The notes under the pieces are model-generated. The model was given only the letters and a program-made list of their open reading frames with translations. It was not told where the DNA came from and ran no database searches. A stretch of 64,000 bases of DNA from Pyronema omphalodes. Its lineage: Eukaryota; Ascomycota; Pezizomycetes; Pezizales; Pyronemataceae. The position numbers and the translations under genes are program-made. The stretch is from NCBI GenBank assembly GCA_024516155.1, contig JAJJXM010000101.1:55374-119373 (forward strand), given 5' to 3'. Position 1 is the first letter of the stretch. Each line of letters begins with the position of its first letter. Shown one piece after another: positions 1-64,000 of this stretch.

Positions 1-176
1 ACGATTATAACAAAGCGTCACCAAGCGTCACCAAACAATAAATACAAAGCACCATCAAAGCATCATGGAGCATTACAAATCCTCAAGCGCTACAAGTATC
101 ACCAACTCACCCCACCCTAAACATCACCAACATCACAACACATCGCGAATCATAAATTGAAAATCACCGATTCCAA

Positions 177-448
177 CCCCCCCCCCCCCCCCATAACCCA
201 ACCCATAACCCATAACCCATAACCCATAACCCATAACCCATAACCCATAACCCATAACCCATAACCCATAACCCATAACCCATAACCCATAACCCATAAC
301 CCATAACCCATAACCCATAACCCATAACCCATAACCCATAACCCATAACCCATAACCCATAACCCATAACCCATAACCCATAACCCATAACCCATAACCC
401 ATAACCCATAACCCATAACCCATAACCCATAACCCATAACCCATAACC
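177..448. repeat. poly-C tract and 7-bp tandem array (CCCATAA)n
   Basis: A C-run at about 177-192 leads into a nearly perfect 7-bp tandem array, regular from about 202 to 448 (roughly 35 copies). On the minus strand the unit reads TTATGGG, one base longer than the fungal telomere unit TTAGGG. Because 7 is not a multiple of 3, all frames stay open and encode Trp-Val-Met-Gly-Tyr-Gly-Leu repeats, which I regard as spurious. The array sits about 100 bp upstream of a tRNA gene and is missing from the duplicated copy of that tRNA region near 17.6 kb. Confidence 0.95.
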
Positions 449-548
449 CTCTTACCCTCTCTCCATCCTCCAATACCCATCCTCAATAACCAATAACCAT
501 CACAATAACAGTCTATATCACTAAGTTTTGGAATTCCGACAACAAAAT

Positions 549-622
549 GGTTTCATGGTGTAGTTGGTTATCACATCAGTCTAACACACTGAAGGTCCCC
601 AGATCGAGCCTGGGTGAAATCA
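549..622 (+). tRNA. tRNA-Val (anticodon AAC)
   Basis: A 74-nt cloverleaf can be folded by eye. The acceptor arm GGTTTCA pairs with TGAAATC and is followed by discriminator A. The anticodon stem TCAGT/ACTGA encloses the 7-nt loop CTAACAC, giving anticodon AAC. The T arm CCCAG..CTGGG encloses ATCGAGC. No intron is present. An oligo-T run follows for Pol III termination. An identical copy lies at 17535-17608 on the other strand. Confidence 0.93.
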
Positions 623-626
623 ATCA

Positions 627-640
627 TTTTTTTTTTTTTC
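627..640 (+). terminator. RNA polymerase III oligo-T terminator of tRNA-Val
   Basis: A run of 14 T residues starts 5 nt after the tRNA 3' end, the usual Pol III terminator arrangement. A second mixed T-rich tract follows to about 655. Confidence 0.85.
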
Positions 641-1798
641 TTTCTTTTTTTCTTTCCCCCCCCCCCCGCCTTGTTTTTATAATGTTGTATAGATAAACTT
701 TTATCTCCATCATATTTGTTTGTTAAATCAATTGTGTTTTCGGTATCCAACTGATTATCATTGACCTCTCGGCCGCTGAAAAAAATAAGGGGGGGAGGGG
801 TGGCAGCAATTGAATTAAATTGAATCGATGCTAGGAGTTTTCAAGTTACTCCAATACTTCAATGCACCGAATTCAAATCAACTGCTAGTATCTACCGTCC
901 GATGAATTTAACCGATAATAGCTTAAAGAGCTCATGGAATTTTTGCCAACCCAACTTCCTCGCAACTTTCTCGCTGCCTGCGTCTATTATCTATATCTAC
1001 ATCTATATACTCAGAGAATTGACCTGTCATGTTGTATCAGAAATTAGAAGATCCATCCCGAAAAATATATCATGGATAGATATAGCAAAATTTCCTAAGA
1101 GGATCTAGGAGTATAAGATCATAGAAGCAAAGATACAAGAATCTATCTATCATTTTGTACGTAAAAAGATTTGGAACGTCTGTGGTGTTGCCGTATTGTT
1201 ATCATCGTGGGTTTAATTAAATATGGATATGGATATGGATATGGATATGGAAGACATATTACACGATAATTAGGTTACCATCACCATCACCATATCACGT
1301 ATGTAATAACGAATAGCCAGGGACTAAGTGCCTAGGTAGTAGGTACATACGTGTAGGTAGTAGGTACCTCTAACAGAAGTCTAGAAGATTAGAAGACCAA
1401 GGTACCCGATACAGGGGTATCTACATGTAGTTACAAGGGTAAGTTTAAAGTCCATCCGGTGTTCTATTGTATCACTCCACTATCACTCCCGAGTTTTGTA
1501 CCCCCATACAACTTCCAACTTCCGACTTTTAGCTTCCAACACCAAGACCACAACCTTTATGAAGCACTAAATATCTTCCGATGATTATAGTTTAAAATTA
1601 GGTATAATAGAGGGGCTTAATATATATAATCTGTTAACCTTCCTCAGGACCTCAGGAAATCCTACGGTTACGGTTGTAACGTTGCTAAATGTACGGCGAG
1701 AATTCTATGGGGTATCCCGTATGTACTAAACACCCCGCTTGATGAATCGTTGGATAGTGATCCTATGTAACGCGGGGTCATTAGGACTCGGATAAAAT
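641..1798. other. intergenic, no supported gene
   Basis: AT-rich sequence with a C-run (656-667), a G-run (789-800) and a short GGATAT hexanucleotide array at about 1221-1251. A 68-codon ORF at 902-1108 has no recognisable content and was not accepted. The Copia-1 target site AAAAT lies at 1794-1798. Confidence 0.6.
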
Positions 1799-1959
1799 TG
1801 TTGAAGTGCGCCTAAGGCCCTAGTGCTTAGGTGGAGGTGGACCACTCTCTATGTATAGGCACTCGCTTGCCCGTCTATGTCTGACTCCTTACGCTCGTTA
1901 ATACATTCGGTCACCACCTCCACTTTCTTCTTCTCCTCGTGCCTGTGAGACCTTCGACA
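1799..1959 (+). repeat. 5' LTR of Copia-1
   Basis: 161 bp, TGTTGAAG...CTTCGACA, matching 7086-7246 at every base I compared. It is flanked on the left by AAAAT. Confidence 0.97.
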
Positions 1960-1971
1960 GGTTATGAGCCC
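1960..1971 (+). other. primer binding site, initiator tRNA-Met half-molecule type
   Basis: Directly after the LTR the sequence GGTTATGAGCCC is complementary to GGGCTCATAACC, the anticodon arm of eukaryotic initiator tRNA-Met. The match continues, with one extra T, into the adjoining stem (TTGCG). Drosophila copia is primed by a tRNA-iMet fragment cut in the anticodon loop; this site fits that model rather than a tRNA 3'-CCA end. Confidence 0.85.
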
Positions 1972-2064
1972 TTGCGTAACCGCTACTCTTACCGTTATCC
2001 TTTATTAGTCATAACTTATATTATTTCTTCATTTTCCCCTTAATTTTAATCACTCTCTCCCACG

Positions 2065-2979
2065 ATGTCCGACGAAGTCCAAGAACCTACTGCTTTGAAG
2101 TGCCCAATTCTGACGGTCGCCAATTATTCGCAGTGGAAGGACCCCATCCACTTTATCTTGGCCGGGAAAAGCGCCTGGAATATTGTGAACGGGAAGGAGA
2201 CGCGCCCTGCTGGCGGCACCAGCCAACAAGCTCAGAGGGATCTCCAATACTTCGATGAGAGGGCGGCCAGAGGTACCCAGATCATCTTTGACCACTGCGA
2301 CATCACCTGCCGCAGGGTCATCACCGGACTCGACAACCCACGGGAGATGTGGCTAAAACTCGAAGCCCGGTTTGATAACTCGAAAACGAACTCTGGACGA
2401 AGAAACCTCTGGATTAAACTCTGGAGATCAAAGCCAAACCCCGGGCAGTCCATGTCGAAATGGATAACTGATCTCCTCAATATTCAGGCCCCACTTACCG
2501 GTACAGTTTTAGATATCAGCGACACTGCGCTGGTTAATTATGTTATTGCAAATCTCCCCGACTCCTACGGAGTTACAAAACACGAGCTCGCGAAACTTGA
2601 TAATATTGCGGTTGACGAGCTCCAGAAGATCCTGCATGACCACGAGCATATGTGGGAAGCCACCCTAGGATCCCCGAAGGGCGAGGCGCATGCTACGACG
2701 ACCAAGTGGTGCGACCACTGTAAACGCTCTAGCCATAACACGAAGGAATGCTACGCAAATCGCAACAACAACAAACGCGCAGCATCCTCAAGCGCCGGAC
2801 CGTCCAGACCTACTAAAACTTCGAAAAAGGAGGATGTCCAGTGCCACTACTGTACAAAGAAGGGGCACGTTGCGACAGAGTGCAAGCTCAGATCTTCAGC
2901 TACCGCCATACGCGAGCGGTACAAGCTTCGCTCCAGTGCGAAAATTGCCGAGTTAGACAACACTGATCTCGGTATTTGA
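2065..2979 (+). CDS. Copia-1 Gag (nucleocapsid polyprotein)
   Basis: This 304-residue protein starts at the first ATG after the PBS leader. Residues about 1-200 look like the copia Gag/UBN2-type region that forms the particle shell. Two CCHC zinc knuckles follow, at C216-C219-H224-C229 and C260-C263-H268-C273, which should bind RNA. The frame ends in UGA (2977-2979), but the same frame continues without interruption into the protease. Most copia elements have Gag and Pol as one ORF, so this stop is either recent damage or a readthrough control point. The identical LTRs favour a young, possibly functional copy. Confidence 0.95.
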   Translation: MSDEVQEPTALKCPILTVANYSQWKDPIHFILAGKSAWNIVNGKETRPAGGTSQQAQRDLQYFDERAARGTQIIFDHCDITCRRVITGLDNPREMWLKLEARFDNSKTNSGRRNLWIKLWRSKPNPGQSMSKWITDLLNIQAPLTGTVLDISDTALVNYVIANLPDSYGVTKHELAKLDNIAVDELQKILHDHEHMWEATLGSPKGEAHATTTKWCDHCKRSSHNTKECYANRNNNKRAASSSAGPSRPTKTSKKEDVQCHYCTKKGHVATECKLRSSATAIRERYKLRSSAKIAELDNTDLGI

Positions 2980-4614
2980 CTCGGGAATTCCAGCACCTCC
3001 CTAACAGCGCAAGTCTTGATCGCCACAGACTCGTCCGCTGAGACACATACATGGGTGCTCGACTCTGGTGCAACGCACCACTTTTGTAATGATAAATCTG
3101 CTTTTCTTATTGATTCTTTAGCTACTTGCAAGTCCATCAACATTCGCTTAGGTGACAATAGTACAGTCACCACCAACACCTACGGAAAAATCATACTCAA
3201 CAATCTCTTTCAAATTTCTGCACTATACGTTCCCACGTTTCGACTCTCCCTTTCCTCCCTGCCCCTCTTTGATGAAAGGGGGTGGCAAATTACTATGGTG
3301 GACGGTACTTGTACTGTGAAAGACAAGACCTCCAAAACAATCATTGTCGCTCGCATGAAGGACAATCTCTACAGATGGACAGCAGAGGCCATTAAGGAGG
3401 ACCACGACGCCCTGATAACCACTCGTTCTGGTGCAGGCGTCGACATTAACACTATTCCCTCCTCGACCCGAACAACGACATCATCGAATAAACGAACAAG
3501 TGCAGAGGTTGACTTTACGGGTCCAAGCGACAAAGACCTTCGAACAGCACATAGACAGTCTTTCCGCCTTGAACCAACAAGCAATTTCGAGATGTGGCAC
3601 AGGAGACTGGCCCACCTCAATACCGAGTCCTTGTCTAAAATCATTAATTCGACTGATAAAACTACAACATCAGATCATCTCCAGTCCTGCACAACGTGCA
3701 TACAGGCCAAAAACCGACAGTCCTTTATCCGACTACCAACCGAACGTGCGAGCAAGCCTTTCGAACTTGTCCACTCGGATGTCTGCGGCCCGATGTCGAC
3801 TCCGTCGATCAGCCAACGACGGTATTATATCATCTATATTGATGACTTTAGTCGTTTCGCCAAAGTTTACTTTCTGAAATCAAAATCCACAGACGCGGTA
3901 CTACCTGTATTCCAAGAATACAAAGCATGGATTGAGTCTCAAGGACATAAGATTCTTCGGTTCAGGTGTGATAATGGCACAGGGGAATTTAACAATCAAC
4001 AGTTCCGTTCTTTCCTGGCGAAAAACGGTATCTCGTTCGAACCCTCACCACCCTTCACACAGCATAAAAACGGAACTGCCGAGAGATTCATTCAGACAAT
4101 CAACGGCAAAGCACGTTCCATGCTGCTAGACGCCCAAGTTCCTCATCGCTTCTGGGCTGAGGCTGTTAACACAGCGGTGTACCTTCACTCGATATCTCCG
4201 ACTAGGACGCTCAAAGGCTGGCTAAGTCCTCATGAGGCCCTGTTTCACAGGCCGCCTCAGCTGCTACACCTTCGAAGATTCGGTTGCACGGTCTTCAAGC
4301 ATATACCGAAGGAGCAGAGGACAGACAAGAACTGGAGCGCACGCGCGTCACACAGTATGATGGTTGAATACACGGATTCGTCAAAGATTTGGCGCATCTA
4401 TGATTTCAATTCACGTTCTGTCGTGCGCGCTTCCAACGTCGTTTTCTTAGAGGACAATAATGCTTTCGATTCTGAAGGACGTCCCAATACATCAGAGGAA
4501 ATCATCAAGGCAATATCTGACTGTTTCCCTGATATCGTTGAAGGGGGTGATGAGAATGCGTCAGCGCTCATATCACATGAGATAGATGCCCTCATTCAGA
4601 GTATGTACAAATGA
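2980..4614 (+). CDS. Copia-1 protease and integrase (spliced to RT downstream)
   Basis: The frame continues in register with Gag after the UGA; the first ATG-like start is 3016 (532 residues from there). A retropepsin active site D-S-G-A-T lies at residues 16-20. The GAG-pre-integrase zinc domain has H195, H200 and the C-T-T-C pair near residue 227. Integrase catalytic residues are D255 (H-S-D-V), D319 (C-D-N-G) and E356 (T-A-E-R). The protein would cleave Gag-Pol and insert cDNA. The unspliced ORF ends at 4612-4614, only 12 nt inside the predicted intron. Removing 4601-4992 fuses it to the RT frame, so the real polyprotein probably continues. Confidence 0.93.
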   Translation, partial: LGNSSTSLTAQVLIATDSSAETHTWVLDSGATHHFCNDKSAFLIDSLATCKSINIRLGDNSTVTTNTYGKIILNNLFQISALYVPTFRLSLSSLPLFDERGWQITMVDGTCTVKDKTSKTIIVARMKDNLYRWTAEAIKEDHDALITTRSGAGVDINTIPSSTRTTTSSNKRTSAEVDFTGPSDKDLRTAHRQSFRLEPTSNFEMWHRRLAHLNTESLSKIINSTDKTTTSDHLQSCTTCIQAKNRQSFIRLPTERASKPFELVHSDVCGPMSTPSISQRRYYIIYIDDFSRFAKVYFLKSKSTDAVLPVFQEYKAWIESQGHKILRFRCDNGTGEFNNQQFRSFLAKNGISFEPSPPFTQHKNGTAERFIQTINGKARSMLLDAQVPHRFWAEAVNTAVYLHSISPTRTLKGWLSPHEALFHRPPQLLHLRRFGCTVFKHIPKEQRTDKNWSARASHSMMVEYTDSSKIWRIYDFNSRSVVRASNVVFLEDNNAFDSEGRPNTSEEIIKAISDCFPDIVEGGDENASALISHEIDALIQSMYK

Positions 4615-4992
4615 TCACCCCAACTTTTTCCGCGTCACCGCTGTAGGACCTCTCACGGCCACACGGTATAGTCTTTATCACATTATCTTCGAGTCGGATC
4701 AGCCTTCATGCTGACTCACTCTAACTATACATTGACAATTCTGTCTTGAATGTCACTGTCCCGATCAGCCTCCATGCTGTCCGGACTACTCTTGCTAGGC
4801 GAATATGCCACAGACTGATTATCATCAGTTCAAGGATACTTATCCTGGAATTTTATCCGATTAACACTCCGCTGTGCATCTCCTCACGAGATTCTGCCAC
4901 GGAATCCCTGTCTACTGCATTCCTTTGTTTCTCAAATTTCTTTCTCTACTGCTCTGATATTCACTTCTCTGAACTAACATCCTAATTCTCAG
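4601..4992 (+). other. predicted 392-nt spliceosomal intron inside Copia-1 pol
   Basis: The 5' site GTATGT is at 4601-4606. A branch-like CTAAC lies about 18 nt before the 3' site CTCAG (ending 4992). Exon 1 ends with one base of a codon (4600) and exon 2 supplies AT, giving AAT then GCT-TCT-GAT-GAC-ATG, exactly in frame with RT. The interval has stops in all useful frames. Copia-2 keeps the same sites (38257-38651), and its intron differs from this one by more substitutions and indels than the flanking coding sequence. Confidence 0.8.
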
Positions 4993-6836
4993 ATGCTTCT
5001 GATGACATGAATTCACTGTCCCTACGCGACGAGCGACTGAAGGCCAACAAACTAAACAAGTCCCGCTACGAAGACATTGATGTTGACGACGCCCTGGCCT
5101 CGGCCTTTCTTGCCAAAGCAACTATAGACGATCCCGACGAGGCCATAGGTCCTGATTTACTTGACGGCGACCCGACCTCTTACACCGCAGCAATGAAGAG
5201 CGCGGACCGGGACAACTGGAGAACTGCGATGCAAGAAGAATGGAACTCTGTACTGATAAACGAAACCTTCCAGGCCTTCAAATCAAATGACAATGCAGAA
5301 CCTCTCCGACCAGTGTCATCGCCTGATGCATTCGACAATCAAACATCCTACAGCGGCATCACTGTTCCCTTTGGATGCAAGCCCTTGAAGTGTCGATGGA
5401 TTTACAAAACCAAACGCAACATTGACGGCAGCACAAAGTTCAAGGCCCGACTGGTTATAAAGGGTTATGAACAAGTTCCGGGAATTGATTATGATGAGAC
5501 ATATGCACCTGTCTCCAAGCTAAGTACTCTACGTTACCTGCTAAGCTTATCTGCAACCAGGGGGTGGTCAGTCGACCAAATGGATGTTGTCACGGCCTTC
5601 CTCAACCCAGCCATTGACAACGACAGGACTTTCATGTCCATGCCTCCTGGCATCGAATGGCTCGATAAACGTCTATCAAAAACATCGACGGTCCGCCTGC
5701 TGAAAGCCCTGTACGGGCTAAAACAGGCACCCCGATTATGGTGGGCCCAGATTAATGACTTCCTCATGAAGCAAGGTTTCCGACAGGCACACGCCGACTC
5801 CAACCTCTACCTCATGAAGGACGCATTTCTGCTCTTATATGTCGACGATATCTTGATCTTCAATCTGACAAAACAGAGGATGGGCGACAACATCAAGAAG
5901 GCCCTCAGTGCTCGCTTCAAAATGACAGATCTCGGAAAAGCGACTCGTTTTCTCGGCCTCGAACTCGAATACTTGCCTGACGGAAGCATTGCCATCTCGC
6001 AGAAGCATTACATTGAGGGGGTGATTGCCAGATACGGTCTTCTTGAGGCCGCACCCACCTCTTCCCCAATGGACATTCATGTTGATCTTGAGAATACTGA
6101 CTGCGAAGACAAGACCACTGATGAACAGCAAAAACGCCTGTATCTATCAATGGTCGGATCACTGATGTACGCAGCAATCGGAACTCGTCCTGACATCGCC
6201 TTCGCCGTGACTGCCCTCAGCCGATACAATCAGTCGCCTCTAGCAATGCACATGACCGCTGCCAAAAGGGTCATCCGATACTTGAAAGGTACGAAAAATT
6301 TGTCGATTATCTACAAGCGTAACCACGACATACCGCAGGACTGTTTGCGACTCTTCTGCAACAGCGACTGGGCCGGCAGTACAGCCGATCGGAAAAGCGT
6401 CGGGGGGTGCGTGGTCCTTGCGCCAGGAGCGGACGGGCCGATCCACTGGAGCTCAAAGAAGCAGTCCGTCATCGCCCTCTCCACTCTTGAAGCCGAGTAC
6501 ATTGCATGCAGCAATGCGACCCGTGAAGCGATCTGGTTCCGCCTATTGATGGACGACACCGAAGCCTGGGATAACAAAGTGCCGACCTCGGTCCGTTGCG
6601 ACAACATGGGAGCACTTCGCCTCCTTCAGACCGGCGTCATCAAGGCGAAAACAAAACACATCGATGTGAAGTTTCACCACTCGATCGACGAAGCTAGAAA
6701 GGGAACGGTATCGTTCGAATACATTGCGTCCAAAGAAAATGTCGCAGATATCCTCACTAAACCGCTCCCTGGACCAACACACGCGTTGGCCGTGAAACTT
6801 TTAGGGATGGAAACGCTGAGTGGTAATAATGATTAA
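4993..6836 (+). CDS. Copia-1 reverse transcriptase and RNase H
   Basis: Exon 2 of pol; the first ATG is at 5007, giving 609 residues. The RVT_2-type copia reverse transcriptase includes K-C-R-W-I-Y-K near residue 130, the D-V-V-T-A-F-L-N segment and the catalytic Y-V-D-D at residues 278-281. Copia RNase H forms the last about 140 residues (D-W-A-G-S..., T-L-E-A-E-Y, and the D-N-M-G-A segment). No frame damage is visible. The start at 5007 is only the first Met; I infer production from spliced RNA as part of Gag-Pol. Copia-2 encodes a colinear 609-residue homologue with only scattered differences. Confidence 0.95.
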
Positions 6837-7073
6837 TGGGTTTGGTTTGAATGAATAAGTGTGTGTTGTGATTGAAGTATGGCTGCTGATTGCTGTTTAT
6901 GATGATGATTGAATTGTGTTGTTTCTATTTGGGTTGTTCTTCTTATGGGTTTTTACTTCTTCTTTTATGGGTAATTGGGTATTTTCTTTTTCTATGGTAT
7001 TGTTCTTGTTTTTCTGTTACGATGGATTGTTATTTTTTTTTTCTTATTATTATGTTTGTAGCACCCGTCCTTA

Positions 7074-7085
7074 GACGAGGGGGTG
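7074..7085 (+). other. polypurine tract of Copia-1
   Basis: ACGAGGGGGTG lies directly before the 3' LTR, the usual plus-strand priming site. Copia-2 has the same CGAGGGGGTG next to its LTR. Confidence 0.8.
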
Positions 7086-7246
7086 TGTTGAAGTGCGCCT
7101 AAGGCCCTAGTGCTTAGGTGGAGGTGGACCACTCTCTATGTATAGGCACTCGCTTGCCCGTCTATGTCTGACTCCTTACGCTCGTTAATACATTCGGTCA
7201 CCACCTCCACTTTCTTCTTCTCCTCGTGCCTGTGAGACCTTCGACA
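7086..7246 (+). repeat. 3' LTR of Copia-1
   Basis: 161-bp copy of 1799-1959, followed by the target duplication AAAAT at 7247-7251. Confidence 0.97.
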
Positions 7247-7251
7247 AAAAT

Positions 7252-7751
7252 TTTATGAATTGCGGTGACGCAGGGTATAGCCCTAAGTGTCTTCCTGTGG
7301 TTTATGTCATATTATTCCACCTTAAACCACGTCAACTCGCTGGTTGGAAAAGCAGGAAGCTACAGTTGATGCCTCGGCGGCAGTGGATGGGAAAAGTTGC
7401 TAGGAGGGAGGGTTGTTATATACACTTTCAGGGAATCTGTTGCCCGCAATACCTACCTACCTATGTACTGAGTTCTCTAACTTCAGCTCGATCTAATCCT
7501 ACACGAGGAAAATTTGCAGTCGAGCCAATATGGTACATATTACTCAACATCACTAAGTGAACGATAGATACACCGGACGCAATTCAGCAGATGCGGTGAA
7601 AGGGATTGTAGAGGCATTGTTTGTCGTCTATTGTAACCCGACTACCACTCATAAATAACGTCAATCAATTACATCATAATCTTCCACTCTTTATCCCCTC
7701 GCTTTCCGCGGTCATTATTTTTTACATACCCACCCCTGCTCCTTGGGTATC
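7252..7751. other. intergenic, no supported gene
   Basis: Sequence between Copia-1 and the 3' end of POL12. A 101-codon ORF at 7255-7560 has no recognisable content. The stretch probably contains the POL12 3' UTR. Confidence 0.5.
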
Positions 7752-9679
7752 CTAAATCCTCTTAACCTCCACCCTGGCCCTTTCCCAAACACTATGTCCC
7801 CTTCTCTCATCCCCCTCTTCATCTGTTTTACCCGGCACAACACACATCTCCACCCAAGTTCCCGGTCCTCTTGACTTCCTCACCTGTCCAGGATTGACTA
7901 CCACTGTTCCTTCTACCACTTTTGCTCCTGCAGATAATGCAGATGGTAGAACCAACACATCTGGGGTGACTCCAACCACATCAGCTAATCTGATATGCGG
8001 AATATCTAAACTTGCTCCAGTTTCCCTTAGTCCCATTGGAAGACTCTCGCGGTCTGGTGGTGGGAATAACGGGTAGAAACTTCTCTGATTCAAGATATGA
8101 CTTGCCAGTCTTGCCTGGGGATTAGGAAGGATAGGGTTACGGGAAATTTCCTCTCGTGCTAGATGGAATAAGATGTCGTTGGTAGAGATGGCAAAAGATA
8201 ATTCGTTGAGTGAGAACATGGAGGGATTTGGGAGGCATTTTACGTGCTGAGGAAGCTCTAAAGGTTTCTTGGGAAGGGGAGCTTGAGGGAAGCAGATGTG
8301 GCGAGAGCAGGCATCTCTTAAGCTGGGGAGAAGTAGAACTGTAGTGGTAGAAGGGATCTGAGCTAAACGTCGGGAGATTTCGTGGCGGAAGAGGTCATCC
8401 AGGGTGCCATCCGGGTTGGGTGTATCGAAATCACCGGAGGAGATTAGGGGGTGGGTACTGTCGATGAAAGGACCACAGAGGATTATGACGTCCGGTTTCT
8501 TTTCGGCGGCAGAAGTGGTTAGGTCGGTTAATGCGGAGAAGTCGAGGTTGTCGTGGGTTGTGAAGGGGCCCGAAGCGAGCCAGATGCTTAAAGGACCATC
8601 GGTAAGTTTTTCGTTGTGGATAGCGAGGTCTTCAGTAGTGCTTGATGCAGGGGGGAGCTTAGGGGGCTCGAGAACTTCGGAGACGCTGAAGAAGCCAGCA
8701 CCGGAGTTTACACCCTTGACTGCAAGAATTTGGCCGGGGAAGAAGGCAAAGGAACGGAGGGCGTCAAGTTTTAGGTGGATACGAGCTCCAGCTCCGGTCA
8801 TACGACTGCTTTCTAGGAGAATCGATTGAGGATTAAATTTGCCTGCTAAACTGTCTGACACAATCCGCCCAACTGCTACGACTTCATCAGCACTGGCAAT
8901 GGTAGGATCGCCAAAGGCTGAGTCGGGGAGGTTGTAGTGCTCTTGGATTATTGCCGAGAATTCGTCAATTCGGTCATCTTGTGTAGAGCTAGCTTCGGCA
9001 AGCTTTTGGTACATAGGACGGTAGGAAAAGTTTTTGAGCTCCATGTTGAAAAGAAAGGAAACACGCTCTGAACTAGGGTTTGAGATTGGCAGCGACGGTG
9101 CTGGAATGTGAGGGTTAAGGATTTCGAGAGTTTCATTGACTGCAACGTGGGTCTTGAACGGCGTGGTAGATTCGAGGGAATTCTTTAGGCTACTGAATGG
9201 AGTACCGGGTGTAGAGGGCATGTCCATACGGGTATTTTTCGCTCGCGGGGTTTCGGTGACGAGTGGCTTTCGTTTCAGCGCACCGCGTGCAGGCGTGCTT
9301 GGAAGCATTCCATCGAAGCTATTGTAGGAATAAGATATAATCCAAGATAAATCTGTGGGTATGGGCGCTCCTACAGTGCAAATGAGTCCCCTACACCCTG
9401 ACCAGGTCTAACCACTCTCTGTACGCCTGGGGTCTGCGCCAGCTTCGCCTTTCCCTTCAGCTCCTTCTCCAATTGCTCCTGGACATCTTTTTTGAAGTTT
9501 TGTACGGTATCGAAGTTGAGTTTTACGTCGTCCGGCCCCATCTTTAAGCTGTAACTCTCCCATTTGAAAAAGAGCTCTTGCGCGTCAATGTCGTAAACTC
9601 GGAGCATCCCCTGGAGTTCGTCCAGCACCTCCTGAGGTGCGGCCGGGAAATGATCGGCTATCGTCGTGTCGATATCCAT
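7752..9679 (-). CDS. POL12: DNA polymerase alpha subunit B (primase-associated B subunit)
   Basis: Two exons, 9679-9375 and 9318-7752, give 623 residues. The 56-nt intron (9319-9374, GTAGGA...ATAG) joins phases exactly and yields G-D-S-F-A-L-F-D-G-M-L-P-S-T-P. Residues about 1-80 form the N-terminal Pol alpha B domain. A flexible Thr/Pro-rich linker follows, then the OB and inactive calcineurin-like phosphoesterase region, with P-D-V-I-I-L-C-G-P-F-I-D near residue 380. The C-terminus has the L-P-S...V-V-N-P-G-Q segment. The protein links polymerase alpha to primase and the replisome in the nucleus. An ACGCGT box about 65 bp upstream suggests G1/S control. Frame and length are intact. Confidence 0.93.
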
Positions 9680-9742
9680 CGCGTCGCGGGGGTAAAGCGA
9701 GGGCCGATGTTGGGGAATCTAAAATATTGTGGGTGAAGAATA

Positions 9743-9748
9743 ACGCGT
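9743..9748. promoter_or_regulatory. MluI cell-cycle box (ACGCGT) upstream of POL12
   Basis: A perfect palindromic ACGCGT lies 64 bp before the POL12 start codon, with further CGCG-rich motifs nearby (9680-9689, 9749-9753, 9768-9774). In yeasts MBF binds ACGCGT to drive S-phase genes including DNA polymerase alpha subunits. Use here is inferred from position. Confidence 0.6.
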
Positions 9749-9753
9749 CGCGT

Positions 9754-10759
9754 AGAGTCGGAGTGAGGGCGCGTTAATCGTGAGAGGCGTAGACACGCGC
9801 TAGCTTTTTATGGATGGCGTATGGGAACTCCCTGTTCCCGAAACGCGATTCGGCATGCCGGTGATGCCGGTGATGGCGGCGGTGAGCAGGGCCGGCCCGG
9901 GAACATCGTCACACCCGGAAAATCGGACAAAACTTACTTCAGGTCTTTCGATTCAACTATGCAACTATTTCAAGATGAATTTAACACGCCTCCGATAATT
10001 ATATCCAATAATACAGTATTGATTGCTAAGTGGAGGTGCACCGCCGCATCGATTGGAGTCGCAGCCATCCTCCCAAGTCTTTAAAGTGCACCCCCATGTG
10101 ATATGTACACATTTAAATTTCTAAAAGCTCAACTACCCGAGCTCTAATCGATCAAACCGCTACGGCTCGATACTCAAGATATGCCGTTCAATGTAAGTAG
10201 CTAGAATACCCGGTGCCATAGTTATGTGCAACTGTAAACAAATACAGCGACTCTTCAGATCCATGCTTGAGTGTCAGTAGTGTAGAGTTCACGCAAAACT
10301 TAGAGCTATTTTAAATTCTAATGTCTGGGATAATACGGTCGAAGCTCCATAGAAAAACAATCGATTGTCAGTTGAACGTCGATATCAAGTCTTGCGAAGA
10401 TCTAATGCCAAAAAGTCATCTTACAACATATCGATAGACGCTCTCAAGTCGCTACATTACAGTCTCTCCATGAGAAGCTAAATGTTGAAAGATCAGTTTC
10501 TGATAGTCATTTATGCATGTTAAAAAGATCTCATTGATGTTAGAACCAGATGGCCACCGCACTTCGAAAATCCACAACTATTTACATTCAAAGAAACATA
10601 TGGCCCCATATGCACCTGCCATTAAGAATCTGGTTGCCGTCCCCAATTACCGTCAGGCTTCTGAAAAAAAAAATACAACGGCAAGAAACAATCAAACACT
10701 TTCCAGCAAACAATAATAATCCAAGAAGCATAGTAGACAATACACGAGAACGCCGTAAG
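9754..10759. other. intergenic, no supported gene
   Basis: Between the POL12 promoter and the P450 3' end. Short ORFs at 9810-10084 and 10513-10831 overlap in several frames without recognisable content. The second partly shadows the last P450 exon. Confidence 0.5.
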
Positions 10760-12278
10760 TTATGCAGCAATACTCCTTTCTTTGATCCTAGTTCGCATGG
10801 GACCCTTGGGCCTGAAAGTACCCGCGAGTAATGGTGATTCGATGCTTACTTCCGTTCGTTCGGCAGTAATATCAAACTTCCGTAATAGGATGGCGGTAAA
10901 TGTTAAGCCAAGCCTAGACGCCATGTGCCTGCCACCACACAAACTTGTACCTCCTCCGAAAGGTCTGAAGTATGGTGATCGTTCAAGTGCCGGGTTGTTC
11001 AGGAATCGATCCGCGTTAAATTCCTCGGGATTGTGACCCCATATATCTTCTAAAGTTTGTGCAGATCTGTAGTAGCTACTCGTTAGCGGGAGTCAAAAAT
11101 CCATCGAGGAAAAAAATACCTGCTAACACATAGCACAATACTACCCTCCTTGACCTCGTACTCCCCAATCTTTGTATCCCTTAAGACAGATCTTGAACTC
11201 TGCGCCGACCCCGAAACTCTAATACTCTCATTCCAAGCCGCCTTAAAAATGGGACACTCCGTCATCAGATAATCCATATTCGGCTCCCCTCCCTTAAAAG
11301 CTGGCTCAATCTCTTTCCTTACTTTCTCCAACAGATTTTGATCCTGTGAAATCCAGTATGTCGCCCAAGCCGCATGTCTTGGCATATTTGTCGTAAAACC
11401 GAAAACCAGAAATGTGTTCTGAGCCGCTATTTCGTCTAATGTACAGCCCAGCTCAAAGCATTCCATTGCGCGGTCTTTTGTTACTGATGGACCTTCTGTC
11501 TGAGGAATCGTGTAGTATTTTCTGAACATTTCAATGACGGCTTCAAGGTGGGCCGTTTCATTTCGCCGCATCCACCTGGGGAGCCCAGCGGAGAGCTTCA
11601 ACATATCATCATCCAATTTTCTCAAGGTGGAGATGAATCCTGGATTCTCGGCTAATAGACGGGGGCCCCACATGGCGGTCAGGACTGAGGTAGCAATCGC
11701 GGAATAGCTCCACTCGAACAAATCGAGCTCTTCTGTACATTTTGTAAGTGTGGCGATTTGGGACTGCATTGTGGGCAGCATTGAGCGGACTATGTCGGCG
11801 GTTTTTGTGGGTGACATATGAGTTACGAACATGTCGTGTTGAGAGTCTAGAAGAGTTCTAAGGCGTGAAATTGACTCGGGATCGGATGGGTAGTCGCAGC
11901 CCAAGAAGAATGTTTCGACGGTTTTTTCGAAGCTGAGATCAAGTTTGTTGCGGTAAACCGCAGTGATATCGCTAGGATGTGTGAATACGTGGATTCTTCT
12001 TCCGGCTACAACAAAGGTTACTGGTTGTAGGGGGCCGAATATCTTGTGTGCTTGGAGGAGGTGTTTGAAGGCACCGTAAGAGAATGTTGAGGCGAGTCCT
12101 GATTTTCTGGTTAGATGATTTATACAGGTAGAAGAAGATTTAAATCGTTAATACCTATCCATGGTATTTGGTAAGGAAATACCGGTGGTGCTTTCGCTTG
12201 TGGGGTTCGATATCTTCGTACTATCAAGATGATAAGTAGCGAGAGTGCTGATAATGCAAATTCAACGAGGTTTGACAT
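10760..12278 (-). CDS. cytochrome P450 monooxygenase, three exons
   Basis: Exons 12278-12155, 12098-11120 and 11066-10760 give 469 residues. Introns are 12099-12154 (56 nt) and 11067-11119 (53 nt, branch GCTAAC); both preserve frame. An N-terminal membrane anchor (residues about 5-21) precedes basic R-R-Y-R and the P-W-I-G hinge. The K-helix E-S-I-R is at the centre of W-N-E-S-I-R-V-S. The heme loop is F-G-G-G-T-S-L-C-G-G-R, where Cys ligates heme. The I-helix reads F-G-F-T-T-N-M, lacking the usual acidic residue before Thr, as in CYP7/CYP8-like enzymes. I infer an ER-bound sterol, lipid or xenobiotic enzyme; substrate is unknown. No biosynthetic cluster partner adjoins it. Confidence 0.9.
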
Positions 12279-15200
12279 TGCAATGTGTGACTTTGTGATA
12301 CTGAGGATGGAGATGGATAGATGTGAATCGAGATCGAAATGGGCAGGATATCCAGATGCTTAAATACCAGTGTCTCGATCTTGTTTTACATTGAAAACAC
12401 ACGTGGGTTGCAACTTATAGAATATTCCCCAATGTAGCGATGAATCGTTACCGTTACACACAGAATCGATGTTCAGTTTGCACCTTTAAACTACACTTCC
12501 GACCATCACAGAAGTTTTCACGTGTTCTGTAGAGGGTGGCTATGGAGATGAAAGCGAGAAGTAGAAAAACGGCTAGTAAATGCGCTAAACAGATAGGCCA
12601 CCGATTATTCTTGTAACGATGTTTGTATAAACACTGGGCCATATTTCTGTCATCTTAGATCATACAAAACAGCGCCACCCAATTCCAAGATAATTCCTGA
12701 CACAGGTTCGTTTTTCCGTAAGAGTGCTTAGTCAAACATACGCTGCGTCACCATATATTGAGATAGAATACATAGAAAATAATCTGGCTCACCAGAAGCT
12801 CGGATGGACTAGAGGTCTACAAGTTGAGCGTCGTAGAAAATCTCACTATGATGCCATTGTACGACTCATTAACACGGGTGCGGGGCTCATACCAAATGTT
12901 ACCCAAGAGGACTCGTTAGTTGTACGGGATCTATGTACACAGCCATGCATGTTTGCCACTGTGATTCAGATTGGATATCCTATAATCCCTGACGCCTAGT
13001 AACGGTTGTACGCAGTAATACACAGTACCGAAGCTCGAGGGTGTCTCGATGTATTTGGTACCGGAGCTTCGTTCAAGCTGTATTATGCACAGTCGAAACG
13101 CTACTAGACTTTAATTAATGAACCAGAGTGTATCTGAGATATTGTACCTCTAGTAGTATCTAGGGTTTCAGCCTTTAAAAATTACAAATTCTAAGGTACG
13201 GATATCCCTGAAAATCAAGCATATGCTGCCTTTCAATGACGTTGGACACTATGAATTGAGCACGTGCGTAACAGATCGGTGAAGGAGATATTGCATATCT
13301 TATGACCGTAGTCAAACGTCACGATGTAACGAAGTAACATGCATTTTCACGTCCCTATCTAAGAGTGGCAGTGAATCAAGTTTGCAAATGGTCATGAGTC
13401 ACAAGTATTCAAGATAACGTCCGGATCTGTTTACATTGTTGAGCTGAGGGTTGAGCGTAGGTGGGAGAATATGTTGGATTAAGATGTGTACGAGGTAAGA
13501 GCTGAGATTGTTACATTTTTAGTAGCATATTAGAACGAAGTTTAACCATGGATACCCACTTTGACGCTAATAATGTCGGCAGTTACGGCAGTTAAGCCTA
13601 ATAATCCGCTTTAGTAAAGCCATATTCTCACTGCTAATTAGGCACAGTTGGTAACCGTCAGAAGTTTCCGTCGCGGTGGTTCCAAATGCTCCATGTTTCC
13701 AATCTCCTGGGAATAGTTGTACAAAATAAAGATTTCCCCATACGTTGGCTCCAAACCTTCTCCACCATGAATACCCACTTCTCCGGCTTCACCTGATGAA
13801 TCTGGAATAAAGCCTAATCATAGCCGGTCACCCTTGATACCCACAACGCTTGTACATTCCAGAAGTCATCCGAACCTCCCGCAATATCACTCCCCACAGT
13901 GGCAACGGCTACTTGTCCGTGTGAAAGTCATAACGTGTCGAAATATGGAGTTCGGATGTAACCCTGTGCCTCAGTATCTTTTAATTTGCTTTTGTTCGTC
14001 TGTCTCAAGGCTGACCAGCCAGATTCTCCAATACCCGAAAAACATCCGCACATCGTTCGAACATGATTATCTGCAAAGACTATAGTATACAGGGGTATTA
14101 TTGACTATTGTTTACTAAGTTTTTTTGATTAATATAGATAGTCATGCAGGTTTTCTATAAATACATGCATAGGGATCGTCTAGATGCGTGTTTTGGACGT
14201 TTGAAACGGATGAAGGGCAATTCCATATACCCGACGCGAAGTGCACAAGATCCAGACCCCCACATCTCGGCAAATTCTCAACAGCCAAGCGCTTATTATT
14301 CTATGTAAGTGTTTTTTTGCACATTTTTGAATTTGAAAATCGCTTGAAAACGACCATAAATGCCCTTCAGTGGCGTAAAGGTTCTCATATCGAGTGATAA
14401 TGCGTGTGTATGATTCGAGTGATCGCAGCCCAAATTGCACGTTCTTTACAATCATTACATACATAGTTAGACAAAGCCATAACTTTTGTTATCTGAACCT
14501 AAGTATTTTACTGATTGAGTTGTTCCTCATATCGTTATTAACTATAGATATGGTCTCACAACATGGATTTTGCGGGATGAAAAGAAAATAGCAACCAGGC
14601 CATTGGGCCTGGATTCAGTGAGCTTGGAAATATGCTTACGACCTATTACCCAATGCGGCTTTTTCCGTTGGGCTTATCGACAACAAACACTACCTGAGCC
14701 GAGCTATCGCTACTGCAGGACTGAGTTGTTTTGTTTAAGGTTAATAGTTCACCAATATTATTGATTTGGCGTCTCTGCGGCGACGATATAAAGTATATCA
14801 TATTGTTGATACTCTAGAAACTATAATTCCCTCGGTAAAACGCTAATAAACAACAGAGCTTTTAGGCTTTGCGAGCATCACGTGCTTTCTGTCGTGTTTG
14901 CGTACTTTGACGTACAGACGCACTTCGGTACCCCGCATCATCCGATGGAATACGATCGATACCTAATAAGTAGGATTTGACGTGTTTGTTACATCGTCTA
15001 TCCTAATTCAACAAATTAAAGAACACCCCATTTAATCTGACAGAACACATCAGTGATACAGAATATTCCTTGGCTTGGTCAAGCCTTGGACGACATAGCT
15101 ACAATGAACCCCTAAAATTCTGATAGCAGTTTCATGCAAATCCGTGACTTTAACACAGATTTATGGTACATGATGTATCATCAGGTTTCAGTCATGGCTC

Positions 15201-16145
15201 AACAAGAATTCAAACTGAAGATTGTGGCAGGTGTGCAGTACAGTCGACTGTAGTGTAAGACCAAACCATCGAATTCTTCAACGGAAAAAAGCAGTGATAA
15301 TTTACCGACAGTAGATATTTGATTATCGTAAGCTTACCTTAATCTATTTCTACCGGTACAATATTCTTGCGTCTATTAAAACGTGTGCTTACATTCCCAT
15401 TTTCAAAGTTCAATCTCCGGCTCAACGGCATCGGAATTTCACGGATTGACAATAATTAAAGCAAAACAGAATATATCCATTCCGGCGGCTCACGGTATGT
15501 AGGGAGTTGACACTCCACAGTCATATGTATCGAGCATAGTTTGCATTCGGGTTACCGAGCGGCTAAAACAGCGTCAGTTATGTTATTAATTTAAACAAAC
15601 ATCGCTAAAGCAATAATTATGAGACTAGCGCTCCGGGATGGGGCTCATACGGCGATAAGTCCACTGAATTCGTACATATCTCTGTAGCATTTGATAATTC
15701 GATGCGGTTTACCGATTACCAGAAGCAAGATTCTAAGACAGTGTATGCTCCCGAGACCCGAATGAATACGAGCCGAAGTGCAAAATACAGCATTGAAAAC
15801 GTGGATAGAATTATTACGAGTATTAAATTCCGGTAAAATGGAAACAGATCGATTGCAGGAATTTCAAGGGACCCTATTATCATACATTTCACCTGGATCT
15901 GTATATCCTAAACTTCACGTGAGCTCTGAAGACTGCAGCTTCCAATCCGGATAAACTCCCAATCCCCTGGGAGCTGCGCATGAACGACGTCCACACAACC
16001 ATCCAACCAACCACCATGCAGCATCAACCGCAGCCGCAGCAAACCCCTGTAGCCACATCACAGGGTATCTACCTGCCGCAACAACCTCACTCCACTTCAC
16101 TTCGTATCGCCTCTGCACCAAATCCGCCACATACCGCCAAAAAAC
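12279..16145. other. 3.9-kb gene-poor stretch
   Basis: AT-rich sequence with no ORF carrying recognisable content. The longest candidates (62 codons at 12454-12642 on -, 91 at 12724-12999, 83 at 13834-14085, 94 at 14180-14464 on -, 89 at 15980-16249) look random and overlap in several frames. The piece next to 12278 should contain the P450 promoter; that next to 16145 should contain the promoter of the secreted-protein gene. I saw no transposon termini here. Confidence 0.5.
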
Positions 16146-16973
16146 ATGTCTTTCCTCAGCACTCTTCTCTTCCTCCCGCTTATCTCAGCTTTCACACCTA
16201 CCCCCGCTCCTCCCTCCTTCCCCGCCTCTACCGAAACTCCCTTCTGTAATCGCACCGGCACCCTCACATACACCTACCCCTACGGCCCATTATTCGTCGA
16301 ACACAGCTATGTCTGCAACTTCGAAGCCGTCCCTGTATCCTCCGATAGTTCATCCAATCCTACTCCGGACCTGGAGCCTCTAAATATCCCCGCACCTTTC
16401 TCCCACCCCGGAGGACAACGCGGCAGTGATCCCGATATCATATCTCTCGGCCGCCTAGAAAGCGAAGCTGATTCCTATAAGCGCATGTTACAAGAATCTA
16501 TCACGCCTAAGATCCGGATCCCTTCTTACGGATGTGATCTCTTCACACCCTCTCATCGATTACCGATTGATAAATGGAGTAACTTATTTTGGGGCCTCAG
16601 GACGCTGACTAATGTTACTTGTATTGATCCAGGAGAGGTAAGGGAGTATACGGATATTCAGAGAGATTGGACGGCGGATTGGAGGCTGGTTGTTAGTAAT
16701 CGGGGGAAGGAGAGGGAATGCTTTTGGTGGACGGAGTTGGCGAACATTGGGGAGGCGTTGCATTATGTTTGCTATTTCTCAGAGCTGGGAACGGGTCTGA
16801 GGGAACAGACGGGAGGAAGAGAGGCGGTCGCTTGGGGAAGGAAGGAGGATTTGAGGTTTTGTGTTAGGTATTCGGAGAAGGGGTGGGGTCAGGATATTTG
16901 GAGGGAACGATGCCTGGGTACTGTGGAGAAAGAGAAGAAAATTGATAGCAGGGTGCCAGATCAAGAGCTTTGA
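16146..16973 (+). CDS. predicted secreted protein, function unknown
   Basis: Single-exon ORF of 275 residues from ATG at 16146 (upstream AAAAC). Residues 1-16 form a signal peptide with hydrophobic core L-S-T-L-L-F-L-P-L-I-S-A. The mature part is Pro-rich at the start, contains potential N-glycosylation sites N-R-T and N-V-T, and has several scattered cysteines and Trp-rich stretches (C-F-W-W-T, W-R-E-R-C). I infer a disulfide-bonded extracellular protein. I recognise no family. Codon use is balanced, the frame is long, and no overlapping frame competes strongly, so the gene call is reasonable. A single-copy tRNA-Val lies 560 bp downstream on the other strand. Confidence 0.72.
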   Translation: MSFLSTLLFLPLISAFTPTPAPPSFPASTETPFCNRTGTLTYTYPYGPLFVEHSYVCNFEAVPVSSDSSSNPTPDLEPLNIPAPFSHPGGQRGSDPDIISLGRLESEADSYKRMLQESITPKIRIPSYGCDLFTPSHRLPIDKWSNLFWGLRTLTNVTCIDPGEVREYTDIQRDWTADWRLVVSNRGKERECFWWTELANIGEALHYVCYFSELGTGLREQTGGREAVAWGRKEDLRFCVRYSEKGWGQDIWRERCLGTVEKEKKIDSRVPDQEL

Positions 16974-17534
16974 CGGCGTTGAGTTGACGGAGTTTAGTTG
17001 ATGGCGTATGCTTGATGTTTAATGTTTGTTTGTTTGTTTGTTCGTTTGATTTTTCTAGAAGCCGTCTGCATTCCAATTTCGCTTTGTTACCGTTCAGTTC
17101 CTGCCACAAATCTGATCTTAACGACGTTCTGTTCATGATTTTCGATATTGGTCGGTATGTATGTACTGGTACTATTTTGAGCTCAAATATATGTATCTTG
17201 TGTTATATGGCACCATATCCCATCAAATTTCCCCATCAACGTTACCCGCATCAAAACGGCCTCGGTAACTGCTGACGGGATCGGCACCATAACTATTTTT
17301 GCTGACCAGCGGCCGCGCGGCCCTAAGCGCCGGCCACCACAGCCATAATAGCCGCGCCACAGCGGCGACAGTGGCAGCAACAGTAACAGTGATAGTGATA
17401 GTGATGGTGACGTAACTTATGCCCCTTGTACTCCCTGTACTCCTGTTACTCGTGCTCACACGCTGATTTCTTGCTGACGAAGTTTACAACGCCTTGAGAA
17501 ATTGGGGAAAAAGGAAAATCCGAGGAAAAAAAGA
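16974..17534. other. intergenic, no supported gene
   Basis: Includes a TTTG/GTTT repeat run at about 17026-17046 and a GC-rich stretch at about 17300-17350 rich in GGCCGC/GCCGCG, followed by GTGATA repeats (17388-17408). No coding content was accepted. Confidence 0.5.
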
Positions 17535-17608
17535 TGATTTCACCCAGGCTCGATCTGGGGACCTTCAGTGTGTTAGACTGATGTGATAACCAACTACACC
17601 ATGAAACC
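17535..17608 (-). tRNA. tRNA-Val (anticodon AAC), inverted copy
   Basis: Reverse complement is identical to the tRNA at 549-622: acceptor GGTTTCA/TGAAATC, anticodon loop CTAACAC, 74 nt, no intron. A T-rich tract follows on the transcribed strand (complement of 17510-17534). The homology with the first copy continues upstream of the tRNA. Confidence 0.93.
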
Positions 17609-17735
17609 ATTTTGTTGTTGGAAATTTAAAACTCAGTAATATAAAGTTACTGTGATGGTTATCGGTCATTGAGGATAGGTATTGGTCATTGGGGATGGGT
17701 ATTGGGGGATGGAGAGAGGGTTCATCAGCGCTTGA
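17535..17735 (-). repeat. inverted duplicate of the tRNA-Val region at about 455-622
   Basis: Beyond the tRNA, the 5' flank (17609-17735) aligns with the reverse complement of about 455-548: both have AATACCCATCCTCAATAACC and a nearby CCATCCTCCAATACCCAT-like motif, with small gaps. The duplication therefore covered tRNA plus about 100 bp of promoter-side flank. The 7-bp array next to the first copy is absent here. Confidence 0.75.
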
Positions 17736-18110
17736 GCGGACATTTCTAGATCCTCAAATATCTAGTATTCTGATATCATAGAAACCTATGTTCTATGTCA
17801 ATCTAGCTGGAAACAAAAACGACGGCCATTCTATACCCCATACTGAGGGCAATATATGCACTCCCGTTACAAACAGAAGCCACTAGTTACAGTTTGCCAG
17901 CAAGATGACGCCGACAAGAAAGTTATATACCCTAAGGCAAATTGTAATTCGAGGAAGAAGTAATCTGAACAGGTGGACGCAGTGCCCCTGATTAAAGTAA
18001 AGGGTTCTCAGTGAGCTTGTATCATAGACTTTTGTCGTGAGGAAGAATTAAGATGTCTCTTCGCCTTTGCTAGCGCTTTGCATATGTGATTCGGTGTCTC
18101 CATATATATG
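17736..18110. other. intergenic, no supported gene
   Basis: No ORF or repeat stands out between the tRNA-Val flank and the LTR-like sequence. Confidence 0.5.
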
Positions 18111-18230
18111 TGTTGAAAAAGGACGTTTAGATCCTGTTGTTGCCTGTAGAGCTATTGTTCTTGGCGCATTAGCGTGAAACACAACTTCTTTTATACTTTA
18201 TCTTTCTTTTCGTTCCATCATTTTTCAACA
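18111..18230 (+). repeat. possible 120-bp LTR of a degraded copia element
   Basis: Starts TGTTGAAAAA and ends TTTTTCAACA, so its ends are 10-bp perfect inverted repeats with TG..CA termini, typical of short copia LTRs. It lies 14 bp before the start of a copia Gag ORF. No second copy was found in the window, so this rests on termini and position only. Confidence 0.5.
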
Positions 18231-18244
18231 CTTTACTATCAGCT

Positions 18245-18862
18245 ATGGGCAACCCCGACATCTTCAAGCATTCCAAAGGCTCTTTCTCGCGTCTCACTTT
18301 CACCAATTATGCTGCTTGGAAACTGAACATGCGACGAATTCTTCGAGCCATCATGGCCTGGGACATCGTCGAGGGTCGAGAATCAATCCCCCCACTCGCT
18401 CTAGCCGGAGCGAATCAAGAAGAACAAACTGCTGCCGAGCTCAAGAGAGCTAACTATATCCAGCGACGCGAGGATGCTGCCGCGGCTATCTTCAACGCCT
18501 GTTCTGACAGCGTCCGCATCTTTCTCGGTGACTCTGATGACCCTGAAGACATGTGGTTGACGCTTAACAAGATGTGTAATACTGCCAATAAGCAAGCTGG
18601 ACAGCTGAATCTACGTAATGAGTTTAGGGCGGCCCGGCGTGTACCTGGTGCACCAATTATGGAGTATTTCACCAAATTACTGGAAATCCGCAACCAGGTC
18701 GCCGGCACACGCTACGCGATCTCTAACTACGACTTCAAAGTCCACATTTTGGACACTCTTCCTGCGGAATTCTCCACGATAAGACTTTTTCTCTGTGTGG
18801 ATATCGACGACGATGCTAGTACCCTGTATGAGATGATGGTAAACCTACGGGATTACGAATAA
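18245..18862 (+). CDS. Ty1/copia Gag (UBN2-type), orphan
   Basis: A 205-residue ORF resembling copia Gag: F-T-N-Y-A-A-W-K-L-N-M near residue 21, D-I-V-E-G-R-E, the L-N-L-R-N-E-F core and I-M-E-Y-F-T-K-L-L-E. It corresponds to the shell-forming region of retrotransposon Gag and is distinct in sequence from Copia-1 Gag. It ends before any zinc knuckle. No protease, integrase or RT follows, so it cannot move on its own. It is probably a relic of a deleted element, with the LTR-like 18111-18230 as its 5' LTR. A domesticated gag gene is a less likely alternative. Confidence 0.75.
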   Translation: MGNPDIFKHSKGSFSRLTFTNYAAWKLNMRRILRAIMAWDIVEGRESIPPLALAGANQEEQTAAELKRANYIQRREDAAAAIFNACSDSVRIFLGDSDDPEDMWLTLNKMCNTANKQAGQLNLRNEFRAARRVPGAPIMEYFTKLLEIRNQVAGTRYAISNYDFKVHILDTLPAEFSTIRLFLCVDIDDDASTLYEMMVNLRDYE

Positions 18863-18865
18863 GAC

Positions 18866-19246
18866 ATGGCATTGCAAGCAATATCTGACCAGGAAACAAA
18901 TTTCTACAATTCCCATAACAAACATGACTCAACTAACCGCCCAGGACGTGGGGGAGGTATGAGTTCTAGCAGCAAGCGCAGCAAGCGCAAACATCGAGAC
19001 CCCTTCGAAGACATCGCTCTGGTTCGTAAAATACGCGCAACCACAGAAAAAGTATTCGCCGTACTAATGAGTGACATAGTAAAAATCGATTGTGCAGTAC
19101 CATCACGCTGGTATGTCTTTCAACCCAATAAGAACGAAGCTAGATGCAGTTTTTACAATTTCTTTGCTCATTTTTTATTTTTATTTTTAATTTTCCTTTT
19201 CTTTCATATCGCATCACTATTTAAGTCCACCTTGCTCTGGATATGA
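18866..19246 (+). pseudogene. degraded continuation of the copia Gag relic
   Basis: A 126-codon ORF begins 4 nt after the Gag stop in another frame. Its first half is Gly/Ser/Lys-rich (R-P-G-R-G-G-G-M, S-K-R-S-K-R-K), as in the linker before a Gag zinc knuckle, then becomes a hydrophobic random-looking tail. I read this as decayed Gag 3' sequence; no cysteine knuckle survives. Confidence 0.45.
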
Positions 19247-19249
19247 ATC

Positions 19250-20323
19250 GGGGAGAATTTAATAAGGGACAAGGAAAGTGGTCTAGAGATACTTTGTCTA
19301 TATTCTAAAAGTCTAGGCTATAAGTATGGGATGCTGTTTCAAATGTTACTCCTGATCTGTCCTGGACAGCGGGCTTTTTTTGTATCCTGAAAATCATGTT
19401 CCTAAACCGATGATTTATATGACCGCTTTCATCCGTAAAAGGTTCCCAAATTAATCAAACATCATGAATACAACTTAATTCAACACAAAGAGCTATCTAT
19501 AGTACACACTTTTTCGTGGATATAAAAAAAATTGAAGCAAAAAAAGAAACAAACAAGAAAATATCTACAACGCTTCGAACAATCGACCTATCTCAAATCA
19601 AGACACCTGAGTCAGACATGATTTCCCAGATGGAACCGCAAACACAGAGGACCCTGAACTGCAACTCTTGACATGTGGCCATGGCGTTCGATACGGCTAA
19701 TGATATCAGATATTAGATATCTGATATCACACTTCGATTATCGATAATGCGAAAAAATGATGTTTACCCCATATACCGATATATCCACAAGAAAAACATG
19801 GATGTTTTTTGGCCAAGGTGTATATTACTCATAGGGACCATAACTTACTGGGTAGAGTGATGATAGTAGTTCGTATACCCGGGCTTGGACTCATATGTAG
19901 TAAGTCATTGTTTATCACTCGTGAGGGTGTGATAAGAGGGATGTGAAACATAAAATAGATTTTAGGTTGAGCTGAATGTACGTTGTAAATATTCAGTGCT
20001 GTAAGGTTATGCTTGTAGATACATGTCATGAGGTATTACGTTTTTAATGGGTTTCTAATTTTTGTGTCACGTACTGCTACTTCTGATAACTCTCTCGCCA
20101 TAATCAAAAATGTGTGGATAATACACGTTACACGTAGGGAAATAGAACTAATTACAGGTAAAGTAACTGCCAGCAGGGTCATGCCATATGTGAGAGGGAG
20201 GATTACAAAGCGGGTTCCTACATCGTACGAGAAACGTAGACTGATATTTCACCAGTAAAACATTTTTGGTTCTTAGTAGGTCCATTAGGTAGCAACATCT
20301 AAAAATTTGTCCGGCGTCCGATG
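19250..20323. other. intergenic, no supported gene
   Basis: AT-rich, with A-runs and short ORFs of 66 and 76 codons lacking recognisable content. An 18-bp region around 19709-19727 is rich in ATCAGATAT-like palindromic motifs. Confidence 0.5.
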
Positions 20324-21958
20324 TCAGACATCTACAGTCAATTTTCTCTTCACCATACCCGCAAAGCTTTCAAAGAGCTTCCCATCATCCCCTCTCTTCC
20401 AAATAATCCTCATCTTATCCTCTACAATCTCAATCATAAACCCCATACCACTGAACACCTCTTCCCCATGCTCGTTGTCGGTTGATGGGTATTTCCGGCC
20501 TTTTTCACCACTATCTTTATCGGCTACCGATTGCTGGTCCATATCCATACCAGCAGTTCTTTCTCTAGCCTTCTTCCTCCTCGCTGCTCTACTCCACGTA
20601 TCCTCCGGTACCTCGCCATACCACACCATAGGCCGACTTTTCAGAGTCGTTAATTGCAACCCCCCATCCTTTAGAAGACTCTCTACCATCTTCTCTATTC
20701 CCTTCCTGCTTACCGTAAACTCCACCTCCCCTTTAACCCCCTGCGAATAACACCCCTGCAACCCCATTACCACCGGTCTCCTACCACCAAAACTCCAAGC
20801 CACAGCCCACCGTTTCGTTTTCCCCGACTGCATTTCCGTCGCCGTATAATTGCCGATTCCCCTCTCCTTCAACATTCCAATAAACACATCCACACTAGAT
20901 CTTAAACCAAATAAACTACTATACCATTTCACGCGTGTACGAAGCACTAGACTCTCTTCCAGGATTCTACCAACAAACGCGACCTCCCCGCCTTCATAGA
21001 CCATCTCTGTTTCACTACCGGTACAGGCTGAGTTCGGAGGTGCCTTTTTTGCTGCTGTTGCGGCTTCTAGGGCGGTAAAGGAGTCGTAGAAGGGTGGGTT
21101 GCACATGATGAAATCGATATTCTGTTCACCCCATAAATCAAGAGGGAGGAGTTGGGTAGAAGAAGGTGGCTGGTGAAGATGGATTCGGTGGGTTAGGTGG
21201 TTTGATTCGATGTTTGTTTTGGCGAAGGTGTAGCTGTGGGAGTCGATTTCTGTAGCGTACATTTTCCAGCTGGGACGGAGGGTGCAGGCGAGTATTGGGT
21301 ATATTGCTGAAGCTCCGGTGCCGCTGGATGGTGGGTGTGAGTCAACCGCGAGAAGCAGTGGAAGGGGTGGTATTTACATATCTATCCCGACAACTTGACG
21401 AGTTCGGTCGATTTCAGAAAGGATATCACAGGAAGAAGTATCGATGATATCTTGGATCCATAGTATGTAGTCAATCCGGTTTGGGATCATGGGACAAAGA
21501 CGATCCTCGGGTAGCTCGAGCTTGTTAAGTGCGAAGTCTCGCTTGAGAAGACATTGTGCTAGACAGCTGTGATATTTTCTAGTCAGGATATTTGGAGGTC
21601 TTTTACGGATCCTGAGGGAAATTATACCGGACAGCCGCTGGATCGTGGAAATTGACTTTGGAGTTGGCATCGACACTGGCGGTCAGCTATGATTTGAAGT
21701 TTCCGAGATATTCTGTAACGGACCCTGCAGCCCGGACAAAGTAAAGGCTGCAGAAAAATATGAGAGAAATCCAGCAGGCATGTGCGTCAAGGTATTTCCG
21801 GATTGAAAAAGCCGTGTAATTTTTTCGAGAGGGTTCGTCCGAACTGCAGAGTCCGTTACAGAAGGAGAGGTGGGTATGTACTATGGAGCAAATTCAGGAC
21901 AGTCTATTGAAAGCTTTTTAAAGTCGAGATATGAACGGTACGGATTTCGGGGATGCAT
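20324..21958 (-). CDS. METTL16: METTL16-type N6-adenosine RNA methyltransferase
   Basis: Four exons: 21958-21882, 21675-21628, 21566-21378, 21323-20324; 437 residues. Introns are 206, 61 and 54 nt with GT-AG ends; CTGAC-like branch sites are visible in the first two. The N-terminus has Y-L-D-F-K-K-L, then V-N-F-H-D-P-A-A-V-R and L-L-K-R-D-F, and D-R-L-C-P-M-I-P-N-R-I-D-Y-I-L-W-I. The SAM loop is D-I-G-T-G-A-S-A-I-Y-P, then A-T-E-I-D. The catalytic motif is N-P-P-F, followed by T-G-S-E-T-E-M and G-G-E-V-A-F-V-G-R-I. This family methylates U6 snRNA and structured mRNA in the nucleus; related bacterial RlmF acts on 23S rRNA. Splicing through the 48-nt exon 2 removes in-frame stops. Confidence 0.92.
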
Positions 21959-22369
21959 GATTGTTTCCAGATTGCTGCCGGTAGCTGGACGCGTGGATAG
22001 ATGAGATGGGTGACGCGAAATAGTGCGCGTGCTCGCGTGACGTCAAGCTCAGCAAGCTCGTGAGAAGCTTGGCGCGAGGCATGCCATCAGGAATCACACA
22101 GGAAGTTTAGAAAGTTTACGACATACAACAATTTGGCACGCTGGATGTTGTAATAAATAGATAAGAAATTCGAATATTTATACTATTAGTAAACAGTGGC
22201 TTACTGAAGTATCATCAATCCTACGCCCTTTCTATCGAGTACTAATTTAGACGCCTAAAATTTAAACCCAGAAAAAATGGGGGTTGATATAAAAGGGAAG
22301 CTAGAGCGATCAAATAAAATGAACTCAATGGTAAATTGGTTCCATTGTCTGACACGTTGAGGGAAAGTA

Positions 22370-22409
22370 TATGGTGGATTTCACCATAAACGTCCGAAAA
22401 CCGACGAAA
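22370..22409 (+). repeat. left terminal inverted repeat
   Basis: 40 bp, identical in reverse complement to 23204-23243. Confidence 0.9.
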
Positions 22410-22689
22410 AGATCCCACGCCACGCCAAACGCTACTGCTCAACCACAACAACCAGAATCAAATATATTTAAACGTACAATTGAAATTCGTCTTCTGGAGA
22501 ACAATACTACGATTAAAAAAATTAAATTCAAAAAAAATCCGATGAGTTATAGGGCTTTAAAAACCCGGTATTTTGTATGGGTGGCCTAAAATGTGTCGAC
22601 GCTCTTGGCACGCCAAGACTGCCAAGACTAGAAAATTCACAGCGGAGAAACATGTTTGATTGGCTGAAAAAATGACTAAGCTAATGGCA

Positions 22690-23016
22690 CTAAACAAGAT
22701 CCTCTCCCATCCTCCTCCGATGTGATCTTTTTGCCCTCTCTACAAACTCCTGTTGACGTTCATCCAAGCCTGATGCATAGGAATCAATCCATCGTCGTGA
22801 TCTATTTGCAAATCGGCGAATGGTCGTCATAGACACTGAATCCAGTCCTTGGCAGACTGTTCTTTCCACCTTCGTGAAGGTATAATTACAGTTCTCCCGA
22901 GTATATCGCTTGACTGCTCCCCAGTAAAATTCAATGTAATTCAGTTCACAGTGAAATTTTGGGTAGAATAAACAGTCGCATGTATCAAAAATCAAGGATG
23001 TGAATATTAATCTCAC
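22690..23016 (-). pseudogene. DDE-superfamily transposase, C-terminal fragment
   Basis: A 108-residue ORF with H-C-E-L-N-Y-I-E-F-Y-W-G-A-V-K-R-Y-T-R-E-N-C, the pattern around the third catalytic acid (Glu of N-Y-I-E) of a fungal DDE endonuclease family. A basic tail (R-A-K-R-S-H-R-R-R) follows. The two upstream Asp-containing motifs are missing, so it is inactive. It lies inside the 40-bp TIR element. It would have acted in excision and integration of the parental transposon. Confidence 0.7.
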
Positions 23017-23203
23017 GAGGGTGCGTCTAGGCGATCGGCAGGATAGTTGAGGGCGGGAGGGTATTGCGCGACTTTCGGGGAAGGTATGGTCGACGTGACT
23101 TCCGACATTAGCGTAAGCGAGAAAAACTCTGAATCACCGAGTGTCACTCGAGGCCATTTTAATCCCTGTCGCCCCCCCTGTCATCGGGACCAAAAGTGTC
23201 GAC

Positions 23204-23243
23204 TTTCGTCGGTTTTCGGACGTTTATGGTGAAATCCACCATA
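23204..23243 (-). repeat. right terminal inverted repeat
   Basis: 40 bp, identical in reverse complement to 22370-22409. Confidence 0.9.
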
Positions 23244-23824
23244 CATGTAATGTACGGTGTGGCTCGGGCGTGTAATGATTCAGAGGAGCTGGGACTTGGG
23301 TGAGTCAAAGGAGATGTTGCCTGGATGTAAGAAGAGACATAATAATCGAATGCATAGTACTGCAGTAAGTTTAACGTGGAGTCATAGGAATGACTCTTGA
23401 ACGGCACAATTTTACATACAGTGTTCACACAATACACCCACCAAGTTCGATATTTTGATACTCCAAAGTGAATTTAGTGACCAATGCTTTTGATTCCAAG
23501 TACGCATGAGAACAGACATAACCATAGCACCATACATGCCCACAAATACCAAGCGGCCACCATCATGAACCCATATACAGCTGTAAGTAGGAAGAAAGGA
23601 AAAAAAAAACATCTTCCACGAGTCCAAAGTTATGCAACCTCAAATAAGCTTTTGTATAGATAGTGTAAAAGAAAAAAAAAATGGCAAAAAATCAAACCCG
23701 AACCCAATCCCAAGCATATAATACAACAAAGGAAAGTAAGTAAGTAAACATCAAAAGAAAAAGGAAAAAAGAAAAAACTCCCACAACAAAATTAGGCAAA
23801 AAAACACCGAATTATGCAGCGAAT
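23244..23824. other. intergenic, no supported gene
   Basis: Small ORFs only. A-rich tracts near 23597-23681 and 23753-23800 probably belong to the 3' UTR of the La gene. Confidence 0.5.
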
Positions 23825-25043
23825 TTATGCAGCGACCTTCTTGGCCTCACGATCATCTCCTCCCTCAGCCTTACGCTTGGTTCCTTGGGGCTCATCGTTG
23901 GCGTTCTGAAGAACGGGGATACCATTGCTGTCGCGTCCATCGGTGTTGTCACGTCCACCGTCTCTGTCACGGCGACCACCACGGCCACCACGTCCACCGC
24001 GGCCACCACGTCCTCCACGACCACCACGTCCACCACGTCCTCCCTTGTTGTCACGTCCTCCGCGTCCCTTGTTCTGGGAGTTGTGGGACTCCTCACGGTG
24101 AGCATTGAAGTTCTTGGTCTTCTTGACAGAGGGCTGCAAAACTCCACGGGCAATAAGATCGGCCTTCTCAGCGACGTAGTCGGCCTTGGTCTTCCAGATA
24201 AGAGGCTGTCCGTTCCAGGTGGGCTTCTCCTCGAGGGCGGCGAACTTCTGGAGAAGCTCCTCAGAGGCGAACTCAATGAACACGGAGCCCTTGAAGACAC
24301 GGTTGTCCTCACGACGGAGACGGACGGCGTTGATAGGTCCGTAAGGCTCCATCATCTTCTCGACATCGATCTGGGTGGTGGGGGTCTCCTCGCCGAATCC
24401 CTTCTGTAGGGTTGTTAGTCGCCATTCCAACACCGTGGCCCGCTATCCGAGCTGACAAAGAGGAGTGATACGTACAGCGTACATGGAGAACTTGAGGGTC
24501 TTGTCGGCGACCTTCTTGATGAGGTCCTTGGGCTCAGCGCCCTTCTCGGCAATAACGTAGGCGTTCTTGCGGACAACAGTCTCGTCACCCTCATCACCAG
24601 CAACGTCGAGAACGGTAGACTCTCTGAGAGCTGCAACGATAGCGGCGTGGTCACGGAAACGCTTCATGCGTCCGAAGCTGGCGATCAACTTGACGGGGAC
24701 GGGCTTGTTGTCCTTGGTGACCATGGACCAGAGGAACTTGTCGAAAGGAAGGTTTGAGTCGGAAAAGTAGAACTCAACCTGCAATGTGTCAGCTGGGTGA
24801 TCAATTCATGTCCAGTGTATGCCATCGTTGCAGAATTGTGCTGAACAATCTGCGGGCAAGCTGAATACTGAAACATACCTGCTTGCGCATCTCGGCAGGG
24901 TCGTTGGACTCAGGAAGAAGAGAGGCATCGAACTTTGCGTTCTTGACACGTCCAACAACCTCAGCCTTAGGAGAGGCAGGAGCGTCAGTGGCAACGGCGA
25001 CAGGCTCCTCAGCGATGGTCATGTTAACGTCCTCGGTGGTCAT
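23825..25043 (-). CDS. LHP1: La-related RNA-binding protein (La motif, RRM, RGG tail)
   Basis: Exons 25043-24879, 24778-24476 and 24403-23825 give 348 residues. Introns are 100 and 72 nt (GTATGT..GCAG and GTACGT..ACAG), both phase 0. An acidic N-terminus leads to the La motif, R-K-Q-V-E-F-Y-F-S-D-S-N-L-P (near residue 55) to the K-L-I-A-S-F-G-R-M block. An RRM follows, with V-F-K-G-S-V-F-I-E-F-A as RNP-like strand. The tail is a run of R-G-G repeats and a Lys-rich K-R-K-A-E end, likely nuclear signal. La binds UUU-OH ends of Pol III transcripts such as pre-tRNAs and protects them. It is divergent from CSL4, another RNA-processing gene, across 448 bp. Confidence 0.92.
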
Positions 25044-25491
25044 AATTTCGCGTTTTGAGAAAAAAGATTTAAAAGTAAATATGAAAGAGAGTTAAAAATC
25101 GCGTTGAGACCGAATTGACAGATAGCAAGACGTGATGAGATCGTCGGGTAAGTTGAGGATTGTTGAGGGAGGTTGAGTGAGCAGAAGGAGGAGAAAGGTT
25201 TCAACAAGAAAGTCAGCCTCACTTTTTTTGCGATGCGAATATTTTTGACTTTTTTGGCGCTGCAACCGGCGGCGGCGGCGGCGGGGCTGGCCGGGAACAG
25301 GCGTGCTGATATCTTAGCGTGACAAGCTTAAATGCTTGGCGTGATGAGCCTAACGAAAGGGTCTAATCCTTGTCATGTGAGGTTCGCCTCGTCAGGAACT
25401 TCACGACACGAGCTTCGCGATATTGAACGACCTGTTTTTGTCGAATTTCAGCAACACCAGAAACCCAAGAAACATCCTAAAACCCTCAACA
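25044..25491. promoter_or_regulatory. shared promoter region between the La gene and CSL4
   Basis: The two RNA-metabolism genes start back to back with 448 bp between start codons. The stretch holds a GGC trinucleotide run (25268-25283) and two TTGGCG/CTTGGCGTGATGAGC-like motifs around 25312-25350. Co-regulation is an inference from arrangement. Confidence 0.5.
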
Positions 25492-26159
25492 ATGGCAGCA
25501 GCCCTCCCCCCTATCGCCACCCCAGGCCAACCTTTAGGCTCCTCAACTACCTACATCGCCGGTCCTGGAACTTCATTATTCAGCAACCAAATCGTCTCCA
25601 CCATCGCCGGTGCCGTCTCCGTTATTCCTGCTACCGGCTCCTCCTTACCCGCCATAACAGTCCGTCGTGCACCTCTGACGTCTACCTCCGCCTCAACCTC
25701 CGTCCTCCCAACAGTCTCCTCCATAGTCCTAGCGCGGGTGACGAGAATCAACCCCAGACAAGCAACAGTGACGATATTCTGCGTAGGAGACATACCATTG
25801 AACGATGAGTTCCAGGGGATTATCCGAGTACAGGATGTACGGGCGACAGAGAAGGATAAGGTGAAGATTTTTGAATCATTTAGACCCGGGGATATTGTTA
25901 GGGCTTTGGTTATTTCTTTGGGTGATCAGTCGAATTATTATTTGAGTACTGCACATAATAGTTTGGGGGTTATTGTGGCGAAAAGTGGTATGTGTTTACT
26001 ATTTCTCTTTCTTACTTGGGGATATCTGTGATGTATCGAAACCATTTGCTAATACACCTGACAGAAGTCGGAGACCTTATGCATCCTCTCAATTGGCGAC
26101 AAATGGCTAGTACCCGAACTGGCGCCGTGGAGGAAAGAAAGGTCGCGAAACCTGTATAG
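25492..26159 (+). CDS. CSL4: RNA exosome subunit Csl4
   Basis: Exons 25492-25987 and 26065-26159 give 196 residues. The 77-nt intron (GTATGT...GCTAAT...ACAG) is phase 1 and yields S-G-E-V-G-D-L-M-H-P. The N-terminal small domain has A-T-P-G-Q-P-L-G-S. The S1-type RNA-binding domain spans about residues 80-165, with V-L-A-R-V-T-R-I-N-P and F-R-P-G-D-I-V-R-A. The last exon gives the conserved W-R-Q-M end. Csl4 caps the RNA exosome, which degrades and trims RNA in nucleus and cytoplasm. Upstream in-frame TTG at 25423 is not used as start; ATG 25492 with flanking CAACA fits better. Confidence 0.93.
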
Positions 26160-26790
26160 GCCATACATAAACACAAAATCACAAAACGCCTCAAAAGGTT
26201 TCAAAACCACTATAGATGCCATGATCCCATAAATACCATGAACAACGCAATGACCAAATTCTGGATACCTGTAGACCCGTGTATAACGGTCTGTATAATA
26301 CCATATGACTTTGGTTTTTTGCGCTTCGTTTTTATGGAGGGGTTTTAAAAAGTCATTTTTTTGCTGCTGGTCTGCTTTGTATCATACAATTTTTTTTTGC
26401 TTTACTGAAATAGCGTTTACATTACACTGGATTTACATTGTTTACATACCTTTGTACCTCGTACATACATACCTAACACAATTACATTGCATCGCATTAT
26501 ATTACGGCATGTTATATTTTTTACTGTTTCATTGATAGATTAATGAAAGGATAAATTGGCGGATAAATGAGATATGGATAGAAGCGACCATGCAAAGCCA
26601 ATAGCATTGCATACCTCATACACTACCAGATGACATTAGTAGCTTCAGTTATTCTTAGCTACCGGATCCACAGTTCTTAATTCTCTAGTCTATATCACCG
26701 TATGATGCGAATATACTAACAAAAGCCACCTTCTTATTCATTTCTCATTCCTTATTTCTCATTCCCCAACTACTGTTTCTTATTGACTCT
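26160..26790. other. intergenic, no supported gene
   Basis: CSL4 3' flank. T-rich stretch near 26356-26400. A 76-codon ORF at 26305-26535 is AT-rich and not convincing. Confidence 0.5.
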
Positions 26791-27163
26791 TTCCAGTCCT
26801 TCCAGTCCTTCCAATCATTTCAATCATTTCAATCATTTCAATCATTTCAATCATTTCAATCATTTCAATCATTTCAATCATTTCAGTCATTTCAATCATT
26901 TCAATCATTTCAATCATTTCAATCATTTCAATCATTTCAATCATTTCAATCATTTCAATCATTTCAATCATTTCAATCATTTCAATCATTTCAATCATTT
27001 CAATCATTTCAATCATTTCAATCATTTCAATCATTTCAATCATTTCAATCATTTCAATCATTTCAATCATTTCAATCATTTCAATCATTTCAATCATTTC
27101 AATCATTTCAATCATTTCAATCATTTCAATCATTTCAATCATTTCAATCATTTCAATCATTTC
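26791..27163. repeat. 9-bp minisatellite (TTTCAATCA)n
   Basis: Regular from about 26813 to 27163, 39 copies, one variant unit TTTCAGTCA near 26882. The array fades at its left edge through TTCCAGTCC and TTCCAATCA units in the same 9-bp register, which shows how it grew. Being a multiple of 3, it is open as N-H-F or M-I-E repeats in several frames; none is accepted as a gene. Confidence 0.97.
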
Positions 27164-28821
27164 ATTGCAATTCCCCGAATCTCACTCACTTACTCAGTTT
27201 ATATATTTCTTTCTTTATTTATCTACCGTGAACACAGGATTTCCCATACGTTATAAAACCAAAAAAAGAAGTTTTTTGTTTATATATTAGGTACATGTAA
27301 GTAAGTTGCTAAACAAACATCTGTTTCCAACTTCCAACTTCTAACCATAACTATAACAACTGCCAGCATATACCACGACCAAACCCTTCGTTCATTTGTA
27401 GTAGTATACTCTTTCCCATATTTTTCAAATCTAATAGAAATATAAATATAAATACCAATATCGGTAGCAGCAGGTGATGCCCAAAGATCGCCGACTGCCG
27501 ACCATCTCTTCCCACATTAGAGCCTTATCGCACTTAGTATGTATAACGTGTATCATTTTTTTCGTTTTCTTTCTGCTAAACACATATATATTAGTAACAA
27601 CGATATTGCCCACTTACACCTCTGTTGAAAGTTGTGCCTGTAGAGCCGTGATATGTGTGTTATGACTGTTCATGGAGGTGGATGTTGCCTTTAGCGCACA
27701 TCCCCCCTTATGTTCTTTCTATCGTTGGATCAGACACTTCGTTCCTCATCCAATATTACATCGTCGTTTCCACCTCCATCTTTTTTCCTCTCTCGTGCAA
27801 AGTCCTCCTACGTCCGACATCTTGCCCTCTAACAACCTCAATCGGGTCACCCTCGTCTCACTCTGTTTCCGCCTAACATCTCACATCTTTGCACTAACCT
27901 GATTTGTTCCAGTCGGGGCTAGGAATTTAAGATAAGCAATTGCATAGCGCGAAAATGCTGTTCTTGTGGCGTCATCATTCTAAGTTGGAACTTGTGAGCT
28001 GAAAACGCGTTGAAAACTTCTCTATATCAGCAGAGAGAGAGCTCGAGCTAAAGATGCGGCGTATTTACCTCATCTATATATGGTTTTTACAATTGATTAG
28101 TTTTTTTTCCATCATATATTAAATTGGTTAGTTCTCTTTCTATTTAAAATTCAGGTTAAAGACGGTGGACGGATCGGATCAATTATTGCGATAAAACCGA
28201 GAGTTCCGAAGTTCCTGCGTTCCATCGTTCCACCATTCCACCGTTCCTGAAAAATGTCAAAACGTAATTTCTAACTTCGGAAAACCCGGTCTCCGGTGTC
28301 TAAGGTTCAGCTAAGCTACTCGCCCTGTCGGATGTCCAGTGCCAACAACGCAAGCGAAAGTTACAAGACACAGTTCGAGTCAACTCTTCTCGTCTGCGTG
28401 ACCAATCATCTTTATAATTTGTAGATATTAGTCGCCAAAGGGAACGCCGGATCTTATTAATTGTGAATCTCGCCGACCCAACCAACAGTTTAAAGCTGCA
28501 CTAAATCGAAATGTATGTAGCCACACAACACGAACGCAACACGACACAGTTCAACTCCGGATCTTGTTGATCCCGTCATCCCATCCCAAGAAATCCGATC
28601 CAAGGTACACCCACCCGGCACTAAAAATCCCTCGATGTAAGACATCAACAAGATCATTTATCGGAACTCCTCCAACCAACTAATGCCGTGTAGCCGCAGT
28701 TTCACGATCCTACAAATACCCAGCCTTCCCCTAGAATAGAGAGTTCCTTCCACTTCAAACCCACCTTCGCAAAAGTCTGTACAAAATACGTATCAGGTAC
28801 ACGAGGACACAAGGACACGAG
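27164..28821. other. intergenic, no supported gene
   Basis: No ORF above noise. Holds imperfect FTTCCxxxGTTCC-type repeats near 28215-28250 (GTTCCATCGTTCC and variants). The last 200 bp are C-rich with CAAG, consistent with a promoter and 5' UTR for the SEC14-like gene. Confidence 0.5.
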
Positions 28822-30270
28822 ATGTCAACCGAAGCTCCCCCCACCACCACCGAAGCCGTTGCCTCGCCCATCATCGACGAGAAAGCCGCCCCAACAGCAA
28901 CCACTGCTACTGACCCCGTCGCGCCCACCCCAGCAACCGTCTCCTCCTCCTCTTCCACAGTCGTCGACCAACCCTCCGCCGATGGCAAGATTTACACCCC
29001 CTTCAACGCGCCGATGCCCGGGTGCACTCCACCTCCCGCCGCCGACTTAACCGAGTCTCAAAAGAGTGCCTACGATGCCCTCCTCGCCCACTGCAACACC
29101 ATCTCCGATCTCTCCGACACCGAGAAATGCTGGCTCACAAGGGAATGTCTTCTCCGCTATCTTCGCGCCTCGAAATGGGATGTCCCCACTGCGAAGAAGC
29201 GGGTTGAAGCAACCTTACTCTGGAGAAAAGAATATGGAATCGAGAAGCTTACAGCCGATTACATTTCCAATGAAAATGAAACCGGAAAACAAGTCATCTT
29301 GGGATATGATAAAGAATCTAGACCATGTTTATACCTGAAGCCTTCAGAACAGAATACCGAGAAATCGCCGAAACAGATACAGCATTTGGTTTACATGCTT
29401 GAGAGAGTTGTGGATTTGATGCCTGCGGGACAGGAGACTTTGGCGTTGTTGATTAATTTCAAGTCGAGTACCAAAAGTAGCTCGCCGAATATTAATCAGG
29501 GAAGAGAGGTATTGGGAATTTTGCAAAATCATTATCCCGAGAGATTGGGAAGAGCGTTGTGTATTAATTGTAAGTTTTCCCGGGAAAATAGTTTTTTGTT
29601 TTTTGTTTTCGTTTTCGTTTCACAACCTTTTGCTGGGAAAACAAAACCCCACCCCACTATATTACCCCGCGATGCAGAAAGAAATGAGATGAGATGAGAT
29701 GAGGCGAGCGAGCGAGCGAGCGAGCGTGATGAGTTGTCATTCCGAAATGGAATTGACAGCAAGCGGGTCTGAGCGGAAAGACTCGGACTGGAGATAGGAG
29801 ATATGATAGGGGATGCAGCTAGCCAGTGAAAGTCATAGTACATAATAGCACTCATACTAACGTCCGTGCGTCTACAGTGCCATGGTTTGTTTGGGGATTT
29901 TTCAAGGTCATTAATCCATTTATCGATCCTTTGGTATGTCTTTTATTATGTCCTCGTGATCCCCTGCGAAGCCCAGTTCCCAACCACCCCCGTAACACCC
30001 ACTAACACACCCCAATAGACACGCGAAAAACTCAAATTCAACGAAAACCTCAACGACCACGTACCCGCCGACCAACTCGACAAAGATTTCGGAGGAAAAT
30101 GTGATTTCGTATACGACCACGCAAGGTTTTGGCCTGCGTTAACTGCCATGTGTGAAGACCGTCGTAGGGAGGCTTTTGAACGATGGAAGAACCTTGGTGC
30201 TAAGATTGGTATTTCGGAGTTTGAGATTAAGGGTGGTGTTCCTGCTGCTGCTGGTGGTGCTGCGGTTTAA
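28822..30270 (+). CDS. SEC14/CRAL-TRIO lipid-transfer protein
   Basis: Exons 28822-29569, 29878-29933 and 30019-30270 give 351 residues. Introns are 308 nt (GTAAGT...ATACTAACG...ACAG) and 85 nt (GTATGT...CACTAACAC...ATAG). The first 60 residues are Pro/Thr/Ser-rich. A CRAL-TRIO N-domain follows (L-L-R-Y-L-R-A-S-K-W-D, then A-T-L-L-W-R-K-E-Y-G). The lipid-binding domain has D-K-E-S-R-P-C-L-Y-L, N-H-Y-P-E-R-L-G-R-A, and exon 2 P-W-F-V-W-G-F-F-K-V-I-N-P-F-I-D-P. It probably transfers phosphatidylinositol and similar lipids between membranes, like fungal Sec14 homologues such as Pdr16. The long first intron contains GATGA and GCGA simple repeats. Confidence 0.93.
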
Positions 30271-31580
30271 AGGGATGGGGAGATGGGGAGATGCGGGCCC
30301 GGGTTTTGGAACGGCGGATAAGTAATATGCATACACGGGAAAATAGATGGTTAATGACCTTTTGGTCCTGGTCTTTTGGTCTTTGAGCATCGGTATTATA
30401 TACCCTGGAAAGAGTAGATTAGAAACAAACAAACAAACAAACAAACAAAAGAGGACGGAACTGGTTCTGGTCATGATACATGCTGTTACAGTTAGATATT
30501 AGAAGTTGGAAGTTAACAGTTGGAAACGTCTGTTTATCATGTTTAACATGTTTCTTTAATAACTATAACTAACCTAATACAAAAACTTCTTTTTTATTTT
30601 TTATTCTTTGGTTTTATCAAGTTACTACGGTACAGCCGACTGAGAAAATAGCTAAGCTTAAAACACAAGTTTTCTTTCAGCTTGTTGACGTTTGCTTGCA
30701 GTTTGCTTGCAGTGGCGTCGTGAGGAAGGACACAGGAGGATTAGTGTAACTAGCTACATAAGCTAGCGCGCCTCACTGGTTGATAATGATATTGCCCTGC
30801 GTTGCCTTGCTTAGATGTTATTACCATGCATGTCCTCACCAAGTCATGTTCTATCAATATCATTCATTATCATTATCATTATCATTACTAAGAATCAAGA
30901 ATCAACTTTGTTTACCTAAAACTAAACCTCCATCTCGTTCTTGTTCTGATTATCCTTTTTGACAGAGCTACATATTCGAACACAACTCTTATTATATATC
31001 ATATCGATATGAGTGATAAAGACATAGTGATTTGATTTGATTTGATTTTCTTGAACGTTCCCAACCTTAAGGTTATGACGTATGCTACAGTCTATTTACA
31101 TTTCGAGGCTATAAAGACATAGTCTCTGTATGTAGACATTAGACTTATCGCTACCATCATTACTTTACCCAGTAATCCACGAATTCGTCTTAGGGGTTTA
31201 TAAGATATAAAATGCCTTTAAAAGTTTTCCATATTGCACTTCAGATAAGGGATAATTTATAAAGATGCTTTTTACACATCGTTACATCAACCCCCCCCCC
31301 CCCCCCCTTGGAACGCCACGATTTATGTAAAAGCCACCAAACATGACGGCATATGTATGTATGGATCACTAGATATATACATACCAGCCATTGGAAATTC
31401 TTCGTGGTGATGGGCTTGGAGGGTATAGATAGGGGATTTCTTATGGGTTTACGATGATTTAAATACCCTCGTCTTCCGTCTTCTGTCTTCTTTTCTTCAT
31501 CTTCTTCATCTTCTTCATCTTCTTCATCCCCATCATCATTCGCATCATCATCACAGTACCCACAAAAACATCTTACAACA
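30271..31580. other. intergenic with several simple repeats
   Basis: No gene supported. Contains (ACAA)n at about 30423-30448, (CATTAT)n at 30861-30888, a run of about 18 C at 31291-31308, and (CTTCTTCAT)n at 31490-31531 just before the first secreted-protein gene. Parts of 31240-31340 resemble 34575-34660 upstream of the second gene. Confidence 0.6.
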
Positions 31581-32184
31581 ATGAATCTCCTCCACACACT
31601 CGCTATTTCTTTACTTTCCTGCAGCATGATTCTAGTATCCGCCGCCCCGGAAGCCGGCTTATCTAACATACTCCCCAACATCAACACACCGAAATCCGAC
31701 ATGACGACAGTTAGGTTCTTTAAAAAGGATAGATATCGAGGAAAAGAGATGGAGAAGAAATTTGAGCTTTCCAAGGATAGTGGGTGTGAGGTTTTGGGGA
31801 AGGATTTGTAAGTTTCCTATGATCCCTATTTTTTTTTTCTCTTGGGAAATGGAGAAAGAAGTGGAGGGGGAAAGAGAAGATAAAGGGAAATGGATTCAGG
31901 AATTCATGGGCCATGGCTAATAGATTGACTTTGATACGCACAGTCAAAAACGTACTAAAAGCTTCCAAGTCCACCATGGTTGCTGTACCTTTTATAAGGA
32001 TAAGACTTGTTCGGATAAGTTATTCACCGCGAAAGAACGTTGGAATAGGTAAGAAGGCTACTTCGGAGATATAGAAACAGAACAGCAGGCTAATATAATA
32101 TAACACGAAAATAGTAACCTCAAAGGAAAAAACAAGAAGTCGATTATTAGTTACCGATGCAACTACTCCGGTTGTAAGGAATAA
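31581..32184 (+). CDS. six-cysteine small secreted protein, copy 1
   Basis: Exons 31581-31807, 31944-32048 and 32115-32184 give 133 residues; introns 136 and 66 nt. Phases match those of copy 2 exactly. A signal peptide occupies about residues 1-22 (L-A-I-S-L-L-S-C-S-M-I-L-V-S-A). The mature part has six cysteines: S-G-C, G-C-C, K-T-C, Y-R-C, S-G-C. Two stretches, F-F-K-K-D-R-Y-R-G and F-Y-K-D-K-T-C-S-D, resemble the start of beta-gamma-crystallin Greek-key motifs, so a small extracellular Greek-key protein is possible. Function is unknown; an effector-like or wall-associated role is only inference. Confidence 0.72.
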
Positions 32185-34808
32185 GATTGGGGATCTTGTT
32201 TTTGTTTTTTCTTTTCCCCCGAGACTAGAGGTGGTGGTCAAGAAAGGGTCTATGGGATTGTGGAAACTGGGGAAATTGGAACTTGGAACTTGTTAATGAG
32301 CTGGTGGGGCTCAAGAGAGGGAGATGATAATGAGATATTAAAGGATAATGAGACGATATATATCAATTGTGAATTATGATAATGAAAGTAACAGAGGATA
32401 GGCTCATAGGTTGTTAGTCATTGGTATTGAAGGGAAGATTAAAGAAATTGCCATACGCAATACCGCTGATATACAGTATTAATTCTCAAGTGAGTTAAGA
32501 TTTTACGGTGTAAATCCGCCTCAGAATGAAGTCGGCTTGGTATCTTTGATATCTGATGGTTCAAAGGAATATCTCCAAATTGACCCTGTTTGACTTTTGC
32601 GTGTCGCGGACGAAGTATCCTTTCTTTTCACCCATAGGAGAGGAGGCGGAGGAGGAATGGTCGGGTGTTGGGTTAAATAGTAAGGCGGTTGTGGGGTTGT
32701 TCGAGGAGGATAAGATGAAGATTGAGGCAGTCTAGGGGAGAAATGTTATGTGTCGGTTGAAGCTTAGTTTGTTTTAAGACTGAGTGCTGGTGGACTAGAC
32801 CAAAGTAAAGCATCGGTCATATAAGCCTTCAATAGTTAATGAGATATCAATTTTTATATATACTTGAGATATATTTGACATGTCTTGGCGCAGAATTTAG
32901 ACACAAGAAGCATTTCTTGGAGCTAATAGATGAGTTGGTAAGTGTGACACTTTCAGGTTAATCGAGGTATCGTGAATAAAGGTTTAAGGTTCCTTAGCCA
33001 TGTTCTAACCATGTCTCATCACTCGTTATGTGGTATTTAACCCTTGGGTTCTTTTACGTCAACCCGCATCCTTCATTACAACCCCACAACCCAAAACTTG
33101 ATAGTTCATCCACCCTTGTCCTCCTGACACTTCATCCCTCGATTTCGCTCTTTCCCCTCAGGCAAAGAAACAATATCGGGCATTCCGGGATTGAAACCCG
33201 AGGCTGCCTTGGGAAACCATGCTGGAATCACCCAAACATGTAAACCGGCCCACCCCCCAGTTTGCACTCCCTCAGTTGGTACTCCCTCAGTTGGCACTAT
33301 CCCCCAGACGGCACTACCACTGCTGTCCACCTCTTCAAAGTTAGTTACTCCGGGTCCGCCGCGCCCTATGACTCCCAGACAGAGATCGAATAGAGGGTGT
33401 CGAACCGCCGGGTGCTGGAATGTTGCCACGGTCGGTCTTGTTGTCGTCGTCGGTGAGGAGAAGAGAAGGTGGAGAGGAATGTGGGGGTATTTATATGTTG
33501 GGTGGAGCCGGGTAGCTAAAGCTCAAAGTTTCGCCGATTGGTTGCCAAGTGAGGCATTGTTGTGCCAAGAAGAAAATGATAGAAAGTAGGCGAAGCTGAA
33601 GAGGTTGAGATTCATCAGATGTGGTCGAAGGGCCGAATTGAGGGGTCGAGATTGGGTTGGGGAAAGAGGAATAAGTATAGAGAAGACTGTTTTTGAGGAG
33701 CTGTCGTACGACTTCAGAATATTAGGACAAGAGATTTGTTTGTTATATAACAATAAACTTTTCTTCTTCACTGGTTGTAGGAAGATTTCATTGATTGGTA
33801 CGGAAGATAGAGGGGGTAATCGAGAATGACAGGAAGTAGGCTTAAAATACCATGCTAGAAGCTTCATGGACTTGATTTTACCTTTATTGTTTTCGTAGCA
33901 ACCCATGTAAAACAGTCCCGCTTCAATTTGAGAAGAGAGATGGAATGTGGTTTCTGCGCCATTGGTCCCAAAGCTTCTCGTGACTATCCATCCCAGTTGA
34001 TAGCAGATGAAGATCCCAGAGACGTTGATGAAACTTCATTGTGTCTAAACACCAGCATTCAAGAACATAAAGTCTATGATGAAAACTGTTGTTCATTCAC
34101 AGAGATTGGCTTATGCCAACGATTTTCCCGACATTTCATGCAAATTCAATGAACCCAATGGGTTTGTTCGGGCTGACAATGCTCGATGTTTAGTTTGACT
34201 GGTATACCTAATAAGATTCAGCAATAGATTGAAGAAATTGGCGCCCCATTACAGTGTTGTTCATTTGTAGAGCACATAGATTGTTTAGGGTTTCCAGATT
34301 AACGATCTACCGCTGATATCCATAAAAACAAACACTTACAGCAGCTACTCAAACAGCTTTTATCAAAACTGTATGAGTGATAAAGAGTGACGGTGAGTCC
34401 AAACAGGATGTATAAATGGAGACTATCATTACTTTATTCAGGAACTCATAAATTCAATATGCGGCATATACCATGGCCTTAGGTTTATTTATTTATTTAT
34501 TTATTGAATCATACGCTGACCGAGGCCTAAAAGGCCCATGCTCGGTTTTCCGTATTGCACTTACAGAGCACTAGTTGAGTAAATATGCGTTTTACACATC
34601 AACCCACAAAACGCCACGCGTTATGCAACGCCACAAACACGACAAGATATGTATCACTACCAGCCATCGAAATTCTCCGTGGGCTTGGATGGAGGCTTTC
34701 TTACAATGCTTGAAATACCCCATCTCCCTGTCCTTTCCCCCTCACCTCGCTCATCTTACAATCTTCACAACCATTACCATCAGCAACACATTACCGAAAT
34801 ATCTTACA
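32185..34808. other. spacer of the tandem pair, no supported gene
   Basis: Contains ORFs of 132 codons (33191-33589, +), 107 (33106-33429, -) and 127 (33523-33906, -) that overlap one another and show no family. The segment 33260-33295 has a short direct repeat of CTCCCTCAGTTGG. A (TTTA)n repeat lies at 34484-34506. Sequence near 34575-34660 repeats the promoter region of copy 1. Confidence 0.5.
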
Positions 34809-35450
34809 ATGAATCCATTTCATACACTTACCATTTCTTTACTATCTTGCGCCATGATGACGGTCTTGGCCATCCCGACAGCCGATCCATCCCCTGTCAC
34901 GTTCCCTGATGATGGCCCGTTCCTGACAGACATAACGATTGTAAAGTTGTATCAAAAGGAGGATTACAAGGGTGCAAAGATGGAAAAAATATTTGATGTT
35001 TCACATGATAGTGGGTGTCAGCTTTTGGGAAAGAATTTGTGAGTTTCTATGCCCCTGTTTTTTTAAACGCAGTTCTTCAACAGAGGAAGAAGGATGGAAA
35101 GGGTAATGCTTGATGAATTGATTTTCTAATTTTAATTTCTCCATAGTCAAAAACGTACTGTAAGCTTTCAGATTTACAACGGTTGTTGTGTCTTCTATCG
35201 AAATAAGGATTGTTCAGGCGAGCTGTTCACGGCCAAAAGCCGACGTGATAGGTAAGCGAAAACACCGAGTTATGACTGAGGACAATGAAGAGAGTATCAG
35301 AATGACGTCAAATGAAGCAAGACGTCTTGTGAAAACTCAAATAAAAAAACATCATGGAACGTATAGAGGCTAACACTAAGTAGTGGTTTGAAAGGGAAGG
35401 ACAGAAAGTCAATAGTTAGTTATCGATGCAACCATCCAAGTTGTGGGTAA
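34809..35450 (+). CDS. six-cysteine small secreted protein, copy 2
   Basis: Exons 34809-35038, 35147-35251 and 35384-35450 give 133 residues, the same length as copy 1. Exon 2 is 105 nt in both, and both introns interrupt at identical phases (introns 108 and 132 nt here). Signal peptide residues about 1-21 end in V-L-A. The cysteine pattern S-G-C, G-C-C, K-D-C, Y-R-C, S-C is kept, as are Q-K-R-T-x-S-F-Q and L-F-T-A-K. Greek-key-like starts are L-Y-Q-K-E-D-Y-K-G and F-Y-R-N-K-D-C-S-G. The start is the ATG at 34809; the longer frame from 34575 has no support. A tandem paralogue of the gene 3.2 kb upstream. Confidence 0.72.
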
Positions 35451-36004
35451 CAGGCTTGGAAAGTCTAGAGTCGGTGGTTACAGAAGGGTCCAGGTCAATT
35501 GTGGAACTTATTAATGTGTTTAAGAAGGTAATGGATGAGGAAATAAAAGGATAATGAAATATATCAATAGTGAATCATAAAAGCACCAGAGAAATAAGGT
35601 CATGGGTTAATGGTATAATGGTCGAACGTGTACGGAATTAAAAGCGTTATAGCATGATGGTGTAATAGTCCGGTTGTAAGAATGTAGAGTAGGCGTTTAG
35701 TTCTCAGGGGGTATAAGAACTATAATTGTTTTCATTTTTCAGGGGATATGTACGTAGACAGTGTTTTTCATGTTCCGCCCCAGAATGCATAGGCCAGTTC
35801 AGTCGGCAATAGCGGCCGCGATCTTGATCCAGTCCAGTCTGAGGGGGCAGTCGACTATAGAACGGGTAGTGAAGAGTTGAAGTCGACTAGGCTAGTGTTA
35901 AGAATACCTAATCATTCTTTGTGCACATCTACCTTAGTCTTTAACCTAAACCCCGCTTTATTTTGTGTATATTCATTCCTAAAACATGAAAACCCATGTA
36001 ATAC
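35451..36004. other. intergenic, no supported gene
   Basis: 3' flank of the second secreted-protein gene up to the Copia-2 LTR. A 70-codon ORF (35877-36089) runs into the LTR and is spurious. Confidence 0.5.
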
Positions 36005-36165
36005 TGTCGAAGGTCTCACAGGCACGAGAAGAAGAAGAAAGTGGAGGTGGGAACCGGATGTATTAACGAGCGTAAAGAGTCAGACATAGACGGGCAAGCG
36101 AGTGCCTATACATAGAGAGTGGTCCACCTCCACCTAAGCACTAGGGCCTTAGGCGCACTTCAACA
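36005..36165 (-). repeat. 3' LTR of Copia-2
   Basis: 161 bp, TGTTGAAG...CTTCGACA on the minus strand. It differs from the Copia-1 LTR at a few sites (near 36035-36065). The adjoining 5 bp outside are AATAC; the other end is not in the window, so the duplication cannot be checked. Confidence 0.95.
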
Positions 36166-36412
36166 CACCCCCTCGTCTAAGGACGGGTGCTACAAACATA
36201 ATAATAAGAAGAAATAACAATCCATCATAACAGAAAACAAGAACAATACCATAGAAAAAGAAAATACCCAATTACCCATAAAAGAAGAAGTGAAGAAACC
36301 CATAAGAAGAACAACCCAAGTAAAAAACAACACAATTCAATCATCATCATAATCAGCAATCAGCAGCCATACTTCAATCACAACACACACTTATTCATTC
36401 AAATCAAACCCA

Positions 36413-38256
36413 TTAATCATTATTACCATTCAACGTTTCCATCCCTAAGAGTTTCACGGCCAACGCGTGTGTTGGTCCAGGGAGCGGTTTAGTGAGGATA
36501 TCTGCGACATTCTCTTTGGACGCAATGTATTCGAACGATACCGTTCCCTTTCTAGCTTCGTCGATCGAGTGGTGAAACTTCACATCAATGTGTTTTGTTT
36601 TCGCCTTGATGACGCCGGTCTGGAGGAGGCGAAGTGCTCCCATGTTGTCGCAACGGACCGAGGTCGGCACTTTGTTATCCCAGGCTTCGGTGTCGTCCAT
36701 CAATAGGCGGAACCAGATCGCTTCACGGGTCGCATTGCTGCATGCAATGTACTCGGCTTCAAGAGTGGAAAGGGCGATGACGGACTGCTTCTTTGAGCTC
36801 CAGTGAATCGGCCCGTCCGCTCCTGGCACAAGGACTACGCACCCCCCGACGCTTTTCCGATCGGCCGTACTGCCGGCCCAGTCGCTGTCGGAGAAGAGTC
36901 GCAAACAGTCCTGCGGTATGTCGTGGTTACGTCTGTAGATAATCGACAAATGTTTCGTACCTTTCAAGTATCGGATAACCCTTTTGGCAGCGGTCATGTG
37001 CATTGCTAGAGGCGACTGATTGTATCGGCTGAGGGCAGTCACGGCGAAGGCGATGTCAGGACGAGTTCCGATTGCTGCGTACATCAGTGATCCGACCATT
37101 GATAGATACAGGCGTTTTTGCTGTTCATCAGTGGTCTTGTCTTCGCAGTCAGTATTCTCAAGATCAACGTGGATATCCATCGGGGAAGAGGTGGGTGCGG
37201 CCTCAAGAAGACCGTATCTGGCAATCACCCCCTCAATGTAATCCCTCTGCGAGATGGCAATACTTCCGTCAGGCAAATATTCGAGTTCGAGGCCGAGAAA
37301 ACGAGTCGCTTTTCCGAGATCTGTCATTTTGAAGCGAGCACTGAGGGACTTCTTGATGTTGTCGCCCATCCTCTGTTTTGTCAGATTGAAGATCAAGATA
37401 TCGTCGACATATAAAAGCAGAAATGCGTCCTTCATGAGGTAGAGGTTGGAGTCGGCGTGTGCTTGTCGGAAACCTTGCGTCATGAGGAAGTCATTAATCT
37501 GGGCCCACCATAATCGGGGCGCCCGTTTTAGGCCGTACAGGGCTTTCAGCAGGCGAACCGTCGATGTTTTCGATAGGCGTTTATCGAGCCATTCGATACC
37601 GGGAGGCATGGACATGAAAGTCCTGTCGTTGTCAATGGCTGGATTGAGGAAGGCCGTGACGACATCCATTTGGTCGACTGACCACCCCCTGGTTGCAGAT
37701 AAGCTTAGCAGGTAACGTAGAGTACTTAGCTTGGAGACAGGTGCATATGTCTCATCATAATCAATTCCCGGAACTTGTTCATAACCCTTTATAACCAGTC
37801 GGGCCTTGAACTTTGTGCTGCCATCAATGTTGCGTTTGGTTTTGTAAATCCATCGACACTTCAAGGGCTTACATCCAAAGGGGACAGTGATGCCGCTGTA
37901 GGATGTTTGATTGTCGAATGCATCAGGCGATGACACTGGTCGGAGAGGTTCTGCATTGTCATTTGATTTGAAAGCCTGGAAGGTTTCGTTTATCAGTAAA
38001 GAGTTCCATTCTTCTTGCATCGCAGTTCTCCAGTTGTCCCGGTCGGCGCTCTTCATTGCTGCGGTGTAAGAGGTCGGGTCGCAGTCAAGTAGATCAGGAC
38101 CTATGGCCTCGTCGGGATCGTCTATAGTTGCTTTGGCGAGAAAGGCCGAGGCCAGGGCGTCGTCAATATCAATGTCTTCGTAGCGGGACTTGTTTAGTCT
38201 GTTGGCCTTCAGTCGCTCGTCGCGTAGGGACAGTGAATTCATGGCATTGGAAGCAT
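36413..38256 (-). CDS. Copia-2 reverse transcriptase and RNase H exon
   Basis: Uninterrupted frame; first ATG at 38242 gives 609 residues, colinear with Copia-1 and with only scattered substitutions. It keeps the catalytic Y-V-D-D and the RNase H acids. The exon begins at 38256 after the intron, giving A-S-N-A-M-N-S-L; the junction codon is completed by exon 1. The gene is intact here but its upstream integrase frame is physically split by insertions, so a functional polyprotein cannot be made from this copy. Confidence 0.93.
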
Positions 38257-38651
38257 CTGAGAATTAGGATGTTAGTTCAAAGAAGCGAATATCTGAGAAA
38301 TAGAGAGAGAAATTTGAGAAACAGGAAAAACAGTAGACAGGGATTCCGTGGCAGAATCTCGTGAGGAGATGCACAGCGGAGTGTTAATCGGATAAAATTT
38401 TCAGGATAAGTATCCTTGAACTGATGATAATCAGTGTGTGGCATATTCGCCTAGCAAGAGTAGTCCGGACAGCATGAAGGCTGATCGGGACAGTGACATT
38501 CAAGACGAAATTGTCAATGTATAATTAGAGTGAGGCAGCATGAAGGCTGATCCGACTCAAAGATAACGTGAAAGAGACTATACCATGTGGCCGTGAAAAG
38601 GTCCTACAGCGGTGACATGGAAAAAAGGTTGGGGTGATCATTTGTACATAC
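38257..38651 (-). other. predicted 395-nt intron of Copia-2 pol
   Basis: Same 5' site GTATGT (complement of 38646-38651), same CTAAC branch motif and CTCAG end (before 38256) as the Copia-1 intron. The frame is again restored on removal. Substitutions and indels against Copia-1 are frequent within it. Confidence 0.78.
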
Positions 38652-38858
38652 TCTGAATGAGGGCGTCTATCTCATGTGATATGAGCGCTGACGCATTCTC
38701 ATCACCCCCTTCAACGATATCAGGGAAACAGTCAGATATTGCCTTGATGATTTCCTCTGATGTATTTGGACGTCCTTCAGAATCGAAGGCATTATTGTCC
38801 TCTAAAAAGACGACGTTGGAAGCGCGCACGACAGAACGTGAATTGAAGTCATAGATGC
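38652..38858 (-). pseudogene. Copia-2 integrase, C-terminal fragment
   Basis: Codes for the acidic end of the integrase ORF (V-F-L-E-D-N-N-A-F-D, I-D-A-L-I-Q). It is cut at its N-terminal side by the Gypsy-A insertion. The last five bases, GATGC (38854-38858), are the Gypsy-A target duplication. Confidence 0.9.
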
Positions 38859-39231
38859 TGTCACGGCTCGAGAATTATTACCTTCCCCCTCCTCGTCATT
38901 CATTCACCTATTATCATTCGCTTCATTATCCAGCACTCGTTTGTTTATTTATTCCTATTATCCTTCGGTCTTCGATCATCACTCGTCACTCGCCTGGGTT
39001 AGGGTTGCGCTCAATTCCCAAATTGTCAAAAAGGTCACGTGACTTATCCCCAGGGTTAGGGGTCAGCTCGGATCCCTTTTCGGAAATTCCATACCTACGG
39101 TCTACCGATCATCTTATCCGATTAGATAAGATCGGTCACGTGTTCTAATCAATAGTAGATCAGTATGCACGCGCACTGGTCTACTAATGTGCGCACACGT
39201 GACTAGGGCTAGGGCACGATCATCTTATCGA

Positions 39232-39247
39232 TAAGATAAGATCTAGT
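39232..39247. promoter_or_regulatory. perfect palindrome of two GATAAG sites in the Gypsy-A U3
   Basis: ATCTTATCGATAAGAT is a 16-bp perfect palindrome with a further GATAAGATC directly after it. A second arrangement, ATCTTATC and GATAAGAT separated by 6 bp, is at 39111-39132. HGATAR is the target of fungal GATA factors such as AreA/NIT2 or the SreA type; binding is inferred. Confidence 0.6.
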
Positions 39248-39667
39248 CATGTGACCTTATCAGTATTGCACCATCTTTCCAATCGCAGCTGATCTGGTTT
39301 CACGTGACTAGGGTTAGGGTTGCACCCGCACGCGCACAAACTAGGGTTAGGTTTGTGACCGTACGCGCACAGCTAGGGTTAGGGTTACGGACGCACGCGC
39401 ACGATTAGGGTTACGGAAGCGCGCGCGTGACTACGCTTAGGGTTACGCTAGCGCGCACGCGAAGCACGCTACCGCGCACGCGAGTTACGCTATCGCGCAC
39501 GCGAGATACGCTAACGAGCGCGCGACGAGGCTGTGCACGCAAACACGCTAATTTGGTACGAACGCGTTAGCGCGTCTAGAACGCGCAACCGCGACCGCGT
39601 TGTTTACTTAGTTATTTTTCGGGAAAATTCTGCAAGTAGTGGCTCGGCGTGTAAGGAGGAAAAATTG

Positions 39668-39729
39668 TATATAAGAGGATTGTTTCTTTGTTTGTTTATT
39701 TTGTTTTTCTTTTCTCCTTACACAGTTAT
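39668..39729 (+). promoter_or_regulatory. Gypsy-A LTR core promoter and predicted RNA 5' end
   Basis: TATATAAG (39668-39675) lies about 45 nt upstream of TTACACAGTTAT (39718-39729), whose reverse complement is the PBS at 40001-40012. If transcription starts around 39718-39720 the RNA 5' end can fold onto the PBS, as in Tf1. Confidence 0.7.
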
Positions 39730-40000
39730 TTGTTTATTTACAAATTCAAATACTTTGTCGAAAATCTTTGTTTACGTCCTCGTTCTCGTCCCCGTCTTTG
39801 GATCTCTTTGTCCCTTGAAATCTTTGTTTATTTCCTTAACTTCTAAACACAGAAAGTCTTTAAGTTGATGCTAGACACAGCTTAAGAGTTTCTAACGTTG
39901 AAGTTATTATAAGGTTATATCCATTGAACTCAAGAGTGAATAATTGAGAAGAGCCCTCAGGTTCTCCGTCAGCTATCTCTCCCTTGTTCGCCGTTACAAC

Positions 40001-40012
40001 ATAACTGTGTAA
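40001..40012 (+). other. self-priming PBS of Gypsy-A
   Basis: ATAACTGTGTAA begins 2 nt after the LTR and is an exact 12-nt reverse complement of LTR positions 39718-39729. No TGG start or tRNA 3'-end match is present at the LTR border. Tf1 of fission yeast uses the same arrangement. Confidence 0.8.
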
Positions 40013-40061
40013 TCAAGACCTGCCGGCTCTACCGTCAACTCTCGATTACAACAAGCTTTAC

Positions 40062-40232
40062 ATGCTTCACAACCTCTGGTTCTACGAATTCATCAATCTA
40101 TTACCGATCTTCCGTTCCCTCGAAAACCCCGTCGTCCTTGACGAAATCGAAATTGCTCGACAACTCGGAAACGAATACGCAGCAACTCGAATTCAATATA
40201 ACGACGAAACCAACATCTGGCACCTCCGTTAA
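40062..40232 (+). CDS. 56-residue upstream ORF of Gypsy-A
   Basis: A small ORF from ATG 40062 to TAA 40230-40232, in the same frame as Gag and ending 9 nt before the Gag ATG (40242). Composition is protein-like (W-F-Y-E-F-I-N-L-L near the start, I-E-I-A-R-Q-L-G later). It is the first ATG after the PBS, so ribosomes should meet it before Gag. It may limit Gag translation or be translated by readthrough as a Gag leader. I recognise no domain. Confidence 0.55.
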   Translation: MLHNLWFYEFINLLPIFRSLENPVVLDEIEIARQLGNEYAATRIQYNDETNIWHLR

Positions 40233-40241
40233 TCCCTCGAA

Positions 40242-41360
40242 ATGGACCAAAACAACAAGGTCGTCGTGGCCCTGTACCTCAACGAAGCCGAAAGGTTAGA
40301 GGTCGAACAGGACCCTACGAAGATCAAATTGGTCCGTAACGCCGTAAAAGAGTACGAACGAGACTGTCAACTTAGGGACGACCTTCGAGCCGAACTCACA
40401 GAAGCTCGAAAGGACAACTCCCTCTACGCTCAACGAATTACCGATTTGGAAAGAGATCTCGAAAGCGCCAACGCCTCCGTTCGACTCCTACAAGCCCTTA
40501 CGAAGAACGGTCCCCTTCCGAATACCCGTCCCATCGAATTACCCCACCCACCTGAGTTCTCTGGTGAACGCAAGGAACTCTTGAACTTCATCTCGAAGGT
40601 CAGATCCAAGCTCGCCGGAGACTCCTCCCGTTTTACCGACGATCAACATAAGCTACGTTATACTTATGGATATCTCAAAGGCAACGCTCAGAATCAAATT
40701 CAACCCTACGTCCTTACAGATAAGATTAAGCTTAAGGACGTTGAGGCTCTCATTACAATTCTGGAAGCTGCCTTCGGAGATCCTGATCAAGTTGGTACTG
40801 CATCTGCGGAATTGGATAAACTTCAACAGGGCAACCGTGAGTTTAGCCAATACTACGCAGAATTCCAACGATTAATGGCCATCTTGAATTACGACGAAAA
40901 CGCAAAGAAGGCTGCTCTGAAGCGTGGACTCTCTCGAGACCTTCAGACCAGTCTTGTTTACCAAGCCGAAGAACCTCAGAACTTCACCAAATTTGTGGAT
41001 CTTTGTATGAAGCTAGATTACAGAATTCGAGCTCATTCAAACACCACAAAGCGGCACGTTTCTTCGGTCCCCAGTCGTTCCAGCTCCACGCCGTCTCGCC
41101 CGGCGTCCCACCCAACGAATACCAATAGTGGTAATTACGGATCGGCTCCCATGGACCTATCAGCTTCCCAAAAGGCTCAGAACCAACGCCGTCGTGATGA
41201 ACGAATGGCTAAGGGACTTTGTCTTTATTGTGGATCAGCCGATCATTTCAAGAACGAATGTTCTACGTTGGCAGCAAACAACTCCCGCAAGATTCGCCTA
41301 GCCGCCGCCGAGGTTTTGGTTATTCCAACAAACCCCGACGTCGACCAGGGAAAAGAGTAG
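40242..41360 (+). CDS. Gypsy-A Gag
   Basis: 372 residues from ATG 40242. A coiled-coil-like charged N-terminus (residues about 35-85) is followed by the retrotrans_gag core with Y-G-Y-L-K-G-N-A and L-E-A-A-F-G-D-P, then Q-Y-Y-A-E-F-Q-R-L. One CCHC zinc knuckle, C-L-Y-C-G-S-A-D-H-F-K-N-E-C, lies near residue 327. Gag assembles particles and packages RNA. The last codons (CAG-GGA-AAA-GAG-TAG) contain the slippery heptamer that gives access to the overlapping pol frame. Confidence 0.95.
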   Translation: MDQNNKVVVALYLNEAERLEVEQDPTKIKLVRNAVKEYERDCQLRDDLRAELTEARKDNSLYAQRITDLERDLESANASVRLLQALTKNGPLPNTRPIELPHPPEFSGERKELLNFISKVRSKLAGDSSRFTDDQHKLRYTYGYLKGNAQNQIQPYVLTDKIKLKDVEALITILEAAFGDPDQVGTASAELDKLQQGNREFSQYYAEFQRLMAILNYDENAKKAALKRGLSRDLQTSLVYQAEEPQNFTKFVDLCMKLDYRIRAHSNTTKRHVSSVPSRSSSTPSRPASHPTNTNSGNYGSAPMDLSASQKAQNQRRRDERMAKGLCLYCGSADHFKNECSTLAANNSRKIRLAAAEVLVIPTNPDVDQGKE

Positions 41361-41393
41361 TCCATCAACAGCCTGTTGGCTCTGTTGTTGGAC
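41348..41393 (+). promoter_or_regulatory. programmed -1 frameshift signal, Gypsy-A gag/pol
   Basis: Heptamer G GGA AAA (41348-41354) is in phase with Gag codons and one codon before the Gag stop. After a 5-nt spacer, GTCCATCAACAG (41360-41371) can pair with CTGTTGTTGGAC (41382-41393), a 12-position stem with one T-T mismatch and 10-nt loop. Slipping back one base at the heptamer leads to AGA-GTA-GTC in the pol frame. Confidence 0.85.
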
Positions 41394-44300
41394 CAGCCCC
41401 TGCCTCGTCTTTCGTTTCATCTCAGGAAATCGTTTATGTATCCGCTAGTTCTTTGTCAAGTAAACAAGAAAACGAATTGGATGGGAATCATTTGGTCGTG
41501 CCATGTACACTAACTGAACACAATACCAAGATCGATACTCATGCTCTCGTAGACTGCGGATGCACAGGAATTTCCTTCATGAACGAAGACTTCGCACGCC
41601 AACACAACTTCCCCCGTTATCAATTGAAAAACCCCAAAATGGTCGAAGTAATTGATGGACGACCTATTTCATCAGGAGACATCACCGAATACGTTGAAGT
41701 CGAATGTACAATAGGAGACCATCATGAATTACTAACTGCCTACGTTACTCGGCTTGGTCATTATCCCCTCGTTTTAGGAATCCCATGGCTTCGTAAACAC
41801 GATGTTACAATAAACTTCGCCGATAACGATATCAAATTCTCATCACCGAACTGCCTCCCCCACCGAACCACGTTAACACCCACCCCTGTTAAGGGTATTG
41901 CTCCGAAACAACAGAATAAGATCTGTGCCATTTCAGCTACGACGTTTCGACGCATTGTAAACAATGCCAACAACCGTTACGGAAAAGTCGAACAATTCTC
42001 CTTATCTTTGAATGAAATCACCACAGCTCTTCAACCAGAGAAAGAGGAACCGGATCTTAAGACTATTGTACCACCCGAATATCACCAGTACTTGGGAATC
42101 TTCGAAAAGGTCAACGCCGACAAGTTACCGCCCCATCGACCGTCGGATCACAAGATATCACTCGTCGATGGTTTTCAGCCTCCCTTCGGTCCTCTTTACT
42201 CCCTATCACGTCCAGAGTTGGAGGAATTGAAACGTTGGTTAGATGAGAACCTTACCAAAGGTTTCATCCGTGCTTCCTCGTCCCCAGCGGCCGCTCCCAT
42301 TCTTTTCGTAAAGAAAGGCGATGGTTCATTACGGTTGGTGGTCGATTATCGTGGAATCAACGCCGGAACGATCAAGAATCGCTACCCTCTTCCCCTGATG
42401 CAGGATACCTTAATGAACCTTTCAAGAGCTAAGTGGTTCACTAAGCTCGACATTAGGGGGGCGTATAACTTAATACGTATGGCAAATGGGGAAGAATGGA
42501 AAACCGCTTTTCGTACCCGGTACGGATTATTCGAATCATTGGTTATGCCTTTCGGACTTACCAATGCCCCTGCTACGTTTCAGAACTTCATTAACGACGT
42601 ATTGGCACCCTACCTTGATCGATTCTGCACTGCCTATTTGGATGACACCCTGATCTATTCGGATAATCTCGAAGAACATAAACAACATGTTAAATTGATT
42701 CTCGAAGCATTCGAAAAAGCAGGGTTACATCTCAAACCAGAGAAATGCGATTTCCACCAGAAGGAAGTAAAATACTTAGGACTCATCATTAGTACAGAAG
42801 GTATAAAGATGGATCCTGAGAAGATTACTGCAGTTCGAGATTGGGAATCTCCCCGGAACCTCAAAGATGTTAGAGCGTTTTTGGGATTTGCAAACTTCTA
42901 TCGACGTTTCGTTAAGAACTATTCAAAAATAGTCCAACCTCTTACGTTACTCACACGTAAAGGAGTTCCTTTCGTCTGGTCAGAATCCCAACAACAGGCC
43001 TTTGAGGAATTGAAATCAACATTTACATCCGCCCCCGTTTTGGCTCGTTTCGACCCAGACCGGGATGTTATTGTCGAAACCGATGCCTCTGATTATGTCT
43101 CCGCCGGAGTTCTTTCTCAATATGATGATGAAGGAATCTTACATCCTATTGCTTACTTCTCAAAGAAACATTCCCCCGCTGAATGTAATTATGAGATATA
43201 CGATAAAGAACTCATGGCTATCGTCCGGGCCTTCGAGGAATGGCGTCCCGAATTGCAATCTGTTATTAATCCCATCCGAGTACTGTCAGATCATAAGAAT
43301 CTGGAATATTTCACTTCGACAAAGCTCTTGAACCGCCGTCAAGCCCGTTGGTCCCAGTTCTTGTCTCAGTTTAATTTTAAGATTGTTTACCGCCCCGGCA
43401 CCGCAGGCGGTAAACCAGACGCACTGACTCGTCGATCCGGAGATCTGCCTAAAGAGGGGGATGAACGCTCCCTAGAGAACCACACAACGATCATTAAGCC
43501 AGAGAATATCCTTCACGCTGCGGCTGTTACCCCCAGTAATCAACAAACAATAACGAATTCGCAACAAACCGTAATACCGGACCCACAACAAACAAACCCC
43601 ACCTTATCCCAGCTCTTCACGGAAGCCTACGAGAAAGACCCATTCCCCATTAAGGTTATTGAAATGCTAAACAATAACACTCGCTATTGTAAAGACATTA
43701 CATTAGCTGAATGTACGGTAAACAATAACCGTTTATTCTACCGGGGATGTTTATGGGTCCCGAATTACGAACCCCTACGATTACACCTAATGCAACAACA
43801 CCACGACTCCCCCACGGCTGGACACCCAGGAAGATCTAAAACATTAGAATACCTCTCAAGAACCTATACGTGGCCCCAGATGAGGACGGACGTGGAAAGA
43901 TATATTCGAAATTGTCATACCTGCCAACGTTCGAAACCTACCAGACATGCCCCGTTTGGTATCCTACGCCCACTACCTATTCCAGAAAGACCTTGGCAGG
44001 ACATATCAATGGACTTCGTAACAGGATTACCGTGGTCTAATGGGTGTGATGCAATTTGGGTAGTTGTGGATAGATTAACCAAAGAACGACATCTGATTGC
44101 CTGTCGAACAGACATCGACGCAAAGGAATTATCGTCTTTGTTTATTACCCACATCTTTCGATTGCATGGACTCCCTCTTACCATTATCTCTGATCGAGGA
44201 CCTCAATTCGCTGCTTTGTTTTGGAAGAATCTCTGTCGACGTTTGGGAATCGAGCCTCGATTATCTACAGCATTCCATCCCCAAACGGACGGCCAAACAG

Positions 44301-45076
44301 AACGAATGAACGCCATCATGGAACAATACCTCCGAGCTCACGTCAACTATCTTCAAGACGATTGGGCTGATTGGTTACCATTAGCGGAATTCGCTGCGAA
44401 TAACCAAGCATCCGAGACAACGGGAACTTCCCCGTTCTTTGCTAATAAAGGATTCGACCCCCGTTGTCAATTCGATTTACTTCCAGCAGCTACGAACGAT
44501 GTAAACGATCGACGGGCCCTCACAACTTCGAAAACCCTCGCCGAAATCCATAACCATTTACGAGCTGAGATCAACAGAGCTAATCTACGTTATCAAGAGA
44601 ATGCCGATAAACATCGACTCCCGTCACCGAATTATCAGCCCGGAGATCTGGTATGGATGAATGCCCGTAATTGGAAAACCCGTCGACCCTCCCGGAAATT
44701 AGACAACAAACGTTACGGACCCCTCAAGATTATCGCCAAAGTATCCCCCTATGCCTATCGATTAGAACTACCTCCGACAATGAAATGTCACAACGTTCAA
44801 CATGTTTCCTTATTGGAACCCGCTGCGAATGACCCCTACCCCGGTCAACAATCAGACCCACCACCCCCGGTGGAAATCGACGGTGAAGACGAATACTTCA
44901 TCGAAGCTATCCTCGACTCCCGAATTCACCGGAAGAAACTTCAGTATATGGTTAAATGGGTTGGATACGATATGCCCGATTGGGAACCCGCCGAACTCCA
45001 TTTCGACAGTAAAGCCGTTGACGACTTTCATAAAAAGTATCCCGATAAACCGGGACCCCTCCCCAACTTATCTTAG
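41354..45076 (+). CDS. Gypsy-A Pol: protease, RT, RNase H, integrase, chromodomain
   Basis: The pol frame is open from 41219 to 45076, but entry is expected at 41354 by -1 frameshift; the first residues after the slip are R-V-V-H-Q-Q. Numbering from 41219: protease V-D-C-G-C-T near 111; RT with V-D-Y-R-G-I-N, F-T-K-L-D-I-R-G-A-Y and catalytic Y-L-D-D; RNase H with E-T-D-A-S-D; integrase zinc domain ending C-H-T-C, then catalytic D-F-V-T-G-L, S-D-R-G-P-Q-F and T-D-G-Q-T-E-R. The C-terminal chromodomain has Y-M-V-K-W-V-G-Y and D-W-E-P-A-E, suited to steering insertion into heterochromatin. No frame damage. Confidence 0.95.
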   Translation, partial: RVVHQQPVGSVVGPAPASSFVSSQEIVYVSASSLSSKQENELDGNHLVVPCTLTEHNTKIDTHALVDCGCTGISFMNEDFARQHNFPRYQLKNPKMVEVIDGRPISSGDITEYVEVECTIGDHHELLTAYVTRLGHYPLVLGIPWLRKHDVTINFADNDIKFSSPNCLPHRTTLTPTPVKGIAPKQQNKICAISATTFRRIVNNANNRYGKVEQFSLSLNEITTALQPEKEEPDLKTIVPPEYHQYLGIFEKVNADKLPPHRPSDHKISLVDGFQPPFGPLYSLSRPELEELKRWLDENLTKGFIRASSSPAAAPILFVKKGDGSLRLVVDYRGINAGTIKNRYPLPLMQDTLMNLSRAKWFTKLDIRGAYNLIRMANGEEWKTAFRTRYGLFESLVMPFGLTNAPATFQNFINDVLAPYLDRFCTAYLDDTLIYSDNLEEHKQHVKLILEAFEKAGLHLKPEKCDFHQKEVKYLGLIISTEGIKMDPEKITAVRDWESPRNLKDVRAFLGFANFYRRFVKNYSKIVQPLTLLTRKGVPFVWSESQQQAFEELKSTFTSAPVLARFDPDRDVIVETDASDYVSAGVLSQYDDEGILHPIAYFSKKHSPAECNYEIYDKELMAIVRAFEEWRPELQSVINPIRVLSDHKNLEYFTSTKLLNRRQARWSQFLSQFNFKIVYRPGTAGGKPDALTRRSGDLPKEGDERSLENHTTIIKPENILHAAAVTPSNQQTITNSQQTVIPDPQQTNPTLSQLFTEAYEKDPFPIKVIEMLNNNTRYCKDITLAECTVNNNRLFYRGCLWVPNYEPLRLHLMQQHHDSPTAGHPGRSKTLEYLSRTYTWPQMRTDVERYIRNCHTCQRSKPTRHAPFGILRPLPIPERPWQDISMDFVTGLPWSNGCDAIWVVVDRLTKERHLIACRTDIDAKELSSLFITHIFRLHGLPLTIISDRGPQFAALFWKNLCRRLGIEPRLSTAFHPQTDGQTERMNAIMEQYLRAHVNYLQDDWADWLPLAEFAANNQASETTGTSPFFANKGFDPRCQFDLLPAATNDVNDRRALTTSKTLAEIHNHLRAEINRANLRYQENADKHRLPSPNYQPGDLVWMNARNWKTRRPSRKLDNKRYGPLKIIAKVSPYAYRLELPPTMKCHNVQHVSLLEPAANDPYPGQQSDPPPPVEIDGEDEYFIEAILDSRIHRKKLQYMVKWVGYDMPDWEPAELHFDSKAVDDFHKKYPDKPGPLPNLS

Positions 45077-45101
45077 AAGTTACTTCGCCGGAGCTCAGTC
45101 C

Positions 45102-45115
45102 AAGAAGGGGGATCC
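45102..45115 (+). other. polypurine tract of Gypsy-A
   Basis: AAGAAGGGGGATCC directly before the 3' LTR. Only 39 bp separate the pol stop from the LTR, so no third ORF exists in this element. Confidence 0.8.
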
Positions 45116-46255
45116 TGTCACGGCTCGAGAATTATTACCTTCCCCCTCCTCGTCATTCATTCACCTATTATCATTCGCTTCATTATCCAGCACTCGTTTG
45201 TTTATTTATTCCTATTATCCTTCGGTCTTCGATCATCACTCGTCACTCGCCTGGGTTAGGGTTGCGCTCAATTCCCAAATTGTCAAAAAGGTCACGTGAC
45301 TTATCCCCAGGGTTAGGGGTCAGCTCGGATCCCTTTTCGGAAATTCCATACCTACGGTCTACCGATCATCTTATCCGATTAGATAAGATCGGTCACGTGT
45401 TCTAATCAATAGTAGATCAGTATGCACGCGCACTGGTCTACTAATGTGCGCACACGTGACTAGGGCTAGGGCACGATCATCTTATCGATAAGATAAGATC
45501 TAGTCATGTGACCTTATCAGTATTGCACCATCTTTCCAATCGCAGCTGATCTGGTTTCACGTGACTAGGGTTAGGGTTGCACCCGCACGCGCACAAACTA
45601 GGGTTAGGTTTGTGACCGTACGCGCACAGCTAGGGTTAGGGTTACGGACGCACGCGCACGATTAGGGTTACGGAAGCGCGCGCGTGACTACGCTTAGGGT
45701 TACGCTAGCGCGCACGCGAAGCACGCTACCGCGCACGCGAGTTACGCTATCGCGCACGCGAGATACGCTAACGAGCGCGCGACGAGGCTGTGCACGCAAA
45801 CACGCTAATTTGGTACGAACGCGTTAGCGCGTCTAGAACGCGCAACCGCGACCGCGTTGTTTACTTAGTTATTTTTCGGGAAAATTCTGCAAGTAGTGGC
45901 TCGGCGTGTAAGGAGGAAAAATTGTATATAAGAGGATTGTTTCTTTGTTTGTTTATTTTGTTTTTCTTTTCTCCTTACACAGTTATTTGTTTATTTACAA
46001 ATTCAAATACTTTGTCGAAAATCTTTGTTTACGTCCTCGTTCTCGTCCCCGTCTTTGGATCTCTTTGTCCCTTGAAATCTTTGTTTATTTCCTTAACTTC
46101 TAAACACAGAAAGTCTTTAAGTTGATGCTAGACACAGCTTAAGAGTTTCTAACGTTGAAGTTATTATAAGGTTATATCCATTGAACTCAAGAGTGAATAA
46201 TTGAGAAGAGCCCTCAGGTTCTCCGTCAGCTATCTCTCCCTTGTTCGCCGTTACA
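45116..46255 (+). repeat. 3' LTR of Gypsy-A
   Basis: 1140 bp, offset from the 5' LTR by 6257 bp throughout with no indel seen. Followed by GATGC (46256-46260). Confidence 0.97.
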
Positions 46256-46683
46256 GATGCGCCAAATCTTTGACGACTCTGTGTATCCAACCATCATGCT
46301 GTGTGACGCGCGTGCACTCCAGTTCTTGTCTGTCCTCTGCTCCTTCGGTATATGCTTGAAGACCGTGCAACCGAATCTTCGAAGGTGTAGCAGCTGAGGC
46401 GGCCTGTGAAACAGGGCCTCATGAGGACTTAGCCAGCCTTTGAGTGTCCTAGTCGGAGATATTGAGTGTAGGTACACCGCCGTGTTGACAGCCTCAGCCC
46501 AGAAGCGATGAGGAACTTGGGCGTCTAGCAGCATGGAACGTGCTTTGCCGTTGATTGTCTGAATGAATCTCTCGGCAGTTCCGTTTTTATGCTGTGTGAA
46601 GGGTGGTGAGGGTTCGAACGAGATGCCGTTTTTCGCCAGGAAAGAACGGAACTGTTGATTGTTAAACTCCCCTGTGCCATTAT
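46256..46683 (-). pseudogene. Copia-2 integrase, middle fragment
   Basis: Encodes the segment from N-G-T-G-E-F through T-A-E-R-F-I-Q-T-I to K-I-W-R-I of copia integrase, including the catalytic Glu. It lies between Gypsy-A (right LTR ends 46255) and Gypsy-B (starts 46684). The edges carry the two target duplications, GATGC (46256-46260) and ATTAT (46679-46683). Confidence 0.93.
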
Positions 46684-47476
46684 TATCAGAATCCGTATCC
46701 ACGGTTACTGACGACAGGCAGCGCGGGGTTTTCGGCGGCGAGGAGGGCGGCGGCGGGTTAGGTAAGGCTGGTAAATTGGGAATGGGCAAGGGTTTGTGGG
46801 CTTGGGAAATCACAGGTGAGTTTGGCGAGATGGGATATCACAAGGGAACTTTTGTAGATAGGATTGTGGTAAATAGAGACTTGATTGCGTGAAGAAATAA
46901 ACTACATACAAATTTCCTCCTCTTATACTTGTTCCTTCATGACTCGTGACTCAGCATTCTCCGCCTGCGGAGAATGCTCCCAATGCTAACCGCCGTGATA
47001 ACTACATACATGACCAACATTCCCCAACATTTGCCAACCGCCGTAATTCCAAATAATAAAGCAAGATAACTAAACGCCGTAATTCCAAATAATAATAACA
47101 AGGAAAGAGTACATACCAAAAGAGATAACTACCGGCTAACCGCCGTGATTCCAAAATAGCAAAGAAAGAGTACATACCGAAAGAGATAACTTCCTGGCGA
47201 ACCGCCGTGATTCCAAATAGTAAAGAAAGAGTACATACCAAAAGAGAGAAGTAAAAGATTCCAACATTTTCCTAGCCGCCGTGATACCTAAAAGAAATCC
47301 AAATAAGAAATAACTCCGAACATATGAAAATCCTCGGCAAGGGGCCCAGCCCCTTGCCCTAACCCTATCCCTTCACTTCATGACAGCGTAGCAGGTTGCT
47401 AGGGTGATGACGATCACCCATAGCCCTGCGGTGGTGACGGCGGAGGCCAGGAGCATGTCACGGGAGCGTTGTGACA
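46684..47476 (-). repeat. 3' LTR of Gypsy-B
   Basis: 793 bp copy of 62441-63233. The third ORF runs about 100 bp into its U3 and stops at 47373-47375. Short ORFs within (46937-47241) are repeat-derived and not genes. Confidence 0.97.
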
Positions 47477-47800
47477 TAAGCCCCCCCCTCCAGGCCGAGA
47501 CTCCGGCGAGGCCGTTGGCAGTCCTCAACGCGGGCCTCCGGATGGGGGACCGTCCCCGATACTGCTTTCCCCGACGTCGGCGTCGTACGACGTCCTGGGT
47601 GATGTCCTCGAGGACATAAGGCGGTATTTGCTCTTGTTGGTGTCCTAAGGGGGGCGCCGTTATTTGTTCTTGTTGGTGCCCTGAGGAGAACGGGGGTATT
47701 TGATCTTGTTGGTGCCCTGAGGCGGGGGGCTCCGGGGGATCCGAACAAGGGGCGGACGTCAGGTCGTTGGTTGGTCGGTAGTCGACGGTGGGGAGACGCT
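47373..47800 (-). pseudogene. Gypsy-B ORF3, C-terminal part (separated by Gypsy-C)
   Basis: This is the continuation of the ORF at 56698-57337. Omitting Gypsy-C and one copy of GTTCC, the frame is uninterrupted and totals 356 codons. This part has three G-H-Q-Q-(D/E)-Q-I repeats, an Arg-rich V-V-R-R-R-R-R-G-K stretch, and a C-terminal hydrophobic segment of about 20 residues (L-L-A-S-A-V-T-T-A-G-L-W-V-I-V-I), followed by L-A-T-C-Y and a short end. The frame crosses the polypurine tract and ends inside the LTR. A tail-anchored membrane protein is an inference. Confidence 0.7.
47477..47490 (-). other. polypurine tract of Gypsy-B
   Basis: On the minus strand GGAGGGGGGGGCTTA directly precedes the 3' LTR start TGTCACAACG; it is also coding within ORF3. 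Confidence 0.75.
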
Positions 47801-47805
47801 GTTCC

Positions 47806-49160
47806 TGTGAACCTGGGTATTGAGGCTTTCAATACAGAGGTTTGTCCGATCAGTTTTGCTTCGTCGAAAACTATTCAACTAATAGATTTTCTCGAGTAGC
47901 CAGGAAGTTAACTAATCGATCACAGGCCGAATAAACTTAAGGGTCTCTCTCGAGGTATATGGTGTAGATAGGATATGTCGTAACAAGAGATCAGGTTGCT
48001 GATGCTGGAGGAGACGGTGGGAAGACTTAGGGTCTTTTATAGACTTTCGTCTACAAGTTCGCCCAGACTTCCCAAGGGAACTAACTTCCAAACTAAGCTT
48101 AGGAGATAAGACGTGAGTCAATTCTTTGACAAATGTGCTGATGGCTCGCATCATGCCGCATGCGCAATCATATTAATTGCTCACTTGCATGATGACCTTC
48201 GTGTCAGATTAATCCTTGACATTCCTCGCCGTGCTACCACACCTTCCAATCAGGTATTGGGGTTAAGCGCCTAGTGAAGGGTTACTCCACTTGAGCGCAT
48301 AATGCAATGACTCCTCTGATAATGACATGTGAGTCATATATCTTATGAGTCGTCTTGATCATAGATGTCCCTAGAGAATCTCGATTGCGAGTGAAGGAAT
48401 CTGATATCATAAGGCAGACTATGCCTTACCGGAGCGCACTGCCCCGTCACATTCCTGTGTGATGTCATTTGCCCCACTTGCGCGCACTTGCGCGCAGCCA
48501 CACCCTGGTGTGTACGCAAACGCCGTCTTATCTTGCAGTTGGTAGTCATTGGCCTAAGGTCGCGTCATATCAGTTCCATCCAACAGTTTCCCTGAGTGGT
48601 GTTCCTTGCTGCAGAACGTCGTCTCATGCTGACGCAATCTTGACCCTTGTCCTGAGCTCCACTCCTGTTGGCTGACTAGACTCTGCCTTGTTCCTTGGCC
48701 GACTATCCGTCCAACTCAGACCTCGGATGATCTCATTCGCTTGCCTTGCATGCTTCTGAGAATTCCCTTCTCTTGCAAGCCCTCTGGTAGCCGTGCTTGG
48801 TGGAACACAACCTCAAGTATAAGGAGGTGTCCCTTCGCCATCGTCTTCTGTTCTCCATCAGCGTCGTCTGTAGTTTTCTCATGGGTAAGTCGACACCCAT
48901 GAGGTAAGTTGATACTCGTTCCCATCCATCTGTGATCCTCCCAAACTGACAGTGAATAACAGGTAGCGACGCCTCGGGCCGGGATCCTCGTGAGGTCCTT
49001 TCGGAAAGTCACGAATCACGTGACGTGGCTAGCTGGAGCTCCTCAGGGGGTTCCGGCCCGGGATACTAACCTTATTATTCATTCTCCTGTCGAGTTTGCC
49101 ATGTTCTCTAAATGTTATACATGTTACCTATTCTATACTCACACAATATAGGGTGTGACA
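47806..49160 (-). repeat. 3' LTR of Gypsy-C
   Basis: 1355 bp copy of 55343-56697. ORFs within (for example 47912-48154, 48716-49012) recur in both LTRs but lack recognisable content. Confidence 0.97.
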
Positions 49161-49174
49161 CCACCTCCCCCCTG
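49161..49174 (-). other. polypurine tract of Gypsy-C
   Basis: On the minus strand CAGGGGGGAGGTGG directly precedes the LTR start TGTCACACCC. Confidence 0.8.
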
Positions 49175-49331
49175 TTCAAGCTTCGTCCCGAAGCAAGTAG
49201 CTTATCATTCTGTGATCGCACCTCGCCGCAGCCAAGTGACTTAGTGATCATATATAGATGTAGTCCTCCAGCCCCTACATCCTACTACCAACTCGACCTA
49301 ATGAAAACCTCGTGGGGAAAAACATTAAGCC

Positions 49332-52300
49332 TTAATCCTTGAGTCGGTAGTCCCTCGGAGAATCAGGGTACTTGAGATGAAACTCTCGTAACTTCTCCTG
49401 ACCTCCTACTGAAAAGTTGTCGAATGGTTCTGCCGTCCAGTCTTTTTTGTTTGGCCAACCTAGCCATTTAACAAGGTATAAAATTCGATTTCCAGATTTG
49501 TAACTGCTCATTATTTCATCGATATCATATTCCTCGCTTCCCTCAACATCGTCTGCTTCCCGTAAAATTCTGTTTGTATCAGGTGGAGCCCGAGTTCCTG
49601 CTCTAAAGGGCTCAAGTAGTGAGGTATGGAAGACGTTGTGTATCTTCCATTTTCGTGGGAGCGTAAGACGTATTGCTGTTGGGGAGATGACTTTTTCGAC
49701 TTGGAAGGGGCCGTGTAGTTTGTGGTCCAACTTCCTCGATGGGCGTCTTGTTCGTATATTGCGTCCATCTAACATAACCAAGTCTCCTACTTGGTATTCT
49801 GGTGCCTCCTGTCGTTTCTGGTCTGCATATTTTTTCATACGTTCTTGTGTTTTCTGAAGCATTGATTTGGCTCCCTCATGAATCGTATGCATCCAGTGGG
49901 CGTAGGCTTTGCTGGCTGGGTTGCGCACAGCAGTTGCCGAAGGGTTGCTCGTATTGGGGTAGAACCCATAGTTAGCGTAAAAGGGTGAAAGTCCAGTTGC
50001 GCTTGTGACTGAGTTATTGTATGCGAACTCAGCCATGGGTAAGAGATCAGCCCAGTCGTCCATTTCGTGATTAACAAAAGAGCGGAGGTATGCTTCAATT
50101 GTTTGATTAAGCCGTTCCGTTTGTCCATCTGTTTGCGGGTGGAAGGCTGTTGACATTCTTGGCTTTATTCCTAACGTTCCAAGAAATGCTTTCCAGGTGG
50201 TGCTTGTGAACCTGGAGTCTCTGTCCGACACAATATCCTTGGGTAGGCCATGTAGTTTCCATATTTCCTTTGCGAAAATCCTGACAAGGTCTGCAGTTGT
50301 CTTGCCGTCTTTGTGTAAAGGAATGAAGTGTGCCATTTTTGTAAATCGATCAACTATAACCCATAGTTGATCACACCCATTTGATTCCGGAAGGTCGGTA
50401 ATAAAATCCATAGCAATAGATTGCCATGGGGCATAAGTTAATTCCAAAGGTTGCAACATTCCATACTTAAGGTGCCTAGCCGTCTTGTCTTTCTGACACT
50501 CCAAACAGCTTTGTATATATTCAATAATTGTTTCATCCATCTTTGGCCACCAAAAGTTTCTCCTTATTAATTCAATTGTTTTGTCCTGACCAAAGTGCCC
50601 AGCAATTTTGGAGTCGTGCTCTGATTCAAGGACCATGTTGACCAAATCCTTTGGTACCCATAACTTCTCTTTCCGATAGATTATGCCATCTTCTATCGTT
50701 AGTGGATCTTTTATTTTTTGTGCTGCTTTTTTATAATTGTCGTCCAGTTCTCCAGCCTCTTTAACCATCTTCAAAAATTCACCAGACCATTTAACAGAAG
50801 GAATAGAATTAAGCCGTGCTGAGGAAACAATAAATGATGTTCCTTCACCTCCACTGCTGATTGCTGAAATTGATGCAAAATGTTCTTTATGAAGGATAGT
50901 CGTAATCGGCTGATCCTCACCTCCCCCCTTTTCAGGGCGGAACTCCGGACGCCTTGACAAAGCATCTGGCTTTCCATTCTTACTTCCAGGTCTGTAAAAA
51001 ATCTTAAAGTCAATACCAGCAAGTTCTTGAGCCCACCTTGCTTGTCGACGATTGAGTACTTTTGTTGTGGTGAAGTACTCCAAATTTTGATGGTCGCTGA
51101 ATACCTGAACTGTGTGCATTGCTCCCTCCAAGTATCTTCTCCATATTTTAAATGAATCCACAATAGCCAAAAGCTCTTTATCATGGATTTCGTAGTTGAT
51201 TTCTGCCGGAGTAAATTTCCTGGAGTGAAAAGCGATAGGGTGCAGCTTTCCGTCCTGTCCTTTCTGAGAAAGGACTGCGCCTAAGGCAAAGTCAGAAGCA
51301 TCAGTCTCAACAATGCAAACCTTTTTAGGATCAAAGTGACCCAATATTGGTGCCTTCGTAAACCTCTGCTTTAACTCATCAAATGCCAATTCCATGGCAA
51401 CAGTCCATTCCCACTTCTTCGGATCGCCCTTGGTTGATTCAGTAAGAGGACGACAAATTCTTGAGAAGTCCTTTATGAATCGGCGATAGAAGTTTGCAAA
51501 TCCAAGAAAGCCCTGTGTCTCTTTCAAGGATTTAGGAGGTTCCCAAACCAGGACGGTTTCCACTTTGTCCTTTGCCATCTCAATTCCCTTTTCGCTTATG
51601 ATGTATCCCAAAAATTCCACTTTGTTTGTCCCCCAAACACATTTCTCCGGAGATATCACCAGCCCATTTTCTTCCAGTCTTTTTAAGACTTCCTTAACCA
51701 ATTTATCATGTTCCTCCTCCGTTTCCGCGTAAATCAGAACATCATCAATATAAGCAATCACTCCCTGATCCAACATGTCCCTAAAGATATGATTCATCAT
51801 ATCTTGGAATGTGGCCGGTGCATTGCTTAGCCCAAAAGGCATAACCAAAAATTCGTATAGCCCATACCTGCATCTAAAAGCAGTTTTCCACTCATCTCCT
51901 TCTTTGATTCTTATCAAATGATAACCGTTCTTCAAGTCCATTTTCGTGAAGAACTTAGCTCCTCTTACTCTGTCTTGTAATTCAGACATAAGAGGGAGGG
52001 GGTAACGATTTGCTATTGTTATTTTGTTGATTCCCCTGTAATCGACACAAAGCCTTAAACCTCGCCCATGGGGTTTTGGCACAAAGAGAATTGGTGCTGC
52101 GGCAGGAGATTTTGATGGTCTAATCTTTCCTGTTCTTAGCATTTCCTTTAACCATTCTCTCAATGTTTCCAGCTCCACTTCATTAAGCGCATAGACTGGT
52201 CCCCAAGGAGGAGTTTCCCCTTCCTTCAAGTCTATGGCGTGGTCGTAGGGTTTGTGTTCAGGAAGCTTGTCTGCTGCTTCCTTGGTCATAATGTTGATCC

Positions 52301-53030
52301 ACTTACGGAATTTCTCAGGGACTTGTTGAAGTGCCTCTGATAATTCTTCCTTCGTGGCAACAGCTGAAATATGGCCTATTACTGAGGCCTCAGGATGGTC
52401 GAGTACGCGGCGGTCGACCTTGAGTGAAAATGTACTGGCCTGAGCCTTAGTACAATGTTCGATGCAACGTGTAGTTGTGAAGGAGATGTTATTGCTGTCT
52501 CCCCACATGTTGCAAGGTTGATGTTTGGCCATCCACCAATAAGGGAGGATGACATCGCAGTCGCTGTCAAGAGGGGCGACTTCGAAGGCTTCAGCTGCAA
52601 AGTGTTGTTTGTGTTGCAGCATAAAAGGTACTGTAAAGAATTCTCCAGCTCCAGCAACTACCTCATTATTGAAGTTGCGTATTTGAAGAGGCTGGTCTCT
52701 CTTCACAGTAGGAATTTTGTAAGTTTGGACAAAACCTTTGTCCAGTAAAGCTGAGGTGGAGCCTGTATCAAGTAGGACTCGCACCGTCCGATATTTGTTC
52801 TTTGACCAATTCAACACCATGTTGATTATTGGCCTTCTTCCGTGATAAGGTGGAACCAAGGCTTCCTTTGTTATTTCCTTGGAAGAGGTTCCATTGTCGG
52901 TTCGTCGATTTTTTGTCTTGATCGACCCCAAGTTGTCTGTTGATTTTCTTTTTGTTCCACAACATATAATATTTCCTGCGTCAGATGTACATTCCTCCTC
53001 CTCAGGTGACGCAACCTTAGAGGATCTTAA
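49332..53030 (-). CDS. Gypsy-C Pol: protease, RT, RNase H, integrase, chromodomain
   Basis: The frame is open from the Gag frameshift site (53030) to 49332; no ATG is needed, and the first start-like codon in frame is a TTG at 52931. Numbering from 52931 (1199 codons): protease L-L-D-T-G-S-T near 54; RT with V-D-Y-R-G-I-N and catalytic Y-I-D-D; RNase H with E-T-D-A-S-D-F; integrase zinc domain ending C-L-E-C, catalytic D-F-I-T-D-L, S-D-R-D-S-R-F and T-D-G-Q-T-E-R. The C-terminal chromodomain has Y-L-V-K-W-L-G-W and D-W-T-A-E-P. All catalytic residues are present. Confidence 0.95.
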   Translation of the reverse strand, partial: LRSSKVASPEEEECTSDAGNIICCGTKRKSTDNLGSIKTKNRRTDNGTSSKEITKEALVPPYHGRRPIINMVLNWSKNKYRTVRVLLDTGSTSALLDKGFVQTYKIPTVKRDQPLQIRNFNNEVVAGAGEFFTVPFMLQHKQHFAAEAFEVAPLDSDCDVILPYWWMAKHQPCNMWGDSNNISFTTTRCIEHCTKAQASTFSLKVDRRVLDHPEASVIGHISAVATKEELSEALQQVPEKFRKWINIMTKEAADKLPEHKPYDHAIDLKEGETPPWGPVYALNEVELETLREWLKEMLRTGKIRPSKSPAAAPILFVPKPHGRGLRLCVDYRGINKITIANRYPLPLMSELQDRVRGAKFFTKMDLKNGYHLIRIKEGDEWKTAFRCRYGLYEFLVMPFGLSNAPATFQDMMNHIFRDMLDQGVIAYIDDVLIYAETEEEHDKLVKEVLKRLEENGLVISPEKCVWGTNKVEFLGYIISEKGIEMAKDKVETVLVWEPPKSLKETQGFLGFANFYRRFIKDFSRICRPLTESTKGDPKKWEWTVAMELAFDELKQRFTKAPILGHFDPKKVCIVETDASDFALGAVLSQKGQDGKLHPIAFHSRKFTPAEINYEIHDKELLAIVDSFKIWRRYLEGAMHTVQVFSDHQNLEYFTTTKVLNRRQARWAQELAGIDFKIFYRPGSKNGKPDALSRRPEFRPEKGGGEDQPITTILHKEHFASISAISSGGEGTSFIVSSARLNSIPSVKWSGEFLKMVKEAGELDDNYKKAAQKIKDPLTIEDGIIYRKEKLWVPKDLVNMVLESEHDSKIAGHFGQDKTIELIRRNFWWPKMDETIIEYIQSCLECQKDKTARHLKYGMLQPLELTYAPWQSIAMDFITDLPESNGCDQLWVIVDRFTKMAHFIPLHKDGKTTADLVRIFAKEIWKLHGLPKDIVSDRDSRFTSTTWKAFLGTLGIKPRMSTAFHPQTDGQTERLNQTIEAYLRSFVNHEMDDWADLLPMAEFAYNNSVTSATGLSPFYANYGFYPNTSNPSATAVRNPASKAYAHWMHTIHEGAKSMLQKTQERMKKYADQKRQEAPEYQVGDLVMLDGRNIRTRRPSRKLDHKLHGPFQVEKVISPTAIRLTLPRKWKIHNVFHTSLLEPFRAGTRAPPDTNRILREADDVEGSEEYDIDEIMSSYKSGNRILYLVKWLGWPNKKDWTAEPFDNFSVGGQEKLREFHLKYPDSPRDYRLKD

Positions 53031-53036
53031 AAATCC
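52999..53036 (-). promoter_or_regulatory. programmed -1 frameshift signal, Gypsy-C gag/pol
   Basis: Gag ends TCG-GAT-TTT-TAA. The in-phase heptamer G GAT TTT (53030-53036) abuts the stop. After the 5-nt spacer TAAGA, TCCTC plus AGGT (53020-53024, 53014-53017) can pair with ACCT plus GAGGA (53004-53007, 52999-53003) around a 6-nt loop with a 2-nt bulge. The pol frame has a stop only four codons upstream, so any shift must occur here. Confidence 0.8.
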
Positions 53037-55216
53037 GACTCCTCATCATTTTGCTCAATTTCCCAAATCCTGGGCTGAGCATCTTCCATTATCTCATCCT
53101 CATCCTGCCGCACTGCTGCGGTCTTCGTCTTTTTTGTTTCTTTGGGCTTTTCCTGCCCTTTGTTTCCATCATCCTCATCATCTCTCTTCCTCTTGCCAGA
53201 GGAAGCAACCTTTCCTTCGCCAGAGAGCTCTGCCCCTCCAACTGTCTTTTTTGCATAACAATCAAACATCTTATGGCCTGATCGTCCGCACCTCCAACAG
53301 TCAGCCTTATCCTTTTTATGTTTATCGATTTCGCTCTGAGGAACATTCTGCAGAGCCTCCCTTCCTGACGCAAAGATGGACTTCTTGTCCTTTTTCCCCG
53401 AAAAACTCTTTTTCTCCTTTTTGTCCTTGAACTTATCCTTGTGCTGCACCTCCTTGGGGCGCACAGTCTCCTTATATTTTCCCTTGTCCTTATGACGGTC
53501 CTCCCGTACTTCCAAAGACTTCTTTTTATGACCCTTCAATTCTTCATCCAAATTTTCAACAACGTGAGCAGCTTCTTTGACTGCATCAATCATTGCTTCG
53601 TCGTCAGTTGGGATCCCCCCAAACCTTTGATATACCATCTTTTTAATGGCCGGTGTCATGGCCTCCCAGATTACATTCCTATACATTGGTCCAATTGCCC
53701 CAACGCGCATATTGAGATCCTCCAACTTCGTAATGTAATCATCAATGTCTCCCTCATACTGGAGCTCTGTAATCCTCTTAACGTCTTTCTGGGCCTCCCG
53801 CTTATCCTCAAATCTTGTTTCAATTGAACTTGAGAAAGCTACCCATGTATCCTTTAGTCCTTGCCTCTGGATAGATTTCCGCCTTTCCTGGTGCCAACTT
53901 AACGCCTTGTGCGTAAGTAAGCTTCCAACCCATTTAACCTGATCGTCCTCATCCGGAAAGGCCTTGGCGTATGTTGCGATGTAATCTTGAACAGACATCC
54001 ACCAAGCCCTAAACAAATTTTTATCCTTTCCAGAAAAATATTGAGGAGCCTTCATTTCTGGCATCTTGGGTCTCCTCGGCTCGTTAACTCCAGATTGCTG
54101 CAATTTATTAACAAGTGATTCTAAGAATGCCTCTGTTGCATTCTTTGTTTCCGGGTTCTTTTGTTTTGCCTTTTCCTTGCGTTCCTGGCGCTTTCTCTCC
54201 AAGGCTTTCCTGATGTATTCATCATCTGAATCTTCGTCATCAGAAGGGTCAGATGGTGGTGGTGGAGGTGGTGGGAGTCCTCCTCCTGGTGGCTTGCTTC
54301 CTCTACCACCGTTTCTGCCACCATTTTGAACAGATCCATCTACTGATGGAGGCAACGGGACTTCGGGTGCTCTGCCAAGAGAGGGAGGTCTGGGAGTCAT
54401 CTCCTCATGCATAGCCTCGGTTAGAGACTTAGCATCGAAATGCTCCTTCCTCTGGATCTTTGACATAACAAGGTCAATAACCTTGTTTACCAGCTCCAAT
54501 TTCTCTTCCTCCCTCTGTTCATAATAGTCCAGTAAGCGCTGCTGATGCATTTCTTCAGCCTTAGACAGAGCTGCGATTCGCCTATCCCTTTGCTCATCGT
54601 CCTGCTTCCTAATGGCGTCCTGTGTATTTTTCTCAACTGCCCATTCCTCAATTTCTTTATTAATTTCAAGTTGCCTCTGGGTGAAGGCCTCCAGGATAGC
54701 ATTCGTTGTTTGAATGCCGTGATTGAGCCTTTCAGCAGCCGCTTGGTTGGCTGCTTCTTTAGCCTTTGTGTCTGTGGCAAGATTGCCAATTGTCCTCCAA
54801 ACTTGGCCGGCAAAGTCGTTGCTGGCCTGAACGAGTCGCGTCACGGTTTGTAGGTTGATCTCCTGGTCCAGATCCCCCTTCTTTGCCAAGGTATCATAGG
54901 CCTTTTGCATACCCTGGGCCATTTCCTGATACAACCCTTTCATCCGCTGTAACTCCTCATTCATAGCAGCCCCAGATCCGACTGCCTCAACCAACCTCTT
55001 GATATCCTCCTCATTGGCGTTCATTCTTTCCATCATGAGAATGACCCAGTCAGGGACTTCTCCGAGATGGAGGGTAGTTCCATGGTGGACTCTAGGAGTT
55101 CCAACCGAAGTAACTTCCTCCCAAGAGCGAGGGCGGGTGATGCTAACGGTATCGCCCATTGGAGCATCAAGACCATCGTCGTGACGGGAAGTGCCGGTGA
55201 TTCTTCGAGCGGCCAT
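53027..55216 (-). CDS. Gypsy-C Gag, long form with coiled coil
   Basis: 729 residues from ATG 55216, about twice the usual Gag length. Residues about 65-300 are charged and heptad-like (long Glu/Lys/Gln runs), suggesting a coiled coil. A Pro-rich run of seven prolines and an acidic S-D-D-E-D-S-D-D-E patch follow near 330. The Gag core has F-S-G-K-D-K-N-L-F-R-A-W-W and E-L-Q-Y-E-G-D-I-D-D-Y. A Lys-rich region leads to one zinc knuckle, C-W-R-C-G-R-S-G-H-K-M-F-D-C. It packages element RNA. The extra N-terminus may serve assembly. Confidence 0.94.
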   Translation of the reverse strand: MAARRITGTSRHDDGLDAPMGDTVSITRPRSWEEVTSVGTPRVHHGTTLHLGEVPDWVILMMERMNANEEDIKRLVEAVGSGAAMNEELQRMKGLYQEMAQGMQKAYDTLAKKGDLDQEINLQTVTRLVQASNDFAGQVWRTIGNLATDTKAKEAANQAAAERLNHGIQTTNAILEAFTQRQLEINKEIEEWAVEKNTQDAIRKQDDEQRDRRIAALSKAEEMHQQRLLDYYEQREEEKLELVNKVIDLVMSKIQRKEHFDAKSLTEAMHEEMTPRPPSLGRAPEVPLPPSVDGSVQNGGRNGGRGSKPPGGGLPPPPPPPSDPSDDEDSDDEYIRKALERKRQERKEKAKQKNPETKNATEAFLESLVNKLQQSGVNEPRRPKMPEMKAPQYFSGKDKNLFRAWWMSVQDYIATYAKAFPDEDDQVKWVGSLLTHKALSWHQERRKSIQRQGLKDTWVAFSSSIETRFEDKREAQKDVKRITELQYEGDIDDYITKLEDLNMRVGAIGPMYRNVIWEAMTPAIKKMVYQRFGGIPTDDEAMIDAVKEAAHVVENLDEELKGHKKKSLEVREDRHKDKGKYKETVRPKEVQHKDKFKDKKEKKSFSGKKDKKSIFASGREALQNVPQSEIDKHKKDKADCWRCGRSGHKMFDCYAKKTVGGAELSGEGKVASSGKRKRDDEDDGNKGQEKPKETKKTKTAAVRQDEDEIMEDAQPRIWEIEQNDEESDF

Positions 55217-55328
55217 TGTTGGTTGAATGTTTTTCTTTGTAGTTTTTGTAGGAGGATCTTTTGGTGTCGTCTTGCCCTAGAAGAGGGTCTTCCGTATACG
55301 TGTCGAAAAGTAAACTTAGTAGCTTGAG

Positions 55329-55340
55329 CCTTAAGTTTAT
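55329..55340 (-). other. self-priming PBS of Gypsy-C
   Basis: On the minus strand ATAAACTTAAGG starts 2 nt after the LTR. It is an exact 12-nt reverse complement of CCTTAAGTTTAT in the LTR (minus strand of 55468-55479), near the expected RNA 5' end. No tRNA 3'-end match begins at the border. Confidence 0.75.
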
Positions 55341-55342
55341 AG

Positions 55343-56697
55343 TGTGAACCTGGGTATTGAGGCTTTCAATACAGAGGTTTGTCCGATCAGTTTTGCTTCG
55401 TCGAAAACTATTCAACTAATAGATTTTCTCGAGTAGCCAGGAAGTTAACTAATCGATCACAGGCCGAATAAACTTAAGGGTCTCTCTCGAGGTATATGGT
55501 GTAGATAGGATATGTCGTAACAAGAGATCAGGTTGCTGATGCTGGAGGAGACGGTGGGAAGACTTAGGGTCTTTTATAGACTTTCGTCTACAAGTTCGCC
55601 CAGACTTCCCAAGGGAACTAACTTCCAAACTAAGCTTAGGAGATAAGACGTGAGTCAATTCTTTGACAAATGTGCTGATGGCTCGCATCATGCTGCATGC
55701 GCAATCATATTAATTGCTCACTTGCATGATGACCTTCGTGTCAGATTAATCCTTGACATTCCTCGCCGTGCTACCACACCTTCCAATCAGGTATTGGGGT
55801 TAAGCGCCTAGTGAAGGGTTACTCCACTTGAGCGCATAATGCAATGACTCCTCTGATAATGACATGTGAGTCATATATCTTATGAGTCGTCTTGATCATA
55901 GATGTCCCTAGAGAATCTCGATTGCGAGTGAAGGAATCTGATATCATAAGGCAGACTATGCCTTACCGGAGCGCACTGCCCCGTCACATTCCTGTGTGAT
56001 GTCATTTGCCCCACTTGCGCGCACTTGCGCGCAGCCACACCCTGGTGTGTACGCAAACGCCGTCTTATCTTGCAGTTGGTAGTCATTGGCCTAAGGTCGC
56101 GTCATATCAGTTCCATCCAACAGTTTCCCTGAGTGGTGTTCCTTGCTGCAGAACGTCGTCTCATGCTGACGCAATCTTGACCCTTGTCCTGAGCTCCACT
56201 CCTGTTGGCTGACTAGACTCTGCCTTGTTCCTTGGCCGACTATCCGTCCAACTCAGACCTCGGATGATCTCATTCGCTTGCCTTGCATGCTTCTGAGAAT
56301 TCCCTTCTCTTGCAAGCCCTCTGGTAGCCGTGCTTGGTGGAACACAACCTCAAGTATAAGGAGGTGTCCCTTCGCCATCGTCTTCTGTTCTCCATCAGCG
56401 TCGTCTGTAGTTTTCTCATGGGTAAGTCGACACCCATGAGGTAAGTTGATACTCGTTCCCATCCATCTGTGATCCTCCCAAACTGACAGTGAATAACAGG
56501 TAGCGACGCCTCGGGCCGGGATCCTCGTGAGGTCCTTTCGGAAAGTCACGAATCACGTGACGTGGCTAGCTGGAGCTCCTCAGGGGGTTCCGGCCCGGGA
56601 TACTAACCTTATTATTCATTCTCCTGTCGAGTTTGCCATGTTCTCTAAATGTTATACATGTTACCTATTCTATACTCACACAATATAGGGTGTGACA
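55343..56697 (-). repeat. 5' LTR of Gypsy-C
   Basis: 1355 bp. The predicted RNA start near 55479 leaves a very long U3 (about 1.2 kb) and a short R-U5 of about 137 nt. TATATACC-like sequence lies just upstream of that start. Confidence 0.97.
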
Positions 56698-57337
56698 GTT
56701 CCCGCTCCGCTGTCTGATAGAAAGACAGGTTGATCGCCACCTTCTCGTGGTCCGAGGGTCCCGTCATCATAATCACTGGGAGTTGGTGTCGAATCGTAGG
56801 GATGGTGGAGTCCTCCGATTCCAGTTCGCGGGGACGGGGTGGTTCGTTTTCCTGGTTTTCCGTAGGGACGGGAGGCTCCTTTCCTGTCCCGGGCTCGTCC
56901 TTGGCGGGTGGTATCGCTGCCGGGGTCTCCGTGGGGGGTTTCCATCCTCTGATACCGCATCTCTGGTCGTGTCCGTCTTTGTTGACCAGAAATTTACACA
57001 CATTGCAGAGTCTCTTTCCTTTCTGCCATGCCTTGCAGGCCTTTTGCGGGTCCATCCTTCGGTGTCGGATCACCCATTCTAACTCGGGGTCATGTAGCTG
57101 CCCGCAGCTACATGATTTTTTTATGCGTGCCGCAATTGCTTGCGCCACCGCTGGGAAATGATTGTTGTTTAATTTCGATTGGAGGTGAATGGAGCAGGAG
57201 TCGTTGTTGCAGAACGACCAATGTAGTTCTGCGTGCGGGATCGTGGGGTGGGGGGATTTCTTTTCTGCCGGGGGAGTAGGGGTTCGGTACCAGCCCAAAG
57301 AGGACGGGGGGTCCTCGGAGTTCGTTCTATCGTCCAT
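56698..57337 (-). pseudogene. Gypsy-B ORF3, N-terminal part (interrupted by Gypsy-C)
   Basis: ORF3 begins at ATG 57337-57335, which overlaps the pol stop as TAATG. This part has 213 codons. It carries Cys/His motifs: F-C-N-N-D-S-C-S-I-H, C-S-C-G-Q-L-H and C-N-V-C-K-F...H-D-Q-R-C, suggesting zinc binding; then a Pro/Glu-rich linker. Related Cys/His third ORFs with a D-S-C-x-x-H signature occur in other fungal gypsy elements as far as I recall, without known function. Here the frame is cut at GTTCC by Gypsy-C; past the insertion it reads into LTR-derived codons and soon stops. Confidence 0.72.
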
Positions 57338-60300
57338 TACAGCTGTGGGGCAGGTTTATTCGGGTACCTGCGGTGGAACTGGGTGATGGCGTCGGGGGAG
57401 TTTTGGAAATTGTCGGCGGGGTACCAGGTCGTATCGGGGTCGTGGAAACCAGTCCACTTAACTCGATATTGTATCTGACCCCGGTGGCGTCGAGAATCCA
57501 CTATTTCCTCAACTTCCCACTCTTCCTCGTCGTCGAGGACAATCGGTAGCGGAGGGGGCTGAATATGGCCTGGGATGGTTGTCGAAGTAGGTTGAGACGG
57601 TTCTAGAAGGGAGACATGAAATACTCGATGGATCTTTGCGTTTGGGGGGAGGTCCAGCTTATAAGCTCGCGACCCTACCTTAGACAAGATGGTGTAGGGC
57701 CCCAATAGCTTGTAATCGAGCTTGTTGGAGGGTCGGGTGGTTTTCACATTCTTCCTCTTCAGCCAGACCCGATCTCCCACTCGAAGGACCGGATCCGGGT
57801 GTCGATGCCGGTTCGCCTGTTCTGCATGAGCCGTCTGGGCATAGTGGACCTCCGCCCTCAGATCCTCGTGAAGTCGGTTGAGGGCGCCAACATATTTGGA
57901 GACCTCGGGGTTTCCTTCCGCGACTTCACCCAGCGGCTGGGTAAAACGGGGATGATATCCGTAATTTGCGAAGAAGGGGGACACCTTGGTCGTTCCTGAG
58001 CGGGAATTGTTGTAGCAGAACTCCGCCATAGGAAGGAGTTGGTTCCAATTGTCCTGTTGATAGTTACAATACGCCCTGAGGTATTGTTTGAGGATCGCAT
58101 TGACCCTCTCTGTCTGTCCGTCGGACTCTGGATGAAACGCCGTACTCAGGTTCCTCGTCGTCCCCATTGCCTCCATAACCCTCTTCCAGAACTGAGAGGT
58201 GAATAGGGACCCCCGATCCGAGATGATGCTGCTGGGGAGTCCATGGGCCCGTACCACATGTGTGAGAAACCCGTCCGCAAGTTCCCTGGGTCCCATAGTG
58301 TCCTTACATGCTACGAAGTGTGCCATCTTCGTCAAGCGGTCCACAATCACCCATATCGCATTCATTCCCCCATCCTCCGGAAGACCCGTGATAAAATCCA
58401 TGGAGATGGATTCCCATGGTCTTTCTGGAATCTGTAACGGTCGTAAGAGCCCGAAGGGGGCGTGCTTAATGGGCTTGATACGTTTACAGGTATCACAGTA
58501 GTCGACATATCGAGTCACATACTGTCGTTGTTGTGGCCAATAAAAACTCCGGCTGACCAACTCCAAGGTCCTTGCCCTTCCCGGATGCCCCGCGGCCTGG
58601 GAGTCGTGATGTTGTCGTAAAATTTGTAACCTCAGGTCGTCGTCGTCAGGGACCCATATCAATCCCTCGTATAGGAGTAACCCATCCTTTTCCTCGCATA
58701 ACCCCAAGGGGACCCTATTGTCTCGGGCTATCCCTTCCCGAAGTTTGCGGATTACCTCCTGGAGTTCTGTATCGGACTTCGTTTTTTCCCGAATTTTGGT
58801 AATGAGGGGGGTGTCCGGGGTGAGTCTTATCAACTGTGTCCCGTTCACATGAAAGACTTCCTGGGGAAGGAGGACTCGGCTTCGGTTCTGCCGGTGCTTC
58901 ATCTCCCCTTCCCAGGGAGAGTCTCCTGACTCTCGGGACAATATGTCGGGTTTTCCTGCCAACTTGCCCGGACGATACGTGATCGTGAAGTCATAGTTAG
59001 CCAGTTGTTCCGCCCATCGGGCCTGTCGGAGGTTGAGATCCCTCTTCGTTTGCCAATACTCTAGGTTTTTATGGTCTGACAGTATCCGGATACTGTGTTT
59101 TGTTGATTTGCAGTATGTCGACCATTTGTCCAAGGCTTCAACTATCGCCAGGAGCTCCTTATCGTGGATGTCGTAATTGAGCTCCGCCTCTTTTAATTTT
59201 CGTGAAAAATAGGCAAGGGGGTGCAGTACGTTGGAGTCGTCGGGTTGTGAGCAGACTGCCCCGATGGCATAGTCTGAGGCGTCAGTTTCCAGGGTGAGTG
59301 GCCGATCCGGGTCGAAATGTTGCAGGATCGGTTGGGATATCATTGCCGTTTTGAGTTGCTCAAAGGCCCGTTGTGTCTCGTCGTTCCACTCCCAGGGTAC
59401 CTGTTTCTTCGTCAATCGTGTCAATGGCGTGGTGATCTTGCTGAAATCCCGGATGAATCGACGGTAGAAATTGGCGAACCCAAGGAAACTCTGGACTCCC
59501 TTCACATTTACCGGTTCCTTCCATTCCTTAACCGCCCTAATTTTCTCGGGGTCCATCTGCAACCCTGTGGGGGAGATGATGTATCCCAGGTATTCCGTCT
59601 TTTTTGTGTGGAATTCACATTTCGAGGGTTTCAGGGTGAGTCCTACGTCCCTCAACCTCTCCAAGACCATGCGGACGTGCTTTCGATGTTCCTCCATATT
59701 ATCTGAGTAGATCAATATGTCGTCGAGATAGGCGATGCAAAAGATGTCGAGGTAATCACTTAAGACTTCGTTCATCCATCGTTGAAACGAAGCTGGAGCA
59801 TTTGTCAAACCAAATGGCATTACCAAATACTCGTACAGACCGTACTTGGTACGGAACGCAGTCTTCCATTCATCTCCTGTGGCTATTCGGAGGTTGTGGT
59901 ATGCATCTCGCACATCCAATTTGGTATAGATCTTGGCGTTGGAAAGTCTATCCAACGCTTCCCCTACCAGCGGGAGTGGGGTGCGATCCTTGATCGTGAT
60001 TTCGTTGAGTCGTCGGTAGTCGACGCATAACCGTAAAGTACCATCCTTTTTCTTAACGAAATGGATGGGGGCTCCCGCTGGAGACGTCGACCGTCGGACC
60101 CAACCCCTCTTTTCATTCTCTTCCAAGTAATCCCTCAGTACTCGCAGACGTTCTTCATCGAGGGCTCGCAGGGGTTCGAACGGCGGAACCTTTCCGTCCA
60201 TCAAGGGAATCCGGTGGTCATGATGTCGGTGCGGAGGTAACCCTACCGCCTCTTTTTCCCTGAATACGGAGAGGTAATCTGCATATTCCGGTGGTATTAT

Positions 60301-61308
60301 TTCTTCCAGGGAGTCAGGCTTGCCCTTCCCCGCTCGACTTATGGTACTCGCGAGTTCCAATTCCCCGGAAGTGGCAATTGATTTGGCGGGAGCGGTTTCC
60401 CAGTTCCCCGGTTCTTCCTGGTTGGTTGGTGCAGTAGCGGTTGATTTGGCGGGAGCGGTTTCCCAGTTCCCCGGTTCCTTCTGGTTGGCTGGCGCTTGCG
60501 GGGGTTGCCGCGAAGCGCACTGGGACGAGTCGGGATCGGCCTCGGTGGATTCCGCGCGCCTAGATCCCTGTACGCTTTCCATATCCTCGTCCTCCGACTC
60601 TTCCACCTCTTCTCCTTCGTCATCTTCTTCTATACTTTCTCCCCAGATCTCTTGGATGCAAAGCTCATCTTCCTCATCCGTCTGAAGCATCTCCTTCGGT
60701 TCTTCCATACCATAGGCGTGCTCCGCTTCCTCATGTATCCGTTGATTATATTCTTTTTCTGCCCCCCGTTCTGATACGGTCGTGGCATGGGGCGAAGTAG
60801 GAAGGCAGTTCTTTCCGCATTTCTCGGAGTTGAAGACAATCCTTCCTTCCTTCCAGTCGATGCTGGGATTGTGTTTCCGCAACCAAGGCAGTCCCAGGAT
60901 AATGGGTGCGTTGCCAATGGTAATACAGTGGAGCTTGATGTCTTCCCTATGGTCGTTGATTACCATGGTCACCATGGCATCGTGGGTTACTGGTCCCCCA
61001 TCCAATTCCCGTCCGTCTACAGCGAGAACCTTTCGTGGGGTTAATTTTTTCGCGCAGGGCAATCCCTGCTGTCTCACATATTTTCGATCTATAAAATTCT
61101 CCGTGGCCCCGCAGTCGATCATGGCCGTTGTTTGGTATTCTTTCTTATTTCGTCCGATTAACTTTACTCGCAGGATAATTTTTTCGTTTCTTCCGTATGG
61201 TCCTACACTCGAGATTCTATCCGCCGGTCCTGCCGTGGTTGAACTGGTGGGCGACAGTTGCCCCAGGAATCCACCTTTTCCTTTTATTCCTGGGGGTTCT
61301 CTTTTCCC
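57337..61308 (-). CDS. Gypsy-B Pol: protease, RT, RNase H, integrase, chromodomain
   Basis: Open from the frameshift site (about 61302) to TAA 57337-57339; the first ATG is 61122, immediately before protease D-C-G-A-T-E, so translation must enter upstream. Numbering from 61122 (1261 codons): an acidic linker (residues about 130-200) and a 21-residue duplicated segment with E-P-G-N-W-E-T-A-P-A-K near 220-255; RT with V-D-Y-R-R-L-N and catalytic Y-L-D-D; RNase H with E-T-D-A-S-D-Y; integrase zinc domain ending C-D-T-C, D-F-I-T-G-L, S-D-R-G-S-L-F, S-D-G-Q-T-E-R. The chromodomain has Y-R-V-K-W-T-G-F. The stop overlaps the ORF3 start (TAATG). Confidence 0.94.
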   Translation of the reverse strand, partial: GKREPPGIKGKGGFLGQLSPTSSTTAGPADRISSVGPYGRNEKIILRVKLIGRNKKEYQTTAMIDCGATENFIDRKYVRQQGLPCAKKLTPRKVLAVDGRELDGGPVTHDAMVTMVINDHREDIKLHCITIGNAPIILGLPWLRKHNPSIDWKEGRIVFNSEKCGKNCLPTSPHATTVSERGAEKEYNQRIHEEAEHAYGMEEPKEMLQTDEEDELCIQEIWGESIEEDDEGEEVEESEDEDMESVQGSRRAESTEADPDSSQCASRQPPQAPANQKEPGNWETAPAKSTATAPTNQEEPGNWETAPAKSIATSGELELASTISRAGKGKPDSLEEIIPPEYADYLSVFREKEAVGLPPHRHHDHRIPLMDGKVPPFEPLRALDEERLRVLRDYLEENEKRGWVRRSTSPAGAPIHFVKKKDGTLRLCVDYRRLNEITIKDRTPLPLVGEALDRLSNAKIYTKLDVRDAYHNLRIATGDEWKTAFRTKYGLYEYLVMPFGLTNAPASFQRWMNEVLSDYLDIFCIAYLDDILIYSDNMEEHRKHVRMVLERLRDVGLTLKPSKCEFHTKKTEYLGYIISPTGLQMDPEKIRAVKEWKEPVNVKGVQSFLGFANFYRRFIRDFSKITTPLTRLTKKQVPWEWNDETQRAFEQLKTAMISQPILQHFDPDRPLTLETDASDYAIGAVCSQPDDSNVLHPLAYFSRKLKEAELNYDIHDKELLAIVEALDKWSTYCKSTKHSIRILSDHKNLEYWQTKRDLNLRQARWAEQLANYDFTITYRPGKLAGKPDILSRESGDSPWEGEMKHRQNRSRVLLPQEVFHVNGTQLIRLTPDTPLITKIREKTKSDTELQEVIRKLREGIARDNRVPLGLCEEKDGLLLYEGLIWVPDDDDLRLQILRQHHDSQAAGHPGRARTLELVSRSFYWPQQRQYVTRYVDYCDTCKRIKPIKHAPFGLLRPLQIPERPWESISMDFITGLPEDGGMNAIWVIVDRLTKMAHFVACKDTMGPRELADGFLTHVVRAHGLPSSIISDRGSLFTSQFWKRVMEAMGTTRNLSTAFHPESDGQTERVNAILKQYLRAYCNYQQDNWNQLLPMAEFCYNNSRSGTTKVSPFFANYGYHPRFTQPLGEVAEGNPEVSKYVGALNRLHEDLRAEVHYAQTAHAEQANRHRHPDPVLRVGDRVWLKRKNVKTTRPSNKLDYKLLGPYTILSKVGSRAYKLDLPPNAKIHRVFHVSLLEPSQPTSTTIPGHIQPPPLPIVLDDEEEWEVEEIVDSRRHRGQIQYRVKWTGFHDPDTTWYPADNFQNSPDAITQFHRRYPNKPAPQL
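61261..61308 (-). promoter_or_regulatory. programmed -1 frameshift signal, Gypsy-B gag/pol
   Basis: Heptamer G GGA AAA (61302-61308) is in phase with Gag (TCG-GGA-AAA-GAG). After the 6-nt spacer GAGAAC, CCCCAGGAAT (61286-61295) pairs perfectly with ATTCCTGGGG (61261-61270), a 10-bp stem with 15-nt loop that contains the Gag stop. The pol frame has a TGA five codons upstream of the slip, which confines the shift to this site. Confidence 0.85.
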
Positions 61309-62192
61309 GACGTCTCACCGAGTCCCTCCTCTACCAATGTAGTTTCCGCTGCTCTGAATAATTTCTTACTTGGGCACTTCGCAGCGTAGTGTCCCACCTT
61401 CCCACAGTTAAAACATTCGTTATTCCGCGTCCGCCTCTCCTCCTCCGTCCTATCCCTTGGTTTCGGTCGACGAGTGGAATCTAATTCCATTGGTTCGGGG
61501 TCGGAGAGTCGAGATTCGTGTCCCTGCCCCTTAAGATGGGGGTGGTGATAGAATTGAGGTTCATACCGAGTCCTCAGGGTTCGGAAGTTGAATAGTCGGT
61601 TGTCTAACGCTATGGCCTTGTTGGCGAACTCCGTGAGATCCGTTGGTCGTTCATCAAGGAGTGCCAACTGTCGTTGGACGTCTGTGTTTAGTCCATCACT
61701 GAATTGATCGATGTAGGTCTCGTCATTGTATCTTAAATCGGATTTGATCCTTTGAAATTCGGCCCAGTATGCAGCGGCGGATCGCGCGCCCTGCCTGGTC
61801 ATCTTGAACTTTCTTCTTGCTACTTCTTTTGAGTCGGCTTCCCCGAAGGCCCTACTGACAGCAGTCTTAAAGGCCTCCCAGGTCGTGTATACGCTCTTCC
61901 CCTCCTTGATGGATGGCTCGATCCATGCCCAAGCGTTACCTCTACAGCGGGAGCTCGCATAGTTCACCTTTTTCTGTTCGGTGTCGAATCTATTCCCTTC
62001 ACAATTGAACTTCAGTTCACATTGCGTCAGGAATGCCCTCAGCTTGGTCCGTTCACCGTAGTACAGCTCCGGGTCCTCCACCTTGGGGTTACTGTTTGTC
62101 GTGGGGCGATGGAGTTGAATGAGGATCTGGTTCAACTGCTCCTGGGTCATAGTGACCGGAGTGACAAGTCCCAATCCTGCCGGGGTCGCCAT
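61284..62192 (-). CDS. Gypsy-B Gag
   Basis: 302 residues from ATG 62192 (M-A-T-P-A-G-L-G). The frame stays open upstream to the PBS but without an ATG; that leader includes a (K-T-Q)5 simple repeat and may be untranslated. The Gag core has Y-G-E-R-T-K-L-R-A-F-L-T-Q-C and A-A-Y-W-A-E-F-Q-R-I. One zinc knuckle, C-F-N-C-G-K-V-G-H-Y-A-A-K-C, lies near the C-terminus. Gag ends G-K-E-N-P-Q-E, the codons that include the frameshift heptamer. Confidence 0.92.
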   Translation of the reverse strand: MATPAGLGLVTPVTMTQEQLNQILIQLHRPTTNSNPKVEDPELYYGERTKLRAFLTQCELKFNCEGNRFDTEQKKVNYASSRCRGNAWAWIEPSIKEGKSVYTTWEAFKTAVSRAFGEADSKEVARRKFKMTRQGARSAAAYWAEFQRIKSDLRYNDETYIDQFSDGLNTDVQRQLALLDERPTDLTEFANKAIALDNRLFNFRTLRTRYEPQFYHHPHLKGQGHESRLSDPEPMELDSTRRPKPRDRTEEERRTRNNECFNCGKVGHYAAKCPSKKLFRAAETTLVEEGLGETSGKENPQE

Positions 62193-62429
62193 TTCCGCAG
62201 GGTCGTCGGTAGAGGTATGGGGGAGTTCGGGTGATTCGGGGGTCTGGGGTCTGGATGGTTGTTCGGGGGTCACTGGGCTTGCCGATCCGGTCGGTTCTTG
62301 TTCGATATGTTCTCCGAGCTCTTTTAGCTGAAAGGATGCCACTGTGTGCGCCTTCTTCTGGGTTTTCTGGGTCTTCTGGGTTTTCTGGGTTTTCTGGGTC
62401 TTCGTTCCGCGTTGGGTGTCGTACACAGG

Positions 62430-62439
62430 ACGCAATCAA
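62430..62439 (-). other. self-priming PBS of Gypsy-B
   Basis: On the minus strand TTGATTGCGT lies 1-2 nt after the LTR end and is the reverse complement of ACGCAATCAA in the LTR (minus strand of 62638-62647), 38 nt downstream of a GTATAAG box (62679-62685). A 10-nt perfect match; the same layout as Gypsy-A and Gypsy-C. Confidence 0.7.
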
Positions 62440-62440
62440 A

Positions 62441-63233
62441 TATCAGAATCCGTATCCACGGTTACTGACGACAGGCAGCGCCGGGTTTTCGGCGGCGAGG
62501 AGGGCGGCGGCGGGTTAGGTAAGGCTGGTAAATTGGGAATGGGCAAGGGTTTGTGGGCTTGGGAAATCACAGGTGAGTTTGGCGAGATGGGATATCACAA
62601 GGGAACTTTTGTAGATAGGATTGTGGTAAATAGAGACTTGATTGCGTGAAGAAATAAACTACATACAAATTTCCTCCTCTTATACTTGTTCCTTCATGAC
62701 TCGTGACTCAGCATTCTCCGCCTGCGGAGAATGCTCCCAATGCTAACCGCCGTGATAACTACATACATGACCAACATTCCCCAACATTTGCCAACCGCCG
62801 TAATTCCAAATAATAAAGCAAGATAACTAAACGCCGTAATTCCAAATAATAATAACAAGGAAAGAGTACATACCAAAAGAGATAACTACCGGCTAACCGC
62901 CGTGATTCCAAAATAGCAAAGAAAGAGTACATACCGAAAGAGATAACTTCCTGGCGAACCGCCGTGATTCCAAATAGTAAAGAAAGAGTACATACCAAAA
63001 GAGAGAAGTAAAAGATTCCAACATTTTCCTAGCCGCCGTGATACCTAAAAGAAATCCAAATAAGAAATAACTCCGAACATATGAAAATCCTCGGCAAGGG
63101 GCCCAGCCCCTTGCCCTAACCCTATCCCTTCACTTCATGACAGCGTAGCAGGTTGCTAGGGTGATGACGATCACCCATAGCCCTGCGGTGGTGACGGCGG
63201 AGGCCAGGAGCATGTCACGGGAGCGTTGTGACA
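62441..63233 (-). repeat. 5' LTR of Gypsy-B
   Basis: 793 bp, TGTCACAACG...CTGATA on the minus strand. It contains two perfect palindromes (62710-62735 and 63093-63115) and a series of degenerate units of about 60 bp around GGAATCACGGCGG (62750-63045). Confidence 0.97.
62679..62685 (-). promoter_or_regulatory. TATA box of Gypsy-B LTR
   Basis: GTATAAG on the minus strand, followed by AGGAGGAAAT, 38 nt before the predicted RNA 5' end. Gypsy-A has a similar TATATAAGAGGA. Confidence 0.6.
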
Positions 63234-63375
63234 ATTATCACATCTGAACCGAAGAATCTTATGTCCTTGAGACTCGATCCACGCTTTGTATTCTTGGAAT
63301 ACAGGTAGTACGGCATCTGTGGATTTTGATTTTAGAAAGTAAACTTTGGCGAAACGACTAAAGTCATCAATATAG
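63234..63375 (-). pseudogene. Copia-2 integrase, upstream fragment
   Basis: 142 bp encoding Y-I-D-D-F-S-R-F-A-K-V-Y-F through F-R-C-D-N of copia integrase, still an open frame. It is bounded by Gypsy-B (ending 63233) and the LTR starting at 63376. ATTAT (63234-63238) is the Gypsy-B target duplication; TATAG (63371-63375) is probably that of the next element. Confidence 0.93.
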
Positions 63376-64000
63376 TGTCACAACGCTCCCGTGACATGCT
63401 CCTGGCCTCCGCCGTCACCACCGCAGGGCTATGGGTGATCGTCATCACCCTAGCAACCTGCTACGCTGTCATGAAGTGAAGGGATAGGGTTAGGGCAAGG
63501 GGCTGGGCCCCTTGCCGAGGATTTTCATATGTTCGGAGTTATTTCTTATTTGGATTTCTTTTAGGTATCACGGCGGCTAGGAAAATGTTGGAATCTTTTA
63601 CTTCTCTCTTTTGGTATGTACTCTTTCTTTACTATTTGGAATCACGGCGGTTCGCCAGGAAGTTATCTCTTTCGGTATGTACTCTTTCTTTGCTATTTTG
63701 GAATCACGGCGGTTAGCCGGTAGTTATCTCTTTTGGTATGTACTCTTTCCTTGTTATTATTATTTGGAATTACGGCGTTTAGTTATCTTGCTTTATTATT
63801 CGGAATTACGGCGGTTGGCAAATGTTGGGGAATGTTGGTCATGTATGTAGTTATCACGGCGGTTAGCATTGGGAGCATTCTCCGCAGGCGGAGAATGCTG
63901 AGTCACGAGTCATGAAGGAACAAGTATAAGAGGAGGAAATTTGTATGTAGTTTATTTCTTCACGCAATCAAGTCTCTATTTACCACAATCCTATCTACAA
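63376..64000 (+). repeat. LTR of a second Gypsy-B family element, cut by window end
   Basis: Begins TGTCACAACG and follows the Gypsy-B LTR for the 625 visible of 793 bp, in opposite orientation. One substitution seen (C near 63800 in TTATTCGG). It could be a solo LTR or the 5' LTR of a full element on the plus strand. Confidence 0.93.

Follow-up and report, generated by a model that had tools for sequence, protein, structure and literature searches.

The window analysed here, a stretch of 64,000 nucleotides from a contig of Pyronema omphalodes, carries a copia-type LTR element at 1799-7246, in which Gag, protease-integrase (PR-IN) and reverse transcriptase (RT) follow one another in that order. 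A host gene in the same window, for DNA polymerase alpha subunit B, shows 95% identity to Pyronema domesticum, which places the host in or near Pyronema. The features of the copia-type element are the following.

1794..1798, no strand assigned: left copy of the 5-bp target-site duplication, repeated at 7247-7251 and identical on both sides (locus L031)
1799..1959, plus strand: 5' LTR of 161 bp, identical at 161/161 positions to 7086-7246
7086..7246, plus strand: 3' LTR, paired with the 5' LTR
2065..2979, plus strand: Gag frame, from the first ATG at 2065 to the TGA at 2977-2979 (PF14223, E 2.6e-15)
2977..2985, plus strand: TGA followed by CTC, in frame, a candidate leaky stop at the Gag/Pol boundary, kept across copies
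2980..4600, plus strand: pol exon 1 with protease and integrase (rve, gag_pre-integrs, SH3_retrovirus), its last base being codon position 1; pN/pS 0.10
4601..4992, plus strand: predicted phase-1 intron of 392 nt, with GTATGT at 4601-4606, a CTAAC branch motif at 4974-4978 and a CAG acceptor at 4990-4992
4993..6836, plus strand: pol exon 2 with reverse transcriptase (RVT_2, E 1.4e-58) and what we take to be the RNase H region, which had no Pfam match; pN/pS 0.16

The Pfam order PF14223, rve, SH3_retrovirus, RVT_2 places the integrase (IN) before RT, as in Ty1/copia elements, and the paired LTRs and 5-bp target-site duplication of that group are both present. The element (copia-1) lies about 1.2 kb from a tRNA-Val(AAC) gene at 548-623 on the plus strand; a second such gene at 17533-17609 on the minus strand is inverted relative to the first, and both sit inside a 136-nt repeat whose copies are 87% alike. 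Tandem arrays with 14-nt and 9-nt units were observed at 116-519 and 26693-27300.

At the DNA level, the interval 4601-4992 has the features of a functional spliceosomal intron that separates IN from RT. It begins with GTATGT at 4601, contains CTAAC at 4974-4978 and ends with CTCAG at 4992. Read unspliced, the integrase frame from 2980 stops at 4612-4614 within the gap, and the RT frame is open over 4986-6836. Since base 4600 is codon position 1 and base 4993 codon position 2, the interruption is in phase 1. The features of a U2-type intron (GT donor, branch motif, AG acceptor and frames in register) are thus all present, the register being read from coordinates and not from joined exons. A second, rearranged element in the window, copia-2, was compared with the first over the same region.

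38257..38651, minus strand: copia-2 intron of 395 nt, with the same sites as 4601-4992 (loci L017 and L047)
36413..38256, minus strand: copia-2 exon 2, RT-RNase H (RVT_2, E 1.6e-57)
38652..38858, minus strand: end of copia-2 exon 1 (IN), truncated by a nested LTR element

The ungapped arms of the alignment were 97% alike where mostly exonic (4394-4629 and 4926-6924) and 94% alike within the gap (4653-4854). The first-pass annotation of this DNA had described the 392 nt between the two pol frames bounded by these motifs, a split codon restored exactly by its removal, the same sites over 395 nt in copia-2, and a copia-2 intron that differs more than its flanking exons; the coordinates and the alignment agree with all four statements. 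Copia-2 itself is broken into pieces (matches at 38623-38858, 46255-46683 and 63234-63375) by nested LTR elements at 38854-45410, 46684-62740 and 47806-55642, whose 300-nt end stretches are identical. The insertion at 38854-45410 is a Ty3/gypsy element with a chromodomain.

The 60.8 Mb genome assembly was searched with the RT protein as query, and 71 of the 168 candidates were scored. Family 1 comprises the 51 matches with at least 85% identity, in which some copies are represented by more than one piece; the 14 matches at 61-68% make up family 2, and the six at 48-50% are family 3 and its kin. In family 1 the intron was kept in 29/29 distinct copies that could be read on both sides, with a length of 390-399 nt (the alignment has 30 rows, of which L037 and L014 are the same place). 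GTATGTAC, AACTAACAT and the terminal AG were unchanged in all 29, one copy (L023) having a TAG acceptor in place of CAG. A second count, made by coordinates only, started from 40 scored ends among 54 candidate IN ends, with six RT starts added from the RT protein search. The RT start lay 381-399 nt past the IN end in 34 of the 40 and 4.4-23 kb past it in three, and three had no partner; a gapless IN-RT junction was found at none of the 37 IN ends having an RT partner. Four of the 30 listed copies (L003, L004, L007 and L028) have their left end inside the 392-nt intron and were excluded from the conservation count; the truncation point of L007 adjoins the LTR of another copy. These four, together with the three IN ends 4.4-23 kb from RT, suggest that insertions in or near the intron may be tolerated. 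The family includes broken members, since seven of the 30 RT matches that came first contain internal stops. Two copies, L059 and L060 (contigs C31 and C210), form a diverged subfamily, possibly of mosaic origin, that is 94% identical to the window copy over the last 200 nt of exon 1 and about 80% identical over early exon 2.

Outside family 1, three more lineages of this genome, with RT from about 65% down to 48% identical, had an intron in phase 1 at the corresponding position, in 5/5, 2/2 and 1/1 copies read; their acceptors were picked by us from the frame and the branch motif. In family 2 (five copies read among the 14 matches) the signals were A/GTATGT, CTAAT and TTTAG over 404-413 nt, the slash marking the exon-intron boundary. 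In family 3 they were A/GTAAGC, CTAAT and GATAG over 207 and 211 nt, and in L053, a decayed and more distant copy, A/GTAAGA, CTGAC and TTAG over 149 nt. No blastn match at E 1e-3 was obtained between family 2 and family 1, in the intron or in the exon ends. RT-RNase H might also be produced independently of splicing, through an internal promoter, internal initiation or reinitiation. In families 1 and 3 an ATG does occur close to the start of exon 2, within a few codons, and a minor promoter is reported for the gag-pol junction of Tca2. Family 2, on the other hand, has no ATG across about 48 first codons of exon 2, which rejects an independent RT start as a general answer, and such a start leaves the invariant donor, branch and acceptor unexplained. 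We regard production of RT without splicing as very unlikely.

To read the copies as products of transposition, the 20 best RT matches were taken with their flanks; 17 of these extend across the junction on either side, and the intron is present in every one. Fifteen full-length copies had LTR pairs 5.2-5.4 kb apart with 0-3 differences per pair (10 pairs identical), a distance filter that would exclude an intronless copy, and the assessment of intron absence accordingly draws on the 17 of 20 copies and 37 of 40 IN ends. Target duplications of exactly 5 bp flanked 13 of the 15 (nine directly, four after reading a longer LTR end), and the other two match at 4 of 5 positions. By our own arithmetic, with each copy counted as one event, 0/17 spliced copies means that fewer than about 16% of the templates were spliced (95% bound). 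Because the 15 full-length copies keep the intron and no gapless IN-RT junction occurs among the 37, the transposition template is the unspliced RNA, as the first-pass annotation had proposed. Retention would say nothing about the packaged RNA if the copies had spread by duplication of DNA. L059 and L060 are near-identical, and a few copies may indeed be duplicated segments; the 15 full-length copies, by contrast, have their own flanks, and the 13 with exact 5-bp duplications contradict duplication as the source of all copies, the remaining two matching at 4 of 5. We consider this explanation extremely improbable.

Upstream, the coding capacity of the unspliced RNA is affected by a second conserved feature, an in-frame UGA-CU[C/A] between Gag and protease that the first-pass annotation overlooked. 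The Gag TGA at 2977-2979 is followed by CTC, in frame with protease, and is kept in 15/15 distinct family-1 copies (16 rows, L037 and L044 being one copy). TGA CTC was also present in family 2 (2/2) and in L051 of family 3, and TGA CTA in L053. The element therefore has the in-frame UGA between gag and pol that characterizes UGA-readthrough elements, and UGA-CUA is a recognised readthrough context. The first-pass annotation had inferred that unspliced RNA encodes Gag-protease-integrase only. PR-IN does lie before the intron, but the conserved TGA closes Gag ahead of protease, and hence the unspliced RNA does not simply code for Gag-PR-IN.

Next, we compared substitution in the exons and the intron, as the first-pass annotation had suggested. 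Against the window copy, RT had a median pN/pS of 0.16 across 29 copies, and PR-IN one of 0.10 across 16 rows, of which two represent a single copy. Between L001 and the diverged L060, exon 1 differed by 5, 3 and 42 per 200 at codon positions 1, 2 and 3, the intron by 92/389, and early exon 2, a looser linker, by 10/63, 4/64 and 24/64 at the three positions. Intron differences were 44/388 for L061 and 18/392 for L005, compared with 35/200 and 15/200 at exon-1 position 3; in the nearer copies (L061, L005, L013 and L021) the intron rate was equal to or slightly below the exon-1 third-position rate. Both flanking frames are under purifying selection, and the body of the intron drifts at about the rate of third codon positions. 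From pN/pS and the position-wise counts it follows that, splice signals aside, the intron drifts like silent sites while the exons are held.

A drifting body is what would be expected if the intron were real and efficiently spliced with no regulatory meaning, persisting since packaging selects rare unspliced RNA, for instance through a signal in the intron; little of the intron need then be functional. Some blocks other than the splice signals are also invariant. Two copies of a GATCAGCCT[TC]CATGCTG block, at 4697-4713 and 4763-4779, are mostly conserved and could form a small hairpin. The fold z of the intron was -2.56, versus -1.98 in neighbouring coding sequence; compensatory changes were seen in 3/72 pairs, with a covariation term of about 0. 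Predicted paired columns differed less than the others, at 17/114 versus 72/275 in the centroid fold (p 0.017) and 37/191 versus 52/198 in the MFE fold (p 0.12). A packaging structure within the intron is thus weakly hinted at by these models, and both the invariant blocks and the paired columns fit an intron that merely carries such a signal. A single phase-1 position in four lineages suggests more than accident, but old introns can merely persist. An intron without regulatory meaning appears unlikely, though by a good deal the least so of the alternatives considered.

Relatives outside this genome are known to us as predicted proteins only, from public genomes and metagenomes. The protein searches covered RT of 339-1078 aa and PR-IN of about 299-952 aa; this range leaves out any long unbroken polyprotein, so that the counts give no estimate of how common split elements are elsewhere. 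PR-IN and RT occurred as separate frames in many relatives, and ten pairs, matched by eye, lie on contigs of exactly equal length. In some relatives Gag and IN shared one frame (PF14223 rows among the listed matches). Of 1013 IN relatives found, 120 were listed and 99 of these align to residue 490, 14 of the 99 being fused to RT. Among the 85 unfused PR-IN tails, 37 contained S-[M/K]-[FSYCLW or end], compared with a mean of 8.2 and a maximum of 17 in 500 shuffles; when the base preceding the donor was left free (S, G, R or C) the count was 49/85, compared with 16.8 (maximum 28). These counts are to be read with the motif having been defined after the tails were seen, with rows that are related and not independent, and with two rows (P0127 and P0128) that resemble this host. 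The tail reads as the trace of a phase-1 A/GTATGT or A/GTAAGT donor translated unspliced, and by this donor signature the intron is probably present in elements of other fungi.

Continuous IN-RT frames also exist. They numbered 12 among the 120 relatives in another listing. An RT tree was built by a quick method from 93 rows, of which 73 were called split, 17 continuous and three unclear, a split call possibly reflecting a contig end or frameshift. One clade of 50 (SH-aLRT 94) contained 48 split and two continuous rows, the seven distant outgroups were all continuous, and eight more continuous rows fell among nearer relatives. Because the split label changes at least ten times on well-supported branches, the tree does not show a single gain followed by rare loss. 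A search of a viral contig collection for DNA of these relatives gave no match. Thirteen distant copia loci (30-39% identity) were found on contigs of bacterial and archaeal genomes, which are probably eukaryotic contamination; seven of the 13 were included in the RT tree. In eight (L062, L065-L070 and L073) one frame runs for 1169-1591 aa, in three others (L063, L071 and L072) a frame of 913-1155 aa includes both IN and RT, and L064 and L074 are partial, so that 11/13 have IN and RT in a continuous frame.

Continuous family members in other species were what the first-pass annotation had named as possible evidence that the gap is a decayed insertion. They do exist, and the 11 of 13 distant loci fit a once continuous pol split by an insertion or indel, with splice-like motifs arising by chance. 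The decay they were meant to indicate is contradicted by the low pN/pS (0.16 for RT, 0.10 for PR-IN) and by the intron in three further lineages, and is rejected by the position-wise rates as well. The gap is present in 29/29 copies with invariant splice signals, four lineages have it in phase 1, the frames on either side are under purifying selection, and there are recent insertions, all of which leaves this reading with next to no credibility.

Given the intron signals, their phase and conservation, retention through transposition, selection on the exons and the conserved UGA, all present in the DNA, we consider it probable that this is a Ty1/copia-type element whose pol is split by a functional, incompletely used spliceosomal intron, with a readthrough UGA, and that splicing adds RT-RNase H. 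One LTR-driven transcript would exist in an unspliced and a spliced form. The unspliced RNA would serve as transposition template and Gag mRNA and, on occasional readthrough of UGA-CU[C/A], yield Gag-PR-IN, whose last few codons would be read from the intron. From the spliced RNA an identical Gag would be made, which readthrough would extend to the complete Gag-PR-IN-RT-RH, so that the RNA making RT would be separate from the RNA being copied. RT-RNase H would be doubly limited because its production needs both readthrough and splicing. We infer that splicing occurs, that it is partial (the intron survives transposition and RT is needed), that the UGA is read through (it is conserved) and that this gating matters to the element. 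More tentatively, a large and old fungal copia clade may keep both a leaky UGA and a phase-1 intron as gates that separate RT from Gag, genome RNA and polymerase mRNA being separate molecules as in complex retroviruses. The element would keep its genomic RNA from being spliced, perhaps through a signal that the intron itself carries, and continuous members would be intron losses via copied spliced RNA. We hold this wider picture to be possible rather than probable.

Any retrotransposon whose intron survives reverse transcription has to keep its genome RNA apart from its messenger RNA. With the intron found at an identical position in four lineages of this genome, and probably present in elements of other fungi, the escape of genomic RNA from the spliceosome and the dosage of RT are directly testable in a filamentous fungus. 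There is also a consequence for annotation: gene-calling software breaks up a pol gene of this kind, and its IN and RT end up in the records as unconnected hypothetical proteins.

Several known systems are comparable. Ogre resembles the window element in being an LTR element that retains an intron. It differs as a plant Ty3/gypsy element; the window element has the order PR-IN-RT, with Gag also closed by UGA, and in place of the Ty3/gypsy polymerase (RVT_1, IN after RT) it has RVT_2 with IN before RT. Ogre is spliced between ORFs (PMC3735527) and called 'partially spliced' in the title of a cited paper, and Ogre and EVADE have functional introns yielding subgenomic RNAs (PMC12786077). In CRR, also plant Ty3/gypsy, splicing removes rt (PMC3735527); splicing decides there whether rt is in the RNA, as it would here, but CRR loses rt, whereas here RT would enter the frame. 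Drosophila copia, barley BARE1 and Arabidopsis EVADE are Ty1/copia elements in which alternative splicing gives a Gag-only RNA (PMC3735527, PMC12786077). For the sites of the intron at 4601-4992 this is not the arrangement: Gag already terminates with the TGA at 2977, 1.6 kb ahead of the donor, and RT-RH is what splicing would add. Foamy virus Pol is made from spliced RNA (PMC5014426), but there, in a retrovirus, all Pol functions are on the spliced RNA, whereas here only RT-RH would depend on splicing. In Cer1 of C. elegans, an animal LTR element, a protein from spliced RNA exports the unspliced Cer1 RNA (PMC12786077). The fungal copia elements Tca2 (Candida) and VdLTRE5 (Verticillium) share the UGA between gag and pol, and their descriptions, in the portions available, mention no pol intron; the Tca2 junction alone gave no readthrough in S. 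cerevisiae.

In the available portions of the open-access literature, including PMC3441728, PMC1142308, PMC13148404, PMC12477816, PMC10817607 and PMC2194720 (most subscription journals and Repbase fall outside this scope), we found no description of a copia IN/RT intron. The first-pass statement that no example of this layout is known holds to that extent, but the mechanism itself is known in Ogre, CRR and EVADE. Splice-regulated pol is thus already known from Ogre, CRR and foamy viruses, and splicing in the copia group is known for Gag; the copia IN/RT intron looks like a new variation on these systems, and it probably extends beyond this genome.
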